DNA from: Halomarina halobia
GTDB taxonomy: Archaea > Halobacteriota > Halobacteria > Halobacteriales > Haloarculaceae
DNA length: 64,000 bases
NCBI RefSeq assembly: GCF_029338575.1
Contig: NZ_CP119992.1
Location: 2,790,001 to 2,854,000, forward strand
Reading direction: 5' to 3'
The translations under genes were made by a program, and so were the position numbers. Below the pieces are notes generated by a model that worked only from the letters and a program-made list of their open reading frames with translations, ran no database searches and had not been told where the DNA came from. Shown here piece after piece: positions 1 to 64,000 of the stretch; the stretch's first letter is position 1, and every line of letters starts with the position of its first letter.

Positions 1-1
1 C

Positions 2-355
2 GACGCCGCCGTCGAGGAGGCCGTCGGGCCGAACCTTCGGCGGGGGTGGTTCGAGACGTACGAGATCCGACTCGAGGACGCCCCCGGTGCGGTCCGGGCG
101 GACGTCGAACTGGAGGAGCTGACCGTCGAGGCGGTCGAGGGGGAGGCCGTGGCGACGTTCGTCTTCGAGTTCGAGGACGCCGAGCGTGCGCCCGACGTGG
201 CGAAGGCGCTCGCCGAGTACGCCGAGGGGACCTACGTCGAGGGGATCGTCCCGGGGTACACCTACCGCCCGCCCGTCTCGGAGTTACTCGCGCGCGCCCA
301 GCAGTCCGGCGGGGGCGGGGACGGCGGCGACGCCGGCGGTCCGATGCCGCTCTGA
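2..355 (+). CDS. C-terminal part of an uncharacterized haloarchaeal protein (5' end outside window)
   Basis: An open frame runs from the left edge to a TGA at 353-355 and gives about 117 residues. The start lies outside the window. The visible part is acidic, with alternating beta-like stretches (GWFETYEIRLEDA, VATFVFEFEDAE) and a Gly/Asp-rich tail ending in PMPL. No catalytic motif or membrane segment is visible. The composition and the stop position just before the convergent trkA-like gene argue for a real gene. I do not recognise the family with confidence, and no function is assigned. Confidence 0.6.
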   Translation, partial: DAAVEEAVGPNLRRGWFETYEIRLEDAPGAVRADVELEELTVEAVEGEAVATFVFEFEDAERAPDVAKALAEYAEGTYVEGIVPGYTYRPPVSELLARAQQSGGGGDGGDAGGPMPL

Positions 356-381
356 TCCCGGCTCCCCCGTCCCGTCCGACC

Positions 382-1056
382 TCAGGCGGTCGCGGTCGGC
401 GCGTCGCCGACGATGAGGTGGCGCACGTCGGACAGCGAGTCGAACTCGGCGATGACGATGACCCGATCGCCGAGCTCGAGCGAGTCGTCGGCGTCGGGGA
501 GGCCCACCGACTCCCCCTTCTTGCCGAATCCGAGGAGGCGCGCGTTCGCGGGGAGTTCGAGTTCCGAGAGGGAGTACCCGCGCATCGGCGCGTCCTCGCT
601 GACGGTGAGTTCGAGGAGCTGGACGTTCTGGGCCACGTCGGCGATGGCGCGGACGCTCCCGCCCATGAGGGCGTTCTTCGCCGCGATGGCCCCGAGGCGT
701 TCGGGGTAGATCACCTCGTCCACGTCCGAGGCGTACTTCCCGAGGACGTACTCGCGGTAGTCGCTGTCCACGCGCAGCACGGTCCGACAGCCGTGGGCCG
801 ACGCGATCATGCAGGCGATGAGGTTCACCGTCACGTCCCCCGAGAGCGCGCCGAGGGCGTCCACGTCCTCCAGTCCGACAGCCAGCAGGTCGTTCTCGTT
901 CGAGCCGTCGCCCTCGACGACGTCGAACCCCTCGGATCGGACGCGGTCGATGGTCGCCGGGTTCACCTCGATGACCGTCACGTCGTGACCCTCCTCCTCT
1001 AACACGCGGGCGGTCCGGCGACCGACCCGCCCAGCACCTACGATAACAAACCGCAT
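382..1056 (-). CDS. trkA: TrkA family NAD-binding potassium uptake regulator
   Basis: Cytosolic 224-residue regulator of Trk/Ktr-type potassium transport. The N-terminal RCK-N Rossmann domain (residues about 1-120) opens with the nucleotide-binding motif GAGRVG at 7-12 and an acidic residue ending strand 2 (VIEVNP). An RCK-C (TrkA-C) domain follows at about 140-220 (LELTVSEDAPMRG, LELGDRVIVIAE). The single RCK-N plus RCK-C layout is the usual archaeal short form. The gene stands alone, so its channel partner is not in the window. The ATG at 1054-1056 starts the Rossmann strand directly, leaving no room for an alternative start. Confidence 0.9.
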   Translation of the reverse strand: MRFVIVGAGRVGRRTARVLEEEGHDVTVIEVNPATIDRVRSEGFDVVEGDGSNENDLLAVGLEDVDALGALSGDVTVNLIACMIASAHGCRTVLRVDSDYREYVLGKYASDVDEVIYPERLGAIAAKNALMGGSVRAIADVAQNVQLLELTVSEDAPMRGYSLSELELPANARLLGFGKKGESVGLPDADDSLELGDRVIVIAEFDSLSDVRHLIVGDAPTATA

Positions 1057-1154
1057 GGTCCCGTGTATGAGAACACGCTACAATAACCTTACCCCTCCCG
1101 GTGGTTCCTGCCGACCGGCGACAGGTTCAGGGGTCGCGTGGGAGTACCGGGGGT

Positions 1155-1451
1155 ATGGTCGCAGATCCGGGCGATGGCGAGGACGCGGTCCGAGTGTGGC
1201 TGGTCGAGCGGACCTACTCCGACGACGAGCAGAACCTCATCATCCTCACCTACGCGACGCCCGACGGGTCGCGCGAGTTCCGCAAGGAGCGCGCGCTGAC
1301 GAGTTTCACCGGCGATCACCGCGAGACGCGCGCCGCCCTCGACGTGGCGCTCGACGACACCGCGACGGTCGCCGACCCGGAGACGCGCGAGCGCTACGCC
1401 GCGGAGGTGCGGCGGATGGCGGATCGACACGCGCCGACCGACGCCGTTTGA
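1155..1451 (+). CDS. Small uncharacterized haloarchaeal protein
   Basis: A 98-residue acidic soluble protein. I chose the ATG at 1155 because residues upstream of it in the same frame are basic and low quality, while VRVWLVERTYSDDEQ onward looks like conserved protein. The centre (LIILTYATPDG, REFRKERALTSF) suggests a small beta-rich domain. No metal-binding or catalytic motif is seen. It lies 57 bases upstream of the TrmB-like regulator and may be co-transcribed with it. Function unknown. Confidence 0.65.
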   Translation: MVADPGDGEDAVRVWLVERTYSDDEQNLIILTYATPDGSREFRKERALTSFTGDHRETRAALDVALDDTATVADPETRERYAAEVRRMADRHAPTDAV

Positions 1452-1508
1452 CCCACGCCGCCCGAGACGCATCGTGGAGGATAAGCCGACGGGGGATCAG
1501 AGGAGGCT

Positions 1509-2264
1509 ATGGACCAGCAGGCGGCCGTCGAGGCGTTAGAGCGCCTCGGCCTCTCTACGTACGAGGCGAAGGTGTTCATCGCGCTCGTCTCGCTCGGCGT
1601 CGGGTCGGCGAGCGACGTCGCCCGCGTCGTGGACGTTCCGCGCTCGCAGGTGTACGGCGCGGCCGACCGCCTCGAACGTCGCGGGCTCGTCGCGAGCCGT
1701 CAGTCCTCGCCGATCCAGTACCGCGCAGTCGATCTGGAGGAGGCGCGCACACAGCTGCGCGGTCGGTTCGAGCGCGACCTCGACACGGCGTTCGACCACC
1801 TCGAGCGCGTCCGCGAGGAGGTCGAACCGACCGAGGAGCGCGACGGCGTCTGGACGGTCGAGGGGTTCGACACCGTCTCGACGCGCATCGAACGGCTCGT
1901 CGCGGAGGCGCGGTCGAGCGTGCTCCTCGCGACCGGCGACCCCTCGCTCGCCGACGAGCGACTCGTCGCGGCGCTCGCCGAGGCGGCCGACCGGGGCGTC
2001 GCCGTCTCCGCCGTGAGCGCCTCGCGGGACGTGCTCGACCGGTTCGAGGGGTCGGTCACCACGGCCCACGTGCCCGACCTGCGCGACTGGGAGGGGCAGG
2101 GCGGGCGACTGCTCATCGTCGACGGCCGGGCGATCCTGCTCAGCGTCGGCGGGACGGGCGAGACGAGCGCGCCGGAGGAGATGGCCATCTGGAGCGCCGA
2201 CACGGCGTTCGCGACCGTCCTGATCCAGATCATCGAGGGACGGCTCGGCACGTTCGTCGAGTGA
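1509..2264 (+). CDS. TrmB family transcriptional regulator
   Basis: A 251-residue DNA-binding regulator. The N-terminal winged helix (about 1-75) shows the TrmB-type pattern LGLSTYEAKVFIAL, then VARVVDVPRSQVYGAADRLERRGLV as the recognition helix and wing. A predicted coiled-coil linker (about 80-110) leads to a C-terminal PLD-like sensor domain (about 120-250; SSVLLATGDPSL, GRLLIVDGRAILL). Characterised TrmB proteins bind sugars and control sugar transport or central metabolism; the ligand here is unknown. The adjacent small gene and the downstream membrane protein do not identify a regulon. The ATG at 1509 follows a purine-rich stretch, cagaggagg. Confidence 0.85.
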   Translation: MDQQAAVEALERLGLSTYEAKVFIALVSLGVGSASDVARVVDVPRSQVYGAADRLERRGLVASRQSSPIQYRAVDLEEARTQLRGRFERDLDTAFDHLERVREEVEPTEERDGVWTVEGFDTVSTRIERLVAEARSSVLLATGDPSLADERLVAALAEAADRGVAVSAVSASRDVLDRFEGSVTTAHVPDLRDWEGQGGRLLIVDGRAILLSVGGTGETSAPEEMAIWSADTAFATVLIQIIEGRLGTFVE

Positions 2265-2458
2265 CGACCGGTCGCCCAGCGTGGACCGTGTCGGCGAGCA
2301 TCGCCTCGACCTCGTCGACGCCGAACCGCGTGTCGGAGAGACCCCGCTCGTCGATGACCCGGTGCGTGCACGCGGTGTCGCCGGTGGTCGGGCGGGGCGG
2401 GGCACCGCAACGCCCCCGGGAGCGACACCACAAAGGGGTTCCCGCCCCTACGAGCGGT

Positions 2459-2800
2459 ATGGTTTCGGTCATCGACGTGGTCGGCCTGCTGTTCGTCCTC
2501 GGGGTGAACGCGGCGGCCGCCGCCCTCCTGACGCGCTTCTTCCGCGTCCGCCTCGACACCCAGTGGGGCCCCATCGTCTTCACGCTCCTCATCACGCCGG
2601 TCGTGCTGGTCCTCGCGACGCTCTTTCTCAGCGGCGTCCTCGGCCTCGGGTTCAACCTCGGCTCGACGAACGCCGTCGTCGCCGTCGCCGTCGTCCTCCC
2701 GCTCGCGCTCGGGGCCGCCTTCGACTACTTCTGGATGCCAGCCCCCGACGAGGTCGAGCTACCGGCCGAGTACGCCCGCGAGGACAGCCCGCGACGGTGA
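2459..2800 (+). CDS. Uncharacterized small membrane protein
   Basis: A 113-residue membrane protein with about three hydrophobic segments (residues about 6-25, 36-62 and 68-90), followed by a short acidic cytosolic tail (DEVELPAEYARED). The ATG at 2459 is chosen because the long upstream extension in this frame is an Arg-rich shadow of the TrmB-like gene. It begins 195 bases after the regulator and has no recognisable catalytic residues. It resembles the many small haloarchaeal membrane proteins of unknown role. Confidence 0.7.
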   Translation: MVSVIDVVGLLFVLGVNAAAAALLTRFFRVRLDTQWGPIVFTLLITPVVLVLATLFLSGVLGLGFNLGSTNAVVAVAVVLPLALGAAFDYFWMPAPDEVELPAEYAREDSPRR

Positions 2801-2878
2801 CGACGCCCGCGAATCGCGTCGCGGTTCGAACGACACAAGTGCGGCCGACGCCTCCCTCCAGGCGAACGAGGCATCCCC

Positions 2879-3082
2879 ATGATTCGCACCCACCTCCTCG
2901 AGATCGTGGAAGTGACGCTCCTGTCGTTTCTACTCTCCGGCACACTGTGGAACACCGCCGTCGGCGCCGGGGCGATCGCTCCCCCCGACGCCGCCGTCGC
3001 CGTCGCGCTCACGACGCTGCTCGGTGCCGCATTCTTCACCGCCGACAACGTCCGCGGGCCGCGGACGATCGATCCGCGCTAG
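2879..3082 (+). CDS. Small predicted membrane protein
   Basis: A 67-residue protein with two hydrophobic stretches (about 8-22 and 28-55), ending in a charged tail (RGPRTIDPR). The ATG at 2879 closely follows a haloarchaeal-looking leader, and the stop lies 15 bases before the convergent tmk stop. Codon use has the GC-rich third positions of its neighbours. The short length and lack of motifs limit confidence, and no function is proposed. Confidence 0.5.
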   Translation: MIRTHLLEIVEVTLLSFLLSGTLWNTAVGAGAIAPPDAAVAVALTTLLGAAFFTADNVRGPRTIDPR

Positions 3083-3097
3083 TCCGCGCTGATTTGG

Positions 3098-3706
3098 CTA
3101 GTTTTCCCGGGCGCTCCCCTCTCCCGCGTCCAGGATCCGCTCGACGGCCGACTCGACGCTCTCCAGGACCTCCTCGGGCGGCCGCTCGCCGTCGACGCGG
3201 ACGAACCGCTCGGGCTCGTACCCGATGAGTCGCTCGTAGTTCTCCTGTACCGCGGCGAGGTAGCCCGCGTGTTCGAACTTGTCGTTCGCGCCCGCCCGCT
3301 CCGCGCCCACCCGGGGGTCAACGTCGAGGTAGATCGTCGCGTCGGGCGGCCGGGTGAAGGGGCCGTGGATCCCGCGGATGTACTCGACGGGCCGCTCGAC
3401 GACGCCGGAGAGCGCCGCGCCCTGGTAGGCGTAGCGCGAGTCGGAGTAGCGATCCGAGACGACGAGTCGCCCCTCGTCAAGCGCCGGCCGGACGACGCGC
3501 GAGAGGTGGTCGGCGTGGTCCGCCGTGAAGAGGAACAGGTCGGCGAGGGGGTCGGCGTCGTCGTCGGCGAGCGAGCGGCGGACGGCCTCGCCGTACCATG
3601 ACGTCGTCGGCTCGCGGGTGAACACCGCGTCGGGGTAGACGTCGCGCAGCGCCTCCCACGCGGTGGTCTTGCCGGAGCCGTCGATCCCCTCCAGCGTGAT
3701 GAGCAT
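3098..3706 (-). CDS. tmk: Thymidylate kinase (dTMP kinase)
   Basis: A 202-residue kinase converting dTMP to dTDP with ATP in the cytosol, a required step of dTTP synthesis. The P-loop GIDGSGKT sits at 7-14. TREPT and the [12 protein letters not shown] stretch carry the usual TMP-binding and DR[YH] signatures, and TIYLDVDP is the second core strand. Length matches the family (about 200). The gene stands alone between a small membrane protein and an epimerase gene. A decayed thyX remnant is seen at 47838-48152, so the supply of dTMP must come from another gene outside this window. Confidence 0.93.
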
Positions 3707-3795
3707 ACCCCGAGTTTCCGGCGAGGGGTCTTGAGTTGCCGGACTTCTACCGGCGGCGCACTAGCTTTACGTTCTCGCGGGACGACAGGTACGGT

Positions 3796-4698
3796 ATGAA
3801 CGTCCTCGTCGTCGGCGGAACCGGCTTCATCGGGACGGCGCTCTGTCGCGAACTCGTGGAGCGCGGTCACGACGTCACCACGCTGTCGCGCTCGCCCGAC
3901 GATCCCGACCTCCCCGCGGAGGTCGAGACGTACGCGGGCGACGTCACCGACTACGACTCGATCGAGGGGGCCTTCGAGGGGCGGGACGCCGTCGTCTACC
4001 TCGTCGCGCTCTCGCCGCTGTTCCGGCCCGACGGGGGGAACGAGGCGCACTTCGAGGTGCACCTCGGCGGCGCGGAGAACGTGGTGGAGGCGATGCGGGC
4101 CCACGACGTGCCCCGGCTCGTGCACGTGAGCGCGCTCGACGCCGATCCGGCGGGCGAGACGGCCTACCTGCGGGCGAAGGGGCGGGCGGAGGAGGTCGTC
4201 CGCGACGCGGGGCTCGACTACGCGATCTTCCGCCCCTCGGTCGTCTTCGGGGACGGCGGCGAGTTCGTCCCGTTCACGAAGAAGCTCGCGCCGCGCCCGG
4301 CCGCGCCGCTGCCCGGCGGGGGAAAGACGCGGTTCCAGCCGATCTGGGTGGGCGACCTCGTCCCGATGCTGGCGGACGCCGTCGAGGACGACGAGCGCGC
4401 CGGGGAGACCTACGAGGTGGGCGGTCCGGAGGTGCTCACGCTGAAGGAGGTGGCGAAGCTCGCCCACCGCGCGGACGGCCACTCGTTCACCGCGATCCCG
4501 ATCCCGATGGCGCTCGCGGACGTCGGCCTCTCCGTGCTCGGGGCCGTGGGCGGGCCGATGGGTCCCGATCAGGCGCGCTCGCTGCGCATGGACAACACCG
4601 TCGCGGACAACGACGTGACCGCCTTCGGCGTGCGCGAGGCCGACCTCACCACCCTCGCCGAGTACCTGGGCGTCGAGGGGCGCGGGGAGCCGGCGTAA
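3796..4698 (+). CDS. NAD(P)-dependent epimerase/dehydrogenase, complex I NDUFA9-like
   Basis: A 300-residue atypical short-chain dehydrogenase. The Rossmann motif GGTGFIG is at 7-13. The conserved Ser of HVSALDAD and Tyr/Lys of AYLRAKGRAEE suggest the usual fold, followed by FRPSVVFGDGGEFV and a substrate-lid region. The pattern fits the NDUFA9/NmrA-like branch seen in many haloarchaea, which binds NAD(P)H but has no settled substrate. The ATG at 3796 is preferred over an upstream in-frame ATG at 3736 because the added residues are basic and precede the Rossmann strand. Confidence 0.85.
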   Translation: MNVLVVGGTGFIGTALCRELVERGHDVTTLSRSPDDPDLPAEVETYAGDVTDYDSIEGAFEGRDAVVYLVALSPLFRPDGGNEAHFEVHLGGAENVVEAMRAHDVPRLVHVSALDADPAGETAYLRAKGRAEEVVRDAGLDYAIFRPSVVFGDGGEFVPFTKKLAPRPAAPLPGGGKTRFQPIWVGDLVPMLADAVEDDERAGETYEVGGPEVLTLKEVAKLAHRADGHSFTAIPIPMALADVGLSVLGAVGGPMGPDQARSLRMDNTVADNDVTAFGVREADLTTLAEYLGVEGRGEPA

Positions 4699-4742
4699 CC
4701 AGCGATTTAGTTCCCGTAACGGATTCATTCTCCGTAGCAAGA

Positions 4743-4750
4743 CTTATAAT
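4743..4750 (+). promoter_or_regulatory. Probable TATA box of cetZ
   Basis: CTTATAAT lies about 28 bases upstream of the cetZ ATG at 4775, in an AT-rich patch that contrasts with its surroundings. This spacing fits the leaderless transcripts common in haloarchaea. It is a pattern match only. Confidence 0.45.
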
Positions 4751-4774
4751 TCTGGTGAGTCTCTTCCCGATGAT

Positions 4775-5949
4775 ATGAAACTGGCCATGGTGGGCTTCGG
4801 GCAGGCCGGAGGGAAGATCCTCGACAAGTTCCTGGAGTACGACCGTCGGAACGGCTCGGACATCGTCCGGGCGGCGCTGGCGGTGAACACGGCGAAGGCG
4901 GACCTGGTGGGCCTGGAGAACGTGCCCGAGGAGAACCGCGTGCTCATCGGGCAGTCCCGGGTGAAGGGCCACGGCGTCGGTGCCGACAACGAACTCGGCT
5001 CGGAGGTCGCCGAGGAGGACATCGACGAACTCGTGGCGGCGATGGACGACGTGCCTGCCCACGAGGTGGACGCCTTCCTGATCATCGCGGGCCTCGGCGG
5101 CGGGAGCGGCTCCGGCGGCGGCCCGGTCCTCGCGCGCCACCTCAAGCGCATCTACACCGAACCCGTGTACGCCCTCGGCATCCTCCCGAGCGCGGACGAG
5201 GGGGTATCTACACGCTCAACGCGGCGCGCTCGTTCGAGACCTACGTCCGCGAGTGCGACCACCTGCTCGTCTTCGACAACGACGCCTGGCGGCGCTCCGG
5301 CGAGTCGGTCCAGGCGGGTTACGACGGCATCAACGAGGAGATCGTCACCCGCTTCGGTCTGCTGTTCGGCGCGGGCGAGGTCGAGCGGGGCGGCGAGGTC
5401 GCGGAGTCGGTGGTAGATTCGAGCGAGATCATCAACACGCTCGCGGGCGGCGGCGTCTCCACCGTCGGCTACGCCTCGGAGACGATCGAGCGACAGGACG
5501 CCGGCCTGCTCTCGCGCCTGCGCGGAAACGGCGCGAGCGACGACCTCGACGCCGCGAAGACGACGAACCGCATCACCAGCCTCGTGCGCAAGGCGGCGCT
5601 CGGCCGGCTCACGCTCCCCTGCGAGATCGAGGGCACCGAGCGCGCCCTGCTCGTCCTGAGCGGCCCCTCTCACTATCTCAACCGGAAGGGCATCGAGCGC
5701 GGCCGAAAGTGGCTCGAGGAGCAGACCGGGAGCATGGAGGTCCGCGGCGGGGACTACCCCATCCGCGACGCCGACTTCGTCGCCGCGGTGGTCCTGCTCG
5801 CGGGTGTGACGAACGTCCCGCGGATAAAGGAGCTCCAGCGGGTCGCCATCGAGACCCGCGAGAACATCGAGGAGATCCGCGCGGGGAGCGACGCCAACCT
5901 CCAGGAACTCATCGCCGACGAGGAGGACGAACTCGAACCGCTCTTCTGA
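4775..5949 (+). CDS. cetZ: Tubulin-like protein CetZ, interrupted by a frameshift
   Basis: CetZ proteins are archaeal tubulin/FtsZ-superfamily GTPases that control cell shape and motility. The N-terminal half ([15 protein letters not shown]; the glycine-rich tubulin signature [10 protein letters not shown]) reads in one frame to ADEG. The rest ([46 protein letters not shown], ending EDELEPLF) continues in the next frame. Adding one G to the run at 5200-5204 restores about 391 residues, the normal CetZ length, and the sequence closely resembles Haloferax CetZ1. Either a sequencing error or a recent inactivating mutation explains the break. The uncorrected frame would stop at 5416. Confidence 0.92.
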
Positions 5950-5971
5950 CTCCGGCCCGATTCTCCCCCGA

Positions 5972-6595
5972 ATGCGCGTCGTCGTCCCGTACCGAGTCCG
6001 CGACCCGAAGACCCGCCTCGCGCCCGTCCTCGACCCCGAGGAGCGCGTCGCGTTCAGCCGCGCCATGCTCGACGACGTGCTCGCGGCCGTCTGGGGGGCC
6101 GGACGCGTCCCGGAGGTCCTCGCGACCGAGCCACTCGACGCGGATCTCCCCGACCCCGTCGCCGTCGACGCCCGCCCGCTCACCGACGCCGTGAACGCCG
6201 TCCTCGACGCCGCCGGGGAACCCGTGGCGGTCGTCGCGGCCGACCTCGCGCTGGCGACGCCCGCCGCCCTCGCGCGCCTGTTCGACGCCGCCGGGGAGGT
6301 GGTCCTCGCACCTGGTCGCGGCGGCGGGACCAACGCCCTCCTCGCCCGACACCCCCAGTTCCGCGTCGACTACCACGGCGCGTCCTATCGCGACCACCTC
6401 TCCGCCTGCGAGACGATCGGGGCGCACCCCGTCACGGTAGACTCCTACCGGCTCGGAACGGACGTGGACGAACCCGCGGACCTCGTGGAGGTCCTCCTGC
6501 ACGGCGAGGGTGTCGCGGGCGAGTGGCTCCGCGACCGGGGGTTCGTCCTCGCGGTCGACGGGGGACGCGTCGGCGTGCGCCGCGAGGGCGAGTGA
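5972..6595 (+). CDS. cofC: 2-phospho-L-lactate guanylyltransferase
   Basis: A 207-residue nucleotidyltransferase that activates 2-phospholactate (or PEP, depending on species) with GTP for coenzyme F420 assembly. The N-terminus [18 protein letters not shown] is the nucleotide-binding loop of the family, and [12 protein letters not shown] is the characteristic glycine-rich substrate loop. The middle metal-binding strand reads VAADLAL, where relatives usually have DLPL. It starts 22 bases after cetZ and is followed 34 bases later by cofG, so an F420 operon is likely. Confidence 0.9.
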
Positions 6596-6629
6596 CAGGC
6601 TTTTTGCCGTCGGCGGGCGAGGTCCGGTC

Positions 6630-7711
6630 GTGATCCCCGACGCGGACGAGTACGGCATCGACCTCGCCGTCGACGACGACGCCGTCGAGCGCCTGCTCGC
6701 GGCGACGCCCGCCGACGTCGACCCCGCCCCCGAGCTCTCGTTCGCGCGGAACGTCTTCCTCCCGCTCACCACCGCCTGCCGGTACACCTGCACCTACTGC
6801 ACCTACTACGACCCGCCGGGGCGGGCCTCGCTCATGCGCCCCGAGGAGGTCCGGGAGGTCTGTCGGACGGGCGCGGACGCGGGCTGCACGGAGGCGCTGT
6901 TCACCTTCGGCGACGACCCTGACGACCGGTACACCGAGATACACGACCAGCTAGCGGAGTGGGGTCACGACTCGATCCACTCCTACCTCCGCGAGGCGTG
7001 CGAGATCGCCCTGGAGGAGGGGCTCCTCCCGCACTCGAACCCCGGCGATCAGACGCGAGAGCAGATGGGGCTCGTCGCGGACGTGAACGCGAGCATGGGC
7101 GTCATGCTGGAGACCACGGCCGAGGTGCGAGCGCACGCCGGCCCCCGCGGGAAGTCCCCCGGCCAGCGGCTCGACACCATCCGCACTGCGGGCGAACTCG
7201 GGGTGCCGTTCACCACCGGGATCCTGGTCGGCATCGGCGAGACGTGGCGCGACCGGGCCGAGTCGCTGCTCGCGATCCGCGCGATGCACGAGCGCTACGG
7301 CCACGTCCAGGAGGTCATCGTCCAGCCCGTCGTGGGGAACGAGCGCTGGCGCGGCGATACGCCCGCCCTCGACGCGCTCCGCCGCGCCGTCGCGATGGCC
7401 CGCGTCGCGCTCCCCGAGGAGGTGGGCGTGCAGGTCCCGCCGAACCTCGCGCCCGTCCGCGACCTGCTCGACTGCGGGATCGACGACCTCGGCGGGGTGT
7501 CGCCGGTCACCGACGACTACATCAACCCCGAGTACGCCTGGCCAGCCCTCCGGGAACTCGAGTCGATCGCCGACGAGGCCGGCGTCCCCTCCGGGAGCGC
7601 CTCCCCGTCTACGAGCGGTTCGTGCCGGGGTGGCTCTCGCCGCGCGTCCGCCGTGCGATCGAGGCCGAGGGGGCGGCGGGGCGTCGGTACCGGGCGGTGC
7701 TGTCGGACTGA
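6630..7711 (+). CDS. cofG: FO synthase subunit 1 (7,8-didemethyl-8-hydroxy-5-deazariboflavin synthase CofG), frameshifted near the 3' end
   Basis: Radical SAM enzyme that with CofH makes the deazaflavin chromophore of F420. The cluster motif C-x3-C-x2-C is in ACRYTCTYCTYY. HSNPGDQTREQM, MLETTAEVR and GILVGIGETWRDR are typical CofG segments. A GTG at 6630 is the likely start because the protein then begins IPDADEYGI. After DEAGVP the frame breaks: adding one C to the run at 7586-7589 gives LRERLPVYERFVPGWLSPRVRR and a natural stop at 7709-7711 (about 360 residues). Without it the frame runs on with unrelated Arg/Ser-rich residues to 7772. A base-call error or recent mutation is likely. Confidence 0.9.
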
Positions 7712-7796
7712 GCGACGGAGGCCGGGGCGGCGATCGATGGCCGATCCGCCTTCCGGGGATATAAATCGGTGACGCGAGAAACCCGACGGGAACACG

Positions 7797-8876
7797 ATGG
7801 TCGACGCGATAATCGCCCTCCGCCTCGTCGCCGGGCTGCTGCTCATCCTCGCCAACGGGTTCTTCGTCGCGATCGAGTTCGCGCTGACGCGCGTCCGGCA
7901 GTACGCGGCGGAGGAGTTCGAGGGACCGGGGTTGCGCAGGGCGTGGGAGATGACCGGGCGCCTCGAGATCTACCTGACGGCGTGTCAGGTGGGCATCACG
8001 GCGTCGAGCATCGCGGTCGGCATCGTCGCCGAACCGGCGCTCGTCGCGCTGTTCGAGCCCCTGTTCGAGGCGACGGGCCTCAGATCGGCCGTTCCGGGCT
8101 CGACGCACATCATCGCGGCGGGCCTCGCGTTCTTCCTCATCAACCTCCTCCACCTCACCCACGGCGAGCAGACGCCGACGTACCTCGGCGTCGAGCGGAC
8201 CAAACAGGTCGCCCGCTACGGCGCGACCCCGCTCTACTACTTCACGATGGCCATCTACCCGCTCATCCTGCTCGGCGACCGGGTGGCGAAGGCGACCCTC
8301 CGACTCGTGGGCGTCGAGCTCACCCGCTCGTGGGTCGAGACGGAGGCCGACGCCGCCGAGTCGCGGGCCGAACTCCGGAACGAACTCGGCGCCGTCCTCG
8401 AGGACGGCGACCTCTCGCAGGAGCGCCGCGAGGAGGTCCTCGCCGCCTTCGACATCGAGCGGATGACCGTCCGCGACGAGATGATACCGCGGGGGGAGAT
8501 CGCGGCGCTCTCGACGGCGGCGACCCCCGCCGAGAACTTCGAGACCATCGCGGCGAACCCCCACACCCGCTTTCCGCTGGTCGGCGACTCGCTCGAGGAC
8601 TTCCGCGGGATCGTCTACATCCCCGCGGTCACCCGCGAGTTCGACGCGCTGCGCGACGGCGAGACCGACCTCGAGGCGGTCGCGGCCGAGCCGATGACGC
8701 TCGAACCGGACGTCTCGATCAGCGAGGCCGTAGACCGGTTCCAGGCGGAGCGCCAGGAGCTCGCGCTCGTCGTCGAGGGCGGCGAGGTCGTCGGCCTGCT
8801 CACCGCGACCGACGCGCTGGAGGCGGTCATGGGCGAACTCGAGGACCCCACCGACGACCGCAGGCGGGTCGCCTGA
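7797..8876 (+). CDS. CNNM (DUF21) transmembrane and CBS domain protein
   Basis: A 359-residue membrane protein of the CNNM/CorC (hemolysin-like) family, implicated in divalent-cation (Mg2+/Co2+) efflux or homeostasis. The DUF21 domain (about 1-165) has roughly four membrane segments, with the signature small-residue runs (ACQVGITASSIAVGIVAEPAL; HLTHGEQTPTYLG). A Bateman pair of CBS domains follows (about 210-350: MTVRDEMIPRGEI, EVVGLLTATDALEAV). No CorC_HlyC C-terminal domain is present. Its stop lies 9 bases from the convergent cofH stop. Confidence 0.87.
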   Translation: MVDAIIALRLVAGLLLILANGFFVAIEFALTRVRQYAAEEFEGPGLRRAWEMTGRLEIYLTACQVGITASSIAVGIVAEPALVALFEPLFEATGLRSAVPGSTHIIAAGLAFFLINLLHLTHGEQTPTYLGVERTKQVARYGATPLYYFTMAIYPLILLGDRVAKATLRLVGVELTRSWVETEADAAESRAELRNELGAVLEDGDLSQERREEVLAAFDIERMTVRDEMIPRGEIAALSTAATPAENFETIAANPHTRFPLVGDSLEDFRGIVYIPAVTREFDALRDGETDLEAVAAEPMTLEPDVSISEAVDRFQAERQELALVVEGGEVVGLLTATDALEAVMGELEDPTDDRRRVA

Positions 8877-8885
8877 GGTCGAACT

Positions 8886-10364
8886 TCAGTCGTCGGCCGG
8901 CGCTGGTCGCCCCGCCGTGAGCGGCGTCCCGTCGGCCTTCGGCCCGAGCATCGGGCCGATCGGGCCCTCGTCGGGATCGACGACCCGCCGCTCGCGGTAG
9001 TCGGTCGAGCGCTCGACGGGGACGCGCCCGATCGCGGTGATCATCTCCACGTAGTCGCGCACGGAGCGGAACTCGCCGTACTCGCCGCCGGCGCGCTTCG
9101 TGATCTCCTCCGAGAGGATCGTCCCCATGAAGTCGTTCGCGCCGCAGGAGAGGAGCTTCAACCCGAACGCGTCCCCGTACTTCACCCACGAGGACTGGAT
9201 GTTCGGCACGTTGTCGAGGTAGAGCCGCGAGACGGCGATCATCAGTTCGTCCTCCTCGCGGGTCGCGCCGTCGGTCACCATCCCCTTCTCCGTGAGCGGG
9301 GTGTTCCGGTGGACGAACGAGAGCGGGACGAACTCGGTGATCGCGCCGGTGCGCTCCTGCAGGTCGCGAACCCGATCGAGGTGCAGGACGCGGTGCATCT
9401 CGTTCTCGACGTGGCCGTACATGATCGTCGCGGTCATGTCGAGGCCCACCGAGGCGGCGGCCTCCATCGCCGCCTCCCACTCCGCGGAGTCGATCTTCTG
9501 GGGGCAGATGACGTCGCGTACCTCGTCGACGAGGATCTCGGCGGCCGTCCCCGGAACGGACGCCAGCCCGGCGTCCGTCAGTTCGCGGTAGACCGACTCG
9601 TAGGACCAGTCGGTGCCCCGGCGCGCGTGGGCGGCCTCCTCCGGCGTCATCGAGTGGACGTGGACGCCGTCGACGTTCATCGCCTCGATCTGCTCGACGT
9701 AGGTCCCCGGATCGACCCGGTAGGCGCTCGCCGGCTTGTAGTTCGGGCCGCCGTTCGCCGCGAGGATCTCCAGGTGCTCGTCGTTCAGCGCGAGCGCCGG
9801 GTGGAGCCCCGACACGGACGTCACCTCGTAGACGCCGCGGGCGACGGCGTCTCTCACGATGCGGCGGGACTCCTCGGGCGTCTTCGAGAAGCCGTCCGTC
9901 CCGCCGGCCCCGTCGCGCTCCGCTCGCGGGTCGCCTTGCTCACGGCTCGCATCGCTCGCCGTTCGCTTACCCGAGACGCTCCCGTCGATCGCGTCTCGCG
10001 CCCGCTCCCCGCTCGCGCGTTCCGCAGGGCGCTCGAACTCGCCCGCCGGGTCCTTGAAGTTACAGAACAGACAGCCCGTGTTGCAGGCGGTGGTGACGTT
10101 GTTGTTGAGGTTGACGACGAACGTCACCTCCTCGCCGACGACCTCGGCGCGCCGTCGGTCCGCGGCCTCGAGCACCTGCTCCTTCCGGACGGGGTCGATC
10201 CCCTCGAACCCGGTGCCGGTCGTGAGGAGCTCCACCCCGTCGGCGACGGTCAGGCGCTCGCCCGAGCGCGCCTTCGCCAGCGCGTTCTCGAACGACTGGT
10301 CCGTCTCCGGCAGGTACTCGAAGTCGAATCGACCGCGCGGGACGTTCGTCGGGAGGCGGTTCAT
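8886..10364 (-). CDS. cofH: FO synthase subunit 2 CofH, with an internal low-complexity insert
   Basis: Radical SAM partner of CofG that adds the 4-hydroxyphenyl part of FO from tyrosine. The 492 residues contain C94, C98 and C101 (CNTGCLFC), [16 protein letters not shown] and the C-terminal [11 protein letters not shown] and [16 protein letters not shown] stretches. Between the cluster motif and the next conserved helix lies an insert of about 48 residues (110-158), rich in Arg, Glu, Gly, Ser and Asp and low in hydrophobics. It makes the protein longer than the usual 420-460. It is on the strand opposite cofC/cofG and not in their operon. The ATG at 10364 begins a conserved-looking N-terminus. 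Confidence 0.92.
9891..10037 (-). repeat. Low-complexity insertion segment within cofH
   Basis: This segment codes for about 48 residues such as [12 protein letters not shown] and [14 protein letters not shown]. Its DNA is full of short GCGAGCG/CGCTCGC-type motifs. Comparable in-frame, Arg/Glu/Ser-rich inserts occur in surface loops of haloarchaeal proteins. It maintains the reading frame, so it is probably tolerated as a disordered loop. Confidence 0.5.
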
Positions 10365-10463
10365 TGGCGGTAGGTGCGTGCCGATCGCTATAATGACTGT
10401 GGGTGACGGGCCCGCGGTCCCGACGATGATCGCACCGGGTAGTACCGCTTTCCGTGAGGAATC

Positions 10464-10471
10464 ATTATATT
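10464..10471 (+). promoter_or_regulatory. Probable TATA box of the FAD oxidoreductase gene
   Basis: ATTATATT sits about 30 bases before the ATG at 10499, inside an otherwise GC-rich region. The spacing would give a leaderless or near-leaderless transcript. Confidence 0.4.
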
Positions 10472-10498
10472 CTTCTGGTGCCTCCTGGCCAGTCGACC

Positions 10499-11893
10499 AT
10501 GGCTGCAGAGAGCATACCCGGCGAGAAGGCGGTAACGGCGTTGAAAGACGGGTTCCGGGGGCTGGTGCTTCGCCCGGACGACCCGGGATACGACGAGGCG
10601 CGGGCCGTCTGGAACGGGATGATCGACCGACGTCCGGCGCTCGTCGCGCAGTGTGCGGGCGTGGCGGACGTGATCGACGCGGTGAACTTCGCGCGCGAGC
10701 AGGACGTGCTCGTCGCGGTCAAGGGCGCGGGGCACAACATCGCCGGCAACGCCGTCTGCGACGACGGCCTGGTGATCGACCTCTCGCCGATGCACGCGGT
10801 GCGGGTGGATCCGGAGGCGAGGACGGCGCGCGTCGAACCGGGCGCGATACTCGCCGACGTCGACCACGAGACCCAGGCGTTCGGCCTCGCGACGCCGGTG
10901 GGCTACAACTCCACGACGGGGATCGCCGGACTCACGCTCGGGGGCGGCTTCGGCTGGCTCTCGCGGAAGTACGGCATGACGGTCGACAACCTCCGTTCGG
11001 TGGACGTCGTAACCGCCGACGGCCAACTCCGTCACGCCAGCGAGACCGAGAACGGGGACCTGTTCTGGGGCGTCCGCGGCGGCGGCGGCAACTTCGGCGT
11101 CGTCACCTCCTTCGAGTTCGACCTCCATCCGGTCGGCCCGGAGGTGCTGTCGGGACTTCTCATCCACCCGCTCGCGGACGCGGCCGACGTCCTGCGGGAG
11201 TACCGCGAGGTCGCCGCCGAAGCGCCCGACGAGGCCGCGGTGTGGTTCGTGCTCCGACACGCCCCGCCGCTTCCGTTCATCCCCGAGGAGTGGCACGGGC
11301 GGAAGGTGCTCATTCTGGCGGCGTTCTACGCCGGCGACGTGGACGCGGGCGAGGGGGCGCTCCGGCCGTTCCGCGAGATCGGCGACCCCATCGTGGACGT
11401 CGTCTCGCCTCACCAGTACGCCGCCTGGCAGCAGGCGTTCGACGCGCTGCTCACCGAGGGCGCGCGCAACTACTGGAAGTCCCACAACTTCGTCGAGATC
11501 ACCGACGGGATGATCGAGAACTTCGTCGAGTACGCGGCGTCGATGCCGACGCCGCTCTCCGAGATCGCCTGCGCGCAACTGGGCGGCGCGATCAACCGCG
11601 TCCCGGTGGAGGCGACCGCCTACCCGCACCGCGACGCCGAGTTCGTCATGAACCTCCACACCCGGTGGGAGGACCCGGCGCGGGACGAGGAGTGCATCGC
11701 GTGGGCTCGCGAACTCTACGACGCGATGACGCCCCACGCCACCGGCGGCGTCTACGTCAACTTCGTCCCGGAGGAGGTGGGCGAGGAGCGCGCCGCCTAC
11801 CGCGAGAACTACGACCGGATGATCGAACTCAAGAACGAGTACGACCCCGAGAACCTGTTCCGGATGAACCAGAACGTCGAGCCGACGGTCTGA
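10499..11893 (+). CDS. FAD-binding (berberine-bridge-type) oxidoreductase
   Basis: A 464-residue flavoprotein. The N-terminal PCMH-type FAD-binding domain shows [23 protein letters not shown], in which the GGGH-equivalent His and the later Cys of related enzymes can be aligned. It is followed by [20 protein letters not shown] and the C-terminal BBE segment NLFRMNQNV. Family members oxidise alcohols, sugars or alkaloids with O2 or other acceptors; the substrate here is unknown. No signal peptide is present. The ATG at 10499 lies a suitable distance from a TATA-like sequence. The gene is monocistronic. Confidence 0.87.
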
Positions 11894-12117
11894 CACGCGG
11901 GTGCCCCTGTCGGTCCCGGTTCCTCCGTCCCCGTCCTTCCGGCCGGCGCGTCGTCCCGACGGTCTCGACGCGTCCGCTGACCGTCGGTGTTCGATGCACG
12001 TTTTCGGTGATACTACCTCGTCCGGTGATAGAGATATACGCGAACGTGGACAAAACCGGCGGTCGGCGCGGGTCGGCATGGAAACCGCTTTGTACCGCCC
12101 GTCGGGACCCCCACTCG

Positions 12118-13137
12118 ATGACGAGCGTCAAGGAGTTCCGGGTGGAGGAGGCGGCGACCCCGGAGCGGCTCGGCCGCGGCGCGTTCCGGTTCACCGACGA
12201 CTACTCCGTGTTCGACTGGGGGAAGATGCCCGACGAGATCCCGGGCAAGGGGGCGGCGCTCTGTGCCATGGGCGCGGCCAACTTCGAACTGCTGGAGGAG
12301 CGCGGGATCCCCACGCACTATCGGGGCGTGGTGGCCGGGGGGGAGGTCGGTCCCCTCGCCGAGGCCGCTCGACCGCCCCGCGAGATGGCGATCGACCTCA
12401 CGCAGGTTCCGGCCCTCCCCCACGAGGGCCGGGACTACGACTACGACGCCTTCCACGCTGCGGCGGGCGGGAACTACCTGATCCCGCTCGAGATCGTCTT
12501 CCGCAACACGGTCCCCGTCGGCTCCAGCCTCCGCTCGCGGGGCGCCCCGGCCGACTTCGGCCTGGACCGGGGCTCGTGGCCCGACGAGCCGGTGGCCCTC
12601 CCCGAGCCGGTCGTGGAGTTCTCGACGAAGTACGAGGAGTCGGACCGCTACCTCTCACGGGAGGAGGCCGACCGCATCGCCGGGCGGGCGAGCGTCGCCG
12701 ACCTCGAATCGATCGCGCGCGAGGTGAACGCGCTCGTGACCGAGCGCGCCGCGGAGGCGGGGTTGACCCACGAGGACGGCAAGATCGAGTGCCTCTACTT
12801 CGACGGCGAGGTGCGCGTCGCCGACGTGGTCGGCACGTTCGACGAGAACCGCTTCTCCTACGCCGGCCAGCAGGTCTCGAAGGAGGTCGTCCGCCAGTAC
12901 CACAGACGGGAGCAACCGGAGTGGGTCGAAGCGGTGGCCCGCGCGAAGGAGGAGGCGAAGGCCCGGGACGTCGCCGACTGGCGGACGCTCTGTGCGCGCG
13001 ACCCCGAACCGCTCCCCGAGGGCGTCCTCCGGGTGGCGAGCGACCTCTACCGCGCCGGCGCGAACGCCTACCTCGGGCGCGACCTGTTCGACGCGCCCCC
13101 GCTCGCGGAGGCGGTCGAGGCGGCGCGGGAGCTGTAG
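12118..13137 (+). CDS. purC: Phosphoribosylaminoimidazole-succinocarboxamide (SAICAR) synthase
   Basis: A 339-residue purine biosynthesis enzyme joining CAIR and aspartate with [53 protein letters not shown] and [28 protein letters not shown] (split here by family blocks) are PurC hallmarks. The haloarchaeal form is longer than the bacterial enzyme (about 240). The ATG at 12118 starts the conserved [11 protein letters not shown] and sits just 3' of CCCCCACTCG. Other purine genes (purU, purS, purQ) follow within 2 kb. Confidence 0.9.
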
Positions 13138-13229
13138 CGGCTCAAGCGACGGTTTGACCCCCGGTGTGCCTGCCGTCTCCTTCGCCGCCGCCGGCGTGCT
13201 CCGTCTGACCTACAGCATCTGTCGACGGC

Positions 13230-14219
13230 TCAGTCGTCGTCCGACCCGGCCTCGACCCCGGCGGTCGCCCCCTCGCCCTCACGGTCGCGCTTGTTCGCGT
13301 CGACCGGCGTCTCCGGGTTGGCCGCCTGCGCCTCCGCGGGGAGGCCGAGCTGGTGCTCCCCGTCGGCCCCCTCCCGGAGGTGGGTGCGTCCGTGGTAGAC
13401 GGCGAGCGCGCCGTCGAGGTGGAGCTTCACGGCCTCGACCAGCGCCTCGGCCTCCAGGGGCTGTCCGCGGGCCTCGAGTTCCTCGACGGTCGCGCCGTCG
13501 GGGACGTCGAAGGCGCGCTGGGCGATGACCGGTCCCTGATCGAGGTCGGTCGTGACGTAGTGGGCGGTGACGCCCGCGATGCGGACGCCCTCCTCGCGGG
13601 CCTGTCGGTACGCCTCCGCGCCGGGGAAGGCGGGCAGGAGCGACGGGTGGACGTTGATGATGCGCCCCTCGTAGCGGAAGACGACGTTCGGCCCCAGGAT
13701 GCGCATGTAGCGCGCAAGCACCACGAGGTCCACGTCGTGCTCGTCGAGCACGTCGATGAGCCACTCCTCGTCGGGCACGCCCGCCCCGTCGCCGACGTCG
13801 TAGAAGGGGATGCCCGCCGCCTCGGCGACCGGCGCGAGGTCGTCGTGGTTGCCGACGACGACGCTCAACTCGGCGTCGATCCCCCCGGCGTCGCGTGCCG
13901 CGATCAGCGCCTCCAGGCAGTGGGACTCCTTCGTGACGAGCACGGCGATGCGGCGCGTCTCGCGGTCGCTCGGGAAGCGCACGCGGATCTCCTGGCCCAG
14001 CTCCTCCCCGAGGTCGTGCAGCGCCTCCCGGAGCGTCTCGGGCTTGACGACCATGTCGCTCGTGTCCACGTGGAGGGTCATCCGGAAGACCCCGTCCTGG
14101 ACCGCCTGGTCCAGGTCCTCGACGTTGACGCCGCGCTCGAACAGCAGCGTCGTCACCCGCGCGATGATGCCCTTCTTGTCGCTCCCGATGACCGTGACCT
14201 CGGTGAGGTCGCTCGTCAT
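13230..14219 (-). CDS. purU: Formyltetrahydrofolate deformylase
   Basis: A 329-residue enzyme hydrolysing 10-formyl-THF to formate and THF, giving formate for PurT-type purine synthesis. The N-terminal ACT domain (about 4-80: EVTVIGSDKKGIIARVTTLL) is followed by a GART-like formyltransferase domain with VVVGNHDD and catalytic NVHPSLLPAFPG. The tail (about 285-329) is charged and probably disordered. The ATG at 14219 is chosen because it starts the ACT strand; upstream in-frame codons overlap the divergent purS promoter. It is divergent from purS by 173 bases. Confidence 0.9.
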   Translation of the reverse strand: MTSDLTEVTVIGSDKKGIIARVTTLLFERGVNVEDLDQAVQDGVFRMTLHVDTSDMVVKPETLREALHDLGEELGQEIRVRFPSDRETRRIAVLVTKESHCLEALIAARDAGGIDAELSVVVGNHDDLAPVAEAAGIPFYDVGDGAGVPDEEWLIDVLDEHDVDLVVLARYMRILGPNVVFRYEGRIINVHPSLLPAFPGAEAYRQAREEGVRIAGVTAHYVTTDLDQGPVIAQRAFDVPDGATVEELEARGQPLEAEALVEAVKLHLDGALAVYHGRTHLREGADGEHQLGLPAEAQAANPETPVDANKRDREGEGATAGVEAGSDDD

Positions 14220-14392
14220 CGGTACTCCTCCGTCGCTCGACCGGCGGACTCGCCCATGTTCCCCCGAACGCTCCCGGACGGTGAAAAACGCGACGTTCCG
14301 CGCAAACGTCGGATCGCGCGTCGATACCCACGTTCGTGTATAGCAGAACGACAACACAAGGGTTTTGATGCACGACCGCGGTCATTCGACCG

Positions 14393-14644
14393 ATGACCGC
14401 CTACACGGCGACCGTCACGGTCAGGCTGAAGCGGGGCGTTCTCGACCCGGAGGCCGAGACGACGAAGCGCGCGCTCTCTCGCCTCGGGTTCGAACTGGAG
14501 GGGCTCCGGTCGACCGACCGGTACGAGGTCGACCTCGACGCCGAGAGCGCGGACGCGGCCGCCGCTCGCGCCGAGGAGATGGCGGAGCGTCTGCTCGCGA
14601 ACCCGACCATCCACGACTACGAGGTCAGCGTCGAGGAGCGATGA
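14393..14644 (+). CDS. purS: Phosphoribosylformylglycinamidine synthase subunit PurS
   Basis: An 83-residue small subunit bridging PurL and PurQ in the FGAM synthase complex. YTATVTVRLKRGVLDPEAETTKRAL is split here into the typical VRLKRGVLDPEA motif and following helix. LLANPTIHDYEV is the conserved C-terminal strand. Length matches the family (about 80). It overlaps purQ by four bases (ATGA), which implies translational coupling. PurL is not in the window. Confidence 0.93.
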   Translation: MTAYTATVTVRLKRGVLDPEAETTKRALSRLGFELEGLRSTDRYEVDLDAESADAAAARAEEMAERLLANPTIHDYEVSVEER

Positions 14645-15321
14645 TCTCCATCCTCCAGTTCGGCGGGTCGAACTGCGACCGCGACGCCGAGCGCGCGCTC
14701 GAGCACCTCGGGATGGACGCCGAGCGCGTCTGGTACGAGGACGGCCTGCCCGAGAACGCCGACGGGATCCTCCTGCCCGGCGGTTTCTCCTACGGCGACT
14801 ACCTCCGCGCCGGGGCGATGGCCGCCCGCGCGCCCGTGATGGACGAGGTGCGCGCCCGCGCCGAGGCGAGCGTCCCCGTCCTCGGCGTCTGCAACGGCGC
14901 GCAGATCGGCTGCGAGTCGGGGCTGACCCCCGGCGCGTTCACCACCAACGCCAGCGCGCGCTTCCAGTGCGAGCGCGTCCACCTCCGCGTCGAGAACGCC
15001 GACACGCCCTGGACCCGCGCCTACGACGAGGGCGAGGTGCTCTCGATCCCCATCGCCCACGGCGAGGGGCGCTTCGAGATCGACGAGGCGGCGTACGACC
15101 GACTCGTCGAGGAGGACCGCGTCCTGTTTCGCTACTGCGACGCCGACGGCGAGGTCACCGACGCGGCGAACCCCAACGGCTCCAGGGGGAACGTCGCGGG
15201 CGTCCTCGGCGAGCGCGACACCGTCGCCGTGCTGATGCCCCACCCCGAGCGCGCCACGCTCCCGGATCTCGGCGGGACCGACGGGCAGGGCATCCTGCGC
15301 GGGTTCGAGGACGGCGCGTAG
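14641..15321 (+). CDS. purQ: Phosphoribosylformylglycinamidine synthase subunit PurQ
   Basis: A 226-residue class I glutamine amidotransferase that supplies ammonia to PurL. The nucleophile Cys lies in VLGVCNGAQIGCESGL. The oxyanion-type loop LLPGGFSYGDYLRAGAMA and the C-terminal His-x-Glu pair (LMPHPERATLPD) complete the triad. The ATG at 14641 overlaps the purS stop. Nothing unusual in length or residues. Confidence 0.95.
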   Translation: MISILQFGGSNCDRDAERALEHLGMDAERVWYEDGLPENADGILLPGGFSYGDYLRAGAMAARAPVMDEVRARAEASVPVLGVCNGAQIGCESGLTPGAFTTNASARFQCERVHLRVENADTPWTRAYDEGEVLSIPIAHGEGRFEIDEAAYDRLVEEDRVLFRYCDADGEVTDAANPNGSRGNVAGVLGERDTVAVLMPHPERATLPDLGGTDGQGILRGFEDGA

Positions 15322-15450
15322 GCGTCGACTGCGCCCTCGGCCTCGCCCTCGTCCGATCTCGACGGTAGCGCTAATACCCCGTGCGTCGGAACGTACGAGC
15401 GGACCCTCGATGAGGTGCGTCCGAGGCGCTATTCGAGGTCAGGTCACCGG

Positions 15451-16671
15451 ATGAAACGAACACAGTCGGTCGTGCTCGCCGTGGTCGCCAGCACGTTCTT
15501 CGTCGGCTTCGGCGGCGGGGTGGTCTTCCCGATCCTGCCGAATCTGGGGGCGGTCCTCGGTATCTCCCCGTTCCTCGTCGGGCTCATCCTGAGCGCCAAT
15601 CGGTTCACGCGGATCGTCGCGAACGCCCCCGCCGGGTCGGTCATCGATCGGATCGGCACCCGCGCCCCCCTCATCGCGGGGCTGTTCGTCGAGGCCGTCG
15701 CGACGCTCGGCTACGTGGTCGCGCTCGGCTCGCCGCTCCCGGAGGCGTGGTTCCTGGGCGCGCGGGTGATCTGGGGGATCGGGAGCGCGATCGTGTTCGC
15801 CACCGCCTACACGATCGCGGCGGACGTGAGCGACGGGGACTCGAGGGGGACGAGCATGGGCGTCGTCCGCGGGGGCATCACGTTGGGGTTTCCGGCCGGA
15901 CTGGTCCTGGGGGGCGTCGTGAGCGACCTCTACAGTATCTCGACCGCGTTCGTCGTCGCCGCGGGGTTCGCGCTCCTGGCGAGCCTCATCGCGTACGCGA
16001 TGGTGCCGGAGACCCACGTCTCCGCGTCCCGCACTGCGGTCCGTCCGTGGGAGTTCGACACCAGCGTTCCGACGGTGGCGGTCGGGTTCGTGAACTTCGG
16101 CCTGTTCTTCGCGTACCTGGGCGCGCTGTTCGCCACCCTCGTGCTGTTCGTCGACGCCCACGACATCGGCGTCTGGGGGTACGGTCCCCAGGGGATGTCC
16201 GGGCTGTTGATGGCCGTCACGGTCGTCGCCGCCTCGGGGTTCATGCTCGGCGGCGGCAAGGCGAGCGACGTCCACGGGTCGCGCGTTCCGGTCCTCTTCG
16301 CGTTTCTCGGCGTGTCGTTCGTCGGGTTCGTCACGTTAGCGTCGGCCGAGTCCCTCGGGGTCCTGCTCGTCGCGTGCCTGTTCATCGGCGCGGGGCAGGG
16401 CGGCACGAGCGGACCGCTCATGGCGCTGCTGGCCGACCTGACCCCCGACAGGCGGATGGGTCGCGCGATGGGGACGAACAACGTCCTCGGCGACCTCGGC
16501 GGGGGACTCGGGCCGATGGTGACGCTCCCGCTGATCGACGCCGTCGGCTTCGCGCCGATCTACGCCGCCTGCGCGGTCCTCCCGCTCCTCGGCGGCCTCG
16601 TCCTCCTCGGCGGTATCTACGTCCAGACCGGCAGCGTCAACCCGAAGACGGACCGCGCGGACGACGACTGA
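15451..16671 (+). CDS. MFS transporter
   Basis: A 406-residue major facilitator protein with about 12 hydrophobic segments and a longer charged loop near residue 195-205 (the usual central loop). The first-loop signature NAPAGSVIDRIGTRAPL matches the MFS G-x3-D-R-x-G pattern between TM2 and TM3. GMGVVRGGITLGFPAG-like glycine patterning and DRRMGRAMGTNNVLGDLGGGLGP in the second half support the drug/metabolite efflux type. Substrate unknown. The ATG at 15451 puts the first membrane segment near the N-terminus. Confidence 0.85.
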   Translation: MKRTQSVVLAVVASTFFVGFGGGVVFPILPNLGAVLGISPFLVGLILSANRFTRIVANAPAGSVIDRIGTRAPLIAGLFVEAVATLGYVVALGSPLPEAWFLGARVIWGIGSAIVFATAYTIAADVSDGDSRGTSMGVVRGGITLGFPAGLVLGGVVSDLYSISTAFVVAAGFALLASLIAYAMVPETHVSASRTAVRPWEFDTSVPTVAVGFVNFGLFFAYLGALFATLVLFVDAHDIGVWGYGPQGMSGLLMAVTVVAASGFMLGGGKASDVHGSRVPVLFAFLGVSFVGFVTLASAESLGVLLVACLFIGAGQGGTSGPLMALLADLTPDRRMGRAMGTNNVLGDLGGGLGPMVTLPLIDAVGFAPIYAACAVLPLLGGLVLLGGIYVQTGSVNPKTDRADDD

Positions 16672-16761
16672 TCCCGCTCTCCGCACCGACCGCGGCCTGT
16701 ACGGGGCGTCGACGCGGTTCGACGAGGCCGACGCGCTCGCCTCCCCTTACCCGGACGGCGC

Positions 16762-19700
16762 TCACCCGTCCCGACGGACGCGGAGGACGAGGCGGTCCCG
16801 CCTGGCGATCGCCTCCGACGCGTCGAGGCCGTCGTGCTCCGCCAGCGTGACCGCTTCCTCGCACTGGGCGAGCGCCGCGGACGGATCGCCCAGTTCGACG
16901 AGCGCCGCGGCGAGGTGGAGGTGCGTCTCGACGACGTCCGGCACCGCGCCGATGGCGGTGAACGCGGCGAGCGCCGCCTCGTGGCGCTCGCGGGCGACGT
17001 CGTACCCGCCCCGGTCGGCCGCGAGCAGACCCAGTTCGACGAGCGTCCGGGCCTCGCCGTACCGGTGGCCGCTGTCGCGACAGCGCGTGAGGGCCGAGCG
17101 GAGGCGCTCGCGGGCGGTCTCGAACGCGCCGCGCTCGCGGGCGAGCCGACCGAGCAGGCGGAGGGCCTCCGCCTCGCCGCGGACCTCGCCGCTCTCGCGG
17201 TAGCGCTCCAGGCCGCGCTCCGCGTACTCGGCCGCGGTCTCGTCGTCCCCCCGGCGGTGGGCGACGCGTCCGAGGTTGAGGAGGCTCTGGGCCTCGCCGA
17301 TGCCGTCGCCGATGTCGCGGCGGTGCTCCAGGCTCCGCCGGTAGTACGACTCGGCGGACGCGAGGTCGCCGCGCCGCCGGTCCACGTCGCCGAGCTTGTT
17401 CAGGCAGTGGGCGATCCCCTGCGTGTCGCCCACCTCGCGGTAGGCGTCGAGGCCGCGCTCGTGGTACTCGACCGCGCCGTCGTACTCGCCGCGGAGCTGG
17501 GCGACGTGACCGAGGTTGTGCAGGCAGTTCGCCTCCCCGAGGCGGTCGCCGATGTCGCGGTAGGTGTCGAGCGCCTGCGTGAGGCTGCGCTCGGAGGCGT
17601 CGAGGTCGCCGCGCGTCCGTCGGAGGTTCCCGAGGTTGTTCAGCGTGTCAGCCTCGGTCCGGCGGTCGCCCGCGGCGCGGTAGTGATCGAGGCACGACCG
17701 GTAGTGATCGGCGGCCGCGTCGAGGTCGCCCAGCGAGTCGAGGATGGTCGCGAGGTTGAACTGCGCGTCCGCCTCCGCCCGCCGGTCGTCCATCGCGCGG
17801 TAGCGCTCGAGACAGTCGCGCAGGTAGGCCTCCGCCTCGCCGAGGTCGCCGCGGGACCAGGCGACGATGCCGAGGTTGTTGATCGCGTCGGCCTCGCCCT
17901 GCTCGTCGCCGAGCGCGCGGTAGCCGGCGAGCCCCCGCTCGTAGAACGACTCGGCCTCGTCGAACTCGCTGCGCCTGAGCGCGACGGTCCCGCGGAACTT
18001 CAGGCTGCGCGCGTGGAGGGTCGCGGCCTCGACGTCGTCGTCGAGGCCGTCGGCGAGCGAGGCGAGGTATTCGAACTCGCGCTCCGCGTCGTCGAGGCGA
18101 CCGGCGCGAAGCGACATCTCGCCGCGCCACTGGGTGCAGCGCACCGCGAGTTCGGGCGAGCAGGCCGCCGGCAGGTCGATGCGCGAGTAGGCGCTCGACC
18201 CGTACAGCGGGGCGAGTCCCGGTCGGGAGAGGCCGAGCGCGAACACGCGCTCCACGGTCGCGTCCGCCCACCCCCCCGGATCGGCGGAGACGTCCTTGAT
18301 CGCGGGCGCTGCGCCGTGGAACTCCCACTCGATGCGCGCCCGGCGCGTCTCGTCGTCGGCGAGCGACAGCAGTGCGGTCACGACGCGGCCGAAGCGGCGT
18401 TCGGCGGCGCGCTCGCCCTCGCGGTCCGCCAGGTGACGGAGGAACAGCGCCGACCAGGACTCGTGGACCGACCGGTACGGCGCGTCGCCCCCGTCCTCGC
18501 CGTCGCGCTCGAAGACGACCCGGCCGTCGAGGAGGGCGATCGCGTCCGCGATCGCGTCGTGGTCGTCCTCGGCGAGCGCGTGTACCAGGTCGGGGTAGAC
18601 GCCGACGTCGGCCGCGTTGAGGAGGTTGACGAGCGCGCCGACGTCGAGTGCGCGCTCGCCCGCCTCGCGGAGGCGCTCGTAGGTCCGGCTGACGTCCTCA
18701 GTGAGCGTCGTCGGCGTCGCGCTGCCGTAGGAGGCGAGCGGGTCGACCGACAGCGCGAGGCGGTGGAGCACGACGAGCAGGTCGGCGGGGTCCCCCTGGC
18801 CGCTCCCGTCGAGGCCCGAGAGCAGGTCGTCCACGGCGAGGTCGACGCGCCGGCCCGTCGTCGCCTCGAAGTGCCGGACGAACCGCTCGCACTCCGCGGC
18901 GGCGAAGCCGGGCATGCGGACGCGTTCGATCGCCTCGTTCCGGTAGGCGGCGACGCGAGCGTCCGGCGGCAGGGCCGAGGGGTCCTCCCACTCGCGCTCG
19001 CGCGCGTCGACGAGGAACGTCACCGAGGGGTCGTCGCGGTACTCGGCCATCACGCCGAAGACGGCCGCCGCCTCCTCTCGGAGCGCGTCCTCGACGACCA
19101 CGAGCGCGCGACCGTCGGTTCCGCGCAGGTACGCGCGGAGCGCGTCGATCGAGGCGAACGCCTCGCCCGTGCCGCGCTTGCGGTAGAGGACGGGCCCGTC
19201 GCCCGCCTCGAACCAGCGGTAGGCGACCGTCTTGCAGACGGTGCTCTTGCCCGACCCCGGCGGACCGACGAGCGCGCGGTCGCCGCCCGACCGCAGGTCG
19301 GAGAGCAGGTCGTCCGCGAGCGAGCGCCGCTCCCCGTCGCGCGTGTAGGTCCGGTCCGCCGCGTAGCCCGCCGCCACCTCCGCGAGGTCGAGGCCGGTGC
19401 GCCAACTCGTCGTCGGCGAGGCGGGCGAGCGCGCGGCGAAGTACTCGTCGGTGAGTTCGACGAACCCCTCGCGCTCGAGGACGCGGCGGTCGTCGCGCGG
19501 CGATCGGGCCGACCCGTCGTCGAAGGCGGCGAGTCGGCGCGCTCCGGGGGCGAGCGAGCGGGCGTCGTCCGTGACGTCGGTCGCCGCGTCGCGGACGCGC
19601 TCGACGTAGTCCGTGGCCCAGTCGAGGGCGGCGTCGGCGTCGTTGCGGTAGACGCCGTCCCTCGCGTCGCCGTCGTAGGTGACGCAGGCGACCGCCCGCG

Positions 19701-20346
19701 TCCCGTCGCGCCGTTCGACGACGAGGAGAGTACACGGCGGGGCGCGCTCCGCGCGGGCGATGGTCGCTCCGCCGTCGGCCAGTTCGCGGAGGGTGTCGGG
19801 AAAACGGCGGCACAGCGTCTCGTGTAGATCGGGGCCGACGACGAGGTCGAGCGCGAGCGAGCCGTCGGCGACCCGCTCCTGGCATCCCCCCAGCAGGCGG
19901 GGGTCGGCCACGACCGGGACGACGGCGGTGAGGCGGCGCGCCGACTCGACGCACTCGCGGAGCATCGGCGGCAGTTCGTACGGCGTGACGGTGTCGAGCG
20001 GCACCCGCTCGCCGCCGACGAGCGCGTCGGGCCCCACGTCGCAGTCGTTCGGCAGCGACGCGAGCAGGTCCGACGAGCCGAGGACGACGCCGACCGTCTC
20101 GAGGAGGTCGCCGTACGCCTCGGCGGCGAGTCGCCCGGCGACGGAGGCCTCGTATCCGCCGCCGGTCCGCTCGACCAGCCCCGCGTATTCGAGTTCGCGC
20201 AGCGCCCGGTCGACGGTCGACCGGGAACAGTCGAGCGCCTCGACGAGGTCCCGCTTCCTCCGTGGTTCGCCGCGGAGGTGATCGAGGAAGTCGCCCCGAC
20301 GCCGCAGCAACCGCACGAACTCGTCGTCCGCGTTGCTATCGGCCAT
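16762..20346 (-). CDS. Winged-helix/FilR1-like regulator fused to a STAND-type NTPase and TPR repeats
   Basis: An 1194-residue multidomain protein. Residues about 25-70 form a winged helix (KRDLVEALDCSRSTVDRALRELEYAGLV). About 80-250 resembles the FilR1-type sensor domain of haloarchaeal regulators. About 330-560 is a P-loop NTPase with Walker A GPPGSGKST at 361-369, Walker B-like ALVVVED at 414-420 and TFLVDARE at 443-450 as a sensor strand. About 740-1185 holds roughly eleven 40-residue TPR repeats of the N-L-G/G-D type. The layout matches STAND switches (MalT- or Avs-like), where repeats sense a ligand and the NTPase oligomerises. No nuclease or protease effector is seen, so the DNA-binding head may be the output. 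It stands alone. Confidence 0.8.
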   Translation of the reverse strand: MADSNADDEFVRLLRRRGDFLDHLRGEPRRKRDLVEALDCSRSTVDRALRELEYAGLVERTGGGYEASVAGRLAAEAYGDLLETVGVVLGSSDLLASLPNDCDVGPDALVGGERVPLDTVTPYELPPMLRECVESARRLTAVVPVVADPRLLGGCQERVADGSLALDLVVGPDLHETLCRRFPDTLRELADGGATIARAERAPPCTLLVVERRDGTRAVACVTYDGDARDGVYRNDADAALDWATDYVERVRDAATDVTDDARSLAPGARRLAAFDDGSARSPRDDRRVLEREGFVELTDEYFAARSPASPTTSWRTGLDLAEVAAGYAADRTYTRDGERRSLADDLLSDLRSGGDRALVGPPGSGKSTVCKTVAYRWFEAGDGPVLYRKRGTGEAFASIDALRAYLRGTDGRALVVVEDALREEAAAVFGVMAEYRDDPSVTFLVDAREREWEDPSALPPDARVAAYRNEAIERVRMPGFAAAECERFVRHFEATTGRRVDLAVDDLLSGLDGSGQGDPADLLVVLHRLALSVDPLASYGSATPTTLTEDVSRTYERLREAGERALDVGALVNLLNAADVGVYPDLVHALAEDDHDAIADAIALLDGRVVFERDGEDGGDAPYRSVHESWSALFLRHLADREGERAAERRFGRVVTALLSLADDETRRARIEWEFHGAAPAIKDVSADPGGWADATVERVFALGLSRPGLAPLYGSSAYSRIDLPAACSPELAVRCTQWRGEMSLRAGRLDDAEREFEYLASLADGLDDDVEAATLHARSLKFRGTVALRRSEFDEAESFYERGLAGYRALGDEQGEADAINNLGIVAWSRGDLGEAEAYLRDCLERYRAMDDRRAEADAQFNLATILDSLGDLDAAADHYRSCLDHYRAAGDRRTEADTLNNLGNLRRTRGDLDASERSLTQALDTYRDIGDRLGEANCLHNLGHVAQLRGEYDGAVEYHERGLDAYREVGDTQGIAHCLNKLGDVDRRRGDLASAESYYRRSLEHRRDIGDGIGEAQSLLNLGRVAHRRGDDETAAEYAERGLERYRESGEVRGEAEALRLLGRLARERGAFETARERLRSALTRCRDSGHRYGEARTLVELGLLAADRGGYDVARERHEAALAAFTAIGAVPDVVETHLHLAAALVELGDPSAALAQCEEAVTLAEHDGLDASEAIARRDRLVLRVRRDG

Positions 20347-20422
20347 CCGTCTAGGCCGTCCGGATGGATCTACTTAAGTGTACAGTCCTCACGCGGTGCG
20401 CGGTACCGTCGGTCACCCCGCG

Positions 20423-21553
20423 TCACCGCGTCAGCGGCAGTCCGTAGCTCCGCTCGCGGTCGACGACGGCCTCCCAGGTCGCCCGACACTCGCAGGACAC
20501 CTGCTCGAAGACGGTCGGGTCCTGCCGGAGGTCGAAGTCCTTGACGGCGGTCTGGACGCGGTCGTCGCACTCCCCGCAGTTGTGCGGGCCGCGGTCGCTC
20601 CCGTGGCCGACGGGGTCGGAGACGACGATCCCGTCCACGTCCGCGGTGTCCCGGAGGACCTCGGCGACCGACCAGAGCCACGGCGGGCGGTACCCGCCGG
20701 CGTGGTACAGCTCCTCGACCATGGTGTAGCGCTGGACGTTCGTGGGGTTCATCGAGACGGTGTGACAGCCGTCGACCGCGGCGCAGCGCCGGATCGAGCG
20801 CTTCATGTCCTCGATGGCCTCGCACTCGGTGAGGAAGGGGGGTTTCAGCAGGAGGTACGCCTTCACGCCCGCGCTCGCGGTCCCGGGATCGGCGTCCGAA
20901 TCGGGGTCCGCGTCGGCGTCGGAGCCGCTCGCGGCCTCCGCCTCGGCGCAGGCCGCCTCGAAGTCGGCGAAGTCGAAGTACTTGTTCACACAGTCGTGGC
21001 GGACGCGGTCGGTGGCGGTCTCGAGACCGATGGCGACGTCAGTGTCCAGGCCGCGGTCGGTGAAGTCGCGCAGCTTCTCGCGGTCGACGAAGTCGGGCAG
21101 GGACTCGAGGACGATCCGCTCCCGGTCCGCGAACGTCTCGGCGACGGCCGACCGCGTCTCCGCGGGCACCTCGCGCTCGTCGAGGAACGACCCGGAGGTG
21201 TAGATCTTGACGAGCGCCGACGGTTCGTCGGCGTTCTCGCGCTCGTGCTCCAGACAGGCCTCGACCTGTGCCATCAGGTCCTCGTGGGCGACGGTGCCGC
21301 CCTCGACGGACTCCGCGACGTAGCCGCACATCGTACAGCCCCCGGCGCGCGCCCAGCGGCAGCCACCCGTGTTGAGGATGATCGTGAGCGACTGGTAGAC
21401 TCCGCTCGGCGTGTTGTCCTCGTCGAGCCAGACGCGGGTCGGCTCGCGCGGGTCGTAGGTGCGCCGGTTGCGCGATCGGATCTCGCGCATCACCGCGTTG
21501 TGCGCGTCCATCCCGCGACCCCGCTCGTAGACCTCGGGGTTCGGTGTACTCAT
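20423..21553 (-). CDS. Archaeosine biosynthesis radical SAM protein RaSEA
   Basis: A 376-residue radical SAM enzyme that with ArcS converts preQ0-lysine-modified tRNA G15 to archaeosine. The cluster cysteines C65, C73 and C76 (CRWARAGGCTMC) have the wide C-x7-C-x2-C spacing of this family. LKIYTSGSFLDE-type, GLETATDRVRHDCVNK and MNPTNVQRYTMVEELY are further family blocks. A His/Cys group (HNCGECDD) lies near the C-terminus. A short Asp/Ser/Ala-rich insert is at about 210-228. The ATG at 21553 overlaps the upstream VanZ stop by one base, so the two are coupled. Confidence 0.88.
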   Translation of the reverse strand: MSTPNPEVYERGRGMDAHNAVMREIRSRNRRTYDPREPTRVWLDEDNTPSGVYQSLTIILNTGGCRWARAGGCTMCGYVAESVEGGTVAHEDLMAQVEACLEHERENADEPSALVKIYTSGSFLDEREVPAETRSAVAETFADRERIVLESLPDFVDREKLRDFTDRGLDTDVAIGLETATDRVRHDCVNKYFDFADFEAACAEAEAASGSDADADPDSDADPGTASAGVKAYLLLKPPFLTECEAIEDMKRSIRRCAAVDGCHTVSMNPTNVQRYTMVEELYHAGGYRPPWLWSVAEVLRDTADVDGIVVSDPVGHGSDRGPHNCGECDDRVQTAVKDFDLRQDPTVFEQVSCECRATWEAVVDRERSYGLPLTR

Positions 21554-21990
21554 CACCCCTCGCTATCCGACGCGCCCGTAAAACCTCCGCGGTCGGCGGG
21601 GAGCGGGACGATCCGCGTCAGCGCGCTCCACGCGGCCGCCCCGAGCGCCGCGCCCGCGGCGTTGGCGAGCGCGTCCGCGGGGTCGAACGCGCGCAGCGGG
21701 AGGAACGCCTGCACCGCCTCGATCCCCGCGCCGTAGGCCGCGGTCAGCGCGACGGCGAGCGCCAGCGTCCGGGGCGTTCGCGCCGCGAGCGCGTAGGCGA
21801 CCAGGAGGGCCATCGCGGCGTACGCGAGCGCGTGGAGCCACTTGTCGAGTCCGACCAGCCCGAGGGGACCGATCGGCGGGAGTCCGCCGGAGGGCGGATC
21901 GACCGTGCTCGCCACGAGCACGTATCCCGCCCAGAGGACGACGAGCGCGCGGCGGACCCGCCGCGAGGCGAGTGGGAGGCGCGGGGCCAT
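21553..21990 (-). CDS. VanZ family membrane protein
   Basis: A 145-residue protein with about four hydrophobic segments (about 13-28, 50-68, 75-90 and 105-128). The VanZ signature is visible: DKWLHALAYAAMALLVAYAL, GIEAVQAFLPLRAFDPADALANAAGAALG. The acidic/aromatic pattern before the last helix is typical. VanZ-like proteins have no firm role in archaea. It is coupled to RaSEA by a TGATG stop-start, but a functional link is not evident. Confidence 0.85.
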   Translation of the reverse strand: MAPRLPLASRRVRRALVVLWAGYVLVASTVDPPSGGLPPIGPLGLVGLDKWLHALAYAAMALLVAYALAARTPRTLALAVALTAAYGAGIEAVQAFLPLRAFDPADALANAAGAALGAAAWSALTRIVPLPADRGGFTGASDSEG

Positions 21991-22139
21991 GCCCGGACGT
22001 GCGTCTACCGACCGATAAGTGGGTCGGAACCGTCCCGACGAGGATCACTGTCGTGGCGGCGGGGTGGTGCCGTCGCACCACCGGGGGCGTCCGTGGGGAC
22101 GGATTCGACGAGGGGGCGGCGGTCCGCGGTCGCGGCCGG

Positions 22140-22310
22140 TCATCGGTAGTCGCGCTTCCCGTGGTCGGCGCGCGACGGCTGCGTCCGCCCGTGGCACGCC
22201 AGCTCGTGGGCGTTCATTCGACGGGCGAGGTCGTCGGGGGCGTCCGTGAGGACGTACGTATCGCACTGTGCGCACTTGTCGACGTAGACTGCGCTCTTCG
22301 TGTCTGTCAT
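22140..22310 (-). CDS. 56-residue zinc-finger-like protein
   Basis: An ATG at 22308-22310 opens a 56-residue frame ending at TGA 22140-22142. Residues C13 and C16 (KCAQC), then H35, C39 and H40 (NAHELACHG), form a possible C2/CH zinc site. The composition is acidic to neutral and codon use matches real genes. Small CxxC zinc-finger proteins of this size are abundant in haloarchaea and some affect metabolism and biofilm. A perfect 11-bp inverted repeat lies 17 bases upstream of its start. Confidence 0.65.
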   Translation of the reverse strand: MTDTKSAVYVDKCAQCDTYVLTDAPDDLARRMNAHELACHGRTQPSRADHGKRDYR

Positions 22311-22326
22311 GATCGTCTGTTTCGGG

Positions 22327-22364
22327 GGTGAGTGACGGTGGACGGGGTAGATGCGTCACTCACC
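22327..22364. repeat. 11-bp inverted repeat upstream of the zinc-finger gene
   Basis: GGTGAGTGACG at 22327-22337 is exactly complemented by CGTCACTCACC at 22354-22364, with 16 bases between. It lies between the start of the minus-strand zinc-finger gene and the plus-strand fusion regulator at 22569. It may be an operator for either, or an RNA hairpin in the leader of the small gene. Confidence 0.55.
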
Positions 22365-22568
22365 GATCGCGTTCGAACGTTGGCCGTCTACGGGGGTAAC
22401 GGGAGCGCCTGCTGGTGCAGGCGGCACGCGTCGCCCGATCCGACCGTCTCTCGGCGGTAGCGGCACTTTCTCTGCGTTCCGCCGAGACCGGTACGCCGGC
22501 GGGACGTGCGCGGACGACCATGCGGGTTACTGGCAAGATATTTCACCCTGGGTCGCCAGGATCGACCG

Positions 22569-23864
22569 ATGCGGACGCGGGAGTACCCGGTGCTCGCCGA
22601 CGAGGACTGCGAGCTGATAGCGCGGCTGGCGATCGGGACGAGCGACGGCACCGCTCGCGTCCTCGGGTACCTCCTCCTACGGGACCGACAGCCGGCGTTC
22701 GCCGCCGCTCCGGCGACGCGCCTCGAGATCCAGATCGGAACGGGGGAGAGCCGGAACGCGGTGTCCGCGGCGTTGAACGCCCTCGACGAACGCGATCTCG
22801 TCATCGCCTCGACCGTCGAGCGGGACGGGCGGGGGCGGCCACCGAAGGCGTGGCGACCGCGCGCGGACGTTCCCGCCACCGTGGAGCGCGTCTACTCCCA
22901 CCACGCGGCGGATCTCCTGACTCAGGCGGCCGCCGTCGCCGCCGAGACGGGGGCCGAAGACGTACGGCCCGGAGACGGATCCGAACAGTCGGGGGGAGAC
23001 GGTTCCCTCACGGTCGGGTTGAACTGGCGTCCGAACGTCCTCCACGCGCCGCTGTTCGCCGCCGTCGAGGGGGGCGACTACGAGGACCGAGGGATGACCG
23101 TCGGGATCCGGTCGTTCGAGGGCTCCGGGCGCGCCCTCGACGCGCTGCGCGCCGGCGAGGCGGACGTGGTCGTCGCGGGCGCGGCGACCACGGTTCGAAC
23201 GCGCGCCGGCGGTGCGCCGCTCGTGCCGCTCGCGCCGCTGTTCCAGCGGGCGATGGCGGTGCTCTACACGACGAGGGACGCCTTCGGCGGTCCGCTCGAC
23301 GGCGTCGAACGGTTGCGCGGGCGTCGCATCGGGATGCCGAGGAGTTCGGAGACGGGATTGCTCGTCAGGCTGTTCCTCTCGCAGTCGGGCCTGCTCGACG
23401 AGACGACCGTCGTCGACGTCGGCGGCGAGGAGCGCGCGGCGCTCCGCTCGCGCCGCGCGGACGTCGTGACCGGGACGTTCGCCGACCCGCGGACCCTCGA
23501 AGCCGACGGCACGACGGTCGACGTCCTCCCGATCGCCGACCACTTCCCGATATACGGACCGACGCTCGTGACGACGGAGGGGACGCTCCGCGAGCGGTAC
23601 GACGACCTCGAACGGTTCCTCGCGGGCACGCTCGCCGGTCGCGAGACGGTCCTCGCGGACCCGGGCGAGGCCGTCAGGGCGGTCGTCGGGTCGTCCGCGT
23701 CCCCGGACGCGCTCGAGCGCGGCCGTCGCGACCTGACCGACGCCGTCTCCGAGTTCGGGTCGAGCAAGGCCGTTCGAAACCGCGGGTGGGGGTGGCACAC
23801 GGTCGAGGAGTGGCGGCGGTTGAACACGGCGCTCGGACACGCCGGCCTCCTCGACGTCCCATGA
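22569..23864 (+). CDS. Winged-helix regulator fused to a THI5/SsuA-type substrate-binding domain
   Basis: A 431-residue fusion without a signal peptide or lipobox. Residues about 1-110 form a winged helix (RVLGYLLLRDR; SRNAVSAALNALDERDLV as recognition helix; DGRGRPPKAW as wing, typical of archaeal regulators). Residues about 147-431 match periplasmic binding proteins of the NMT1/THI5/SsuA class (GLNWRPNVLHAPLFAA, GEADVVVAGAATTVRT, LRGRRIGMPRSS, GWGWHTVEEWRRLN). It is the first gene of an operon with an ABC ATPase and permease, overlapping by ATGA. I infer a one-component sensor that reads the transported ligand inside the cell. The ATG at 22569 follows an AT-rich AAGATATTT promoter-like patch. 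Confidence 0.85.
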   Translation: MRTREYPVLADEDCELIARLAIGTSDGTARVLGYLLLRDRQPAFAAAPATRLEIQIGTGESRNAVSAALNALDERDLVIASTVERDGRGRPPKAWRPRADVPATVERVYSHHAADLLTQAAAVAAETGAEDVRPGDGSEQSGGDGSLTVGLNWRPNVLHAPLFAAVEGGDYEDRGMTVGIRSFEGSGRALDALRAGEADVVVAGAATTVRTRAGGAPLVPLAPLFQRAMAVLYTTRDAFGGPLDGVERLRGRRIGMPRSSETGLLVRLFLSQSGLLDETTVVDVGGEERAALRSRRADVVTGTFADPRTLEADGTTVDVLPIADHFPIYGPTLVTTEGTLRERYDDLERFLAGTLAGRETVLADPGEAVRAVVGSSASPDALERGRRDLTDAVSEFGSSKAVRNRGWGWHTVEEWRRLNTALGHAGLLDVP

Positions 23865-24601
23865 TCTCGGTCGAGGACCTCGCGGTGTCGTACGGTGACG
23901 TGACGGCGATCGAGGACGTCACCCTCGACGTCGCCGCCGGTCGGTTCGTCACGGTCATCGGGCCGTCGGGCTGCGGGAAGACCACGCTCCTGCGGACGAT
24001 CGGCGGGCTCGAATCCCCGACGACCGGCGGCGTCCGGGTCGCGGGGGAACCGCCGGAGCGGGCCCAGCGGCGGGGCAACGTCGGGTTCGTGTTCCAGCAG
24101 CACACGCTCCTGCCGTGGAAGACCGCGCTCGAGAACGTCACGTTCCTCCGGCGGCTCGCGGGGAAGCCCTCGAAGCCGGACGCCGCGCGCGAGTTGCTCG
24201 ACCGCGTCGGGCTCGCGGGGTTCGAGGGGGCGTACCCGGCGACGCTGTCGGGCGGGATGCGCCAGCGAGTCGCCATCGCCCGCGCGCTCCACCTCGGAGC
24301 GGACGTGCTGCTGATGGACGAGCCGTTCGGCGAACTCGACGAACTCACCCGGGAGACGATGGGCATCGAGGTCAGCCGCGTCTGGCGCGAGGAGGCGAAG
24401 ACGGTCGTGTTCGTGACCCACAGCATCCCCGAGGCGGTCCTCCTCGGCGATCGGTGCGTCGTCGTCCGGGGGAGCCCCGGGCGCGTGGTCGAGACGTTCG
24501 ACGTCGACCTCCCCCGACCGCGCGATCGATCGGTGCTCGAATCGCCGGCGTTCCAGCGCCGGGTAGCGGCCGTCCGCGCCGCGCTCACCGACGACCGATG
24601 A
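23861..24601 (+). CDS. ABC transporter ATP-binding protein (SsuB/TauB/ThiZ class)
   Basis: A 246-residue ABC ATPase for import of a nitrate-, sulfonate- or pyrimidine-type ligand. Walker A is GPSGCGKTT (near 36-44), the Q-loop is in VFQQHTLLPWKT, the signature is LSGGMRQRVAIARAL, Walker B is VLLMDEPFGELDE and the switch His is in VFVTHSIPEA. PFGELDELTRE and LLPWKT are typical of this subfamily. Start and stop codons overlap both neighbours (ATGA at 23861 and 24598), giving a coupled regulator-ATPase-permease set. Confidence 0.92.
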   Translation: MISVEDLAVSYGDVTAIEDVTLDVAAGRFVTVIGPSGCGKTTLLRTIGGLESPTTGGVRVAGEPPERAQRRGNVGFVFQQHTLLPWKTALENVTFLRRLAGKPSKPDAARELLDRVGLAGFEGAYPATLSGGMRQRVAIARALHLGADVLLMDEPFGELDELTRETMGIEVSRVWREEAKTVVFVTHSIPEAVLLGDRCVVVRGSPGRVVETFDVDLPRPRDRSVLESPAFQRRVAAVRAALTDDR

Positions 24602-25395
24602 GCGTCGCCGACCGGGTCCCCGCCGCCGACCTGACGCTCCCGGTCGTCGCGCTCGGGGTCGGCGTCCTGCTGTGGTGGGTCGCGTCCGCGGCGCTCGCGC
24701 TCCCGCAGTATCTCCTCCCGTCGCCGGGAAGCGTCGGCGCGCGGCTCGTCGACAGCCCGGAACTGTACGCGGTCAACGCGTGGATTACCCTGCGGCGCGT
24801 CCTCGTCGGCGGCGCGGCGGGCGTCGCGAGCGGGGCCGTCCTGGCGGTGCTCGTCGCGCACGCGCCGCTGTTGCGCCGGACCCTGGTTCCGTACCTGGTG
24901 GCGGCTCGCGTCCTGCCGAAGATCGCCGTCGCGCCGGTGTTGCTCATCTACCTAGGAACGGGATCGGCGACGGGTATCGCGTTCGTGGCGCTCGTCGCCT
25001 TCTTCCCGATGGTCGTGAGCACGGTCGCCGGGCTAGAGAGCGTCCCGGTGGGGCAGCTCGACCTGTTCGCGTCGGTCGACGCCGGTCCGTTCGCGACGTT
25101 CGTCCACCTGCGCCTCCCGCACGCGCTCCCCGACGCCTTCGCGGGCGTGAAGCAGTCGACGACGCTGTCGGTCGTCGGCGCGATCGTCGCCGAGTGGGTC
25201 GTCTCGACCGACGGGCTCGGCGCGCTGATCCTGGTCGCGCTCGAGAACGTCCGGACGGACATCACGCTCGCGGCGCTGATCGTTCTGATCCTGGAGGGGC
25301 TCGCGCTCTACGGGGTCGTCGTCGCCGTCGAGCGGCGCGTGCTGTGGGATCACCGCGATCGCGATCGCCGCTCGATCCAGCCGGGGACGAGGTAG
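24598..25395 (+). CDS. ABC transporter permease (SsuC/ThiX class)
   Basis: A 265-residue inner permease with about six membrane segments. The conserved cytoplasmic EAA-like loop is LDLFASVDAGPFATFVHLRLPHALPDAFAGVKQ (key elements P-H-A-L-P and G-V-K), and LLPSPGSVGARLVD near the N-terminus is typical of the family. The start ATG at 24598 overlaps the ATPase stop. Its last 46 bases overlap, antisense, the end of the convergent second permease. Confidence 0.9.
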   Translation: MSVADRVPAADLTLPVVALGVGVLLWWVASAALALPQYLLPSPGSVGARLVDSPELYAVNAWITLRRVLVGGAAGVASGAVLAVLVAHAPLLRRTLVPYLVAARVLPKIAVAPVLLIYLGTGSATGIAFVALVAFFPMVVSTVAGLESVPVGQLDLFASVDAGPFATFVHLRLPHALPDAFAGVKQSTTLSVVGAIVAEWVVSTDGLGALILVALENVRTDITLAALIVLILEGLALYGVVVAVERRVLWDHRDRDRRSIQPGTR

Positions 25396-26159
25396 AACGC
25401 GAGCCCGAGCGCGACGAGCACGGACAGCGCGGCGTACGTCCGCGCGGTCTGCAGGTTCGCGGCCGTGACGAACACACGGTATCCCAGCCCGGCGGTGAGG
25501 GTGACGAACTCCGCGACCACGGTCCCGATGACCGCCAGCGCCGCGGCGAGTTTGACGCCTGCGAAGACGCTCGGCGCGGCCGCGGGAACGCGGATCCGGA
25601 GGAAGGTCCGCCGGGGGGAGGCCGCGACGGACCGGGCCAGGTCGAGGTACTCCCGGGGGACGGCGCGCAGGCCGCCGGCGGAGGCGACGGCGACCGGGAA
25701 CTGCGTCATCGTCGTCACCAGCAGCGCCCGGGGGAGTATCCCGCGTCCGAACCAGAGAAACAGCAGCGGCGCGACGGCGACGAGCGGCGCGATGCGGAGC
25801 CCGACGACGTACGGGCGCGCGACCGCTTCGACGGTCCGGGAGGTCGTCATCCCGAACGCGACGACGAGGCCGACGCACACGCCGCCGGCGAGTCCGAGCG
25901 CCGCCGTGACGCCGGTGACGAGCGCGTCCCCGAGCAGCGTCGGCCAGGCGTCGACGAGCGCCGCGCCGACGTCGAGCGGCGAGGGGAGGACGACCGTCGG
26001 GACGGCGAACAGGACCGTCGCGAGTTGCCACGCGACGAGCAGGAGCGCGAGCAGGGCGAGCGCGGGTCGATACTGACGAACGCGGGCTCGGACGCGGCGC
26101 GCGCCGTTCGGTCGCGACCGGTTACCGCCCTCGCCCTGCTCGCGCCGGTGTCCGGTCAT
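25350..26159 (-). CDS. Second ABC transporter permease (SsuC/ThiX class)
   Basis: A 269-residue permease with a basic N-terminal extension (about 30 residues) and about six membrane segments. VLPSPLDVGAALVDAWP and the cytoplasmic loop LDLARSVAASPRRTF, ending in P-A-A-A-P and G-V-K-L, are family signatures. It is transcribed after the substrate-binding protein at 26163-27242 (3-base gap) and converges on the plus-strand permease. It may share the single ATPase with it, either as a heterodimer or as a separate importer. Confidence 0.9.
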   Translation of the reverse strand: MTGHRREQGEGGNRSRPNGARRVRARVRQYRPALALLALLLVAWQLATVLFAVPTVVLPSPLDVGAALVDAWPTLLGDALVTGVTAALGLAGGVCVGLVVAFGMTTSRTVEAVARPYVVGLRIAPLVAVAPLLFLWFGRGILPRALLVTTMTQFPVAVASAGGLRAVPREYLDLARSVAASPRRTFLRIRVPAAAPSVFAGVKLAAALAVIGTVVAEFVTLTAGLGYRVFVTAANLQTARTYAALSVLVALGLAFYLVPGWIERRSRSR

Positions 26160-26162
26160 GCC

Positions 26163-27242
26163 TCACGAGTTCGAGACCGCCTCGGCGTACGAGGAGACGT
26201 ACTCGTACTCCGCGTCGATGTACTCGTTGGTCCACACCTCGTCCGGGTCGACGCGCCCGCCGAGCAGGTCCGCGTCGTCCAGCGCCTCGTGCATCGTCCG
26301 CCACGGCTCCGGCGCGCTCCGCCCCCACCCCTTCGATCGAACCGTCTCCGAGAGCATGAACCCGGAGCTCATCAGCCGCCACTTGTCCCGCTGCTGCTCC
26401 CGGGACTCGCCCAGCACCGGCACCGCGTCGACGAGGTGGTCGGTCGCCGCCTCGGGGTGTCGATGCGCCCACGCGGCCCCCCGGGCCGTGGCCCGGAGGA
26501 ACGCGCGGACCGTCCCGGGGTGCTCGTCGGCGAACGTCCCACTCGTGGCGAGGACGTGTCCGTAGGAGGGGATCGCGGACGCGACGCGGACGGAGTCGGT
26601 CGCGTACCCCTGGTGTCGCGCGTCGACGACGTCGCCGAACACGCCGCCCGCGACGTCGATCTCCCCGGAGAGCAACTGCTGGACCGTGTCGTACCCCGTG
26701 TCGACCATCTCGACGCTGTCCAGGACGCCCTCGCGTTCGAGCAGGAGCGTGGAGAGCAGCCCGACCATCCCCGGCCCGGTGCCGAGGGTCTTCCCCGCGA
26801 GCTGCCCGACGGCCGAGAACTCCGCCCCGAAGTTCTCGCGGACGGTGAACAGCACCACTGGACTCCGTTGCATCACGACGCCGACCGAGAGCGGCGAGAC
26901 GTCGCGGCTGTTGACGTTGAGGACCTGGTCGGCGCTCGTCACGGCGAACGCCGCGTTCCCGAGGCCGGCCTGTTTGGCCGCGAAGTCCGATCCCTGCCCG
27001 CTCTCGATCTTCGACACCGAGAGCCCCTGCTCTTCGTAGAACCCCTCCGCCTTCGCGGCGTAGTACGGGACGTGGAGGCCGCTCGGCTTCCAGTTCAGCA
27101 GTAGCGAGACGTCGGTCGCGCTCGGACGGTCCGAGGCGGTCGCCGTCCGATCGTTCGAGCCGCCCGTCGTCAGCTCGCCCACGCACCCGGCACCCACCGC
27201 GAGTCCCGCCGCCGAGAGAAACGCCCGCCGTGACTGTCCCAT
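26163..27242 (-). CDS. ABC transporter substrate-binding lipoprotein (THI5/SsuA/ThiY class)
   Basis: A 359-residue exported binding protein. The Tat signal SRRAFLSAAGLAVGAGC ends in a lipobox with Cys near residue 20, so it is probably membrane-anchored. The NMT1-like fold shows LLLNWKPSGLHVPYYAAKAEGFYEEQGL, then FAVTSADQVL and a C-terminal DPDEVWTNEYIDAE. The first block matches the fusion regulator's binding domain, which supports a shared ligand class. Known members bind hydroxymethylpyrimidine precursors, taurine or sulfonates; the sequence alone does not decide. Confidence 0.9.
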   Translation of the reverse strand: MGQSRRAFLSAAGLAVGAGCVGELTTGGSNDRTATASDRPSATDVSLLLNWKPSGLHVPYYAAKAEGFYEEQGLSVSKIESGQGSDFAAKQAGLGNAAFAVTSADQVLNVNSRDVSPLSVGVVMQRSPVVLFTVRENFGAEFSAVGQLAGKTLGTGPGMVGLLSTLLLEREGVLDSVEMVDTGYDTVQQLLSGEIDVAGGVFGDVVDARHQGYATDSVRVASAIPSYGHVLATSGTFADEHPGTVRAFLRATARGAAWAHRHPEAATDHLVDAVPVLGESREQQRDKWRLMSSGFMLSETVRSKGWGRSAPEPWRTMHEALDDADLLGGRVDPDEVWTNEYIDAEYEYVSSYAEAVSNS

Positions 27243-27324
27243 GACTGACGTTAGCTATCCACGCCGGGTGATAAAAAATACGGTCGTTTATTTATGTAGG
27301 AGTCCCCCGAACCGGTGGCCTCGA

Positions 27325-27618
27325 TCAGTCGACCGACAGTCCGCCCTCCCCGCTCGCGCCGGTGAACTCGAGTTCGATCTCGAGTTCGCCCTCCTGCTGG
27401 CTGACGAACTCGACCTCGACCTCGATCGGTTCCCTGTACTCGAACGGGACCTCCCAGTCCGCGCTCGAGATGGTGAGTCGCGTGTCCGCCTCGATCTGGT
27501 CGGCGAGTTCCCGGAGGAACGTCGCCGTGGCCTGACGCGACAGATGGACCTCGCGCTCGAAGTACCCCTCGGTGATGACGGTTCGCCCGTCCCGTTTCTC
27601 GCCCGGCAGATTGGCCAT
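27325..27618 (-). CDS. amphi-Trp domain-containing protein
   Basis: A 97-residue acidic soluble protein of the amphi-Trp family, small archaeal domains of unknown role. The pattern EGYFEREVHLSRQATATFLRELADQI (strand then helix), SSADWEVPFEYREPIEVEVEF and repeated Glu-Leu/Ile alternation in a final strand (EGELEIELEFTG) fits the family. The ATG at 27618 is chosen since upstream in-frame residues are Ala/Arg-rich and overlap the ArsR-like promoter region. It is divergent from the gene at 27721. Confidence 0.75.
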   Translation of the reverse strand: MANLPGEKRDGRTVITEGYFEREVHLSRQATATFLRELADQIEADTRLTISSADWEVPFEYREPIEVEVEFVSQQEGELEIELEFTGASGEGGLSVD

Positions 27619-27720
27619 GTCGGTAGTTAGCGCGGGACGTGATAATGGCTGTGCGGCGCGCCGCGCACGGGCACCCGTCGCCGAGATAGATTCTTGTGAA
27701 TCGGTGTACATGCACAGGGC

Positions 27721-28053
27721 ATGTCGCTGTTCGACGTTCTCGGGAGCAAGGCGCGCCTACAGATCCTCCAGGAGGTCTCATCGGGTCCGCGGTACGTCTC
27801 GGAACTGGCCGAACGGGTCGGCATGGACGGCAAGACGGCGGTCCATCACCTCGCCGTGCTCGAGGAGGCCGGTCTCGTCACGAGCTACCGGGCCGGTCGC
27901 CGCAAGTACTACCGGCTCGTCAAGGCCGTCGAACTCCGGGCGGAACCCCGTCCGGACCGCACGTTCGTCCTCCACGCGCGTGAGACGGGGCGGCGCGACG
28001 ACGCCGAGCACGGCGACGCGGAGTACGGGTTTTCGGTGAACGACGACGCGTAG
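27721..28053 (+). CDS. ArsR-type winged-helix transcriptional regulator
   Basis: A 110-residue winged helix: FDVLGSKARLQILQEV, then VSELAERVGMDGKTAVHHLAVLEEAGLV as the HTH and SYRAGRRKYYRL as the wing. The C-terminal tail is acidic with no Cys pair, so classical ArsR metal sensing is not supported. It starts close to the divergent amphi-Trp gene; regulation of that gene is plausible but not shown. Confidence 0.82.
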   Translation: MSLFDVLGSKARLQILQEVSSGPRYVSELAERVGMDGKTAVHHLAVLEEAGLVTSYRAGRRKYYRLVKAVELRAEPRPDRTFVLHARETGRRDDAEHGDAEYGFSVNDDA

Positions 28054-28223
28054 CGCACCGCGACGTACCACACAGTACCGTCGGTCCCGCGCGGGCACTC
28101 CCGGCGTCGAATCGGACGCGCCGCCGGCCGACCCGCCCGACGTCGGCGTTCGTGTATTCGCGTTCAACGTATTCGAGTACCTAGTTACCAAGGTACATAC
28201 CGGTGGACTTCGATTCGGTGTGC

Positions 28224-29291
28224 ATGGTCGAGGAAGCAATCGAGTCGTTCGTGTCGGCCCAGGGGCTCTCGGGGGCGATCATCGTTCTGGCCGTCGGGGC
28301 GATCGTGCTGACGGTGGCCGTCGAGAAGCTGATCAGCTACCTGACCCGCGCGGCCCTCGGGTTGAACGTGTCGCTCTTCGCGCTCGCCATCGTCTTCACC
28401 GGGTTCGAGTTCGACGACACGATCCTCGCGCTCGTCTTGAGCGCCGGGGACCTGGAGGGGGTCGCGCTCGGAACGGCGCTGGGCACCGCGCTGGCCATCG
28501 TCGGCGTGACGCTCGCGCTCACCGCGATCGTCAGGCCGTTCCCGGTCGAACTCCCCGCCGACTATCTCGCGCTCTTCGCGCTGTCCCCGTTCCTCCTCGT
28601 CCCGTTCGTCCTCCTGGAAACGCTCACGTTCGTCCACGGGGTCGTCCTCGTCGGGCTGTTCGTCGCGATGTTCGGGTACCTCATCTACCGCGAGTACCAG
28701 CGCGACCGACCCGTGTTCCGCGATTCGGAGATCGGGAAGACGCTACGGGCCGACGGGGGCGTCCGCGTCTCCCGCTCGGTGTCGCCGATCCTCGAGGATC
28801 GACTCGTCGGCGACCGGCCCGCCGCGGGCTGGCTGTGGCTCGCGCTCGCGGTCGTGGCGCTCGCCGGCGTCGTCTTCGGTGCGATGCTGCTGGAGGCGGG
28901 CTCCGAGGTCGTCGTCGAGGACCTCGCCATCGAGGAGACCGTGTTCGGCGCGACCGTCCTCACGGTGATCCTCACGTTCGAGGACGTCCTCCTCACCCTC
29001 GAGCCCGTCCGCCGGGGAATCCCCGAGATCGGCGTCGGCAACGTCATCGGCAGCGTGCTCTTCTCGGTGACCGGAAACGTCGGCATCATCATGCTGATCA
29101 GCGATCTCGAGATCTCGCGATCGGTGCTCACGTTTCACCTCCCCGCGGTCATCGTCGTGACGGCCCTCGCCGCCTACTTCCTCCACCGGGGACGACTGAA
29201 GCGGTGGCACGGATACCTGCTCGGCGGGTTCTACGTCGTCTACTGGCTCGTCGCGATCTTCGTGATCAGCGAGGTGCCGATCTCCGGTTGA
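28224..29291 (+). CDS. Sodium/calcium exchanger family membrane protein
   Basis: A 355-residue protein with about ten hydrophobic segments in two homologous halves, as in the Ca2+/cation antiporter superfamily. The second alpha-repeat reads GATVLTVILTFEDVLLTLEPVRRGIPEIGVGNVIGSVLFSVTGN (blocks G-V-G-N and I-G-S are diagnostic). The usual T-S-L-P-E ion-binding motif is replaced by T-F-E-D. A long charged cytosolic loop (about 165-210) joins the halves. The ATG at 28224 is preferred to a GTG seven codons upstream. The ion is not certain. A paralogue lies convergently 55 bases downstream. Confidence 0.78.
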   Translation: MVEEAIESFVSAQGLSGAIIVLAVGAIVLTVAVEKLISYLTRAALGLNVSLFALAIVFTGFEFDDTILALVLSAGDLEGVALGTALGTALAIVGVTLALTAIVRPFPVELPADYLALFALSPFLLVPFVLLETLTFVHGVVLVGLFVAMFGYLIYREYQRDRPVFRDSEIGKTLRADGGVRVSRSVSPILEDRLVGDRPAAGWLWLALAVVALAGVVFGAMLLEAGSEVVVEDLAIEETVFGATVLTVILTFEDVLLTLEPVRRGIPEIGVGNVIGSVLFSVTGNVGIIMLISDLEISRSVLTFHLPAVIVVTALAAYFLHRGRLKRWHGYLLGGFYVVYWLVAIFVISEVPISG

Positions 29292-29346
29292 GCGCCCGGA
29301 CGACGGTTCCCCGAGGCTCCGCGTACTCGCCCTCGACGACGCGGAT

Positions 29347-30393
29347 TCACGTGACGAGGTTCGCCCCCCAGTAGGCGGCGTACACCGCCAACAGCGTCGC
29401 ACCGCCGACTCGACTGACCCGGCCGCGGGCGAGCATCCCCGCGACGAGCGCGAGCGATACCAGGAAGAACGGCCAGTGGACCGCGAGCACCGCGCCGCCC
29501 GTGTCGATGGGCCGGACCAGCGCGATGACGCCCGCGTTCGCCGTCACGAAGAACAGCGTGCTCCCCACGACGTTCCCGACGCCGAGGTGCGGTCGGCCCC
29601 GGCGAACCGGCTCGACGGTGAGAAACAGTTCCTCGAGCGACGCGACGAAGCTCATCACGGTCGCGCCGAAGGCGAGGCCGGTGATCCCGAGAACGCCGAG
29701 CATGACCTGCGCGCCCGACACCGCGAGTTCGGAGCCGACGGTCATGCCGCCCACCGCGAGCAGCGCGACGCCGAGCCGGTATCGCCCCTCGTGTCGGGCC
29801 CTGAGGTCGTCGAGCCACCGGATATCGAGGTCGAGGTCGAGGTCGAGGAGGTCGTCGTCGGCCGCCTCGGTTCCACCGTCGAGCGCCTGCTCCTCGAACG
29901 CCTCGACCTCCTCGGCGCTCAGATACCGCGTGTTCGCCCGCCGTTCGAGTCCGTACACGGCGACGAGCAGCGGGAGGTAGCCGACCGTGAGCAGGACGCC
30001 GTCGAACCGCGTGAGCGTCCCGTCGAGCGCGAGGACGAGCAACAGCGCCGGCGCGCCGAGCATCATCAGGAGGTACGACCGCGGCGCGTCCGTCTCGAAC
30101 GGCGTGAGGACCCCCGCGACCCCGACGGCCGCTCCGAGGACGAACAGCGCCTCGCCGAAGACCGTTCCGAGCGCGAGGCCCGGAAGGCCGTCGAGGACCG
30201 CCACGAAGCCCAGGACAGCGTTCTCGAGGTCGGTCCCCGCCAGGAGCACCGTCAGGAAGAACCCGGAGACGCCGAGCGCGAGCGCGCTCTCCGCGACCGC
30301 CTCGATGAACGTCTCGACGCTCCCGATGACCAGCCCGACGCCGATCAGGAAGGACAGGACGCCGACGATCGCGGGAGGCACGTCGAGCGGCAT
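29347..30393 (-). CDS. Sodium/calcium exchanger family membrane protein (paralogue)
   Basis: A 348-residue antiporter-like protein with two halves. The first repeat has AGTDLENAVLGFVAVLDGLPGLALGTVFG. The second has GATVMSFVASLEELFLTVEPVRRGRPHLGVGNVVGSTLF, closer to the canonical pattern (S-L-E-E) than its neighbour. The acidic central loop contains an alternating Leu-Asp run (about 185-195: DDDLLDLDLDLDIR). The ATG at 30393 begins MPLDVPPAIV ahead of the first membrane segment. It converges on the paralogue at 28224-29291. Confidence 0.78.
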   Translation of the reverse strand: MPLDVPPAIVGVLSFLIGVGLVIGSVETFIEAVAESALALGVSGFFLTVLLAGTDLENAVLGFVAVLDGLPGLALGTVFGEALFVLGAAVGVAGVLTPFETDAPRSYLLMMLGAPALLLVLALDGTLTRFDGVLLTVGYLPLLVAVYGLERRANTRYLSAEEVEAFEEQALDGGTEAADDDLLDLDLDLDIRWLDDLRARHEGRYRLGVALLAVGGMTVGSELAVSGAQVMLGVLGITGLAFGATVMSFVASLEELFLTVEPVRRGRPHLGVGNVVGSTLFFVTANAGVIALVRPIDTGGAVLAVHWPFFLVSLALVAGMLARGRVSRVGGATLLAVYAAYWGANLVT

Positions 30394-30565
30394 GACTGGA
30401 GCAGTCACGCGATACCGGTATATACCATTCGGCGACCGCCGCGCGCTCCCCGTAACCGCCTCGTCGGTCGGGGCGGTCGCCGGAACTCGGCGACCCGAGG
30501 CATGCGGGCTGTGACCTACGAACACGCTTATGGTTCGACGGAGTGTATCCGCGTCCACGCTGACT

Positions 30566-31408
30566 ATGAACGTCCCGAGCGCGGTGGACACGCTGCGACG
30601 GCCGGAGTACACGGGGGAGAACCGCTGCGTTCCCTGCACCGCTCTGAACGTGCTCATCGCCGGCGCGCTCGCCGCGGTCGTCGCCGTCGTGAGCCGCCCC
30701 GCGTACGGGGCCGTCGTCTTCGCCGCCGCGGCGCTCGTCGTCTACCTCCGCGGGTATCTCGTGCCGGGAACGCCGACGATCACGCGGCGCTACTTCCCGC
30801 CGTGGCTGCTCCGACTGTTCGGGAAGGATCCCATCGCGGGGGTCTCGAACGCCGGGGACGCGGCGGAAGCGGGGGCCGGGGATCGGGCCGCCGAACCGCT
30901 GCTCGCCGCCGGCGTCCTGACCGATGCCGACGGGGGCGGGATCGACCTCGCGCCGGCGTTCCGCGAGGAGTGGGCCGAGCGGACGAACACGGTTCTCGAA
31001 CGGGGCGTCGAACCCGACGACGTGCGCGCGATGTTCGACGCGGACACCGTCTCCAGCCCCGGCGAACGGTCGTTCGTCGTGGACGGGAACAAGTCGGTCC
31101 GGTGGGAGTCGACCGCGGCCCTCGCCGCGGACGTCGCCGCGGCGGAAGTGCTCCGAGAGCACGTCGACTGGGCCGGGTTCGATCGGGAGCGACGCCAGTC
31201 CGTCCTGCTGGGGCTGCGCCTGTTCCTCCGGCGCTGCCCGACGTGCGACGGCCCGCTGTCCGTGACCGAGGAGCGCGTCGATCCCTGCTGTCAGAAGCCC
31301 CACCTCGTGGCGGAGTCCGCCTGTCGGGACTGCGGGGCGGCGCTCGCCGACGCCGCCGTCGTGGACCGGGAGGGCGTCGACTCCGTCCGGACGACCCTCC
31401 TCCGCTGA
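30566..31408 (+). CDS. Membrane protein with C-terminal zinc-ribbon-like region, uncharacterized
   Basis: A 280-residue protein. After a short N-terminus with a C-x2-C (NRCVPCTALN), two adjacent hydrophobic segments (about 31-45 and 52-68) anchor it. A soluble region of about 150 residues follows, and a cysteine-rich end has RCPTCDGPLS, DPCCQKPH and ACRDCGAAL, suggesting a zinc ribbon. The ATG at 30566 is chosen over one 12 codons upstream because it follows a cleaner leader and starts MNVPSAV. It resembles uncharacterized conserved haloarchaeal proteins. Role unknown. Confidence 0.7.
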   Translation: MNVPSAVDTLRRPEYTGENRCVPCTALNVLIAGALAAVVAVVSRPAYGAVVFAAAALVVYLRGYLVPGTPTITRRYFPPWLLRLFGKDPIAGVSNAGDAAEAGAGDRAAEPLLAAGVLTDADGGGIDLAPAFREEWAERTNTVLERGVEPDDVRAMFDADTVSSPGERSFVVDGNKSVRWESTAALAADVAAAEVLREHVDWAGFDRERRQSVLLGLRLFLRRCPTCDGPLSVTEERVDPCCQKPHLVAESACRDCGAALADAAVVDREGVDSVRTTLLR

Positions 31409-31516
31409 GCGACGCGCCGGTCGCCCAGCGTCTCCGCGAGGACCGGGCGCGTGCGCCAGACGGGCTATCGCCGGGGGACACGGATGACTAAGTACGTCCC
31501 TGACGATAGTGAACGC

Positions 31517-32002
31517 ATGACGTCCGACCAGCAACTCCCGAACATCAAGGTGGGGCGGGACGCCGCGCGCGACGACGAGTGGGAGGGGGAGGAGGAGGAG
31601 ACCGCCACGGTGGAGTACCTCAACTACCGGGTGCTCGAGCGACGCGGCTGGGAGGTGGAGGACGACGACCTCTTCGAGAAGGCGGCCGCGGCCGACCTGG
31701 ACGACGCCGACCACGGGACGCTCGAGGTCGGCGAGTATCGGTACATCCTCGACGCCGCCGAGGACGCCGGCTACGCCTGGCCGTTCGAGTGCCGGGCCGC
31801 CTCGTGTGCGAACTGCTGCGCCTTCCTCGTGGAGGGCGAGATCGAGATGGACATGAACCTCTTTCTGACCGACGAGGAGGTCGAGGAGATGGGACTCCGG
31901 TTGACCTGCGTGGGGACGCCCGGGTCGGACGAGATCAAACTCGTCTACAACGTCAGGAGCCACGACTACCTTCAGACGGTCGTCGGAAAACGCGAAGTCT
32001 GA
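31517..32002 (+). CDS. Halophile-type 2Fe-2S ferredoxin
   Basis: A 161-residue plant-type ferredoxin, the main soluble electron carrier of haloarchaea (for example for 2-oxoacid oxidoreductases and possibly AORs). Three cluster ligands are in [13 protein letters not shown] and the fourth in LTCVGTP. The halophilic acidic insert lies near the N-terminus ([21 protein letters not shown]). The N-terminus is about 30 residues longer than typical and very acidic. An in-frame ATG at 31484 is an alternative start. The extra Cys in CANCC is unusual. Confidence 0.92.
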
Positions 32003-32010
32003 GTAGGACG

Positions 32011-32484
32011 TCAGGACAGCCGTTCGATGGCCTCCTCGAGTCGTTCGTCGGGAGTCATGTTCATCACTAGCTGGTCCTCCTGATGGCGCTCGGCGTGCGT
32101 GAGATCGATGTCCTCGCCGTGGACGGCGTCGAGGATCGCCGCGAGCAGCAGCGCGTGGGTGTCGAGGCGGTTCTCGAGTTCGTTTATGTTGTTGAACGCC
32201 TTCTCCGCGAACCCCATGAGCGAGTCGGAGAACTCCGCGATGTTCTCCTCGCTCTGTTTGATCTTCCGCTCGTTCAGGCTGATCCGCGCGAAGTTGTCCA
32301 CCTCCTCGAGCGTCCGCTCGAGTTCCGCGATCTCCCGCTCGAGCGACGCGACGCGCCGATCGATCAACTGCTCGATCAGGGCCTCCATCGTGACTTCGTC
32401 CGCCTCGGACTCCGTCGCGAGGTCCGCCGTGGACTCGTCGGCCGCCACTTCCGGTGTGCGCCTCCGGGGGATGGGTGTAGTCAT
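32011..32484 (-). CDS. Uncharacterized coiled-coil protein
   Basis: A 157-residue protein predicted to be mostly helical. A Ser/Thr/Glu/Ala-rich N-terminus (1-30) leads to a heptad-like coiled coil (about 33-110: LEREIAELERTLEEVDNF, ENIAEFSDSLMGFAEKAFNNINELENRLD). The C-terminus is acidic with LLLAAILDAVHGEDIDLTHAE and ends in EEAIERLS. The ATG at 32484 is preceded by an AT-rich patch. It follows the PQQ dehydrogenase in the same direction (104-base gap), so it may belong to that operon. No function recognised. Confidence 0.65.
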   Translation of the reverse strand: MTTPIPRRRTPEVAADESTADLATESEADEVTMEALIEQLIDRRVASLEREIAELERTLEEVDNFARISLNERKIKQSEENIAEFSDSLMGFAEKAFNNINELENRLDTHALLLAAILDAVHGEDIDLTHAERHQEDQLVMNMTPDERLEEAIERLS

Positions 32485-32588
32485 GTGCTCACAGGCAGCA
32501 CGGTACGACAAATAATTTTGGATCGAGATGGAGAACATCTTGAACGTAGTCGGGAAGCTACTCGATAAAATAGGGCTGAGAGCCGTCG

Positions 32589-34301
32589 TCAGGCCGCCAT
32601 CGAGAAGATGAGGAGCCTGTCGTCGCGCTTCCCCCGGCGGAGCCAGCCGCTGCCGCCGACCTGGATGGCGATGTACTGCTTCTCGGTGCCGGGGTCGTAC
32701 CAGCTCATGGGGCTGGCGGAGAGCGGTGCGTCGCCGCAGTCGAACTCCCAGACGCGCTCGCCCGTCTCGCCGTCGTAGGCGATCAGGTCGCCGTTCTGCG
32801 TGCCGGCGAACACGAGGCCGGTCGCGGTCGCCATCGAACCGCCCCAGAGGTAGGTGTCGCTGTCGATCCAGTCGCGCCAGACGCGCTCGCCCGTCGCCGG
32901 ATCGATCGCGACGATGGAGGCGATGTGGCCGTTGTACTCGTCGGGCATCGCCTCGGTCTCGTCCTCGAGGATGCCGCCCCAGTACTTCTTGCCCTCCTCG
33001 AACTCCTCGAACCGCCACCACGCCTCCTGGGCGTTGTTGTGCATCTTGTAGTAGATGAGACGGGTCTCGGGGCTGTAGGCCGGGGGTTGCCAGTCGTTGC
33101 CGCCCATCCCGCCGGGCATGAACGTCCCGCGCCTGCCCTCGTCGATGTGCGGGATCATCCGGAACATGTTGAGCTGCTGGACGCCCGGCTCGCTCCGTTC
33201 GATGAGTTCGCCGGTCTCGGCGTCGACCGTGTACGCCCAGCCCGTCTTCCCGGCGTCGACGACGACGTCCTTGGTCTGGTTGCGGTGGGCGATCTCGAGG
33301 TCCCTGATGAACACGCGGGGACAGGCCGAGTCGTAGTCCCAGACGTCGTGGGGCGACTCCTGGTGGAACCAGAGCCGTTCGCCGGTCTCGGCGTCGAGAC
33401 ACAGCGTGCCGCAGGTGTTGCGGTTCGGGCCCGGTCGGACCGACCCGTCGAAGTCGGGGCCGGGGTTACCGATCGGCAGGTACAGCCGGTTTCGCTCCTC
33501 GTCCAGCGTGGCCGTCATCCAGTTGGTGCCGGCCGCCTGGTTGATGCTCTCCCCGACCCACTCCTCCTCCGGGCAGGTGTGGGTGAACCACAGTTGCTCG
33601 CCCGTCTCGGCGTCGAGGGCGGTGTGGAATCCGCGCACGCCGTACTCGCCGCCCGCGCTGCCCGTGTACAGCGTCCCGTCGTGGACGATGGGTGCCCACG
33701 TCGCGGAGTAGCCCCGCTCGTGGTCGGCGGTGCTGGTGTACCACACCTCCTCGCCGGTGTAGCGGTCGAGCGCGACGACCCCCGAGTCGAGGGTGCACAT
33801 GAATATCTTGTCCTTCCACACGGCGACGCCGCGGTTGTTGTCGTCACAGCAGAGCACCACGTCCGACGGGACGGCGTACGTGTAGCTCCACAGCACGTCG
33901 CCCGCGCGCGGATCGATGGCCTTCACGTGGTTCGGCCCGTTCGACTGGTACATCACGGGCGGATCGCCCGGTATCACCAGCGGCGTCCCCTCCATGCTCG
34001 ACCCGGAACCGACCCGCATCTCGTGCTCCAGTTCGAGGTCGTCGACGTTCTCGGGCGTGATGACGTCGGCTGTCGTGTAGCGGTGCTGTTCGTAGTTACC
34101 GCCGTACATCAACCAACACTCCGCGTTCTCGCCGGAGTTGCTCAGCATCTCCTGGGTGACGTCCTCCCGCGGGATGCGGTCGATGTCGTGCTGGTGGGTG
34201 ACCGACTTCTCGGGTGCGCCGAGCACCCGATAGCCGTTATCAGTCTCTCGAACGACGGTGTCCTGTGCGGCCTGTACGGCCCTGTCTTCCTCTATTGACA
34301 T
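32589..34301 (-). CDS. PQQ-dependent (quinoprotein) dehydrogenase, no signal peptide
   Basis: A 570-residue beta-propeller of the methanol/ethanol dehydrogenase type, with repeated D-x-E/R-T-G-E-x-x-W tryptophan-docking motifs. Key residues are present: the vicinal disulfide CC at 151-152, the metal ligand region AGGEYGVRG with E219, YLPIGNPGPDF with N279 and the catalytic Asp in VWDYD at 321-324. The second Asp (D324) is the position that marks lanthanide-dependent XoxF/PedH enzymes. The N-terminus MSIEEDRAVQAAQ has no Sec or Tat signal, although characterised enzymes are periplasmic. It is preceded by a 305-residue protein with a 6-base gap. No PQQ biosynthesis genes are in the window. Confidence 0.85.
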   Translation of the reverse strand: MSIEEDRAVQAAQDTVVRETDNGYRVLGAPEKSVTHQHDIDRIPREDVTQEMLSNSGENAECWLMYGGNYEQHRYTTADVITPENVDDLELEHEMRVGSGSSMEGTPLVIPGDPPVMYQSNGPNHVKAIDPRAGDVLWSYTYAVPSDVVLCCDDNNRGVAVWKDKIFMCTLDSGVVALDRYTGEEVWYTSTADHERGYSATWAPIVHDGTLYTGSAGGEYGVRGFHTALDAETGEQLWFTHTCPEEEWVGESINQAAGTNWMTATLDEERNRLYLPIGNPGPDFDGSVRPGPNRNTCGTLCLDAETGERLWFHQESPHDVWDYDSACPRVFIRDLEIAHRNQTKDVVVDAGKTGWAYTVDAETGELIERSEPGVQQLNMFRMIPHIDEGRRGTFMPGGMGGNDWQPPAYSPETRLIYYKMHNNAQEAWWRFEEFEEGKKYWGGILEDETEAMPDEYNGHIASIVAIDPATGERVWRDWIDSDTYLWGGSMATATGLVFAGTQNGDLIAYDGETGERVWEFDCGDAPLSASPMSWYDPGTEKQYIAIQVGGSGWLRRGKRDDRLLIFSMAA

Positions 34302-34307
34302 TCTCGA

Positions 34308-35225
34308 TTACCTCGCTTCGCTCGGTGCGCGCATCTCCTCCGTAATGTGATACATGTCGCTGCAGATGTCCTCCTGGTTGACGATCAGGATCGCGGCGCT
34401 GGCGGTCAGCGCCGCGGACAGCTGGCTGTCCGTGATCGCCGCTTCGGTCGCGTCAGCGACCTCGAGCGCGGCCATCGTCAACAGGTATAGCCCCCCCAGC
34501 ATCGCCTTGATGTCCCAGAACCCGTCGTCGAGGATCCGTTCGGTGATCAGGACTCTCTTCTGCCAGAGGTGGACGTCGAGCGTCCGGATCCACAGCAGCG
34601 CGCCGCCCATCGCCCGCTGGTGCAGCGGCGGGACGAACTCGACGTTGAACTCGACGCCCTCGGGGATCTCCGCGGTCGGGACCCACCGCGAGAGGCGAGT
34701 GTTGTTGTTGACGATGTCCATGACCAGAACGGTCTGCTCCCGGTCGTCGAATCCGATCTCGGCGAGCGCCGAGGTCAGCTCGTCCGCGCCGATCAGCTCG
34801 TGGGCGGTATCCCGGATGTACTCCGGTTCGAACCGCGACGCGTTGGCGTCGACGCTCTCGAAGAAGTCCACCTCCTGGAGGTGATCGTACACCCGCCATC
34901 CGGGTTCGACGAGCTCCCGATACAGCACCTCCGGCTCCCTCTCACCCCGTGGAATCCCTCGCTCGCGTACCTCGGGAAGGCGGTCGATCTGCGCCGCCAG
35001 ATCCGACAGGGCGGACCGGAGGAGGTCGACGTCGAGCCGTCCTTCCAGGTCGCTACGGATGGCCTCGCCCAGGCTGGCGAACTCCGGGGTGGTATCCGCG
35101 TCGACCGCCGTCTTCATCTCCGAGAGCGTCAGCGTCTCGCCGCCGACCGCGTCGCTTATCCCGAGTGTCCTCGCCAGCCGTTCCTGATCTTCCGTAGTGA
35201 TGTGAGGTGTGCTTACATTGGCCAT
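34308..35225 (-). CDS. Uncharacterized protein preceding the PQQ dehydrogenase
   Basis: A 305-residue soluble, mostly helical protein. It has an acidic N-terminal region (1-120), a central region with DREQTVLVMDIVNNNTRLSRWVP and a helical C-terminus (LLTMAALEVADATEAAITDSQLSAAL) ending in SDMYHITEEM. No Cys-rich, nucleotide-binding or membrane motifs are seen. The ATG at 35225 is chosen because the upstream part of the frame is AT-rich leader. It is the first gene of the probable operon with the quinoprotein and may be its partner or chaperone. I do not recognise the family. Confidence 0.65.
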   Translation of the reverse strand: MANVSTPHITTEDQERLARTLGISDAVGGETLTLSEMKTAVDADTTPEFASLGEAIRSDLEGRLDVDLLRSALSDLAAQIDRLPEVRERGIPRGEREPEVLYRELVEPGWRVYDHLQEVDFFESVDANASRFEPEYIRDTAHELIGADELTSALAEIGFDDREQTVLVMDIVNNNTRLSRWVPTAEIPEGVEFNVEFVPPLHQRAMGGALLWIRTLDVHLWQKRVLITERILDDGFWDIKAMLGGLYLLTMAALEVADATEAAITDSQLSAALTASAAILIVNQEDICSDMYHITEEMRAPSEAR

Positions 35226-35228
35226 TGA

Positions 35229-37631
<2,403 letters not shown>

Positions 37632-37668
37632 CGCGTCTCGACGGATAGCGAGTACGGATCGTCGAGAT

Positions 37669-37873
37669 GCGGCGCGCCTCGTGGATTAGCACGGTGGGGT
37701 TCGGCCCCGCCGCCGCGAGGTACCCCGCGCCGCCGGCGTGGTCCAGGTGGAGGTGCGTCGTGACGACGGCCTCGACGGCGTCACGGTCGATAGTGAGCTC
37801 GGAGAGGGGCGTCTTCGACGCGCTCGCGGTTCGTTCCGATCTCCGTGGCGTCGGCGTCGGGGCCAAACAGCTT
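37669..37873 (-). pseudogene. Fragment of a metallo-beta-lactamase-fold hydrolase
   Basis: On the minus strand, KLFGPDADATEIGTNRERVEDA is followed in another frame by LTIDRDAVEAVVTTHLHLDHAGG and YLAAAGPNPTVLIHEA. The second block contains the MBL zinc motif H-x-H-x-D-H. About 65 residues survive of a protein normally over 250: no N-terminal strands and no later zinc ligands, and a frameshift separates the two parts. Sequence downstream of IHEA runs into DNA that overlaps the CDC48 3' end. It is a clear remnant with no start codon. Confidence 0.72.
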
Positions 37874-37921
37874 CGCCCGACTCCGCGAGAGCGGCGGATC
37901 GGGCGTCGGTCCCGCTGCGGG

Positions 37922-38656
37922 TTACGGCTCGGCGACGACGACGACGTACCGCCCCCGCTCGCGTTCGAGTTCGGTGACGGTCGTGACGGTGAACCCGGCC
38001 TCGGCGACGCGCTCGCGCCAGTAGGTCGCCGGGTCGGCCGAGCCGTCGTGCGTGATGGGCAGTTCGAGCACGCCGAGCGTGCCGTCGTCGGCGCACGCGC
38101 GGTGCGCCTCGGCCAGCGCCCGCCGCGCGGCGGGAGCCGGAAGGTCGTGGAGCACCCGACAGGCGGTCACGACGTCGACCGAGCCGTCCGCGACGGGGAG
38201 GCGGGCCGCGTCGCCGCGGACGACCGCCGCGTCGAGGCCGTCACGCGCCGCGTTCCGCGCGGCGAGGGCCGGTCCGTTGCCGAGGATGACCCGGTCGTCG
38301 AACACGTCCAGCCCCACGACGGTCGCGTCCGGATCGAGCGCGGGGGCCATCCCGACCAGCGAGCGCCCCGTCCCGCATCCGACGTCCAGCACGCGGTCGG
38401 CCGAGTCGAGCGGGAGTTCGGCCGCGAACGCCTCGTACTTCCCCCGATCGAGCCGCCACGGCGGCGGCCGAGCGAGCTTGGACGCCGCCCGCCAGCCCGT
38501 GCCGGCCCCCCAGAGCGCGAGGGCGGCGGCGAGCAGGCGACGGAGTCGGGACCGGGAGCCGGCGGCGAGGGACGCGCCGACGGCGACGGCGAGCGCGCCG
38601 AGGCCGATCGCCCGCAGCCGCCGTCGCCAGTGGTAGACGCCGAAGTAGTAGGGCAT
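37922..38656 (-). CDS. Membrane-anchored class I SAM-dependent methyltransferase
   Basis: A 244-residue protein. Two short N-terminal hydrophobic segments (about 16-33 and 40-52) suggest membrane attachment. The Rossmann SAM-binding motif VLDVGCGTGRS (about 88-98) is followed by VVGLDVFDD and the post-I strand VVRGDAARLPVADGSVDVV, the motif IV region. The acceptor is unknown. N-terminal anchoring plus this fold is seen in several haloarchaeal methyltransferases. It is co-oriented with the DUF4242 gene upstream (126-base gap). Confidence 0.83.
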   Translation of the reverse strand: MPYYFGVYHWRRRLRAIGLGALAVAVGASLAAGSRSRLRRLLAAALALWGAGTGWRAASKLARPPPWRLDRGKYEAFAAELPLDSADRVLDVGCGTGRSLVGMAPALDPDATVVGLDVFDDRVILGNGPALAARNAARDGLDAAVVRGDAARLPVADGSVDVVTACRVLHDLPAPAARRALAEAHRACADDGTLGVLELPITHDGSADPATYWRERVAEAGFTVTTVTELERERGRYVVVVAEP

Positions 38657-38782
38657 GGGTCGCCGGTTCGCCCGCCCGCACCTTAGCGTTCGCGACGAGC
38701 GCGGTTCACCGGGCGGGTGACGACCGCACCGCCGGGCGATGCCCGTTCGACGGCCCGACGCGGGACGCCGGTCCGCGCTGAT

Positions 38783-39082
38783 CTACTCGCCTGACAGCGG
38801 TTCGCCCCGTTTCGTCACCTTCGTCGCGGGGAGGCCGGCCCGATCTGCGTGTTCGTGGACGGCGTCCTCGTCCTCCGCGCGGTAGTGGCAGAACGTCCCC
38901 ACGACGCGCTCGTCGTCGTCGGTCAGCACCTCCGATTCGACCCACCGGATCTCCACGCCCTCGTCTCGGAGTTCCGACAGCGCCTCCCCCGACGCGTCCG
39001 CCGCGTCGGCCAACTCGGCCCGCGTGATCGGCTCGTCGAGTTCGCGCAGGATGAGGTAGTCGTCCGTGGTTTGGTCAGACAT
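38783..39082 (-). CDS. DUF4242 (SCO4226-like, nickel-binding) family protein
   Basis: A 99-residue ferredoxin-like alpha/beta protein. YLILRELDEPITRAELADAAD, then IRWVESEVLTDDDERVVGTFCHYRAEDEDAVHEHADRAGLPA, matches the DUF4242 pattern in strand order and in the conserved His-x2-Ala helix (blocks VREH/VHEH and AGxPA). SCO4226-like relatives bind nickel, but metal ligands here are not certain. It is acidic and soluble, between the zinc-ribbon operon and a methyltransferase. Confidence 0.8.
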   Translation of the reverse strand: MSDQTTDDYLILRELDEPITRAELADAADASGEALSELRDEGVEIRWVESEVLTDDDERVVGTFCHYRAEDEDAVHEHADRAGLPATKVTKRGEPLSGE

Positions 39083-39239
39083 GGCTCACTCGTTGGGACT
39101 ACGGTGAGCCCCGTATACTTTACGCGTAATTCGGGGCGGATCTTTGTTCACGCGGGCCGCGGACGGAGGCCGCAACCGTCGCGTCGCGGCCGGGCGGTAG
39201 CGGGAGGAGGTGGAGGCGGGGGCGGAGCGTGCGGCGGGG

Positions 39240-39506
39240 TCACCACTCGGTGAGCCACTCCGGCGAGAGTCGGGCGCGACAGCCGACGCAGTAGACGGTG
39301 GAGACGTCGTTCTCGGCGTCGCAGTGCGGACAGGCCACGCTCACGTCGCGGGACCACCACGCGATCGACGGGGGAGCCGCGTCGGCCGCGCCGTCCTCGA
39401 TGCGGTCCGCGCCGCCGGCGGGACGCAGAACCGTCCGGCAGCCCCAGCCGACCGCGAACAGGAGGGCGGCCGCGGACAGGACGACGAACGCGGTCGACGG
39501 CGTCAT
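39240..39506 (-). CDS. Membrane-anchored zinc-ribbon protein
   Basis: An 88-residue protein with one N-terminal membrane segment (about 6-24: AFVVLSAAALLFAVGWGC), an Asp/Ala-rich linker and a zinc ribbon CPHCDAEN, YCVGC. The ATG at 39506 overlaps the stop of the upstream THI5-like gene by four bases (ATGA), so it is translated as the fourth and last gene of that operon. The cysteine pairs and coupling suggest a dedicated partner of the three binding-protein-fold gene products. No relative of known function is recognised. Confidence 0.75.
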   Translation of the reverse strand: MTPSTAFVVLSAAALLFAVGWGCRTVLRPAGGADRIEDGAADAAPPSIAWWSRDVSVACPHCDAENDVSTVYCVGCRARLSPEWLTEW

Positions 39507-40489
39507 CCCTCCGTCACCCTCCGCCCTCGGCCGATGCGGTCGGCGTACCGACCGATGACGTCGGCGTCGCCGTCGAGGTACTCGTTCGTCCACGCCGCGT
39601 CGGGATCGATCGGCCCGTCGAGCAGGTCGGTCGCGGAGAGCATCGTCCCCAGCCGACGCCACCGATCGCCGTCGTGGGCACCCCAGCCGGCCGTCCGGAC
39701 GTGGTCGGTGAACTGTAGCTTCTCGGCGGCGACCTCGAACTTGCGCGTCTCGATGGGTCGGCGGCGTTCGAGCGTCGCGTTGCGAGCGACGAGGGCTTCG
39801 ATCGCCGCCTCCGGATCGTCGGTCGCCGCCGCCCAGCCCCGCGCCGTCGCCCGCAGGAACGAGCGAACGGCGTCGGCGTTCTCGGACGCGAACGTCCGGT
39901 TCGTCGCGAGCGTCATCCCGTAGACGCCCAGGTAGTCGCCGACGTGGAGTTCGTCGGCCGCGCGGTCGTACTCGCGTTCGAGTTCGACCCCGTTCGTGAC
40001 GACGCCGACCGCGGCGTCGACCGTCCCGTCGAGGAGCTTGTGCTGGACGCGGTGGTGCGTGTTCGGATCCACCGGCAGCAGTTCCACGCGGTCGCGGACG
40101 CCGACGTTCTCGAAGAGCTGCGCCGCGAGGATGCGCGTCTTCGTCGCCGAGGGGGCGACGGTCCGACCGGCCAGCTGTTCGGGACGTTCGAGGGGTTCGC
40201 CGAAGACGTCCCTGAGGGTGTAGATGGCCGCCGGCGTCTTCTTCGTCACCGCGGCCACGGCGAGCGGTTCGAACCCCTCGCTCTGCTTGGCGAGGACGGC
40301 GCTCGCCCCGGCGAGCGCGACGTCCGCACGGCCGCGGGCGGCCTGCTCGGCCGCGAACGGCGACCCGTGTCCCTCGACGAACGCCACGTCGATCCCCTCT
40401 TCCTCGTAGAACCCCCGCGACCGGGCGAGGAAGTACGGGGCCTGAAACCCGTTGGGCTCCCAGTTGAGCTGGAAGGTGACGGTCTTCAC
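39503..40489 (-). CDS. THI5/NMT1-SsuA-fold protein without signal peptide (third of three)
   Basis: A 328-residue protein starting at GTG 40489 directly with the fold: VTFQLNWEPNGFQAPYFLARS, FYEEEGIDVAF, ADVALAGASAVL, then DPDAAWTNEYLDGDA. The N-terminal LNW and C-terminal WTNEY blocks match the exported lipoprotein at 26163-27242, but no Sec/Tat signal or lipobox is present. Fungal THI5, a cytosolic HMP-P synthase, shares this fold, but its Cys-rich motif is not seen here. GTGA and ATGA overlaps couple it to both neighbours. Confidence 0.83.
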   Translation of the reverse strand: MKTVTFQLNWEPNGFQAPYFLARSRGFYEEEGIDVAFVEGHGSPFAAEQAARGRADVALAGASAVLAKQSEGFEPLAVAAVTKKTPAAIYTLRDVFGEPLERPEQLAGRTVAPSATKTRILAAQLFENVGVRDRVELLPVDPNTHHRVQHKLLDGTVDAAVGVVTNGVELEREYDRAADELHVGDYLGVYGMTLATNRTFASENADAVRSFLRATARGWAAATDDPEAAIEALVARNATLERRRPIETRKFEVAAEKLQFTDHVRTAGWGAHDGDRWRRLGTMLSATDLLDGPIDPDAAWTNEYLDGDADVIGRYADRIGRGRRVTEG

Positions 40490-41475
40490 GGTTCGACCTC
40501 CGGGCGGAACGTCCCCTCCGGGACGTGGTCGACGCCGAGCGCGTCCGCGCCGGCGACCTCCAGCAGGTGGTCGAACAGCCGCTCCATCCCCTCGATCGTC
40601 TCCGTGTTCCAGTCCCGAACGACCATGTCCCGCCACCCGTCGCGGACCGCGCGGACGACGGCCGGGTCGTCGTACGTCATCAGCGTCTCGCCGATCTCCT
40701 CCCAGAGGTCGTCCTCGGCGACGAGTCGATCGACGACGTCGCGGTAGGCTCCCCTGAAGCGCCGCACCGTCTCTGGGTGCTCCGCGAGGAACGACTCGCT
40801 CGTCAGGAACGTCGAGATCGGGAGCCGGTCGTCGGTCCCCGAGAGGCGCTGGACCAGCTCGGCCATCGGCAGCACTTCCCGGTACGGCCCGCGCTCGGTT
40901 ATCTCGGGGACGATGGGCCAGAACTGGAGGATCGCGTCGACCTCGCCGTCGTACAGCAGCTCCGTCAGGCCGACCTTGGAGCCGGCCTCGACCGGCGTGG
41001 CCTCGACGTCGGGGTCGAAGCCGTGGTACTCCCGGCAGGCGGCCCGCGTCAGGATCCAGTTCTTGTCGAGCCGGCGGACGACGCCGATTCGGTGGTCCGG
41101 AAGGTCGGTCAGCCCCTCGATGTCGGTGTCGTCGAGGGCGACGAGCCCGCCGACGGTCCGGCCGTAGGGGTGGATCGCGACGATGGCGGCCCCCTCGCTT
41201 CGCTCGCGGGCCGTCGAGATGTAGTCGATGTCGATGAGGTCGGCGTCGCCGTCCTGGAGGCGGGCCTCGACGGTCTCCATGCCGCCCTCGAGCTCGTCGG
41301 AGACGAGTCGCACGTCGAGGTGAAACCCGTGTTCGCGGTCCAGCCCGAGCCGCTTGATGGCGTAGAGCATGTACCGCGGGCTGCCGTTGTGCTCGAAGCG
41401 GGCGCGCATCACCGGCAGGTCCGCCGGGTCGTCGTGGACGGCGTCGAGCGCCGCCTGCTGGTCGGCGATGCTCAT
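40486..41475 (-). CDS. SsuA/THI5-fold protein without signal peptide (second of three)
   Basis: A 329-residue periplasmic-binding-protein-fold polypeptide. The start MSIADQQAALDAVHDDP has no export signal. RARFEHNGSPRYMLYAIKR, DADLIDIDYISTARE, HRIGVVRRLDKNWILTRAA and VDAILQFWPIVPEIT are recognisable lobe-1/lobe-2 strands of the type II binding-protein fold. It is the most diverged of the three. The ATG at 41475 overlaps the upstream stop and the next gene begins at the overlapping GTG 40489. A transport role would need another exported component; an intracellular binding or enzymatic role is inferred. Confidence 0.75.
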   Translation of the reverse strand: MSIADQQAALDAVHDDPADLPVMRARFEHNGSPRYMLYAIKRLGLDREHGFHLDVRLVSDELEGGMETVEARLQDGDADLIDIDYISTARERSEGAAIVAIHPYGRTVGGLVALDDTDIEGLTDLPDHRIGVVRRLDKNWILTRAACREYHGFDPDVEATPVEAGSKVGLTELLYDGEVDAILQFWPIVPEITERGPYREVLPMAELVQRLSGTDDRLPISTFLTSESFLAEHPETVRRFRGAYRDVVDRLVAEDDLWEEIGETLMTYDDPAVVRAVRDGWRDMVVRDWNTETIEGMERLFDHLLEVAGADALGVDHVPEGTFRPEVEP

Positions 41476-42368
41476 CGCGCTGGCCCCACGATGGCGTCGA
41501 CGTCGGCGCTCCCGTCGAGGAGTTGTCGGCGCTTCATCCACTCGAGGTGCGCCCCGAGTTCCGCCCGGTCGGCCGGTTCGGGCGGCTCGTAGGTCGGCAC
41601 CTCGATGCTCGCGAGCAGCGCCCGGCGGTCGACGCCCTCGAACAGGTCGGGCGCGACGTCGGCGTCCGCGTCGAGCATGGCGAGGTACTCCTCGCGGAAG
41701 GCGTCGGGGTCGGCGTTGATCTCCCGAACCGCCCGCTCGTACGCTCGCATGAACGCGTCGAGCGCCTCGCCGTCCAGCCCGTCCGCGGCGACGATGCCCA
41801 CGTGGTTCTCGAACCGGAGGACGGCCCTGAACCCGAGGTGCTCGGCGAGCGTGCTCTGGGGCTCCAGCAGGGAGACCGCCTCCACCTCGCCGTCGCGGAG
41901 CGCCCGTAGTCGGTCGGTCGGCATCCCGTGGTGTTCGAGCGCGACCGCCTCGGGGGGCACGTGTTCCTCGAGCGCCCGGATGACGGTGTACTCCTGGCCG
42001 GTCCGGCGGTTCACGCCCACGGGCACGCCAGCGAGGTCGGCCGGCCCCTCGACGTCGCTCTCCGGCCGGACGTAGACGGTGTACGGCTGGTCGGCGAACG
42101 TCCCAGCGGCGACGACGCGACCGTCGCCCATGTCCCACGTCCGCTTTATCGACTCCCACTTGCAAACCGGATAGAGGTCGATCCCGTGGTCGCCGGTCAG
42201 CGTCTCCTCCGCCGGGATGTACTTCCAGTCGACGCTCTCGCGGTCGCGCTCTACGACCTCCACGTCGAGTCCCTCGTCCGCGAAGTACCCTCGCTCGCTC
42301 GCCACGCGCTGGGGGAGCATGAACGAGAACGGGAGGTGGAACAGACGAAGCTTGCCATTGTTTGGCAT
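41472..42368 (-). CDS. SsuA/THI5-fold protein without signal peptide (first of three)
   Basis: A 298-residue protein heading a four-gene operon. MPNNGKLRLFHLPFSFMLPQRVASERGYFADEGLDVEVV is the start of the fold (key stretch F-M-L-P-Q and R-G-Y-F), with GVNRRTGQEYTVIRALE, DRLRALRDGEVEAVSLLEPQ and FRAVLRFENHVGIVAADGLD. No signal peptide, lipobox or membrane segment. No permease or ATPase lies nearby; the only ABC set in the window is 15 kb away. The promoter region 42369-42454 is shared with the divergent cupin. Confidence 0.77.
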   Translation of the reverse strand: MPNNGKLRLFHLPFSFMLPQRVASERGYFADEGLDVEVVERDRESVDWKYIPAEETLTGDHGIDLYPVCKWESIKRTWDMGDGRVVAAGTFADQPYTVYVRPESDVEGPADLAGVPVGVNRRTGQEYTVIRALEEHVPPEAVALEHHGMPTDRLRALRDGEVEAVSLLEPQSTLAEHLGFRAVLRFENHVGIVAADGLDGEALDAFMRAYERAVREINADPDAFREEYLAMLDADADVAPDLFEGVDRRALLASIEVPTYEPPEPADRAELGAHLEWMKRRQLLDGSADVDAIVGPAR

Positions 42369-42411
42369 GCCTAGTAGGGTAAAATCATAGCCACATAAAA
42401 ATAATGCAAGA

Positions 42412-42422
42412 TTATTTATAAG
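42412..42422 (+). promoter_or_regulatory. TATA-like element in the divergent cupin/THI5-like operon promoter
   Basis: An AT-rich block ending TTATTTATAAG lies about 35 bases before the cupin ATG at 42455. A second AT-rich run (ATAAAAATAAT, 42395-42405) is placed for the minus-strand operon starting at 42368. Confidence 0.45.
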
Positions 42423-42454
42423 CGGTCGCTGATAGGCTCACGACGGGTAGTGCC

Positions 42455-42832
42455 ATGGATCACGTTAGCGAGAACGACCGCAACCTGACCGAGGTCGCCG
42501 AGGGCGTCTATCTGGCCGATCTCGCGGGGAGCGAACGGGCGTCGATGAAGTTCTGGCGGGTCGAACCGGGCGCGACGCTCCCCTCGCACCGCCACCACAA
42601 CGAACAGATCGGCTTCGTTATCAGCGGGACGCTGACCGCGATCCTCGAGGACGGGAAGCGCCCGCTCGAACCGGGGGATTCGTACGCGTTTTCGAGCGAG
42701 GAGCTCCACGGAGCGGAGAACCGCGGCGACGAACCGGCCGTCGGGATCGGCGTCCTCAGCCCGCCGCGCGACGAGCCGCGGTGGGCGACGAAGCGCCCGG
42801 AACGGACGCCGCCCGCGGGACCGAACGACTGA
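42455..42832 (+). CDS. Cupin domain protein
   Basis: A 125-residue single-domain cupin. Motif 1 is LPSHRHHNEQIGFVISGTL (H, H, E metal ligands), and motif 2 is LEPGDSYAFSSEELHGAEN (final His ligand). The tail is Pro/Arg-rich and likely disordered. Metal-dependent cupins act as isomerases, dioxygenases or sensors; activity cannot be told. It is divergent from the THI5-like operon and its stop is 6 bases from the convergent AOR stop, so it sits inside this accessory cluster. Confidence 0.87.
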   Translation: MDHVSENDRNLTEVAEGVYLADLAGSERASMKFWRVEPGATLPSHRHHNEQIGFVISGTLTAILEDGKRPLEPGDSYAFSSEELHGAENRGDEPAVGIGVLSPPRDEPRWATKRPERTPPAGPND

Positions 42833-42838
42833 CGGCCG

Positions 42839-44500
42839 TCACTCCTCGATCCGTTCGGACGGGACCGTCCCGTCCGCGTTCCACCCCCGCGCCTCGTAGT
42901 AGGCGTCGAGCGCCGCCTCGAAGTCGGGGAGGTCGTAGGGGAGCGCGTCGTCCGCCCGGTCGAACCCGCGGCGGTTGTTGAAGTGCCGCTCGAGTTCGAC
43001 GATCCGAGCGCCGACGGCGAGCAGATCCTCGGACTCCGCGTCGAGCAGCCCCGCCAGGCGTTCCGGCGTCACCACGTCGCGCGAGAACCGACAGACGATA
43101 GCCGAATCGAGCACCGCGTTGTGGTTCTCCTTCTCGACTAACCGCGACGGCTTCCCGTCGAAGCCCTCCCGGTCGAGCGCCGCCTCGGGGGAGACGAGCG
43201 GATACTCGTGGACGTACATGCTCCCGTAGAGGTGATCGGCGCCGCGGTTCGCGGTGGCGAACGAGAGGCCCTGGCCGTTGAGCGTCCGGCCGTCGTGGGC
43301 GGCGAACTCCATGCCCTTGACCGTCCAGTTCTCGACGCCTAATTCGTCCGCACAGCGGTCGATCCCCTCCGCGAGCAGGTCGCCGACGCCCTCCCGGTAG
43401 GCGATGTCCTCGACGAGTCGGTGGACGAGATCGGCGTTCCCGAACTCGTCCTCGCTCGCCAGGTAGGCCGCGACGACGTCCCCGCAGGAGATGGTGTCCA
43501 CGCCGAGCTGATCGCACAGCTCGTTCGACCGCATGACGGCGGTCAGGTCGTCGATCCCCGCGTTCGAGCCGAAGGCCATCACCGTCTCGTACTCCGGTCC
43601 CTCCGTCTCGAGGCCGCTCGCCTCGTCGCGCGTCGGCAGCTTGCACGCGAACGCGCACGCGGAGCAGGTGCCCTTCCTGTACTTGTGCTCCTCCACCCGA
43701 TCCCCGCTGATCCCCTCGACCCCCTCGAACGAGAGTTCCGAGAAGTACCGCGTCGGGAGCGCCCCGACCTGATCGGCGTACGTCGTCAGTCCCGCCGTCC
43801 CCTGACGCTTCATGACGCTGTCGGAGGTGGCGGCCTCGCGATGGATCTCCGTCGCGACGGCGGGAAGGTCGAGCGAACGTTCGACGCTCCCGTCGAAGGT
43901 GAGGAACTTGACGTTCTTCGATCCGAGGACCGCGCCGAGGCCGCCGCGGCCGAACGCCCGCGACTCGCTGGTCATGATCGAGGCGAACCGCACCCGGTTC
44001 TCGCCGGCCGGACCGACGACGGCGGTGTGCTCGGGGCCGAGGTCCCGGCGTTCGGCCACGTGCTCGGTGACCTCCGAGACGACGGCCCCCGCCAACTCGG
44101 GGACGGCCTCGACCTCGACGCCCTCGTCGGTGACGTGGATCCCCACGAGCTCGTCGCTCGTCCCCGTGACCTCCACGACCGCGTAGCCCGTCGCGGCGAA
44201 GTTCCGCGAGAGGAACCCCCCGGCGTTCGAGGAGAGCAGCCCGTCGGTCAGCGGCGAGAGCCCCGTACACGACATCCGGCCCGTGAAACTCGTCCGGGAG
44301 GTCTGCATCGGCCCGGTCGCGAAGAACAGTCGATTGTCGGGGCCGAAGGGATCGGCGTCGAACGGGATCCGGTCGTGGGCGAGGCGGGTGCCGACGCCGC
44401 GGCCACCGACGTACGCCGCGAGCACGTCGTCGATCGCCGTCGCCTCGGTCGTCCCCGCCCCCACGTCCACGGTCAGTAGTCGGCCCCGGGCGTGTAGCAT
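42839..44500 (-). CDS. Aldehyde ferredoxin oxidoreductase family protein (short form)
   Basis: A 553-residue tungstopterin oxidoreductase that in known members oxidises aldehydes to acids with ferredoxin. The N-terminal pterin-binding domain has GGRGVGTRLAHD and SRAFGRGGLGAVLGSKNVK. The 4Fe-4S ligands are C279, C282 and C286 (CSACAFAC) and a distal Cys in SAIVCRFSRD. ATANRGADHLYG-type and FNNRRGFDRADD blocks are typical of the second half. I chose the ATG at 44500 (MLHARGRLLTVDVG) over one ten codons upstream. The paralogue at 45593 is longer, so the two probably have different substrates. Confidence 0.9.
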   Translation of the reverse strand: MLHARGRLLTVDVGAGTTEATAIDDVLAAYVGGRGVGTRLAHDRIPFDADPFGPDNRLFFATGPMQTSRTSFTGRMSCTGLSPLTDGLLSSNAGGFLSRNFAATGYAVVEVTGTSDELVGIHVTDEGVEVEAVPELAGAVVSEVTEHVAERRDLGPEHTAVVGPAGENRVRFASIMTSESRAFGRGGLGAVLGSKNVKFLTFDGSVERSLDLPAVATEIHREAATSDSVMKRQGTAGLTTYADQVGALPTRYFSELSFEGVEGISGDRVEEHKYRKGTCSACAFACKLPTRDEASGLETEGPEYETVMAFGSNAGIDDLTAVMRSNELCDQLGVDTISCGDVVAAYLASEDEFGNADLVHRLVEDIAYREGVGDLLAEGIDRCADELGVENWTVKGMEFAAHDGRTLNGQGLSFATANRGADHLYGSMYVHEYPLVSPEAALDREGFDGKPSRLVEKENHNAVLDSAIVCRFSRDVVTPERLAGLLDAESEDLLAVGARIVELERHFNNRRGFDRADDALPYDLPDFEAALDAYYEARGWNADGTVPSERIEE

Positions 44501-44614
44501 CAGGGTCGAGAGAGCGACCGCCGACCCCATAAAGCTGTGCTAGATATTCACCGCCACGGATCGGTCCCTCTCGCCCGGGGAAAGTACTTTACGTCGACGC
44601 GCGGGCCTCTCCGC

Positions 44615-45043
44615 ATGGACGCCGTCGATCACATCAACGTCGACGTCGACGACCTCGGGGCGTGTTTCCGGTTCTACCGCGACGTGCTCGATCTCGATCT
44701 GCTCCGGCCGCCCGAGGACTTCCGGGGGGCACACGCGATGTTCCGGGCCGGCGACACCGTGGTGACGCTGGCGGAGACGGGGCGCGCGGAGAACTGGGAC
44801 GAGGCGGGCCTCGATCACCCCCTCGACAAGGCGCACGTCGCGTTCGCGACCGACCGCGAGGCGTACGAGGCGCTGATCGCGGAACTCGACGGGCAGTTCC
44901 CCAGGCAGGGCCCCTACGACTGGGGGGAGTTCGAGGGGTTCTACTTCCTCGATCCGGACGGCAATCTGCTCGAGGTGGTCACCTACCAGTCGCCGCCCGC
45001 GGGCGAGGAGCGCGAACTCCTCACCCACGACGACGTCGAGTGA
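44615..45043 (+). CDS. VOC (glyoxalase/dioxygenase-fold) protein
   Basis: A 142-residue vicinal-oxygen-chelate protein: MDAVDHINVDVDDLGACFRFYRDVLDL starts the first beta-alpha-beta-beta-beta unit with metal-ligand His in DHIN. KAHVAFATDREAYEAL and GFYFLDPDGNLLEVV start and end the second, with His and Glu ligand positions present. The substrate could be a glyoxal-type adduct, an epoxide or an aromatic diol; none is favoured. It lies between the two AOR genes on the plus strand. The ATG at 44615 is preferred over an upstream in-frame start with basic residues. Confidence 0.87.
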   Translation: MDAVDHINVDVDDLGACFRFYRDVLDLDLLRPPEDFRGAHAMFRAGDTVVTLAETGRAENWDEAGLDHPLDKAHVAFATDREAYEALIAELDGQFPRQGPYDWGEFEGFYFLDPDGNLLEVVTYQSPPAGEERELLTHDDVE

Positions 45044-45592
45044 ACGCGGCGCGCCGCACACCGCCCGTGCGCCGTTCGGGTGGTCGATCGCTCCCGTCTC
45101 CGGGGCCGCGGCCGTCCACCCCCCGTCGGCCTGGGACGCGATCTGCGCGTCGGGACGGACGATCCCCGCCGTTCGGCCGTCGCCACCGGTCGCCCGGAGG
45201 GTGCGCGCAATCGATCTCGATTACGATCGCGCCGTGAAGGCGCTCCGCAGGGGGTAACGGACCGCCGAGGGCGCTTCGATCCCCGACCCCGGTGGGCCAG
45301 ATCCCGTCCGCCGGGGTCGCGGCAACCGGGCGCGAGCGCGCCGACGCGGTCACTTTCGATCGAGAATTTCCGCGACGACGTCCGAAGACGTCTACCGCCA
45401 CCCCTCCGAGGATCGTCGGCGCGAATACGCCGCCGTCGGTCTATCGCGTCCGCATCCGAACGGGTCCGGTGCGGAGTATCTCCCCGTCCTCGTGCGTACC
45501 GGGGGTGTCCCGGAGCGGTAAACCGAATTCGGTTACACCCCTCTGGGAACAACTAACACCGTTCGCGCCTATTGTAACGATAGAGGTTAATC
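45044..45592. other. 549-base gap with no recognisable gene
   Basis: Open frames exist on both strands, but their products are Arg/Pro/Ser-rich and lack any coherent fold signature, and none has a clean start region. The last 60 bases before the AOR gene at 45593 are less GC-rich (AACTAACACC, TTGTAACGATAGAGG) and probably carry its promoter. I see no tRNA, repeat or insertion sequence. Confidence 0.5.
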
Positions 45593-47521
45593 ATGACTGA
45601 ACTCGGCGGCTTCCAAGACCACGTGGCGCGCGTCGACCTGTCCTCGGGCGACGTGAACTACGAGAGCATAGACGAGGAGGACGCGAAGAACTTCATCGGG
45701 GCGCGCGGCCTCGGCGTGAAGTACGTCTTCGACCAGGGGCCGGACGTGGACCCGCTCGGGCCGGACAACCTGCTCGCGTTCACGAACGGTCCCCTCACGG
45801 GAACGCAGGTGGTGATGAGCGGGCGCATCGCCGTCTGCACGAAATCACCGCTCACCGGCACCGTAACCGACTCCCACCACGGGGGCTGGTCCGGTGCGCG
45901 CCTGAAGTGGGCCGGCTTCGACGGCCTGCTGTTCGAGGGGCAGTCCGAGGAGCCCGTCTACGCCGTCGTCGAGAACGGCGAGGTCGAACTCCGGGACGCG
46001 TCGCACCTCTGGGGCAAGGGCGTCCACGAGACCCGCGATCAGATCGAGGAGGAGGTCGAGGGGTCCTACGGCAAGAACCTCTCGATCATGGCCATCGGTC
46101 CGGGCGGCGAGAACCTGGTGCGCTACGCCTGCATCGTGAACGAGGACGACCGCGCCTCCGGACGCGGCGGCACGGGCTGCGTGATGGGCTCGAAGAACCT
46201 GAAGGCCGTCGTGGTGAAGTCCACGACGAAGATGCCGAAGCCGGCGGACCCGGAGACCTTCCGCAAGGGCCACCAGCAGGCCATGCAGGTCATCCAGGAG
46301 TCGGAGGTCACCGCGCCCAACGAGGGCGGCCTCTCGCTGTACGGGACGAACGTCCTCATGAACGTCACCGAGGAGATGGACGGCCTCCCGGTGAAAAACG
46401 GGAGGTACACCTCGACGCACAGCTACGAGGATGCCGAGGGCGTCGATATCGACGCCGAACGCATCTCGGGCGAGAACGTCCGCGAGAACATCCTCGTGGA
46501 CGAGCCGACCTGCCACTCCTGTCCGGTCGCCTGCAAGAAGGAGGTCGAGGTCTCCACCAGCCACAAGGGCGAGGACATGAACGTCCGGATGGAGTCCTAC
46601 GAGTACGAGTCGGCGTACGCGCTCGGCCCGAACTCCGGACACGACGACCGCGACCGGATCGCGGTCATGATCGACCGATGTAACGACCTCGGGATGGACA
46701 CCATCGAGACGGGGAACATCCTCGCCATGGCGATGGAGATGACCGAGGAGGGCAAGTTCGACGAGCTCGGCGAGGGGATCGACTGGGGCGACGTCGAGGA
46801 GATGATCGACCTCATCGACGCCATCGGCCACCGCGACGGCGACCTCGCCGACCACCTCGCGGGCGGCGCGAACCACCTCTCCGAGGAGTTCGGCGCGCGG
46901 GAGAACTCCCTCGACGTGAAGGGCCAGACCATCCCGGCGTACGACCCGCGCTGCATGAAGGGCATGGGCATCGGCTACGCCACCTCGAACCGCGGGGCCT
47001 GCCACCTGCGCGGCTACACGCCCGCCGCCGAGATCCTCGGCATCCCCGAGAAGGTCGACCCCTACGAGTGGCGCGGCAAGGGCGAACTCTGCGCCACCTT
47101 CCAGGACATGCACGCCATCAGCGACTCCTTCGACATCTGCAAGTTCAACGCCTTCGCGGAGGGCGTCGAGGAGTACGTCCTGCAGTACAACGGCATGACC
47201 GGCCTCGACGTGAGCGAGGAGGACCTCATGCAGGCCGGCGAGCGCGTCTACAACCTCGAGCGGTACTACAACAACCTCAACGGGTTCGACGCGGACGACG
47301 ACTCCCTGCCCGCGCGCTTCCTCGAGGGCGGCATCCCCGGTCAGGGCGCGAGCGAGGGGCAGTACTGCGAACTCGAGGAGATGAAGGAGGAGTACTACGA
47401 CCACCGCGGCTGGGTCGACGGCGTGGTCAGCGAGGAGAAACTCGAGGAGCTCGGCATCGACTTCGGCCCCGGCACGGGCGTCAGCCTGAGCGACAGCAGC
47501 CCCGCCCCGGCGGACGACTAG
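45593..47521 (+). CDS. aor: Aldehyde ferredoxin oxidoreductase (long form)
   Basis: A 642-residue tungsten enzyme of the AOR family. The N-terminal half shows GARGLGVKYVFDQGP, TGTVTDSHHGGWSGARLKWAG and RASGRGGTGCVMGSKNLK (pterin and Mg contacts). The 4Fe-4S ligands are C307, C310 and C314 (CHSCPVAC) plus Cys in SFDICKFNAF. The C-terminus is acidic and ends in a Ser/Pro-rich tail, typical of halophiles. Electrons would pass to ferredoxin, which is encoded at 31517. A strong hairpin/T-run follows the stop. Confidence 0.93.
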   Translation: MTELGGFQDHVARVDLSSGDVNYESIDEEDAKNFIGARGLGVKYVFDQGPDVDPLGPDNLLAFTNGPLTGTQVVMSGRIAVCTKSPLTGTVTDSHHGGWSGARLKWAGFDGLLFEGQSEEPVYAVVENGEVELRDASHLWGKGVHETRDQIEEEVEGSYGKNLSIMAIGPGGENLVRYACIVNEDDRASGRGGTGCVMGSKNLKAVVVKSTTKMPKPADPETFRKGHQQAMQVIQESEVTAPNEGGLSLYGTNVLMNVTEEMDGLPVKNGRYTSTHSYEDAEGVDIDAERISGENVRENILVDEPTCHSCPVACKKEVEVSTSHKGEDMNVRMESYEYESAYALGPNSGHDDRDRIAVMIDRCNDLGMDTIETGNILAMAMEMTEEGKFDELGEGIDWGDVEEMIDLIDAIGHRDGDLADHLAGGANHLSEEFGARENSLDVKGQTIPAYDPRCMKGMGIGYATSNRGACHLRGYTPAAEILGIPEKVDPYEWRGKGELCATFQDMHAISDSFDICKFNAFAEGVEEYVLQYNGMTGLDVSEEDLMQAGERVYNLERYYNNLNGFDADDDSLPARFLEGGIPGQGASEGQYCELEEMKEEYYDHRGWVDGVVSEEKLEELGIDFGPGTGVSLSDSSPAPADD

Positions 47522-47529
47522 AACCCACC

Positions 47530-47579
47530 TTTTTTGGCGGGTCCTCGGCGCGGCTCGCGCCTCGACCCCCGCCGAAAAA
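47530..47579. terminator. Possible bidirectional terminator after the AOR gene
   Basis: A T6 run followed by GGCGGG is mirrored about 27 bases later by CCCGCC followed by GAAAAA. It begins 9 bases after the AOR stop. T-rich runs end many archaeal transcripts; the hairpin is supporting only. Confidence 0.4.
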
Positions 47580-47587
47580 CCTGCATT

Positions 47588-47608
47588 GTTGGACGCGAAG
47601 CGTCCAAC
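47588..47608. repeat. 9-bp perfect inverted repeat (hairpin 1)
   Basis: GTTGGACGC at 47588-47596 and its exact complement GCGTCCAAC at 47600-47608 enclose a three-base GAA loop. Confidence 0.65.
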
Positions 47609-47611
47609 AGG

Positions 47612-47640
47612 CTTCCAGAACCACCCGGCGGTTCTGGAAG
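47612..47640. repeat. 11-bp perfect inverted repeat (hairpin 2)
   Basis: CTTCCAGAACC at 47612-47622 pairs with GGTTCTGGAAG at 47630-47640, around a seven-base loop. Only three bases separate it from hairpin 1, and an A6 run follows ten bases later. Confidence 0.65.
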
Positions 47641-47837
47641 GACCAAAAAAGCCGCTCCTCGCTCGCTGCCGCTCGCTGGGAGCGGTGAACCTCTCGCTTC
47701 GCTCCGGGATGCTGGTCGTACCTCTAGCAGAGCCGCCGGACCGTCGTTTTTCCTCGCGTGCTCGTCGGCTCGCGAATCGTCGGTAACGACCTATCGGTAC
47801 GGGAACGGACCTTGCCCGAGCAACCGTCCGTTCCCGT

Positions 47838-48152
47838 ATGGACGTTCGGCTGCCCGAAGCTACGGAGAATCCCGAAGAGGTCATCCGTCGCGCCGCCAGG
47901 AACAACTACACAAGCGCGTTCAACGTAACCACGTCCGCCTCTTCGCCTCGACGCCGTCGACCGTCGTCTTCGTCTCCTCGACGGACGCTCATCGGGCACC
48001 TGCTCGACCACGTCACTTCGGGCCGTTCGAGCACCCACACGCGACGTTCGCAGTCGAGGGCACCGGGCATGTACGGCGCAACTGACCCGCCACGTCAACT
48101 TCGATGTCCAGTCGATGCGGTCCGTCGCGTTCGACGACGTAGCCCCCGCCCC
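47838..48152 (+). pseudogene. thyX: Decayed FAD-dependent thymidylate synthase (thyX) remnant
   Basis: Blocks of haloarchaeal ThyX occur in order but in different frames: MDVRLPEATENPEEVIRRAARNNY from 47838; RTLIGHLLDH near 47987; HFGPFEHPHATFAVEG near 48020; LTRH, FDVQSMRSVAFDDV near 48085-48150. The region between the first two blocks is scrambled, and the FAD/dUMP motif RHRxxS is altered to RHVNF. About the C-terminal half is absent. At least three frame changes make this a pseudogene. It ends immediately before a TATA-like sequence used by the nos cluster. Confidence 0.75.
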
Positions 48153-48163
48153 CGTCACTCCTC

Positions 48164-48173
48164 GTATAAATAG
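48164..48173 (+). promoter_or_regulatory. Probable TATA box upstream of the nos cluster
   Basis: CGTATAAATA is a near-consensus archaeal TATA element, directly after the thyX remnant. The first gene (halocyanin) starts about 165 bases downstream, so a leader with a hairpin-prone stretch (CCCCGCTCGGGGCGG, about 48256-48270) would be transcribed. A second promoter nearer the gene is possible. Confidence 0.45.
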
Positions 48174-48335
48174 TGTTACCCTCTTCCCAGTATCTTGGAC
48201 GCTGGTCGCCGGTTCAAGCCTCCCGGTGCGCTAGGACGGAGTGTGCGAGACGATCCCCGCTCGGGGCGGACTCGGATCGCGAGAGCGCCGACCGGTCGCC
48301 GACGAACGGGCGTAACACCACACAGGAACACGCAC

Positions 48336-48851
48336 ATGGCACGAACTCACACCCGACGGAACTGGCTGAAGACGATCGGCGCTGCGGGCGTCGGCGCGAG
48401 CGTCGTCTCGCTCGCCGGCTGCACGTCCGATCAAGGATCGAACGGTGACGGAAACGGCGGCGGCGACGGCGGCGATGGGAACGGCGGTGGCGGAAGCGGT
48501 AGCGATGGCAACGGCGGGGGCGGCGGGACGCAGACGGTCGAGATGACCGACGAGCTCACCTTCGAACCGAAGGAGATCGAGGTGAGCGCCGGCACGACGG
48601 TCGTCTGGGAGAACGTCGGCTCGGTCGGACACACGGTCACCGCGTACGAGGATGAGATTCCCGAGGACGCGGCGTACTTCGCGAGCGGCGACTTCGACTC
48701 CGAGCAGGCCGCCGAGGACGGCTACCCCGATCAGGGGAACATCACCGAGGGCGGCACCTACGAGCACACCTTCGAGACGTCCGGCACCTACGAGTACTAC
48801 TGCATCCCCCACGAGATGAACGGGATGGTCGGCACCGTGACGGTGAGCTGA
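48336..48851 (+). CDS. Halocyanin (type I blue copper lipoprotein)
   Basis: A 171-residue exported electron carrier. The Tat signal TRRNWLKTIGAAGVG ends at lipobox LAGC (Cys near residue 29), followed by a long Gly/Asp/Asn/Ser linker (about 33-64). The plastocyanin-like domain shows LTFEPKEIEVSAGTTVVWEN. The copper ligands are His in SVGHTV, then Cys, His and Met in YYCIPHEMNGM. It starts one base before nosZ and probably donates electrons to N2O reductase, as cupredoxins do in other denitrifiers. The ATG at 48336 begins the Tat signal. Confidence 0.92.
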   Translation: MARTHTRRNWLKTIGAAGVGASVVSLAGCTSDQGSNGDGNGGGDGGDGNGGGGSGSDGNGGGGGTQTVEMTDELTFEPKEIEVSAGTTVVWENVGSVGHTVTAYEDEIPEDAAYFASGDFDSEQAAEDGYPDQGNITEGGTYEHTFETSGTYEYYCIPHEMNGMVGTVTVS

Positions 48852-48852
48852 G

Positions 48853-50877
48853 ATGGGTGCCGAAGACGACGCGGAGGCGGACGCCCCGGCGGACTCCGGC
48901 CCCGTGCCGGCGACGCATCCGGAGGACTTCGCCCGGGAGCACGAGGCGAAGCTCCGCTCGGTGCTCGCCGACGTTCGGAGCGAGACCCCGGATCTCGAGG
49001 ACGCAGACGACCTCTCGCTCGAACTCGCCGGGCTGAACCTGGGCCGGCGCGACTTCGTGAAGGCCGGGATGGCGGTCGGCGCGGCGGGCGCGCTCGCCGG
49101 GTGCGCCGGCCTCCCCGGCGGGGGAAACGCCGACGATTCGAACGGGAGCGCCCCCGGGCACGCGGTGGCACCCGGCGAACACGACGAGTACTACGGGTTC
49201 TGGAGCGCCGGTCACTCCGGCGAGATCCGCATCGTCGGCGTGCCGTCGATGCGCGAACTCATGCGCATCCCGGTGTTCAACTACGAGGCGGCCCGGGGCT
49301 ACGGCTACGACGACGGGACGAGGCGGATGCTCGAGGACGCGGGCGGGTACACCTGGGGGGACTCCCACCACCCGAACCTCTCGGAGACTGACGGGAAGTA
49401 CGACGGGAAGTACCTGTTCGTCAACGACAAGGCGAACGGCCGCGTCGCCCGCGTGAACCGGAGGTACTTCGAGACGGACGCGATCACGAACGTCCCGAAC
49501 GTCCAGGCGGTGCACGGCTGCTGCGTCCAGAGCCCGGACACGGACTACCTCTTCGCGAACAGCGAGTTCCGCGTTCCGCTGCCCAACGACGGCCGGGACG
49601 TGAACGACCCTGGGAAGTACGCCTCCGTGTTCACCGCCCTCGACCCCGAGTCGATGGATGTGCTCTGGCAGGTCGAGGTCGACGGCAACCTCGACATCGT
49701 CGACACCGACAAGGACGGCCGCTGGGCCATCGCGTCCGCGTACAACGACGAGGAGGGCGTCGAGGTCGAGGGGATGACCCGTGACGACCGCGACTACGTC
49801 AAGGCCTTCGACGTCCCCGCGATCCAGGGGGCGGTCGACGCGGGCGAGTTCGAGGAGGTGAACGGCGTGCCCGTGGTCGACGGCACCCGGGAGTCGGCGC
49901 TGAACGAGGGGGACGACCCCATCGTCCGGTACATCCCGACGCCGAAGAGCCCGCACTGCGTGGAGGTGACCCCCGACGGGACCTACGCGATGGTCGCCGG
50001 GAAGCTCTCCCCGACGGTCTCGATCATCGATATCGAGAGGCTCGCCTCGGAGCCCGACCCCGCGAAGACCATCGTCGGGCAGCCGAAGGTCGGCCTCGGC
50101 CCGCTGCACACGACCTTCGACGACCGCGGACAGGCGTACACGTCGCTGTTCATCGACTCGCAGGTCGTCAAGTGGGACATCGAGACGGCGGTGAACTCGC
50201 CGAAGGGATCCGAGGACGCCATCCTCGGGAAGATCGACGTCCACTACAACCCGGGACACATCCAGGCCGTACAGGCGATGTCGACCGAGCCGACCGGCGA
50301 CTGGCTGGTCGCACTGAACAAGCTCTCGAAGGACCGATTCCTGCCGGTCGGGCCGATCCACCCGGACAACGACCAGCTCATCTACATCGGCGAGGACGCC
50401 GCCGACGAGACCGGCGGGATGGAACTGGTCGCCGACGAGCCGGTCTATCCGGAACCCCACGACGCCATCTTCGCCCACAGGGACAAGATCGAGCCCGCGA
50501 CCGTCTGGGATCCGGCCGACTACGAGGGCGAGAAGGAGTACGTCACCGAGGACAAGGCGCGGATCGATCGGGTCGACGACTCGACGGTCCACGTCTATGC
50601 GTCCTCGAAGCGCAGCGAGTACGGCCCCCGCGAGTTCAGCGTGCGGGAGGGCGACGAGGTCACCCTCACCGTCACGAACGTCGAGGGGAGCCGCGACATC
50701 ATCCACGGTCTCGCCATCCCGGAGTACGACGTGAACCTGGCGCTCGCGCCCAAGGACACCCGCGAGGTGACGTTCACGGCCGACAGGCCGGGCGTGTACT
50801 GGATCTACTGTACGTACTTCTGCAGCGCGCTCCACCTCGAGATGCGCTCGCGGATGATCGTCGAACCCCGGTCGTAA
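48853..50877 (+). CDS. nosZ: Nitrous oxide reductase
   Basis: A 674-residue exported enzyme reducing N2O to N2. CuZ ligand regions are DSHHPNL, AVHGCCVQ, SPHCVEV, GPLHTTF and HYNPGHIQ in the seven-bladed propeller. The C-terminal cupredoxin has CuA ligands in IIHGLAI and CTYFCSALHLEM. The Tat motif (GRRDFVKAGMAVGAAG) is preceded by about 63 acidic residues, and the signal ends LAGC, a lipobox, suggesting lipid anchoring. It is the core of the nos cluster. Confidence 0.96.
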   Translation: MGAEDDAEADAPADSGPVPATHPEDFAREHEAKLRSVLADVRSETPDLEDADDLSLELAGLNLGRRDFVKAGMAVGAAGALAGCAGLPGGGNADDSNGSAPGHAVAPGEHDEYYGFWSAGHSGEIRIVGVPSMRELMRIPVFNYEAARGYGYDDGTRRMLEDAGGYTWGDSHHPNLSETDGKYDGKYLFVNDKANGRVARVNRRYFETDAITNVPNVQAVHGCCVQSPDTDYLFANSEFRVPLPNDGRDVNDPGKYASVFTALDPESMDVLWQVEVDGNLDIVDTDKDGRWAIASAYNDEEGVEVEGMTRDDRDYVKAFDVPAIQGAVDAGEFEEVNGVPVVDGTRESALNEGDDPIVRYIPTPKSPHCVEVTPDGTYAMVAGKLSPTVSIIDIERLASEPDPAKTIVGQPKVGLGPLHTTFDDRGQAYTSLFIDSQVVKWDIETAVNSPKGSEDAILGKIDVHYNPGHIQAVQAMSTEPTGDWLVALNKLSKDRFLPVGPIHPDNDQLIYIGEDAADETGGMELVADEPVYPEPHDAIFAHRDKIEPATVWDPADYEGEKEYVTEDKARIDRVDDSTVHVYASSKRSEYGPREFSVREGDEVTLTVTNVEGSRDIIHGLAIPEYDVNLALAPKDTREVTFTADRPGVYWIYCTYFCSALHLEMRSRMIVEPRS

Positions 50878-50883
50878 CCGCCG

Positions 50884-51645
50884 ATGAGACTGCCGTCACG
50901 CGCCGAATTCCTCCAACTCCGGCGGCTCCTGCCCGTCGTCGCGGCCGCCCTGCTGCTCGTCGCGCTCGCGTTCCCGATGTGGACCATCGAGATGCACGCC
51001 GCGCAGTACCCGGGCGAGCCGCTCTACCTGCACCTGTACGCCTACCCGCACATCGGCGGCGACTACGTCGAGATCCACCGGCTGAACAAGTACATCGGGT
51101 TCTACTACCCCGATCCGGTGTACTGGACGCCGAACTACGAGGTCCACTCGAGGGCCGTCGACGTCCCCGAGTGGTCGCTCGGGCCGGTCGCGTTCGTGGC
51201 CGTCGCGGCGGCGGGCGCGTTCGTCGCCGTCGCCCCGACCGTGACGAAGCTCGAGCGCGGGCTCAGGAGGCAGTTCGTCGGCTCGACCGTCGTGTTCACC
51301 GCGATGCTCGCGGACATCCAGTATCGGCTCTACCAGGCCGGCCACTCGCTTGACCCCGACGCGCCGGTGATGGGCGTCGACCCCTTCACGCCGCCCCTGC
51401 TCGGGCGGTACGAGGTGGCGAACATCACCAGCTACTCGGGGCTCGGCACGGGCGCGTACCTGACCGCGCTGGCGATCGCCCTGCTCGTCGCGGCGTACGC
51501 CTGCCGGGACACCGACGCCACGATCCGCGAGGTGCCGGAGCTCGCGAGACGGGCGCGGGGGCGGGTCAGTCGGCGGATCGGAGAGGTGACGCGGTCGAGG
51601 CGGGCGACGAACCGACCCCCTCCGGAGGAGGACGCCGATGGGTGA
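50884..51645 (+). CDS. Nos-cluster membrane protein (NosB-like by position)
   Basis: A 253-residue protein with about four membrane segments (about 17-34, 100-116, 135-150 and 195-212) and a long exported loop (about 36-95) rich in Tyr and His. A basic cytosolic tail follows. In clade II (for example Wolinella) nos clusters a membrane gene nosB follows nosZ at this place; the similarity here is positional and topological, not from residues I can verify. It overlaps nosD by 8 bases. Confidence 0.7.
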   Translation: MRLPSRAEFLQLRRLLPVVAAALLLVALAFPMWTIEMHAAQYPGEPLYLHLYAYPHIGGDYVEIHRLNKYIGFYYPDPVYWTPNYEVHSRAVDVPEWSLGPVAFVAVAAAGAFVAVAPTVTKLERGLRRQFVGSTVVFTAMLADIQYRLYQAGHSLDPDAPVMGVDPFTPPLLGRYEVANITSYSGLGTGAYLTALAIALLVAAYACRDTDATIREVPELARRARGRVSRRIGEVTRSRRATNRPPPEEDADG

Positions 51646-53017
51646 CGACGTCGAGCGGGGGTTCGTCCTGCTCGCCGTCGCGGTCGTCGTCGCGGTCGTC
51701 GTCGCGTCGCTCGCCGCGCCGGGGAGTGCGTCCCCGGATGACGCGCTCGCGTTCGACCCCGGCGTCCCCGCGGAGTACGCGTTCGACGAGCCCGCGACGC
51801 CCGGAGTCGCGTCCGTCGACGGACGGGAGTTCGACTCCGCGCAGGCGGCGGTGGACGCGGCCGAACCGGGCGACACGGTCCGCCTGGCCGGGCGGTTCGA
51901 CGGGCGGATCGCGGTGACCACCCCGAACGTCACCCTGACGAGCGCGCCCGGGCGGCTCGCGCTCGTCGACGGGGGCGAGACCGGCGACGTGCTCACGATC
52001 GAGGCCGACGGCGTGACCGTCGATCGCGTGTGGGTTCGCAACTCCGGCCGCGACACCGCCGGCAATGACGCCGGGATCTGGGTGAACGGGACGAACGCGA
52101 CGATCCGCGACAGCCGCGTGACCGCCGTCACGTTCGGCGTCTGGGTCGACGGCGTGGACGACGCCACGATCGCGAACAACACTATCGTCGGTCGGGAGGC
52201 GGTCCGTCCGCTCTCCTACCGCGGCAACGGCATCCAGCTCTGGAAGACCGACGGGACGTTCGTCGCGGACAACCGCATCACGGACGTCCGCGACGGCATC
52301 TACTACTCGTGGTCGTCGCACGTCCTCGCGCGCGGGAACGCGATGTGGGACCTCCGGTACGGCGTCCACTACATGTATTCGGACGACAACCGCCTCGTGA
52401 ACAACACGGCGTTCGACAACGACGTCGGCTACGCGCTGATGGTCTCCGAGCGCCTCGAACTCGTCGACAACGTCGCGTTCAACAACTCGGGGACGAGCGG
52501 GCACGGCATCCTCCTCAAGTCGATCGACCACACCGAGATCCGCGACAACCACCTGGTCGGGAACCGGAGGGGGTTGTACGTCTACAACTCCCTCGACAAC
52601 ACCATCGCGGGGAACCTGGTGCTCGGGAACGGCGTCGGGGTCCACCTGACGGCGGGGAGCGTCGAGGAGCGCGTCCACGGGAACAGCTTCGTCAACAACG
52701 ACCGGGCGGTGCTCGCCGTCGTCGGCGAACTGGTGACGTGGAACGCGACCGACCGGGGCAACTACTGGTCCGACGCCCGCCGCGCGGACGTGGACCGCGA
52801 CGGCGTGAACGAGGTGCGACACCGCCCGGCGGGGCTCGCGGAGCACCTCGTCCAGCGCCACCCGCAGGCCGCCGTCTTCGCCGCCAGCCCGGCGTTCGAC
52901 GCCGTTCGGACGGCCGAGAGTTCCTTTCCGGTCGTCGAGACGCCGGGCGTGATCGACTACTATCCGCTCGCGGACCCGCCACACGACGACTGGAGGCGAT
53001 ACTATGCACGCGATTGA
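51638..53017 (+). CDS. nosD: Nitrous oxide reductase maturation protein NosD
   Basis: A 459-residue exported right-handed beta-helix protein that works with NosF and NosY in CuZ maturation. A signal-like hydrophobic segment (about 8-27) precedes FDSAQAAVDAAEPGDTVRLAG and many PbH1 repeats (GVTVDRVWVRNSG, NATIRDSRV, DATIANNTIVG, GVHYMYSDDNRLVNNTA). DRGNYWSDA and VIDYYPLADPP are NosD C-terminal signatures. It overlaps nosB-like and nosF, so coupling is tight. Confidence 0.93.
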   Translation: MGDDVERGFVLLAVAVVVAVVVASLAAPGSASPDDALAFDPGVPAEYAFDEPATPGVASVDGREFDSAQAAVDAAEPGDTVRLAGRFDGRIAVTTPNVTLTSAPGRLALVDGGETGDVLTIEADGVTVDRVWVRNSGRDTAGNDAGIWVNGTNATIRDSRVTAVTFGVWVDGVDDATIANNTIVGREAVRPLSYRGNGIQLWKTDGTFVADNRITDVRDGIYYSWSSHVLARGNAMWDLRYGVHYMYSDDNRLVNNTAFDNDVGYALMVSERLELVDNVAFNNSGTSGHGILLKSIDHTEIRDNHLVGNRRGLYVYNSLDNTIAGNLVLGNGVGVHLTAGSVEERVHGNSFVNNDRAVLAVVGELVTWNATDRGNYWSDARRADVDRDGVNEVRHRPAGLAEHLVQRHPQAAVFAASPAFDAVRTAESSFPVVETPGVIDYYPLADPPHDDWRRYYARD

Positions 53018-53933
53018 CGTTACGGACGTGACGAAGACGTACGGCGACGTGACGGCGCTCGACGGCCTGTCGCTCGCCGTCGAATCGGGGACGACGTTCG
53101 GTCTCCTCGGGACCAACGGGGCCGGCAAGTCCACGCTGTTCAAGCTCCTCGTGGGACACGTTCGTCCCGATTCGGGCGCGGTCGCCGTCGCCGGACGGGA
53201 CGTGACGACGGCCGGGGCGGCCATCCGGCGCTCCGTCGGGTACCTGCCGGAGCGCGCCGGCTTCCCGTCGGCGCTCACCGGCCGCGAGGTGCTCGCGTTC
53301 CACGCCCGGATACGAGGGCTCGCGGAACCGTCCGCACGCATCGACGAGGCGCTCGAAACCGTCGGCCTGTCCGACGCGGCCGACCGCCGGGTCGGCGGCT
53401 ACTCCAACGGGATGACCCGCCGGCTCGGGCTGGCGACGGCGCTGCTCTCGCGGCCGCGCATCCTCCTCCTCGACGAACCCACTGCCGGCCTGGACCCGCG
53501 GGGCGTGGCGTCGTTCCACTCGATCGTTCGGCAGCTCGATCGGGACGACGACCTGACGGTCGTCCTCTCCTCGCACGTGCTCCCGGAGGTCGAGCGGCTC
53601 TGCGACGCCGTGGCGATCCTCCACGACGGACGCCTGCGCGCGAGCGGATCGGTCGCCGGGTTGAAGCGGCACGTGAGCGACGACGTGCGCGTTCGCGTCC
53701 GCCTCCGCGACCCGGGGGCGACGGAGGACGCGCTCTCCGCGATCGCCCCCCGCGAGGCGACGGTGCGATCGACGGACGACGCGATCGCCGTCGACTGTTC
53801 GGCGTCGGCGGTCCCGGGGGTGCTGGCCGACCTCGCCGCGGCGGTACCCGTAGAGGGGTACGAGGTCCGCGAGCCGGGACTCGAGCGCGTCTTCGAGCGC
53901 GCGCTGTCGGATCCCGCGGAGGTGTCGGCGTGA
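53004..53933 (+). CDS. nosF: ABC transporter ATP-binding protein NosF
   Basis: A 309-residue ATPase of the nos maturation ABC transporter, thought to supply sulfur or copper for CuZ. Walker A is GTNGAGKST; the signature is the variant GYSNGMTRRLGLA; Walker B is ILLLDEPTAGLDP; the switch His is in SSHVLPEVE. A C-terminal ACT-like extension (about 215-305) is usual for this subfamily. The ATG at 53004 lies inside the nosD end (14-base overlap), and the stop overlaps nosY. Confidence 0.93.
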   Translation: MHAIDVTDVTKTYGDVTALDGLSLAVESGTTFGLLGTNGAGKSTLFKLLVGHVRPDSGAVAVAGRDVTTAGAAIRRSVGYLPERAGFPSALTGREVLAFHARIRGLAEPSARIDEALETVGLSDAADRRVGGYSNGMTRRLGLATALLSRPRILLLDEPTAGLDPRGVASFHSIVRQLDRDDDLTVVLSSHVLPEVERLCDAVAILHDGRLRASGSVAGLKRHVSDDVRVRVRLRDPGATEDALSAIAPREATVRSTDDAIAVDCSASAVPGVLADLAAAVPVEGYEVREPGLERVFERALSDPAEVSA

Positions 53934-54820
53934 CCCGCGACGCTCCCCCGGAGACCGACGGCGGGGTCGCGACCGCCCACGAGGCCCCGCCGGAGGCGGC
54001 CGACGCGAGCGTCGGTGGCCTCGGGCGACAGGTCGCCGCCGTGGCCCGCCTGGAGTATCGCCTCTCGATCCGTAGCCGATGGGCGTTCGCGCTCACGGCG
54101 CTGTTCGGTCTGCTCGCGGTGTCGATCGTCGGTTTCGGCGGGTCGAGCCTCGGTCCCGTCCGCGCCGACGCCGTGATCGTCAGCCTCGCCTCGCTGGCGA
54201 CGTACCTGCTCCCGCTCGCCGCGCTGGTCTACGGGTTCGACGCCGTCGTCGGTAGCGAGGAGGCCGGCTGGCTCGACATCGTGTTCGCGCTGCCGATCCC
54301 CCGCGAGCGGGTCGTCGTCGGCACGTACCTGGGACGCGCGGTCACGCTCGCGGGTGCGACGGCCATCGGGTTCGGCCTCGGCGGGGCCGCGCTGTTCGTC
54401 CGGGCCGGCGGGATCGCACCGTCGCTGTATGCGACGTTCCTGCTCGGGGCGATCGCGCTGGGGCTCTCGTTCCTCGCGATCGGCGTGCTCGTCTCGACGC
54501 TCGCCGCCGAGCGGACCCGCGCGCTCGGCGCGGCGCTGCTCGTCTGGGTCTGGTTCGTCTTCGGCCACGATCTCGCCGCGCTCGGCCTCGTGGCCGGAGT
54601 CGATCTCCCCGACCCCGTCCTCTCCGCGCTGGTGCTCTCCGATCCGGCGGCCGTCTTCCGCGTGCTCGTCCTCTCGGGCGTTGATTCGACCGGCGGCGGC
54701 CTGGCGGCAGTCGTCGCGAACACGACGCTGTCGGGGCCGGCGCTCGCGCTGGCCGCGCTCGCGTGGGTCGTCGCGCCAGTGGCGGTCGCGGCGGTAGCGA
54801 TCCGATGGCGGGGGTTCTGA
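53930..54820 (+). CDS. nosY: ABC transporter permease NosY
   Basis: A 296-residue permease with about six membrane segments and a charged N-terminal stretch (1-40). RLEYRLSIRSRWAFALTALFGLL is the usual start, then SLASLATYLLPLAALVYGFDAVVGSEEAGWLDIVFALPIPRERVV (blocks Y-G-F-D and E-x-x-G are typical). A GTG at 53930 overlaps the nosF stop (GTGA). The 3' end overlaps the nosL start by 16 bases. Confidence 0.92.
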   Translation: MTRDAPPETDGGVATAHEAPPEAADASVGGLGRQVAAVARLEYRLSIRSRWAFALTALFGLLAVSIVGFGGSSLGPVRADAVIVSLASLATYLLPLAALVYGFDAVVGSEEAGWLDIVFALPIPRERVVVGTYLGRAVTLAGATAIGFGLGGAALFVRAGGIAPSLYATFLLGAIALGLSFLAIGVLVSTLAAERTRALGAALLVWVWFVFGHDLAALGLVAGVDLPDPVLSALVLSDPAAVFRVLVLSGVDSTGGGLAAVVANTTLSGPALALAALAWVVAPVAVAAVAIRWRGF

Positions 54821-55441
54821 CCGTGCGTGCACACGCTCCGCTACCGTCCGGCGGGTGCTCGGGGGACGCGCCCGGCGGCCGCCGTGCCGTCCTCCGGGCG
54901 CTCGGTGCCGTCGGCGCGACGGCGCTCGTCGGCTGCACCGGCGCGGGCGAGCGGTCGGCCCCCGATCCCCCCGAACCGATCGATCTGTCGGGCGGCAAGA
55001 CCGACGACGTCGGCGGCATGGTGATCGGCGAGCACTTCGGTCCGAACGGTCAGATCTTCTGCTGGAACCGCGGCCCTCCGGGCCGCGACGGTCCCGCGTG
55101 GTTTATGTCGCTGACCGCGGGGCTGTTTCCGTACTACTTCGAGCGCGAGCGCCGCGACTGGAAGGCGCTCGCCGTCTACGTCACCGACTGCTCGACCGTT
55201 GAGTACTCGCTCGCGAGACGGGACGGCGTACCTTCCGAGTCTCACCGCGGCGGACATCCTCTCGCCCGCGCGTAGGGTGACGTACGTCGCGGGGAGCGCC
55301 GTGCTGGGCGGGATGGGCGAGGCGCTCGTCCCGTTTCCCGATCCGAGCGACGCCGACTCGTTCGTCGATGAGCACGGTGGGCGGACGGTCGGGTTCGACG
55401 ATGTCGCGCGGGCGTGGCTGGCGGACTACGTGCGGGGCTGA
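54805..55441 (+). CDS. nosL: NosL family copper chaperone lipoprotein, frameshifted
   Basis: NosL is an exported lipoprotein delivering Cu to NosZ. The N-terminus has a Tat signal (GGRRAVLRALGAVGA) and lipobox LVGC. The body reads LSGGKTDDVGGMVIGEHFGPNGQIFCW to VYVTDCSTVEYSLARRD; then one frame change near 55215-55229 is needed to continue YLPSLTAADILSPARRVTYVAG and end AWLADYVRG. One extra base (or two missing) explains it, giving about 211 residues. The uncorrected frame stops at 55275. The usual C-x2-C-G-M motif is D-V-G-G-M here. The start could also be GTG 54823. Confidence 0.82.
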
Positions 55442-55514
55442 TCGCCGGCGGAACCCTCTCCCCGCCGCCCCGGAGCGCGGAGGGTTCTTGCGCGTCGCGC
55501 CCCAACCGCGGGCC

Positions 55515-56159
55515 ATGTCAGCGCCCGCCACCGACCGGCCCGCGAAGTCCCCCGAGGAGGTCCGTGAACTGTACGACGAGCAGGCCCCTCGCTTCGAGCG
55601 CTTCGGCTGGATCGAGGAGCGCCTCGTGGGGCGCTACCGCGAGCGACTGTTCTCCCGGGCGCGGGGGCGCACCCTCGACGTGGCCTGCGGGACGGGGCCG
55701 AACTTCCCGCACTTCCCCGAGGGCGTCGCGCTCACGGCGGTCGACCTCAGCGAGGGGATGCTCGCGGCGGCCGAGCGCCGGACGGCCGAACTGGGTCTGG
55801 ACGCGGACCTCCGCGTGGCTGACGCCGAGGACCTCCCCTTCGAGGACGACAGCTTCGACACCGTCGCCTCCGCGCTCTCGACGTGCACGTTTCCCGATCC
55901 CGTCGCGGTCCTCCGCGAGATGGACCGGGTCTGCGCGCCCGACGGCGAGATCCTCCTGTTCGAGCACGGGCGCAGCGACGTCGCCGCCGTCGCCCGCCTG
56001 CAGGACTGGCTGGCCCCGCGGCACTTCCGACGGATGGCCTGTCGGTGGAACCAGGAGCCGACCGACCTCGTCGCCGAGGCGGGCCTCTCCGTGGAGCGGG
56101 TCCGTCGGAACGTCCTCGGGATCTTCACGAGCATGGTCGTCGCGCCGAGCGGCGACTGA
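55515..56159 (+). CDS. Class I SAM-dependent methyltransferase (UbiE/COQ5-like)
   Basis: A 214-residue soluble methyltransferase: ELYDEQAPRFERFGW, then the SAM motif TLDVACGTGPNFPHFP, AVDLSEGMLAAAERR, VADAEDLPFEDDSFDTVASAL and EMDRVCAPDGEILLFEHGRSD. The pattern matches the UbiE/methyltransferase_11 group. It could methylate a quinone, but in haloarchaea close relatives are unassigned. It is 73 bases after nosL and may belong to that transcript. The ATG at 55515 starts the conserved region. Confidence 0.87.
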   Translation: MSAPATDRPAKSPEEVRELYDEQAPRFERFGWIEERLVGRYRERLFSRARGRTLDVACGTGPNFPHFPEGVALTAVDLSEGMLAAAERRTAELGLDADLRVADAEDLPFEDDSFDTVASALSTCTFPDPVAVLREMDRVCAPDGEILLFEHGRSDVAAVARLQDWLAPRHFRRMACRWNQEPTDLVAEAGLSVERVRRNVLGIFTSMVVAPSGD

Positions 56160-56172
56160 GCCGCCGCCGCGG

Positions 56173-56529
56173 TCAGTCCTCCTTCCCGACGACGACCGCC
56201 TCGCGGATCTCGAGGGCCGTCTCGAACTCCCCGCGCCGGCCGAGTTCGCTCCCGACGCGGCGGAGGTGCTCGGTGTGCGCGCGCTCGACGGCGTTCGTCT
56301 CCCGGCGTTCGAGTCGCAGGCGCGCGCTCACCTCCTCCCAGTGGCCCGCCTCGACGAAGAAGACGCACGACTCCTCGTCCTCGTGGACGAGTTCGTACCG
56401 GCGGCGGTACTCCCCGAGGCGGGGGCCGAGGTCGTCCTGGACGTGCTCGACGAGGTCCGGCAGCAACTGCGGGCCGACGCTCGCCTTCGCGGCGGCCAGC
56501 AGGAGCGCGTTGCCGTCGATCGGGTTCAC
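56173..56529 (-). CDS. Uncharacterized protein in the SAMP3-like operon
   Basis: A 118-residue soluble protein. Helical N-terminus (NALLLAAAKASVGPQLLPDLVEHVQD) followed by YELVHEDEESCVFFVEAGHWEEV and a second helix pair (RRETNAVERAHTEHLRRVGSEL). A single Cys and several His are seen but no clear metal site. It starts one base after the upstream 84-residue gene stop, so the three genes 57067 to 56173 form one transcript. Family unknown. Confidence 0.7.
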   Translation of the reverse strand: MNPIDGNALLLAAAKASVGPQLLPDLVEHVQDDLGPRLGEYRRRYELVHEDEESCVFFVEAGHWEEVSARLRLERRETNAVERAHTEHLRRVGSELGRRGEFETALEIREAVVVGKED

Positions 56530-56530
56530 G

Positions 56531-56785
56531 CTACCCCCCGGCGCGCATCGCCTTGCGGTCGAAGTCCTCGATCAGTTCCTCCAGTGCGGCCTCCCCGCCC
56601 TCGAAGACGACGGTCACCTCGGTGAGGCGGATCGACCCGGCGACGTCGACCGTCTCCGCGGAGAGGTCGGCCCGCCAGTCCGCCGCCTCGACGGCCCCGT
56701 CGTCGACGCGCTCCCCGCCGAGGTTCTCGAGGTACTGGACGGCGAGGCGCTTCGAGATGCCGCGGTAGGACTTCTCTCGGCGCAT
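56531..56785 (-). CDS. Small uncharacterized protein in the SAMP3-like operon
   Basis: An 84-residue protein with a basic N-terminus (MRREKSYRGISKRLAVQYLENLGG), strands EVTVVFEGGEAALEELIEDF and an Ala-Gly-Gly C-terminus (RAGG). Its ATG directly abuts the SAMP3-like stop with no gap. The terminal Gly-Gly is notable next to a ubiquitin-like gene, but the fold does not look like beta-grasp and may be unrelated to conjugation. Confidence 0.65.
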   Translation of the reverse strand: MRREKSYRGISKRLAVQYLENLGGERVDDGAVEAADWRADLSAETVDVAGSIRLTEVTVVFEGGEAALEELIEDFDRKAMRAGG

Positions 56786-57067
56786 CTATCCCCCCGCGAC
56801 CGGCGGGAACACCGACATCGAGTCCCCGTCCTCGAGCGTCGTCTCCGGACCGTCCATGTGAAGCACCTCGCGGCCGTTCTTGAGGACGCTCAGCTGGGGG
56901 CGGATGTCGCCCTCGTCGTCGAGCAGGAGGCCCTCCAGTCCGTCGAACTCCGATTCGAGCGCGCCGAGCACCTCGCCGACCGTCGCGCCCTCCTCGTACT
57001 CCCGACGGATGGTCTTCGATCCGACCGCCTCCCGGAAGTTCGCGAAGAATCGCAACTCGAGTTCCAT
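56786..57067 (-). CDS. Ubiquitin-like small archaeal modifier protein (SAMP3/MoaD family)
   Basis: A 93-residue beta-grasp protein: ELRFFANFREAVGSKTI, then GATVGEVLGALESEFDGL and LSVLKNGREVLHMDG, ending FPPVAGG. The C-terminal diglycine is the conjugation/thiocarboxylation site. The pattern is very close to Haloferax SAMP3 as I remember it. SAMPs act in protein tagging and in molybdopterin/tungstopterin or tRNA thiolation sulfur transfer, so supply of cofactor to the AORs and formate dehydrogenase in this window is plausible. It starts 48 bases from the small membrane gene. Confidence 0.88.
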   Translation of the reverse strand: MELELRFFANFREAVGSKTIRREYEEGATVGEVLGALESEFDGLEGLLLDDEGDIRPQLSVLKNGREVLHMDGPETTLEDGDSMSVFPPVAGG

Positions 57068-57115
57068 GGTCCTACCAGTCGTCCGGGCGTGATAAAGCCA
57101 CGCGGACGGTGCGCG

Positions 57116-57301
57116 TCACCCCACTACCATGCTCAGCACCATCGCGGCGACGAACAGGGCGACGATACCGGCGAGGACGAGCCCCCACGGCGTCTGCGCG
57201 TTCCGCCGCTCGTTCCACCCGATCCGGTAGACGCCCGCGATCCCGCCGACGGCGACGAGCAGGACGACGACGCTGTACAGGAGGTCGAGTACCGACGACA
57301 T
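57116..57301 (-). CDS. Small membrane protein
   Basis: A 61-residue protein with two membrane segments (about 6-24 and 40-58) joined by the charged loop GWNERRNAQTPWG. The ATG at 57301 is preferred because the longer frame overlaps the divergent promoter. It lies upstream of, and co-oriented with, the SAMP3-like operon. Function unknown. Confidence 0.55.
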   Translation of the reverse strand: MSSVLDLLYSVVVLLVAVGGIAGVYRIGWNERRNAQTPWGLVLAGIVALFVAAMVLSMVVG

Positions 57302-57401
57302 GTTCCCCAGTACCGGGCGGACCGTACTAAGTGTGTACATTACTGTCACACACTCGACGTGATAAGGTATATCACGGTCGGTCGCGAGGTGGGGGATAGG
57401 A

Positions 57402-57800
57402 ATGCGGATGGAACTCCGGGTGTGCAAGCACTGCTACGAGGGCGAACACGGTAACCCGCAGAAGACGGCGGTGACGCGCGACATGGTCCGGTGTGCGGAG
57501 CGGGTCCGGGAGTACAAGGACCTCATCGAGCTCGACGCCCTGTACGTCACGAAGGTCCGCGACGGCGACCCGGGCGGCGCGGAGGCGCTGCCGGTCATCG
57601 TCGCCGGTATCGAGAACGACCAGATCTCGCTGTCCGACACGCAGCTCGTCATGGAGGACGACGAGGGGAACATGCTCGTCTACCCCGAGCCGAAGGACAT
57701 CCTCGAGGTCCTCACGCGGAACGTCGATCAGATCAGCGCCCACACCCGTCAGGACGTCACCGTCGAACTCTCCCGGGAGGGTGCGGAGCTGCTGACGTGA
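57402..57800 (+). CDS. Uncharacterized CxxC protein
   Basis: A 132-residue acidic soluble protein beginning MRMELRVCKHCYEGEHG, with C8 and C11 and two His that could bind a metal. The remainder (LIELDALYVTKVRDGD, GIENDQISLSDTQLVMEDDEGN, LEVLTRNVDQISAHT) is alpha/beta with no familiar motif. An ATG two codons later is an alternative start. It is divergent from the small membrane gene and converges on the formate dehydrogenase operon. I do not recognise the family. Confidence 0.65.
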   Translation: MRMELRVCKHCYEGEHGNPQKTAVTRDMVRCAERVREYKDLIELDALYVTKVRDGDPGGAEALPVIVAGIENDQISLSDTQLVMEDDEGNMLVYPEPKDILEVLTRNVDQISAHTRQDVTVELSREGAELLT

Positions 57801-57845
57801 CGGAGCGGGCGGGGAGCGCGGGGCGAAGCGTCACCGCGCTCGCCC

Positions 57846-58844
57846 TCAGTCGTCGCCCGAGCCGTCCGTCGCGGCGGCGCGCCCGCGCTCGCGCACCTGG
57901 CGCTCGTAGCGCGAGCGCAGCACGTTCCCGTACACCGACAGCACCAGCCCGAGGAACAGCACGAGGATACCGACGTTGATGCCGATCGTGAGGAAGACGT
58001 TCGTCGGACCCCCGCCGACCGTCAGCGTCCCCGGCACCGGGTATCCCGAGTCGTAGATGCTCCCGAGGAGCACGCCCACGATGCCGCCGACGACGGCCAG
58101 TCCGCCGAGGTTGACCGCCCAGTTCCAGGAAGGGCGCAGCCGGAGCCGCTCGATACCGGTGCCCTCGTGCTCGCCGTCGTGGTCGGCGTGCGGGATGTCG
58201 CTCTTCGGGATGAACGCCTTCAGTTCGACCGGGTAGAACGCCGGGTGAAAGCCGTGCTCGAAGATGTGGAACATGACCCCCATCAGCATCACGACCCCCA
58301 GCAGGCCGTGGAACCCGACGAAGGCCATCGCCGCCGTCTTCGTCTGGAAGAACTGCATCAGCGCGGGCTTGCTCCAGATGAGCAGCCCGGAGATCATCAG
58401 CAGCACCAGCTCGACGGTGAAGATGAACACGACGCCCTTGCCGACGTACGACAGCAGCGGCACCTCGTCCGCGGTGTAGCCCGCGAACTGCCGGGCGTGC
58501 GGGTGGCGCTCGTCCGCCCGTCCGAGGAGGAACTTCACGTCCTGGACGAACGCCCGCGTGTCGTTTCGCAGGTCCGGGAGGACCTCGCGGAAGTTGCTCC
58601 GCCGTCCGGGGCCGATGATCATGAACGTGACCCAGAAGACGGTGAGCGCGATGAGCGCGAACCCGGCGATGCGGTGGAGCGCGAGGACGCCGGTGTTCCC
58701 GCCCATCAGGGCGAGCAGCCACCACAGCTCGTCGTTGAACATGACGGCGTACCCGCTGAAGAACAGGAGGAAGACGTCGAGCGCCAGCAGCGAGTGGAAC
58801 ACCGTCGTCGTCTTGGTGAACTTCCCGTGGTCGAGGCTCGTCAC
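57846..58844 (-). CDS. Formate dehydrogenase cytochrome b (gamma) subunit
   Basis: A 332-residue membrane subunit (FdnI-like) passing electrons from the beta subunit to quinone. About five membrane segments; haem ligand candidates are His in TVFHSLLALDVF, LHRIAGFALIALT, FVGFHGLLGVVML and MFHIFEHGFHPAFYP. A long charged exposed loop (about 85-130) and the last segment (VFLTIGINVGILVLFLGL) with basic tail complete it. The ATG at 58844 overlaps the preceding gene stop (ATGA). Confidence 0.9.
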   Translation of the reverse strand: MTSLDHGKFTKTTTVFHSLLALDVFLLFFSGYAVMFNDELWWLLALMGGNTGVLALHRIAGFALIALTVFWVTFMIIGPGRRSNFREVLPDLRNDTRAFVQDVKFLLGRADERHPHARQFAGYTADEVPLLSYVGKGVVFIFTVELVLLMISGLLIWSKPALMQFFQTKTAAMAFVGFHGLLGVVMLMGVMFHIFEHGFHPAFYPVELKAFIPKSDIPHADHDGEHEGTGIERLRLRPSWNWAVNLGGLAVVGGIVGVLLGSIYDSGYPVPGTLTVGGGPTNVFLTIGINVGILVLFLGLVLSVYGNVLRSRYERQVRERGRAAATDGSGDD

Positions 58845-59257
58845 CGCGACTCACCCCCGTCGCCGTCGGATGGGCCGGTGCCGTCGACGCCGTCACTGAC
58901 GCCGGTGCCGCCGTCGGTGGCGACGCCGTCGGCGTCCCGGCGGTCGTACGGCTCGCGCATCCGGGTCGCGAGCCGCTGGAAGATGCCCCAGTGGACGAAC
59001 ACCATGAACAGGATGAACACTCCCATCAGGACGTCCACGGCGTGGGTGATCTTGATGAGCGCGGCGAGCCACGGGGACGCGTTGCCCGCGGTCCAGTCCG
59101 CCCCGACGCCGCCGCCCTCGACCGTGGGCCGGACGCGGAACAGCTGTTCGTAGAAGAGGTCCGCGCTCCCCGTGACGTACCAGACGGCCGCGACGGCGAC
59201 CGCGAGGCCGACGAACGCGCTGACGGCCACCGCCAGCGCTTCGCGTCCGCGGCTCAT
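58841..59257 (-). CDS. Small membrane protein of the formate dehydrogenase operon
   Basis: A 138-residue protein with two membrane segments (about 8-27 and 72-92: HAVDVLMGVFILFMVFVHWG) and an acidic, Gly/Asp-rich tail (about 110-138). It overlaps both the beta subunit stop (ATGA at 59254-59257) and the gamma start, so is made in step with the complex. It may be an extra anchor or assembly factor; I do not recognise a family and bacterial FDH operons lack this gene. Confidence 0.75.
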   Translation of the reverse strand: MSRGREALAVAVSAFVGLAVAVAAVWYVTGSADLFYEQLFRVRPTVEGGGVGADWTAGNASPWLAALIKITHAVDVLMGVFILFMVFVHWGIFQRLATRMREPYDRRDADGVATDGGTGVSDGVDGTGPSDGDGGESR

Positions 59258-59931
59258 CGCTCGAACACCCGCGCGTCTTCCTTCCCGAAGACGATCTCCA
59301 TCGCCTGCTGGTTGAACGCCGGTGCGGATCCCCGCCGGTCGAGTTCGCCCGCGATGTCGTCCGCGGTTCCGACGAGGATGGCGTCGGTCGCGCACTCCTC
59401 GGCGCAGGCCGGCCCCTTGCCGATCCCCTGGCGCTCCTCGCACATCGTGCACTTGTCCATCGTGCCGCCGGTGCCGAAGATCCGCGCGCTCCCGTCGTTG
59501 GACTCGGGGAACTGCGGCGCGCCGAACGGACACGCCGAGAGGCAGTACTGACAGCCCACGCAGAGGTCGTCGCTGACCTGCACGAACCCCCCCTCGTCCC
59601 GCTGGAGGGCGTCGGTCGGACAGACCGACACGCAGGGGGCGTTCTCGCAGTGGTAACACTGCATCGGGATGCTGGTCTCGCCCGGGAACGAGCGCTCGTT
59701 GAGCGCCTTCCCGCTCGCGGCGTTGAACTCCTCCGAGTGCTGGCCCTCGAACATCGTGGCGATAGAGATGCGCTGTTCATCCGGGGGCAACTCCCACGTC
59801 CGCTTGCACGCGACGACGCAGCCGCCGCAGTCGATGCAGGCCTCCACGTCGGGGAAGATGCGCGCCCCCTCGCCCGTGCTCATCACGCCCTGGCTCATCC
59901 GGTCGCCATCGATGGGATCGTTGGTAGACAT
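59254..59931 (-). CDS. Formate dehydrogenase iron-sulfur (beta) subunit
   Basis: A 225-residue ferredoxin-like subunit with four 4Fe-4S clusters: CIDCGGCVVAC, CYHCENAPCVSVCP, CVGCQYCLSACP and CTMCEER followed by CAEEC. It carries electrons from FdhA to the cytochrome b. No signal peptide; it would be co-exported with the Tat-targeted alpha subunit. The ATG at 59931 is followed by alternative Met codons at positions 12 and 17. It starts 12 bases after the alpha stop. Confidence 0.92.
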   Translation of the reverse strand: MSTNDPIDGDRMSQGVMSTGEGARIFPDVEACIDCGGCVVACKRTWELPPDEQRISIATMFEGQHSEEFNAASGKALNERSFPGETSIPMQCYHCENAPCVSVCPTDALQRDEGGFVQVSDDLCVGCQYCLSACPFGAPQFPESNDGSARIFGTGGTMDKCTMCEERQGIGKGPACAEECATDAILVGTADDIAGELDRRGSAPAFNQQAMEIVFGKEDARVFER

Positions 59932-59943
59932 GTTAATGACGGA

Positions 59944-62900
59944 TTATTGAACTGTGTTGTGGTCGCGGACGTCGAAGTCCTTCTGGAGGCCGATCCCGTC
60001 GCGGTCCTGCGGGAACGCGAGGTCGACGTCCATGTTCAGTTCTCGCAACAGCTCCGGCGTCGCCCGCCTGACCTTGACAAGCGCCGCCTTCGTCTCCTGC
60101 ATCTGCGTCTCCGCGTCGTACCCGCGCGAGGTGATGATGTTGACGCTGTCGCCGATGGCGTAGGGGACCGTCCCGTCCGGGTAGCGCTCCTCCAGGCTCT
60201 TGCCGTGGTAGACGCCGCCCCAGTGGAAGGGGAGGAACACCTCGTCCTCCCGCGGCCGGTGGGTCACCCGCGCCTTCACGAGGACCGATCCGCGGTCGGT
60301 CGTCGAGACGACGACGAAGTCGCCGCCGTCGACGCCCAACTGCTCGGCGCGCTCGGGGTGGATCTCGGCGTACATGTGCGGCTGGAGGTCGGCGAGGAAG
60401 ACGTTCGACCGCGACTCCGAGCCGCCGCCCTGGTGCTCGACCTGCCGGCCGGTCGTCATGACGAGGTCCATCCCCTGCTCCTGGGCGGCCTTCGTCGCCT
60501 CTCGCTGGATGGCGGCGTTGTTCTGATCCAGCCGGAAGAAGTTCGTCTGCTCCCCGTTCGCGGGCCACCCCTCGACGAGGTCGGGGCGGGGACTCTCGAT
60601 CGGCTCCCGGTGGATCGGCACGGTGTCGAGGAAGTTCCACGCGACGCCGCGCGCCCGCCCCCGCCCCGTCGGCGGGTCGGGCTGCTTGTAGTCGTACTGC
60701 TCGTACTCGGCGGGATCGATGTCCGACGCCGCGCCCTCGGGTCTGAGTTCCCCCGCCTCGTCGAGTTCCTTGAGCCGCCGTGCGGTGTCGTACACCGACC
60801 TGTCGGGGCTGAGCGCGTACTCGTAGGGGACCGACAGGGCGTCGGGCTTGGTGATGTCCTGGGGCCACGTCGTCGTCCAGCCGGGATACTCGGGGACGCC
60901 GCGGACCGTCCCGCTGAAGTCGGTGTCCCAGTCGGGTTCGTAGGGCGCGCGCAGCATGTCGAGGCCCGCTTCGCCGTCCTGTTCGACGGTGCGCGCCAGG
61001 GGGTACGTCCGCTGCTCCGGCACCTCGCCGCTCTCCGCCATCTCCCGCCACTCGTCGGGCGTCGGGGCCTTCGTCCCCCAGCGCGCCCGGAAGTCCTGGC
61101 CGCCCTCGCGCGGGTCGAGGTCGTCGCGCCAGATGATCGGCGTTCCGGGGTGCCCCTCGCCCCAGCACGGCCACGGCAGACACCAGTAGTCGCCGCTGAC
61201 CGGCAGCCCCGGCTTCTCTGCCCTGGTCGTCTCGGTGCTGAACGCGTAGTCGTGCTCGTAGTGCTGCTGGAGGCGCTCGGGCGACTGCTGGTACCCGATG
61301 GTCCGCACGCCGAGGTTGATCTCCCGGAGGCAGTCCTCGTAGGTGGTCTTGCCGTTGAACAGTCCGGGACCGGACCCCCAGTCGAAGTGCTCGGGGAAGC
61401 CGAGGGTCGCGGCGAACTCCTGGATGATCTGCATGTCCGTCTTGGCGCTGTGGGACGGCGGACGGACCGGGTTGCGCCACTGGACGGCGCGGTGGGAGTT
61501 GGTGAGCGTTCCGTGGTGCTCGTACTGGCTCGAACAGGGCAGCAGGATGACGCCGTCCTCGCGCTCCGCCATGACCGACGCGAGCGACGGGAACATGTCG
61601 ACGATGACCAGCAGGTCGAGGTTCTCCATCGCCTTCTTCTGCTTGTCCATCTCGCTGATGGAGTTCGCCGAGTGGCCGTGGAACACCGCGGCCTTCACCG
61701 GGTTCGGCTGGTAGAGCGGCGACTCGTTCAACCGCTCCCCCCTGGGGAGCGCCGCCTCGAACCAGCGCGCGACGGTCAGCCCCTTCTGGAACATCATCGA
61801 CCGGTTGCTGAACTCCCGGCCGTCGTTCTCGAACGTCGACGTCGCCTCGCCGGCCTGGCGTTCCCACTTCCCCTTCGGCATCAGGTCGTAGCGGTCGTAC
61901 AGCTGGCCGAAGCTGACGCTGCCGCTGGTCCAGGGGCTCTCGTTCCAGACGTCGGCCCAGTACATCCAGGAGCCGGGGGCGGTCACCGAGTAGTATCCCG
62001 GAAGGATGTGGCTGTTGGGGCCGAGGTCCGTCGCGCCCTGCACGTTCGAGTGGCCGCGCATGACCTGCATCCCGCCGCCGGCGCGGGCGATCCCGCCGGT
62101 CGCCAGCCCGGTGAGCGCGTACGAGCGGATGTTCTGGGTCCCGTTGTTGTGCTGGGTGCCGCCCATCGCCCACTCGATCTGGACGTTCGGCTTGTTCTCG
62201 ATGATCAGGTCGCCGATCGTCCTGATGTCCGCCTCGTCGATCCAGGTGATGTCGGCGACCGTCTCCAGGTCGTACTCGTCGAGTTCGGCCTCGACGTCCG
62301 GCCACCCGATCACCCGCTCGGTGAGCATCTGCCGGTCGAGTTCGCCCTGTTCGCGCAGGTAGCGCAGCAGCCCCATCATCAGGGCGACGTCGGTTCCGGG
62401 TCGGATGCGGAAGAAGTGGTCCGCGTGCGCCGAGGTCTTGGTGTACCGGGCGTCGACGGAGACGATCGTTCCGCCGCGGCGCTGGCCCTCGAGGATGTGT
62501 TGCATCGCGATCGGGTGGGCCTCGGCGGGGTTCTGCCCGATGATGAGGTCGAGGTCGAAGTGCCGGTAGTCGTTCATCGGGTTGGTCATCGCCCCGTAGC
62601 CCCAGGTGTTGGCCAGTCCGGAGACGGTCGTCGAGTGGCAGATACGCGCCTGGTGGTCGACGTTCGTCGTCCCCCAGAAGGCGGCGAGCTTGCGGAACGC
62701 GTAGGCCTCCTCGTTGCAGTGGTGGGCGCTCCCGAGCCACATCACGCTGTCCGGGCCGTACTCCTCGCGGATGCGCCCGAATTCGTCGCCGATCTGCTTC
62801 CACGCCTCGTTCCACGAGATCTTCCGCCACTCGCCGCCCTCGAGGCGCATCGGGTGCTTCAGTCGCTTCTCCGAGTGCTCGCTCTCGTAGATCGCTGCGC

Positions 62901-63186
62901 CCTTGGAGCAGAGCGACCCGTTGTTGATCGGGTTCTCGAACCACGGCTCCTGTCCGACGAACGCGTTCCCCTTCCGCTCGCCCTTGAAGCCGCAGCCGAC
63001 GGCGCAGAAGTTACAGACCGTCTTGACGAGCTCCGCGTCGTCGTCCGTCGCGTCGACGCCGTCGTCGCCGTCCTGTGCGAGCGCCTGCCCCGCCGCTCCC
63101 CCGCCGAGGGCGAGCGCACCCGCGAGCGCGCTCGCCTTCATGAACGACCGGCGGTCGAGGTCGAGCGAAACCGGTTCGGCGCTCAT
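59944..63186 (-). CDS. Formate dehydrogenase alpha subunit (molybdopterin, Tat-exported)
   Basis: A 1080-residue oxidoreductase of the DMSO reductase superfamily. The Tat signal DRRSFMKASALAGALALGGG is at 11-30. The 4Fe-4S ligands are C58, C61, C65 and C93. The metal-site Cys183 and His184 lie in ARICHSTTVSGLA, where FdnG has selenocysteine, followed by GAMTNPMND and IIGQNPAEAHP. The C-terminal domain (SNVFLADLQPHMYAEIHPERA; FHWGGVYHG) binds pterin. It heads the four-gene operon and would act outside the membrane. Confidence 0.94.
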   Translation of the reverse strand: MSAEPVSLDLDRRSFMKASALAGALALGGGAAGQALAQDGDDGVDATDDDAELVKTVCNFCAVGCGFKGERKGNAFVGQEPWFENPINNGSLCSKGAAIYESEHSEKRLKHPMRLEGGEWRKISWNEAWKQIGDEFGRIREEYGPDSVMWLGSAHHCNEEAYAFRKLAAFWGTTNVDHQARICHSTTVSGLANTWGYGAMTNPMNDYRHFDLDLIIGQNPAEAHPIAMQHILEGQRRGGTIVSVDARYTKTSAHADHFFRIRPGTDVALMMGLLRYLREQGELDRQMLTERVIGWPDVEAELDEYDLETVADITWIDEADIRTIGDLIIENKPNVQIEWAMGGTQHNNGTQNIRSYALTGLATGGIARAGGGMQVMRGHSNVQGATDLGPNSHILPGYYSVTAPGSWMYWADVWNESPWTSGSVSFGQLYDRYDLMPKGKWERQAGEATSTFENDGREFSNRSMMFQKGLTVARWFEAALPRGERLNESPLYQPNPVKAAVFHGHSANSISEMDKQKKAMENLDLLVIVDMFPSLASVMAEREDGVILLPCSSQYEHHGTLTNSHRAVQWRNPVRPPSHSAKTDMQIIQEFAATLGFPEHFDWGSGPGLFNGKTTYEDCLREINLGVRTIGYQQSPERLQQHYEHDYAFSTETTRAEKPGLPVSGDYWCLPWPCWGEGHPGTPIIWRDDLDPREGGQDFRARWGTKAPTPDEWREMAESGEVPEQRTYPLARTVEQDGEAGLDMLRAPYEPDWDTDFSGTVRGVPEYPGWTTTWPQDITKPDALSVPYEYALSPDRSVYDTARRLKELDEAGELRPEGAASDIDPAEYEQYDYKQPDPPTGRGRARGVAWNFLDTVPIHREPIESPRPDLVEGWPANGEQTNFFRLDQNNAAIQREATKAAQEQGMDLVMTTGRQVEHQGGGSESRSNVFLADLQPHMYAEIHPERAEQLGVDGGDFVVVSTTDRGSVLVKARVTHRPREDEVFLPFHWGGVYHGKSLEERYPDGTVPYAIGDSVNIITSRGYDAETQMQETKAALVKVRRATPELLRELNMDVDLAFPQDRDGIGLQKDFDVRDHNTVQ

Positions 63187-63260
63187 ATGTCAACCCTCAC
63201 AACCATGCTAATTCCTATCACCGACCGACGGGTCACGTTTTCATAAACGTTGTTCTCGAT

Positions 63261-63276
63261 ATCCTATTAGTAGGAT
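63261..63276. repeat. Palindrome in the formate dehydrogenase/HdrA-like divergent promoter
   Basis: ATCCTA-TTAG-TAGGAT is a perfect 6-bp inverted repeat in the 171-base gap between the divergent starts at 63186 and 63358. An AT-rich run TTTTCATAAACGTTG (about 63238-63252) is close by. It is a candidate operator for a redox-responsive regulator. Confidence 0.5.
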
Positions 63277-63357
63277 CAAAACACAGAGGAAATAACAGTA
63301 TGTCGGTTGTCACCGGGTCGCAACTCATTTGGCGATCCGACTCCCGTTGACGGACGG

Positions 63358-63999
63358 ATGAACGTCGGAGCCTTCGTCTGTTCGTGTGCGGGCACGTGCG
63401 ACATCGACCTCGAGGCGGCCCGCGAGGGGGTCACCGGGGTCGACGTGGTCGCGAGTTCGCGGCTGCTGTGCCGGGACGGCCGCCCGGCGATGCGGTCGGT
63501 CATCGAGGAGTACGACCTCGATCAGCTCATCGTCACCACGCCGGAGCCGAGTTGCCAGGGCCGCATCCGCGAACTCGCCGAGGAGTCGGGCCTCCACCCG
63601 GAGGCGACCGCCTTCGTCGATCACCGGGAGGGTGCCGGATGGGTGCACGACCGGGCCGCCGCGACGGAGAAGACCGCTCGGCTCCTCAACGCTCGACGCG
63701 CCGGTCTCGCGGAGGAGGCGACGACGCGCTCGGTCTCCCGGGAGGCGGGCGAGCGCGTCGCGGTCGTCGGGGACGCGGCGGCGGCCGCCGCGCTCGCGTC
63801 GGACGCCGACGTGACGCTGATCGCCGACGGCGGCGAGTTCGCGGACGCCGACGTCGACCTCGACGACGTGACCGTCGAGCGCGGTCGGGTCGTCGCCGTC
63901 GAGGGGGAGTTCGGCGCGTTCGAGGTGCACCTGCGCGCGCGGGTGACCGAGGAGTGCATCTCCTGCATGAAGTGCGTCCGCGAGGGACCGGACGGGTCG
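63358..63999 (+). CDS. HdrA-like iron-sulfur protein, 5' part (runs off right edge)
   Basis: The first 214 residues of a larger protein. The N-terminal domain VGAFVCSCAGTCDIDLEAA, with Cys in SRLLCRDG and TTPEPSCQGR, matches the HdrA N-terminal region (cysteines C8, C10, C38, C66). A short nucleotide-binding-like strand (RVAVVGDAAAAAALAS) and then a ferredoxin start EECISCMKCVREG follow. Haloarchaea lack CoM/CoB, so it is not a classical heterodisulfide reductase. Its place divergent from formate dehydrogenase suggests a link to formate or ferredoxin electron flow. Confidence 0.75.
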   Translation, partial: MNVGAFVCSCAGTCDIDLEAAREGVTGVDVVASSRLLCRDGRPAMRSVIEEYDLDQLIVTTPEPSCQGRIRELAEESGLHPEATAFVDHREGAGWVHDRAAATEKTARLLNARRAGLAEEATTRSVSREAGERVAVVGDAAAAAALASDADVTLIADGGEFADADVDLDDVTVERGRVVAVEGEFGAFEVHLRARVTEECISCMKCVREGPDGS

Positions 64000-64000
64000 G

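Follow-up and report, generated by a model that had tools for sequence, protein, structure and literature searches.

Three Conserved Binding-Protein-Fold Proteins without Export Signals Are Linked to a Predicted Cytoplasmic Quinoprotein Dehydrogenase in Halobacteria

The PQQ alcohol dehydrogenases of methylotrophs have been described as periplasmic (PMC7391723), and the lanthanide-dependent enzymes XoxF, PedH, and ExaF are accompanied by a c-type cytochrome. Proteins with a binding-protein fold serve quinoproteins in the bacterial periplasm. PqqT of Methylorubrum extorquens (PDB 9B1U, 9B1V, and 9OOZ) is a periplasmic PQQ-binding protein. XoxJ, MxaJ, and PedG are periplasmic, are described as amino-acid-type substrate-binding proteins (SBPs), and are encoded with a quinoprotein dehydrogenase; they are needed for quinoprotein function and have been proposed to aid the insertion of PQQ and metal (PMC12997753, PMC7391723). 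Related folds occur in the exported protein ThiY, in the THI5 HMP-P synthase, and in the CmpC-type cytosolic NMT1 regulatory domain (PDB 9uak), where the fold works intracellularly as a ligand sensor. We analyzed a window of 64,000 nucleotides from Halomarina halobia (contig NZ_CP119992.1, positions 2,790,001 to 2,854,000) in which three proteins of this fold, called A, B, and C here, are encoded near a quinoprotein dehydrogenase. The trio occurs almost exclusively in genomes with this enzyme, which suggests a cytoplasmic cofactor-handling system, of which we found no description in the literature searched; the initial annotation had likewise known of no system of this composition. The same literature yielded no description of haloarchaeal PQQ or quinoproteins.

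A conserved operon of signal-less binding-protein-fold proteins

The operon and its conserved neighbors consist of the following features.

41472 to 42368, minus strand: A, signal-less NMT1-fold protein of 298 aa, first gene of the operon
40486 to 41475, minus strand: B, signal-less protein of 329 aa, PqqT homologue by sequence and modeled fold, motif LDKNWIL
39503 to 40489, minus strand: C, signal-less ThiY/THI5-like protein of 328 aa
39240 to 39506, minus strand: D, small membrane zinc-ribbon protein, accessory
42455 to 42832, plus strand: divergent cupin (Cupin_2, 64 bits), found in 64/64 loci
44618 to 45043, plus strand: VOC/glyoxalase-fold protein, operon companion in 60/64 loci (its start is uncertain and may lie upstream, at 44537)

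As had been noted from the sequence, the four minus-strand genes overlap, each junction being a 4-base overlap of stop and start codons (ATGA at 41475-41472 for A and B, GTGA at 40489-40486 for B and C, and ATGA at 39506-39503 for C and D). All three large proteins matched the Pfam NMT1/THI5 family PF09084 above the cut-off (A, 42.4 bits; B, 38.5 bits; C, 117.1 bits), whereas none matched the amino-acid SBP family to which proteins of the XoxJ/MxaJ type belong. The trio thus resembles XoxJ, MxaJ, and PedG in fold and in being encoded with a quinoprotein dehydrogenase but differs in being cytosolic, of the NMT1 type, and accompanied by a cupin and a VOC protein.

Across 64 distinct loci, the conserved unit was the divergent cupin, A-B-C, and the VOC protein (cupin, A, and B in 64 loci each, C in 62, and VOC in 60). 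The order A-B-C with the divergent cupin was retained in 62 to 64 of the 64 loci, so the arrangement is not due to chance. The four-gene set originally proposed as a unit therefore holds for A-B-C only, with the cupin and VOC genes belonging to it in place of D. The D protein (88 aa, hydrophobic near its N terminus and containing a CPHC...CVGC ribbon) scored below every Pfam cut-off and was detected solely next to A-B-C, in a few close relatives (loci L099, L036, L052, and L009). We consequently rejected it as a member of the conserved module, and its suggested role as a membrane tether of the set was not supported.

The gap between the cupin gene and A spans 81 to 161 bp and contains two back-to-back TATA-like boxes, a short bidirectional promoter common to both. 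Inverted repeats in this gap were barely above those in shuffled sequences (7.86 of 11 versus 7.20 of 11), and we therefore do not claim a common operator. Three histidines of the cupin (H45, H47, and H85) are conserved, and both it and the VOC protein are likely metalloproteins.

Neither a lipobox nor a hydrophobic signal stretch was present at the N termini of A, B, or C in the 62 to 71 orthologues examined per gene, including all 71 B sequences, which lacked a periplasmic signal peptide. The median 14-residue hydropathy peak was 0.99 for A, -0.23 for B, and 0.01 for C, compared to 1.92 for the neighboring lipoprotein SBP. The earlier description of three binding-protein-fold proteins without export signals thus applies to every orthologue examined, and these results support the existence of an intracellular trio conserved across Halobacteria.

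Relationship of B to PqqT

The best PDB profile matches of B were the PqqT chains 9b1u, 9b1v, and 9ooz (E value of 4.5e-31), and its AF2 model superimposed on 9b1v with TM scores of 0.82/0.90 (TMt 0.90), the next folds scoring about 0.6 to 0.77. PqqT is therefore the closest relative of B by both sequence and fold, and on these two lines of comparison B is a homologue of this PQQ-binding protein. The two are about 27 to 28% identical over nearly their full length and share the motifs PYxxTxGxLV, LDKNWIL-x-RA, and GE-x-DAxL; the lysine of DKNW in B possibly corresponds to PqqT Lys142, if a 27-residue offset is assumed. Unlike PqqT, B has neither a signal peptide nor a permease of its own, and it is preceded by one SBP-fold gene and usually followed by another. 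We infer that its ligand is PQQ, although at this level of identity, and in a family that holds uncharacterized SBPs, the ligand may differ. Bacterial relatives of B adjoin PQQ alcohol dehydrogenases and have their own permease and ATPase: the Azospirillum relative (L101) lies beside a PQQ alcohol dehydrogenase, and that of S. meliloti (L095) lies beside XoxF, a c-type cytochrome, and a XoxJ-like SBP.

For A, which contains the motif YP-x-CKWES and was found in 64/64 loci, comparison of the AF2 model (pLDDT of 91) gave a generic SBP/Thi5 fold (TM of about 0.6) and no close solved relative.

The dehydrogenase, the importer, and their distribution

The window also encodes a complete NMT1-type importer (22569-27242), the dehydrogenase to which it is linked, a ferredoxin, and two AOR-family proteins.

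22569 to 23864, plus strand: RegSBP, winged-helix-looking N-terminal region and NMT1 domain (PF09084, 91.7 bits)
23861 to 24601, plus strand: importer ATPase (PF00005)
24598 to 25374, plus strand: importer permease 1 (PF00528)
25350 to 26159, minus strand: importer permease 2 (PF00528)
26163 to 27242, minus strand: SBPper, substrate-binding lipoprotein with Tat motif and lipobox (PF09084 match at 26445-27074)
31484 to 32002, plus strand: 2Fe-2S ferredoxin (PF00111), linked to QADH in several loci
32589 to 34301, minus strand: QADH, signal-less quinoprotein alcohol dehydrogenase (PF01011, 205 bits)
34308 to 35223, minus strand: hyp34, uncharacterized, directly upstream of QADH (start taken as the ATG of MANVST)
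42839 to 44530, minus strand: AOR1, aldehyde:ferredoxin oxidoreductase family (PF01314/PF02730)
45593 to 47521, plus strand: AOR2, second AOR-family protein

QADH, which matched PedH and XoxF in the PDB, aligned with XoxF, PedH, and ExaF over the whole propeller, including the vicinal CC, GGE, GNP, and D-x-D motifs. The vicinal Cys pair, the metal-ligand Glu, Asn, and Asp, and the extra Asp of the lanthanide-type D-x-D signature (WDYD) indicate a PQQ-type, probably lanthanide-binding enzyme. All haloarchaeal QADHs carried the quinoprotein motifs and D-x-D, and a signal peptide was absent from every one of them but present in the Azospirillum control. Where the bacterial enzymes have a c-type cytochrome, QADH has hyp34, which adjoins every haloarchaeal QADH examined, and the ferredoxin, a possible electron acceptor. 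QADH is 6 kb from the A-B-C operon in this window, and about 26 of the 64 A-B-C loci had QADH within the flanking sequence retrieved; the importer and RegSBP adjoin QADH, and AOR2 also does so in loci without A-B-C.

A-B-C and QADH also co-occurred across 392 Halobacteria genomes. QADH was encoded in 51 of the 54 genomes with A-B-C and in 16 of the 338 others (p 6e-46), or, counted by genus, in 15 of 16 with the trio versus 5 of 70 without it (p 1e-11). RegSBP was found in 59/392 genomes, 56 of which had QADH, as did 45 of the 47 genomes with the importer. Among QADH genomes, 29 had both the importer and A-B-C, 22 had A-B-C only, 16 had the importer only, and none had neither (p 7e-4 within QADH genomes). 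The 16 QADH genomes without A-B-C, together with 3 A-B-C genomes in which QADH was not detected, indicate that neither strictly needs the other. A search of 39 module genomes gave no canonical PqqC, whereas the PqqC model does match S. meliloti pSymB, and in 10 module genomes no PqqE exceeded the cut-off, with generic radical-SAM proteins matching everywhere.

Proposed role and alternative explanations

We propose, with our confidence evenly divided, that the cupin, A-B-C, and the VOC protein form a cytoplasmic module that acquires the cofactor and loads it into the cytoplasmic QADH. The homology, the lack of export signals, the gene linkage, the co-occurrence, and the absence of canonical PqqC are observed; the loading role, the functions of A and C, and the electron path are part of the proposal. 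B would bind the quinone cofactor, the function of PqqT in the bacterial periplasm, and C, a paralogue of both the importer SBP and the HTH-NMT1 regulator RegSBP, would bind the same ligand as these two, either the cofactor or a precursor. RegSBP is probably a cytosolic ligand sensor, as the CmpC-type domain is; its N-terminal region, which had no Pfam HTH match, is a probable DNA-binding region, and A-B-C carry no such extra domain. A may be a third cytosolic member, ligand binding or enzymatic. Together the three would capture the cofactor, finish it, or pass it to the apo-dehydrogenase in the cytosol, a role parallel to that of PqqT- and XoxJ/MxaJ/PedG-type proteins. QADH would convert an alcohol to an aldehyde for further oxidation by the linked AOR-family enzymes, with the ferredoxin a plausible carrier. 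A loader acting simply downstream should accompany the importer in every genome, and the 22 genomes with A-B-C only and the 16 with the importer only count against it; the cupin and VOC protein, always present, also suggest chemistry beyond binding.

In a second explanation, to which we give about half as much credence, A-B-C, the cupin, and the VOC protein would act enzymatically, producing or converting the quinone cofactor (or a closely similar compound) intracellularly as an alternative to import, the trio being binding-protein-fold enzymes in the manner of MqnA/MqnD, Thi5, and 4,5-dihydroxyphthalate decarboxylase. The missing PqqC and the lack of a PqqE above the cut-off fit this view, as do the two likely metalloproteins that travel with the trio, the strongly conserved polar motifs of A, whose bacterial relatives are signal-less, and the presence of the importer or A-B-C in every QADH genome, which alternative supply routes would predict. 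Conversely, B resembles a binder, the 22 importer-less genomes may be supplied by other importers, phylogenetic relatedness inflates the pattern, and known PQQ synthesis begins with a peptide, for which neither precursor nor maturase was found here. The more specific form, in which archaea would build or remodel the cofactor with these binding-protein-fold enzymes in place of the peptide-based PQQ pathway, interchangeably with the importer, we consider unlikely.

Less probable again is an action of A-B-C on the substrate side, where they would bind, convert, or sense the alcohol, aldehyde, or acid passing through QADH and the AOR enzymes. The adjoining AOR1 or AOR2 and VOC genes, and the decarboxylases and desulfinase DszB among the fold relatives, are consistent with this, but the closest relatives of B bind PQQ or occupy xox-type clusters, and AOR1 was present in just 18 of the 64 loci.

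The initial annotation had proposed an intracellular pathway with links to THI5 and MqnA/MqnD-type enzymes. Its intracellular set was supported; those identities were not, and the nearby signal-less QADH and the relationship of B to PqqT had been missed. A thiamine (HMP-P) or menaquinone branch pathway of this kind is very improbable, despite the 117 bits of C to NMT1/THI5 and its matches to ThiY and Thi5 chains of the same superfamily in the PDB. The positions of Thi5 Lys62 and His66 are occupied by Ala60 and Ala64 in C and by Ile83 and Ser87 in B, and the absence of this PLP-lysine and donor histidine led us to reject THI5; the CCCFC motif was absent from A, B, and C, ThiC is encoded in the same genome, and no TPP riboswitch was found within the window. 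The alignment of A with the Thi5 active site was weak, with an invariant Lys70 nearby and no histidine after it. MqnA/D was rejected as well, since the model PF02621 gave 12.6 bits for B, below the cut-off of 26, and did not match A or C. C does resemble thiamine-pyrimidine-binding SBPs in sequence, an observation that runs counter to a loading role, and it differs from ThiY in lacking a signal.

Equally improbable is that A-B-C, each annotated as an ABC transporter substrate-binding protein in a window with an importer, are ordinary SBPs with overlooked signal peptides or decaying paralogues: signals were missing throughout the orthologues, B and C often start within the gene before them (C overlapping B in 53 loci and B overlapping A in 20), the operon has no cognate permease or ATPase, the nearby importer encodes its own lipoprotein SBP, and identities of 60 to 87% with many invariant residues rule out decay. 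The early statement that no permease or ATPase is near was wrong at the scale of the window, although A-B-C are not SBPs of that importer.

The conservation of a cytoplasmic quinoprotein whose metal site is of the lanthanide type, in genomes lacking canonical PqqC, puts the source of the cofactor in question and raises the issues of intracellular lanthanide use by archaea and of cofactor loading or making by binding-protein-fold proteins. These questions are testable, since cultivable Natrinema, Haloterrigena, and Halomarina strains encode the genes.

The conserved gene module

The operon contains three signal-less binding-protein-fold genes (A, B and C) and ends with the zinc-ribbon gene D:
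41472-42368, minus strand: A, PF09084 (NMT1/THI5) match above the curated cut-off
40486-41475, minus strand: B, PF09084 match above the curated cut-off
39503-40489, minus strand: C, PF09084 match above the curated cut-off
39240-39506, minus strand: D, small zinc-ribbon protein whose N-terminus is hydrophobic, below every cut-off in a Pfam search

The overlap of these four genes reported in the initial annotation was borne out, with ATGA at the A/B, GTGA at the B/C and ATGA at the C/D junction. When 85,000 species genomes were scanned for A, 26 haloarchaeal loci came up, and a class-wide search with an alignment of B gave strong matches in 54 of 392 genomes. After duplicates were taken out, 64 distinct loci were compared. 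The divergent cupin gene preceding A was present in all 64, as were A and B, with C in 62, a glyoxalase-fold gene (VOC) in 60 and an aldehyde:ferredoxin oxidoreductase-family gene (AOR1) in 18; D was found in 3, the window counted, and a more sensitive search added L099 and L052. Because of these counts, the conserved module is the cupin, the divergent A-B-C genes and VOC, with D outside it. The proposed four-gene set was therefore kept across Halobacteria as A-B-C but not with D as a member, and the suggestion that D tethers the set to the membrane was not upheld. B and C overlapped in 53 loci and A and B in 20, and the divergent cupin and A genes were separated by 81 to 161 bp carrying two TATA-like boxes back to back. 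Tandem copies of B (A-B-B'-C) occurred in L019, L051, L057, L062, L063, L069 and L071.

The reported lack of export signals also held, since both a lipobox and a hydrophobic signal stretch were absent from orthologues of A, B and C (62 to 71 sequences per gene). Relatives of A from bacteria and Halococcus likewise start without a signal (L096 6776-7687, Geminicoccaceae; L097 6800-7714, Mesorhizobium; L098 6992-7909, Halococcus); they form a wider cytosolic NMT1-fold family sharing a C-[KE]-W motif, and their retrieved flanks contained no gene for the quinoprotein alcohol dehydrogenase (QADH) described below.

A THI5-type pathway, suggested earlier, was rejected for C and B. In the PDB alignment of C with Thi5, Ala60 and Ala64 take the places of the PLP lysine and donor histidine, and in B the corresponding residues are Ile83 and Ser87; ThiC is encoded in the same genome (G000 C1 2310774-2312029) as two adjacent pieces, perhaps through a frameshift or assembly error, and no TPP riboswitch or other Rfam match was found within the window.

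A PqqT-like protein and a co-occurring dehydrogenase

When compared to the PDB, the B profile matched 9b1u, 9b1v and 9ooz (E 4.5e-31), all titled as PqqT with PQQ; 9B1V is PqqT bound to PQQ and Gd (PMC12828617, a review), and the affinity of PqqT for PQQ is 50 nM (Kd; PMC12124388). Modelled with AlphaFold (pLDDT 87.5), B had TM scores of 0.82/0.90 to PqqT structures, with the next folds clearly lower. B is thus PqqT-like by sequence and predicted fold. The LDKNWIL motif, invariant in B, is common to both proteins, and its lysine may be PqqT Lys142, assuming a 27-residue numbering offset. In both Azospirillum lipoferum and S. meliloti (pSymB), the nearest bacterial relatives of B adjoin PQQ alcohol dehydrogenases. 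On pSymB the ORFs read as those of XoxF, a c-type cytochrome and a XoxJ-like substrate-binding protein (SBP), and the B relative comes after them with a permease and an ATPase.

A quinoprotein and its neighbor also lie in the window:
32589-34301, minus strand: QADH, quinoprotein alcohol dehydrogenase, PF01011, 205 bits
34308-35223: hyp34, uncharacterised, no Pfam family

QADH was present in 51 of the 54 A-B-C genomes versus 16 of the 338 that lack A-B-C (p 6e-46, Fisher test) and, by genus, in 15 of 16 with A-B-C versus 5 of 70 without (p 1e-11), p values that overstate significance since the genomes are mutually related; the co-occurrence extended over six family labels. QADH has a vicinal cysteine pair, GGE and GNP segments and WDYD, at which PedH and XoxF share its D-x-D, whereas two aligned quinohemoprotein alcohol dehydrogenases have D-x-T. 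No haloarchaeal copy had a signal peptide. Every one examined was adjoined by hyp34, a possible subunit, chaperone or electron-transfer partner. Two sodium/calcium-exchanger family genes (28203-30657) lie between QADH and an importer, and near QADH in several other genomes; they possibly supply metal. A second quinoprotein clade (~38-45% identity to QADH) occurs in G340, G047, G175, G303 and others, in some Natrialbaceae-like genomes near HTH-NMT1 regulators.

An importer and a putative sensor

The statement that no ABC permease or ATPase is near was contradicted by one feature:
22569-27242: importer set with one ATPase and two permeases, an SBP that is a Tat lipoprotein, and an HTH-NMT1 fusion

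This set directly adjoins QADH-hyp34 in genomes without A-B-C. The SBP, which has both a Tat motif and a lipobox, was found in 47 genomes (45 with QADH) and the fusion in 59 (56 with QADH). The fusion (22569-23864), a single cytosolic protein with a probable winged-helix region and an NMT1 domain, adjoins the QADH operon in many genomes and is likely a one-component sensor for the importer's ligand. C was a recurrent second match in the SBP search (35-41% identity), and some C proteins matched the fusion search more weakly, relating C by sequence to both. Among 67 QADH genomes, 29 had A-B-C and the importer, 22 A-B-C only, 16 the importer only and none neither (p 7e-4); the 22 without the importer had few strong NMT1 proteins beyond A-B-C and fusion-like regulators.

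Proposed role and cofactor source

XoxJ, MxaJ and PedG are binding-protein-fold quinoprotein partners required for dehydrogenase function, with a proposed role in aiding PQQ and metal insertion (PMC12997753, PMC7391723). By analogy with these proteins and PqqT, A-B-C would help insert PQQ and metal into QADH in the cytosol. What was observed is the homology, the missing export signals and the linkage and co-occurrence of the genes; ligand, loading and chemistry are what we infer. Compared to the known partners, A-B-C would have moved to the cytoplasm and multiplied; methylotrophic PQQ dehydrogenases are periplasmic (PMC7391723). No haloarchaeal PQQ dehydrogenase system was described in the literature searched, which covered only a minority of subscription papers, and one may be described elsewhere.

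The PqqC model, which scored 428 bits in S. meliloti pSymB as a positive control, detected no PqqC in 39 distinct genomes carrying the module (A-B-C), and PqqE reached its cut-off in 0 of 10. PQQ, if it is the cofactor of QADH, comes by import or another synthesis route. Alternatively, A-B-C, cupin and VOC may make or remodel the cofactor themselves, a reading compatible with the either-or pattern of importer and A-B-C, the missing PqqC and the constant presence of cupin and VOC.

Elsewhere in the window, a large ORF with a Tat signal (59944-63186) looks like a molybdopterin oxidoreductase and adjoins a ferredoxin-like ORF; a ThiS/MoaD-family protein is encoded at 56786-57067.
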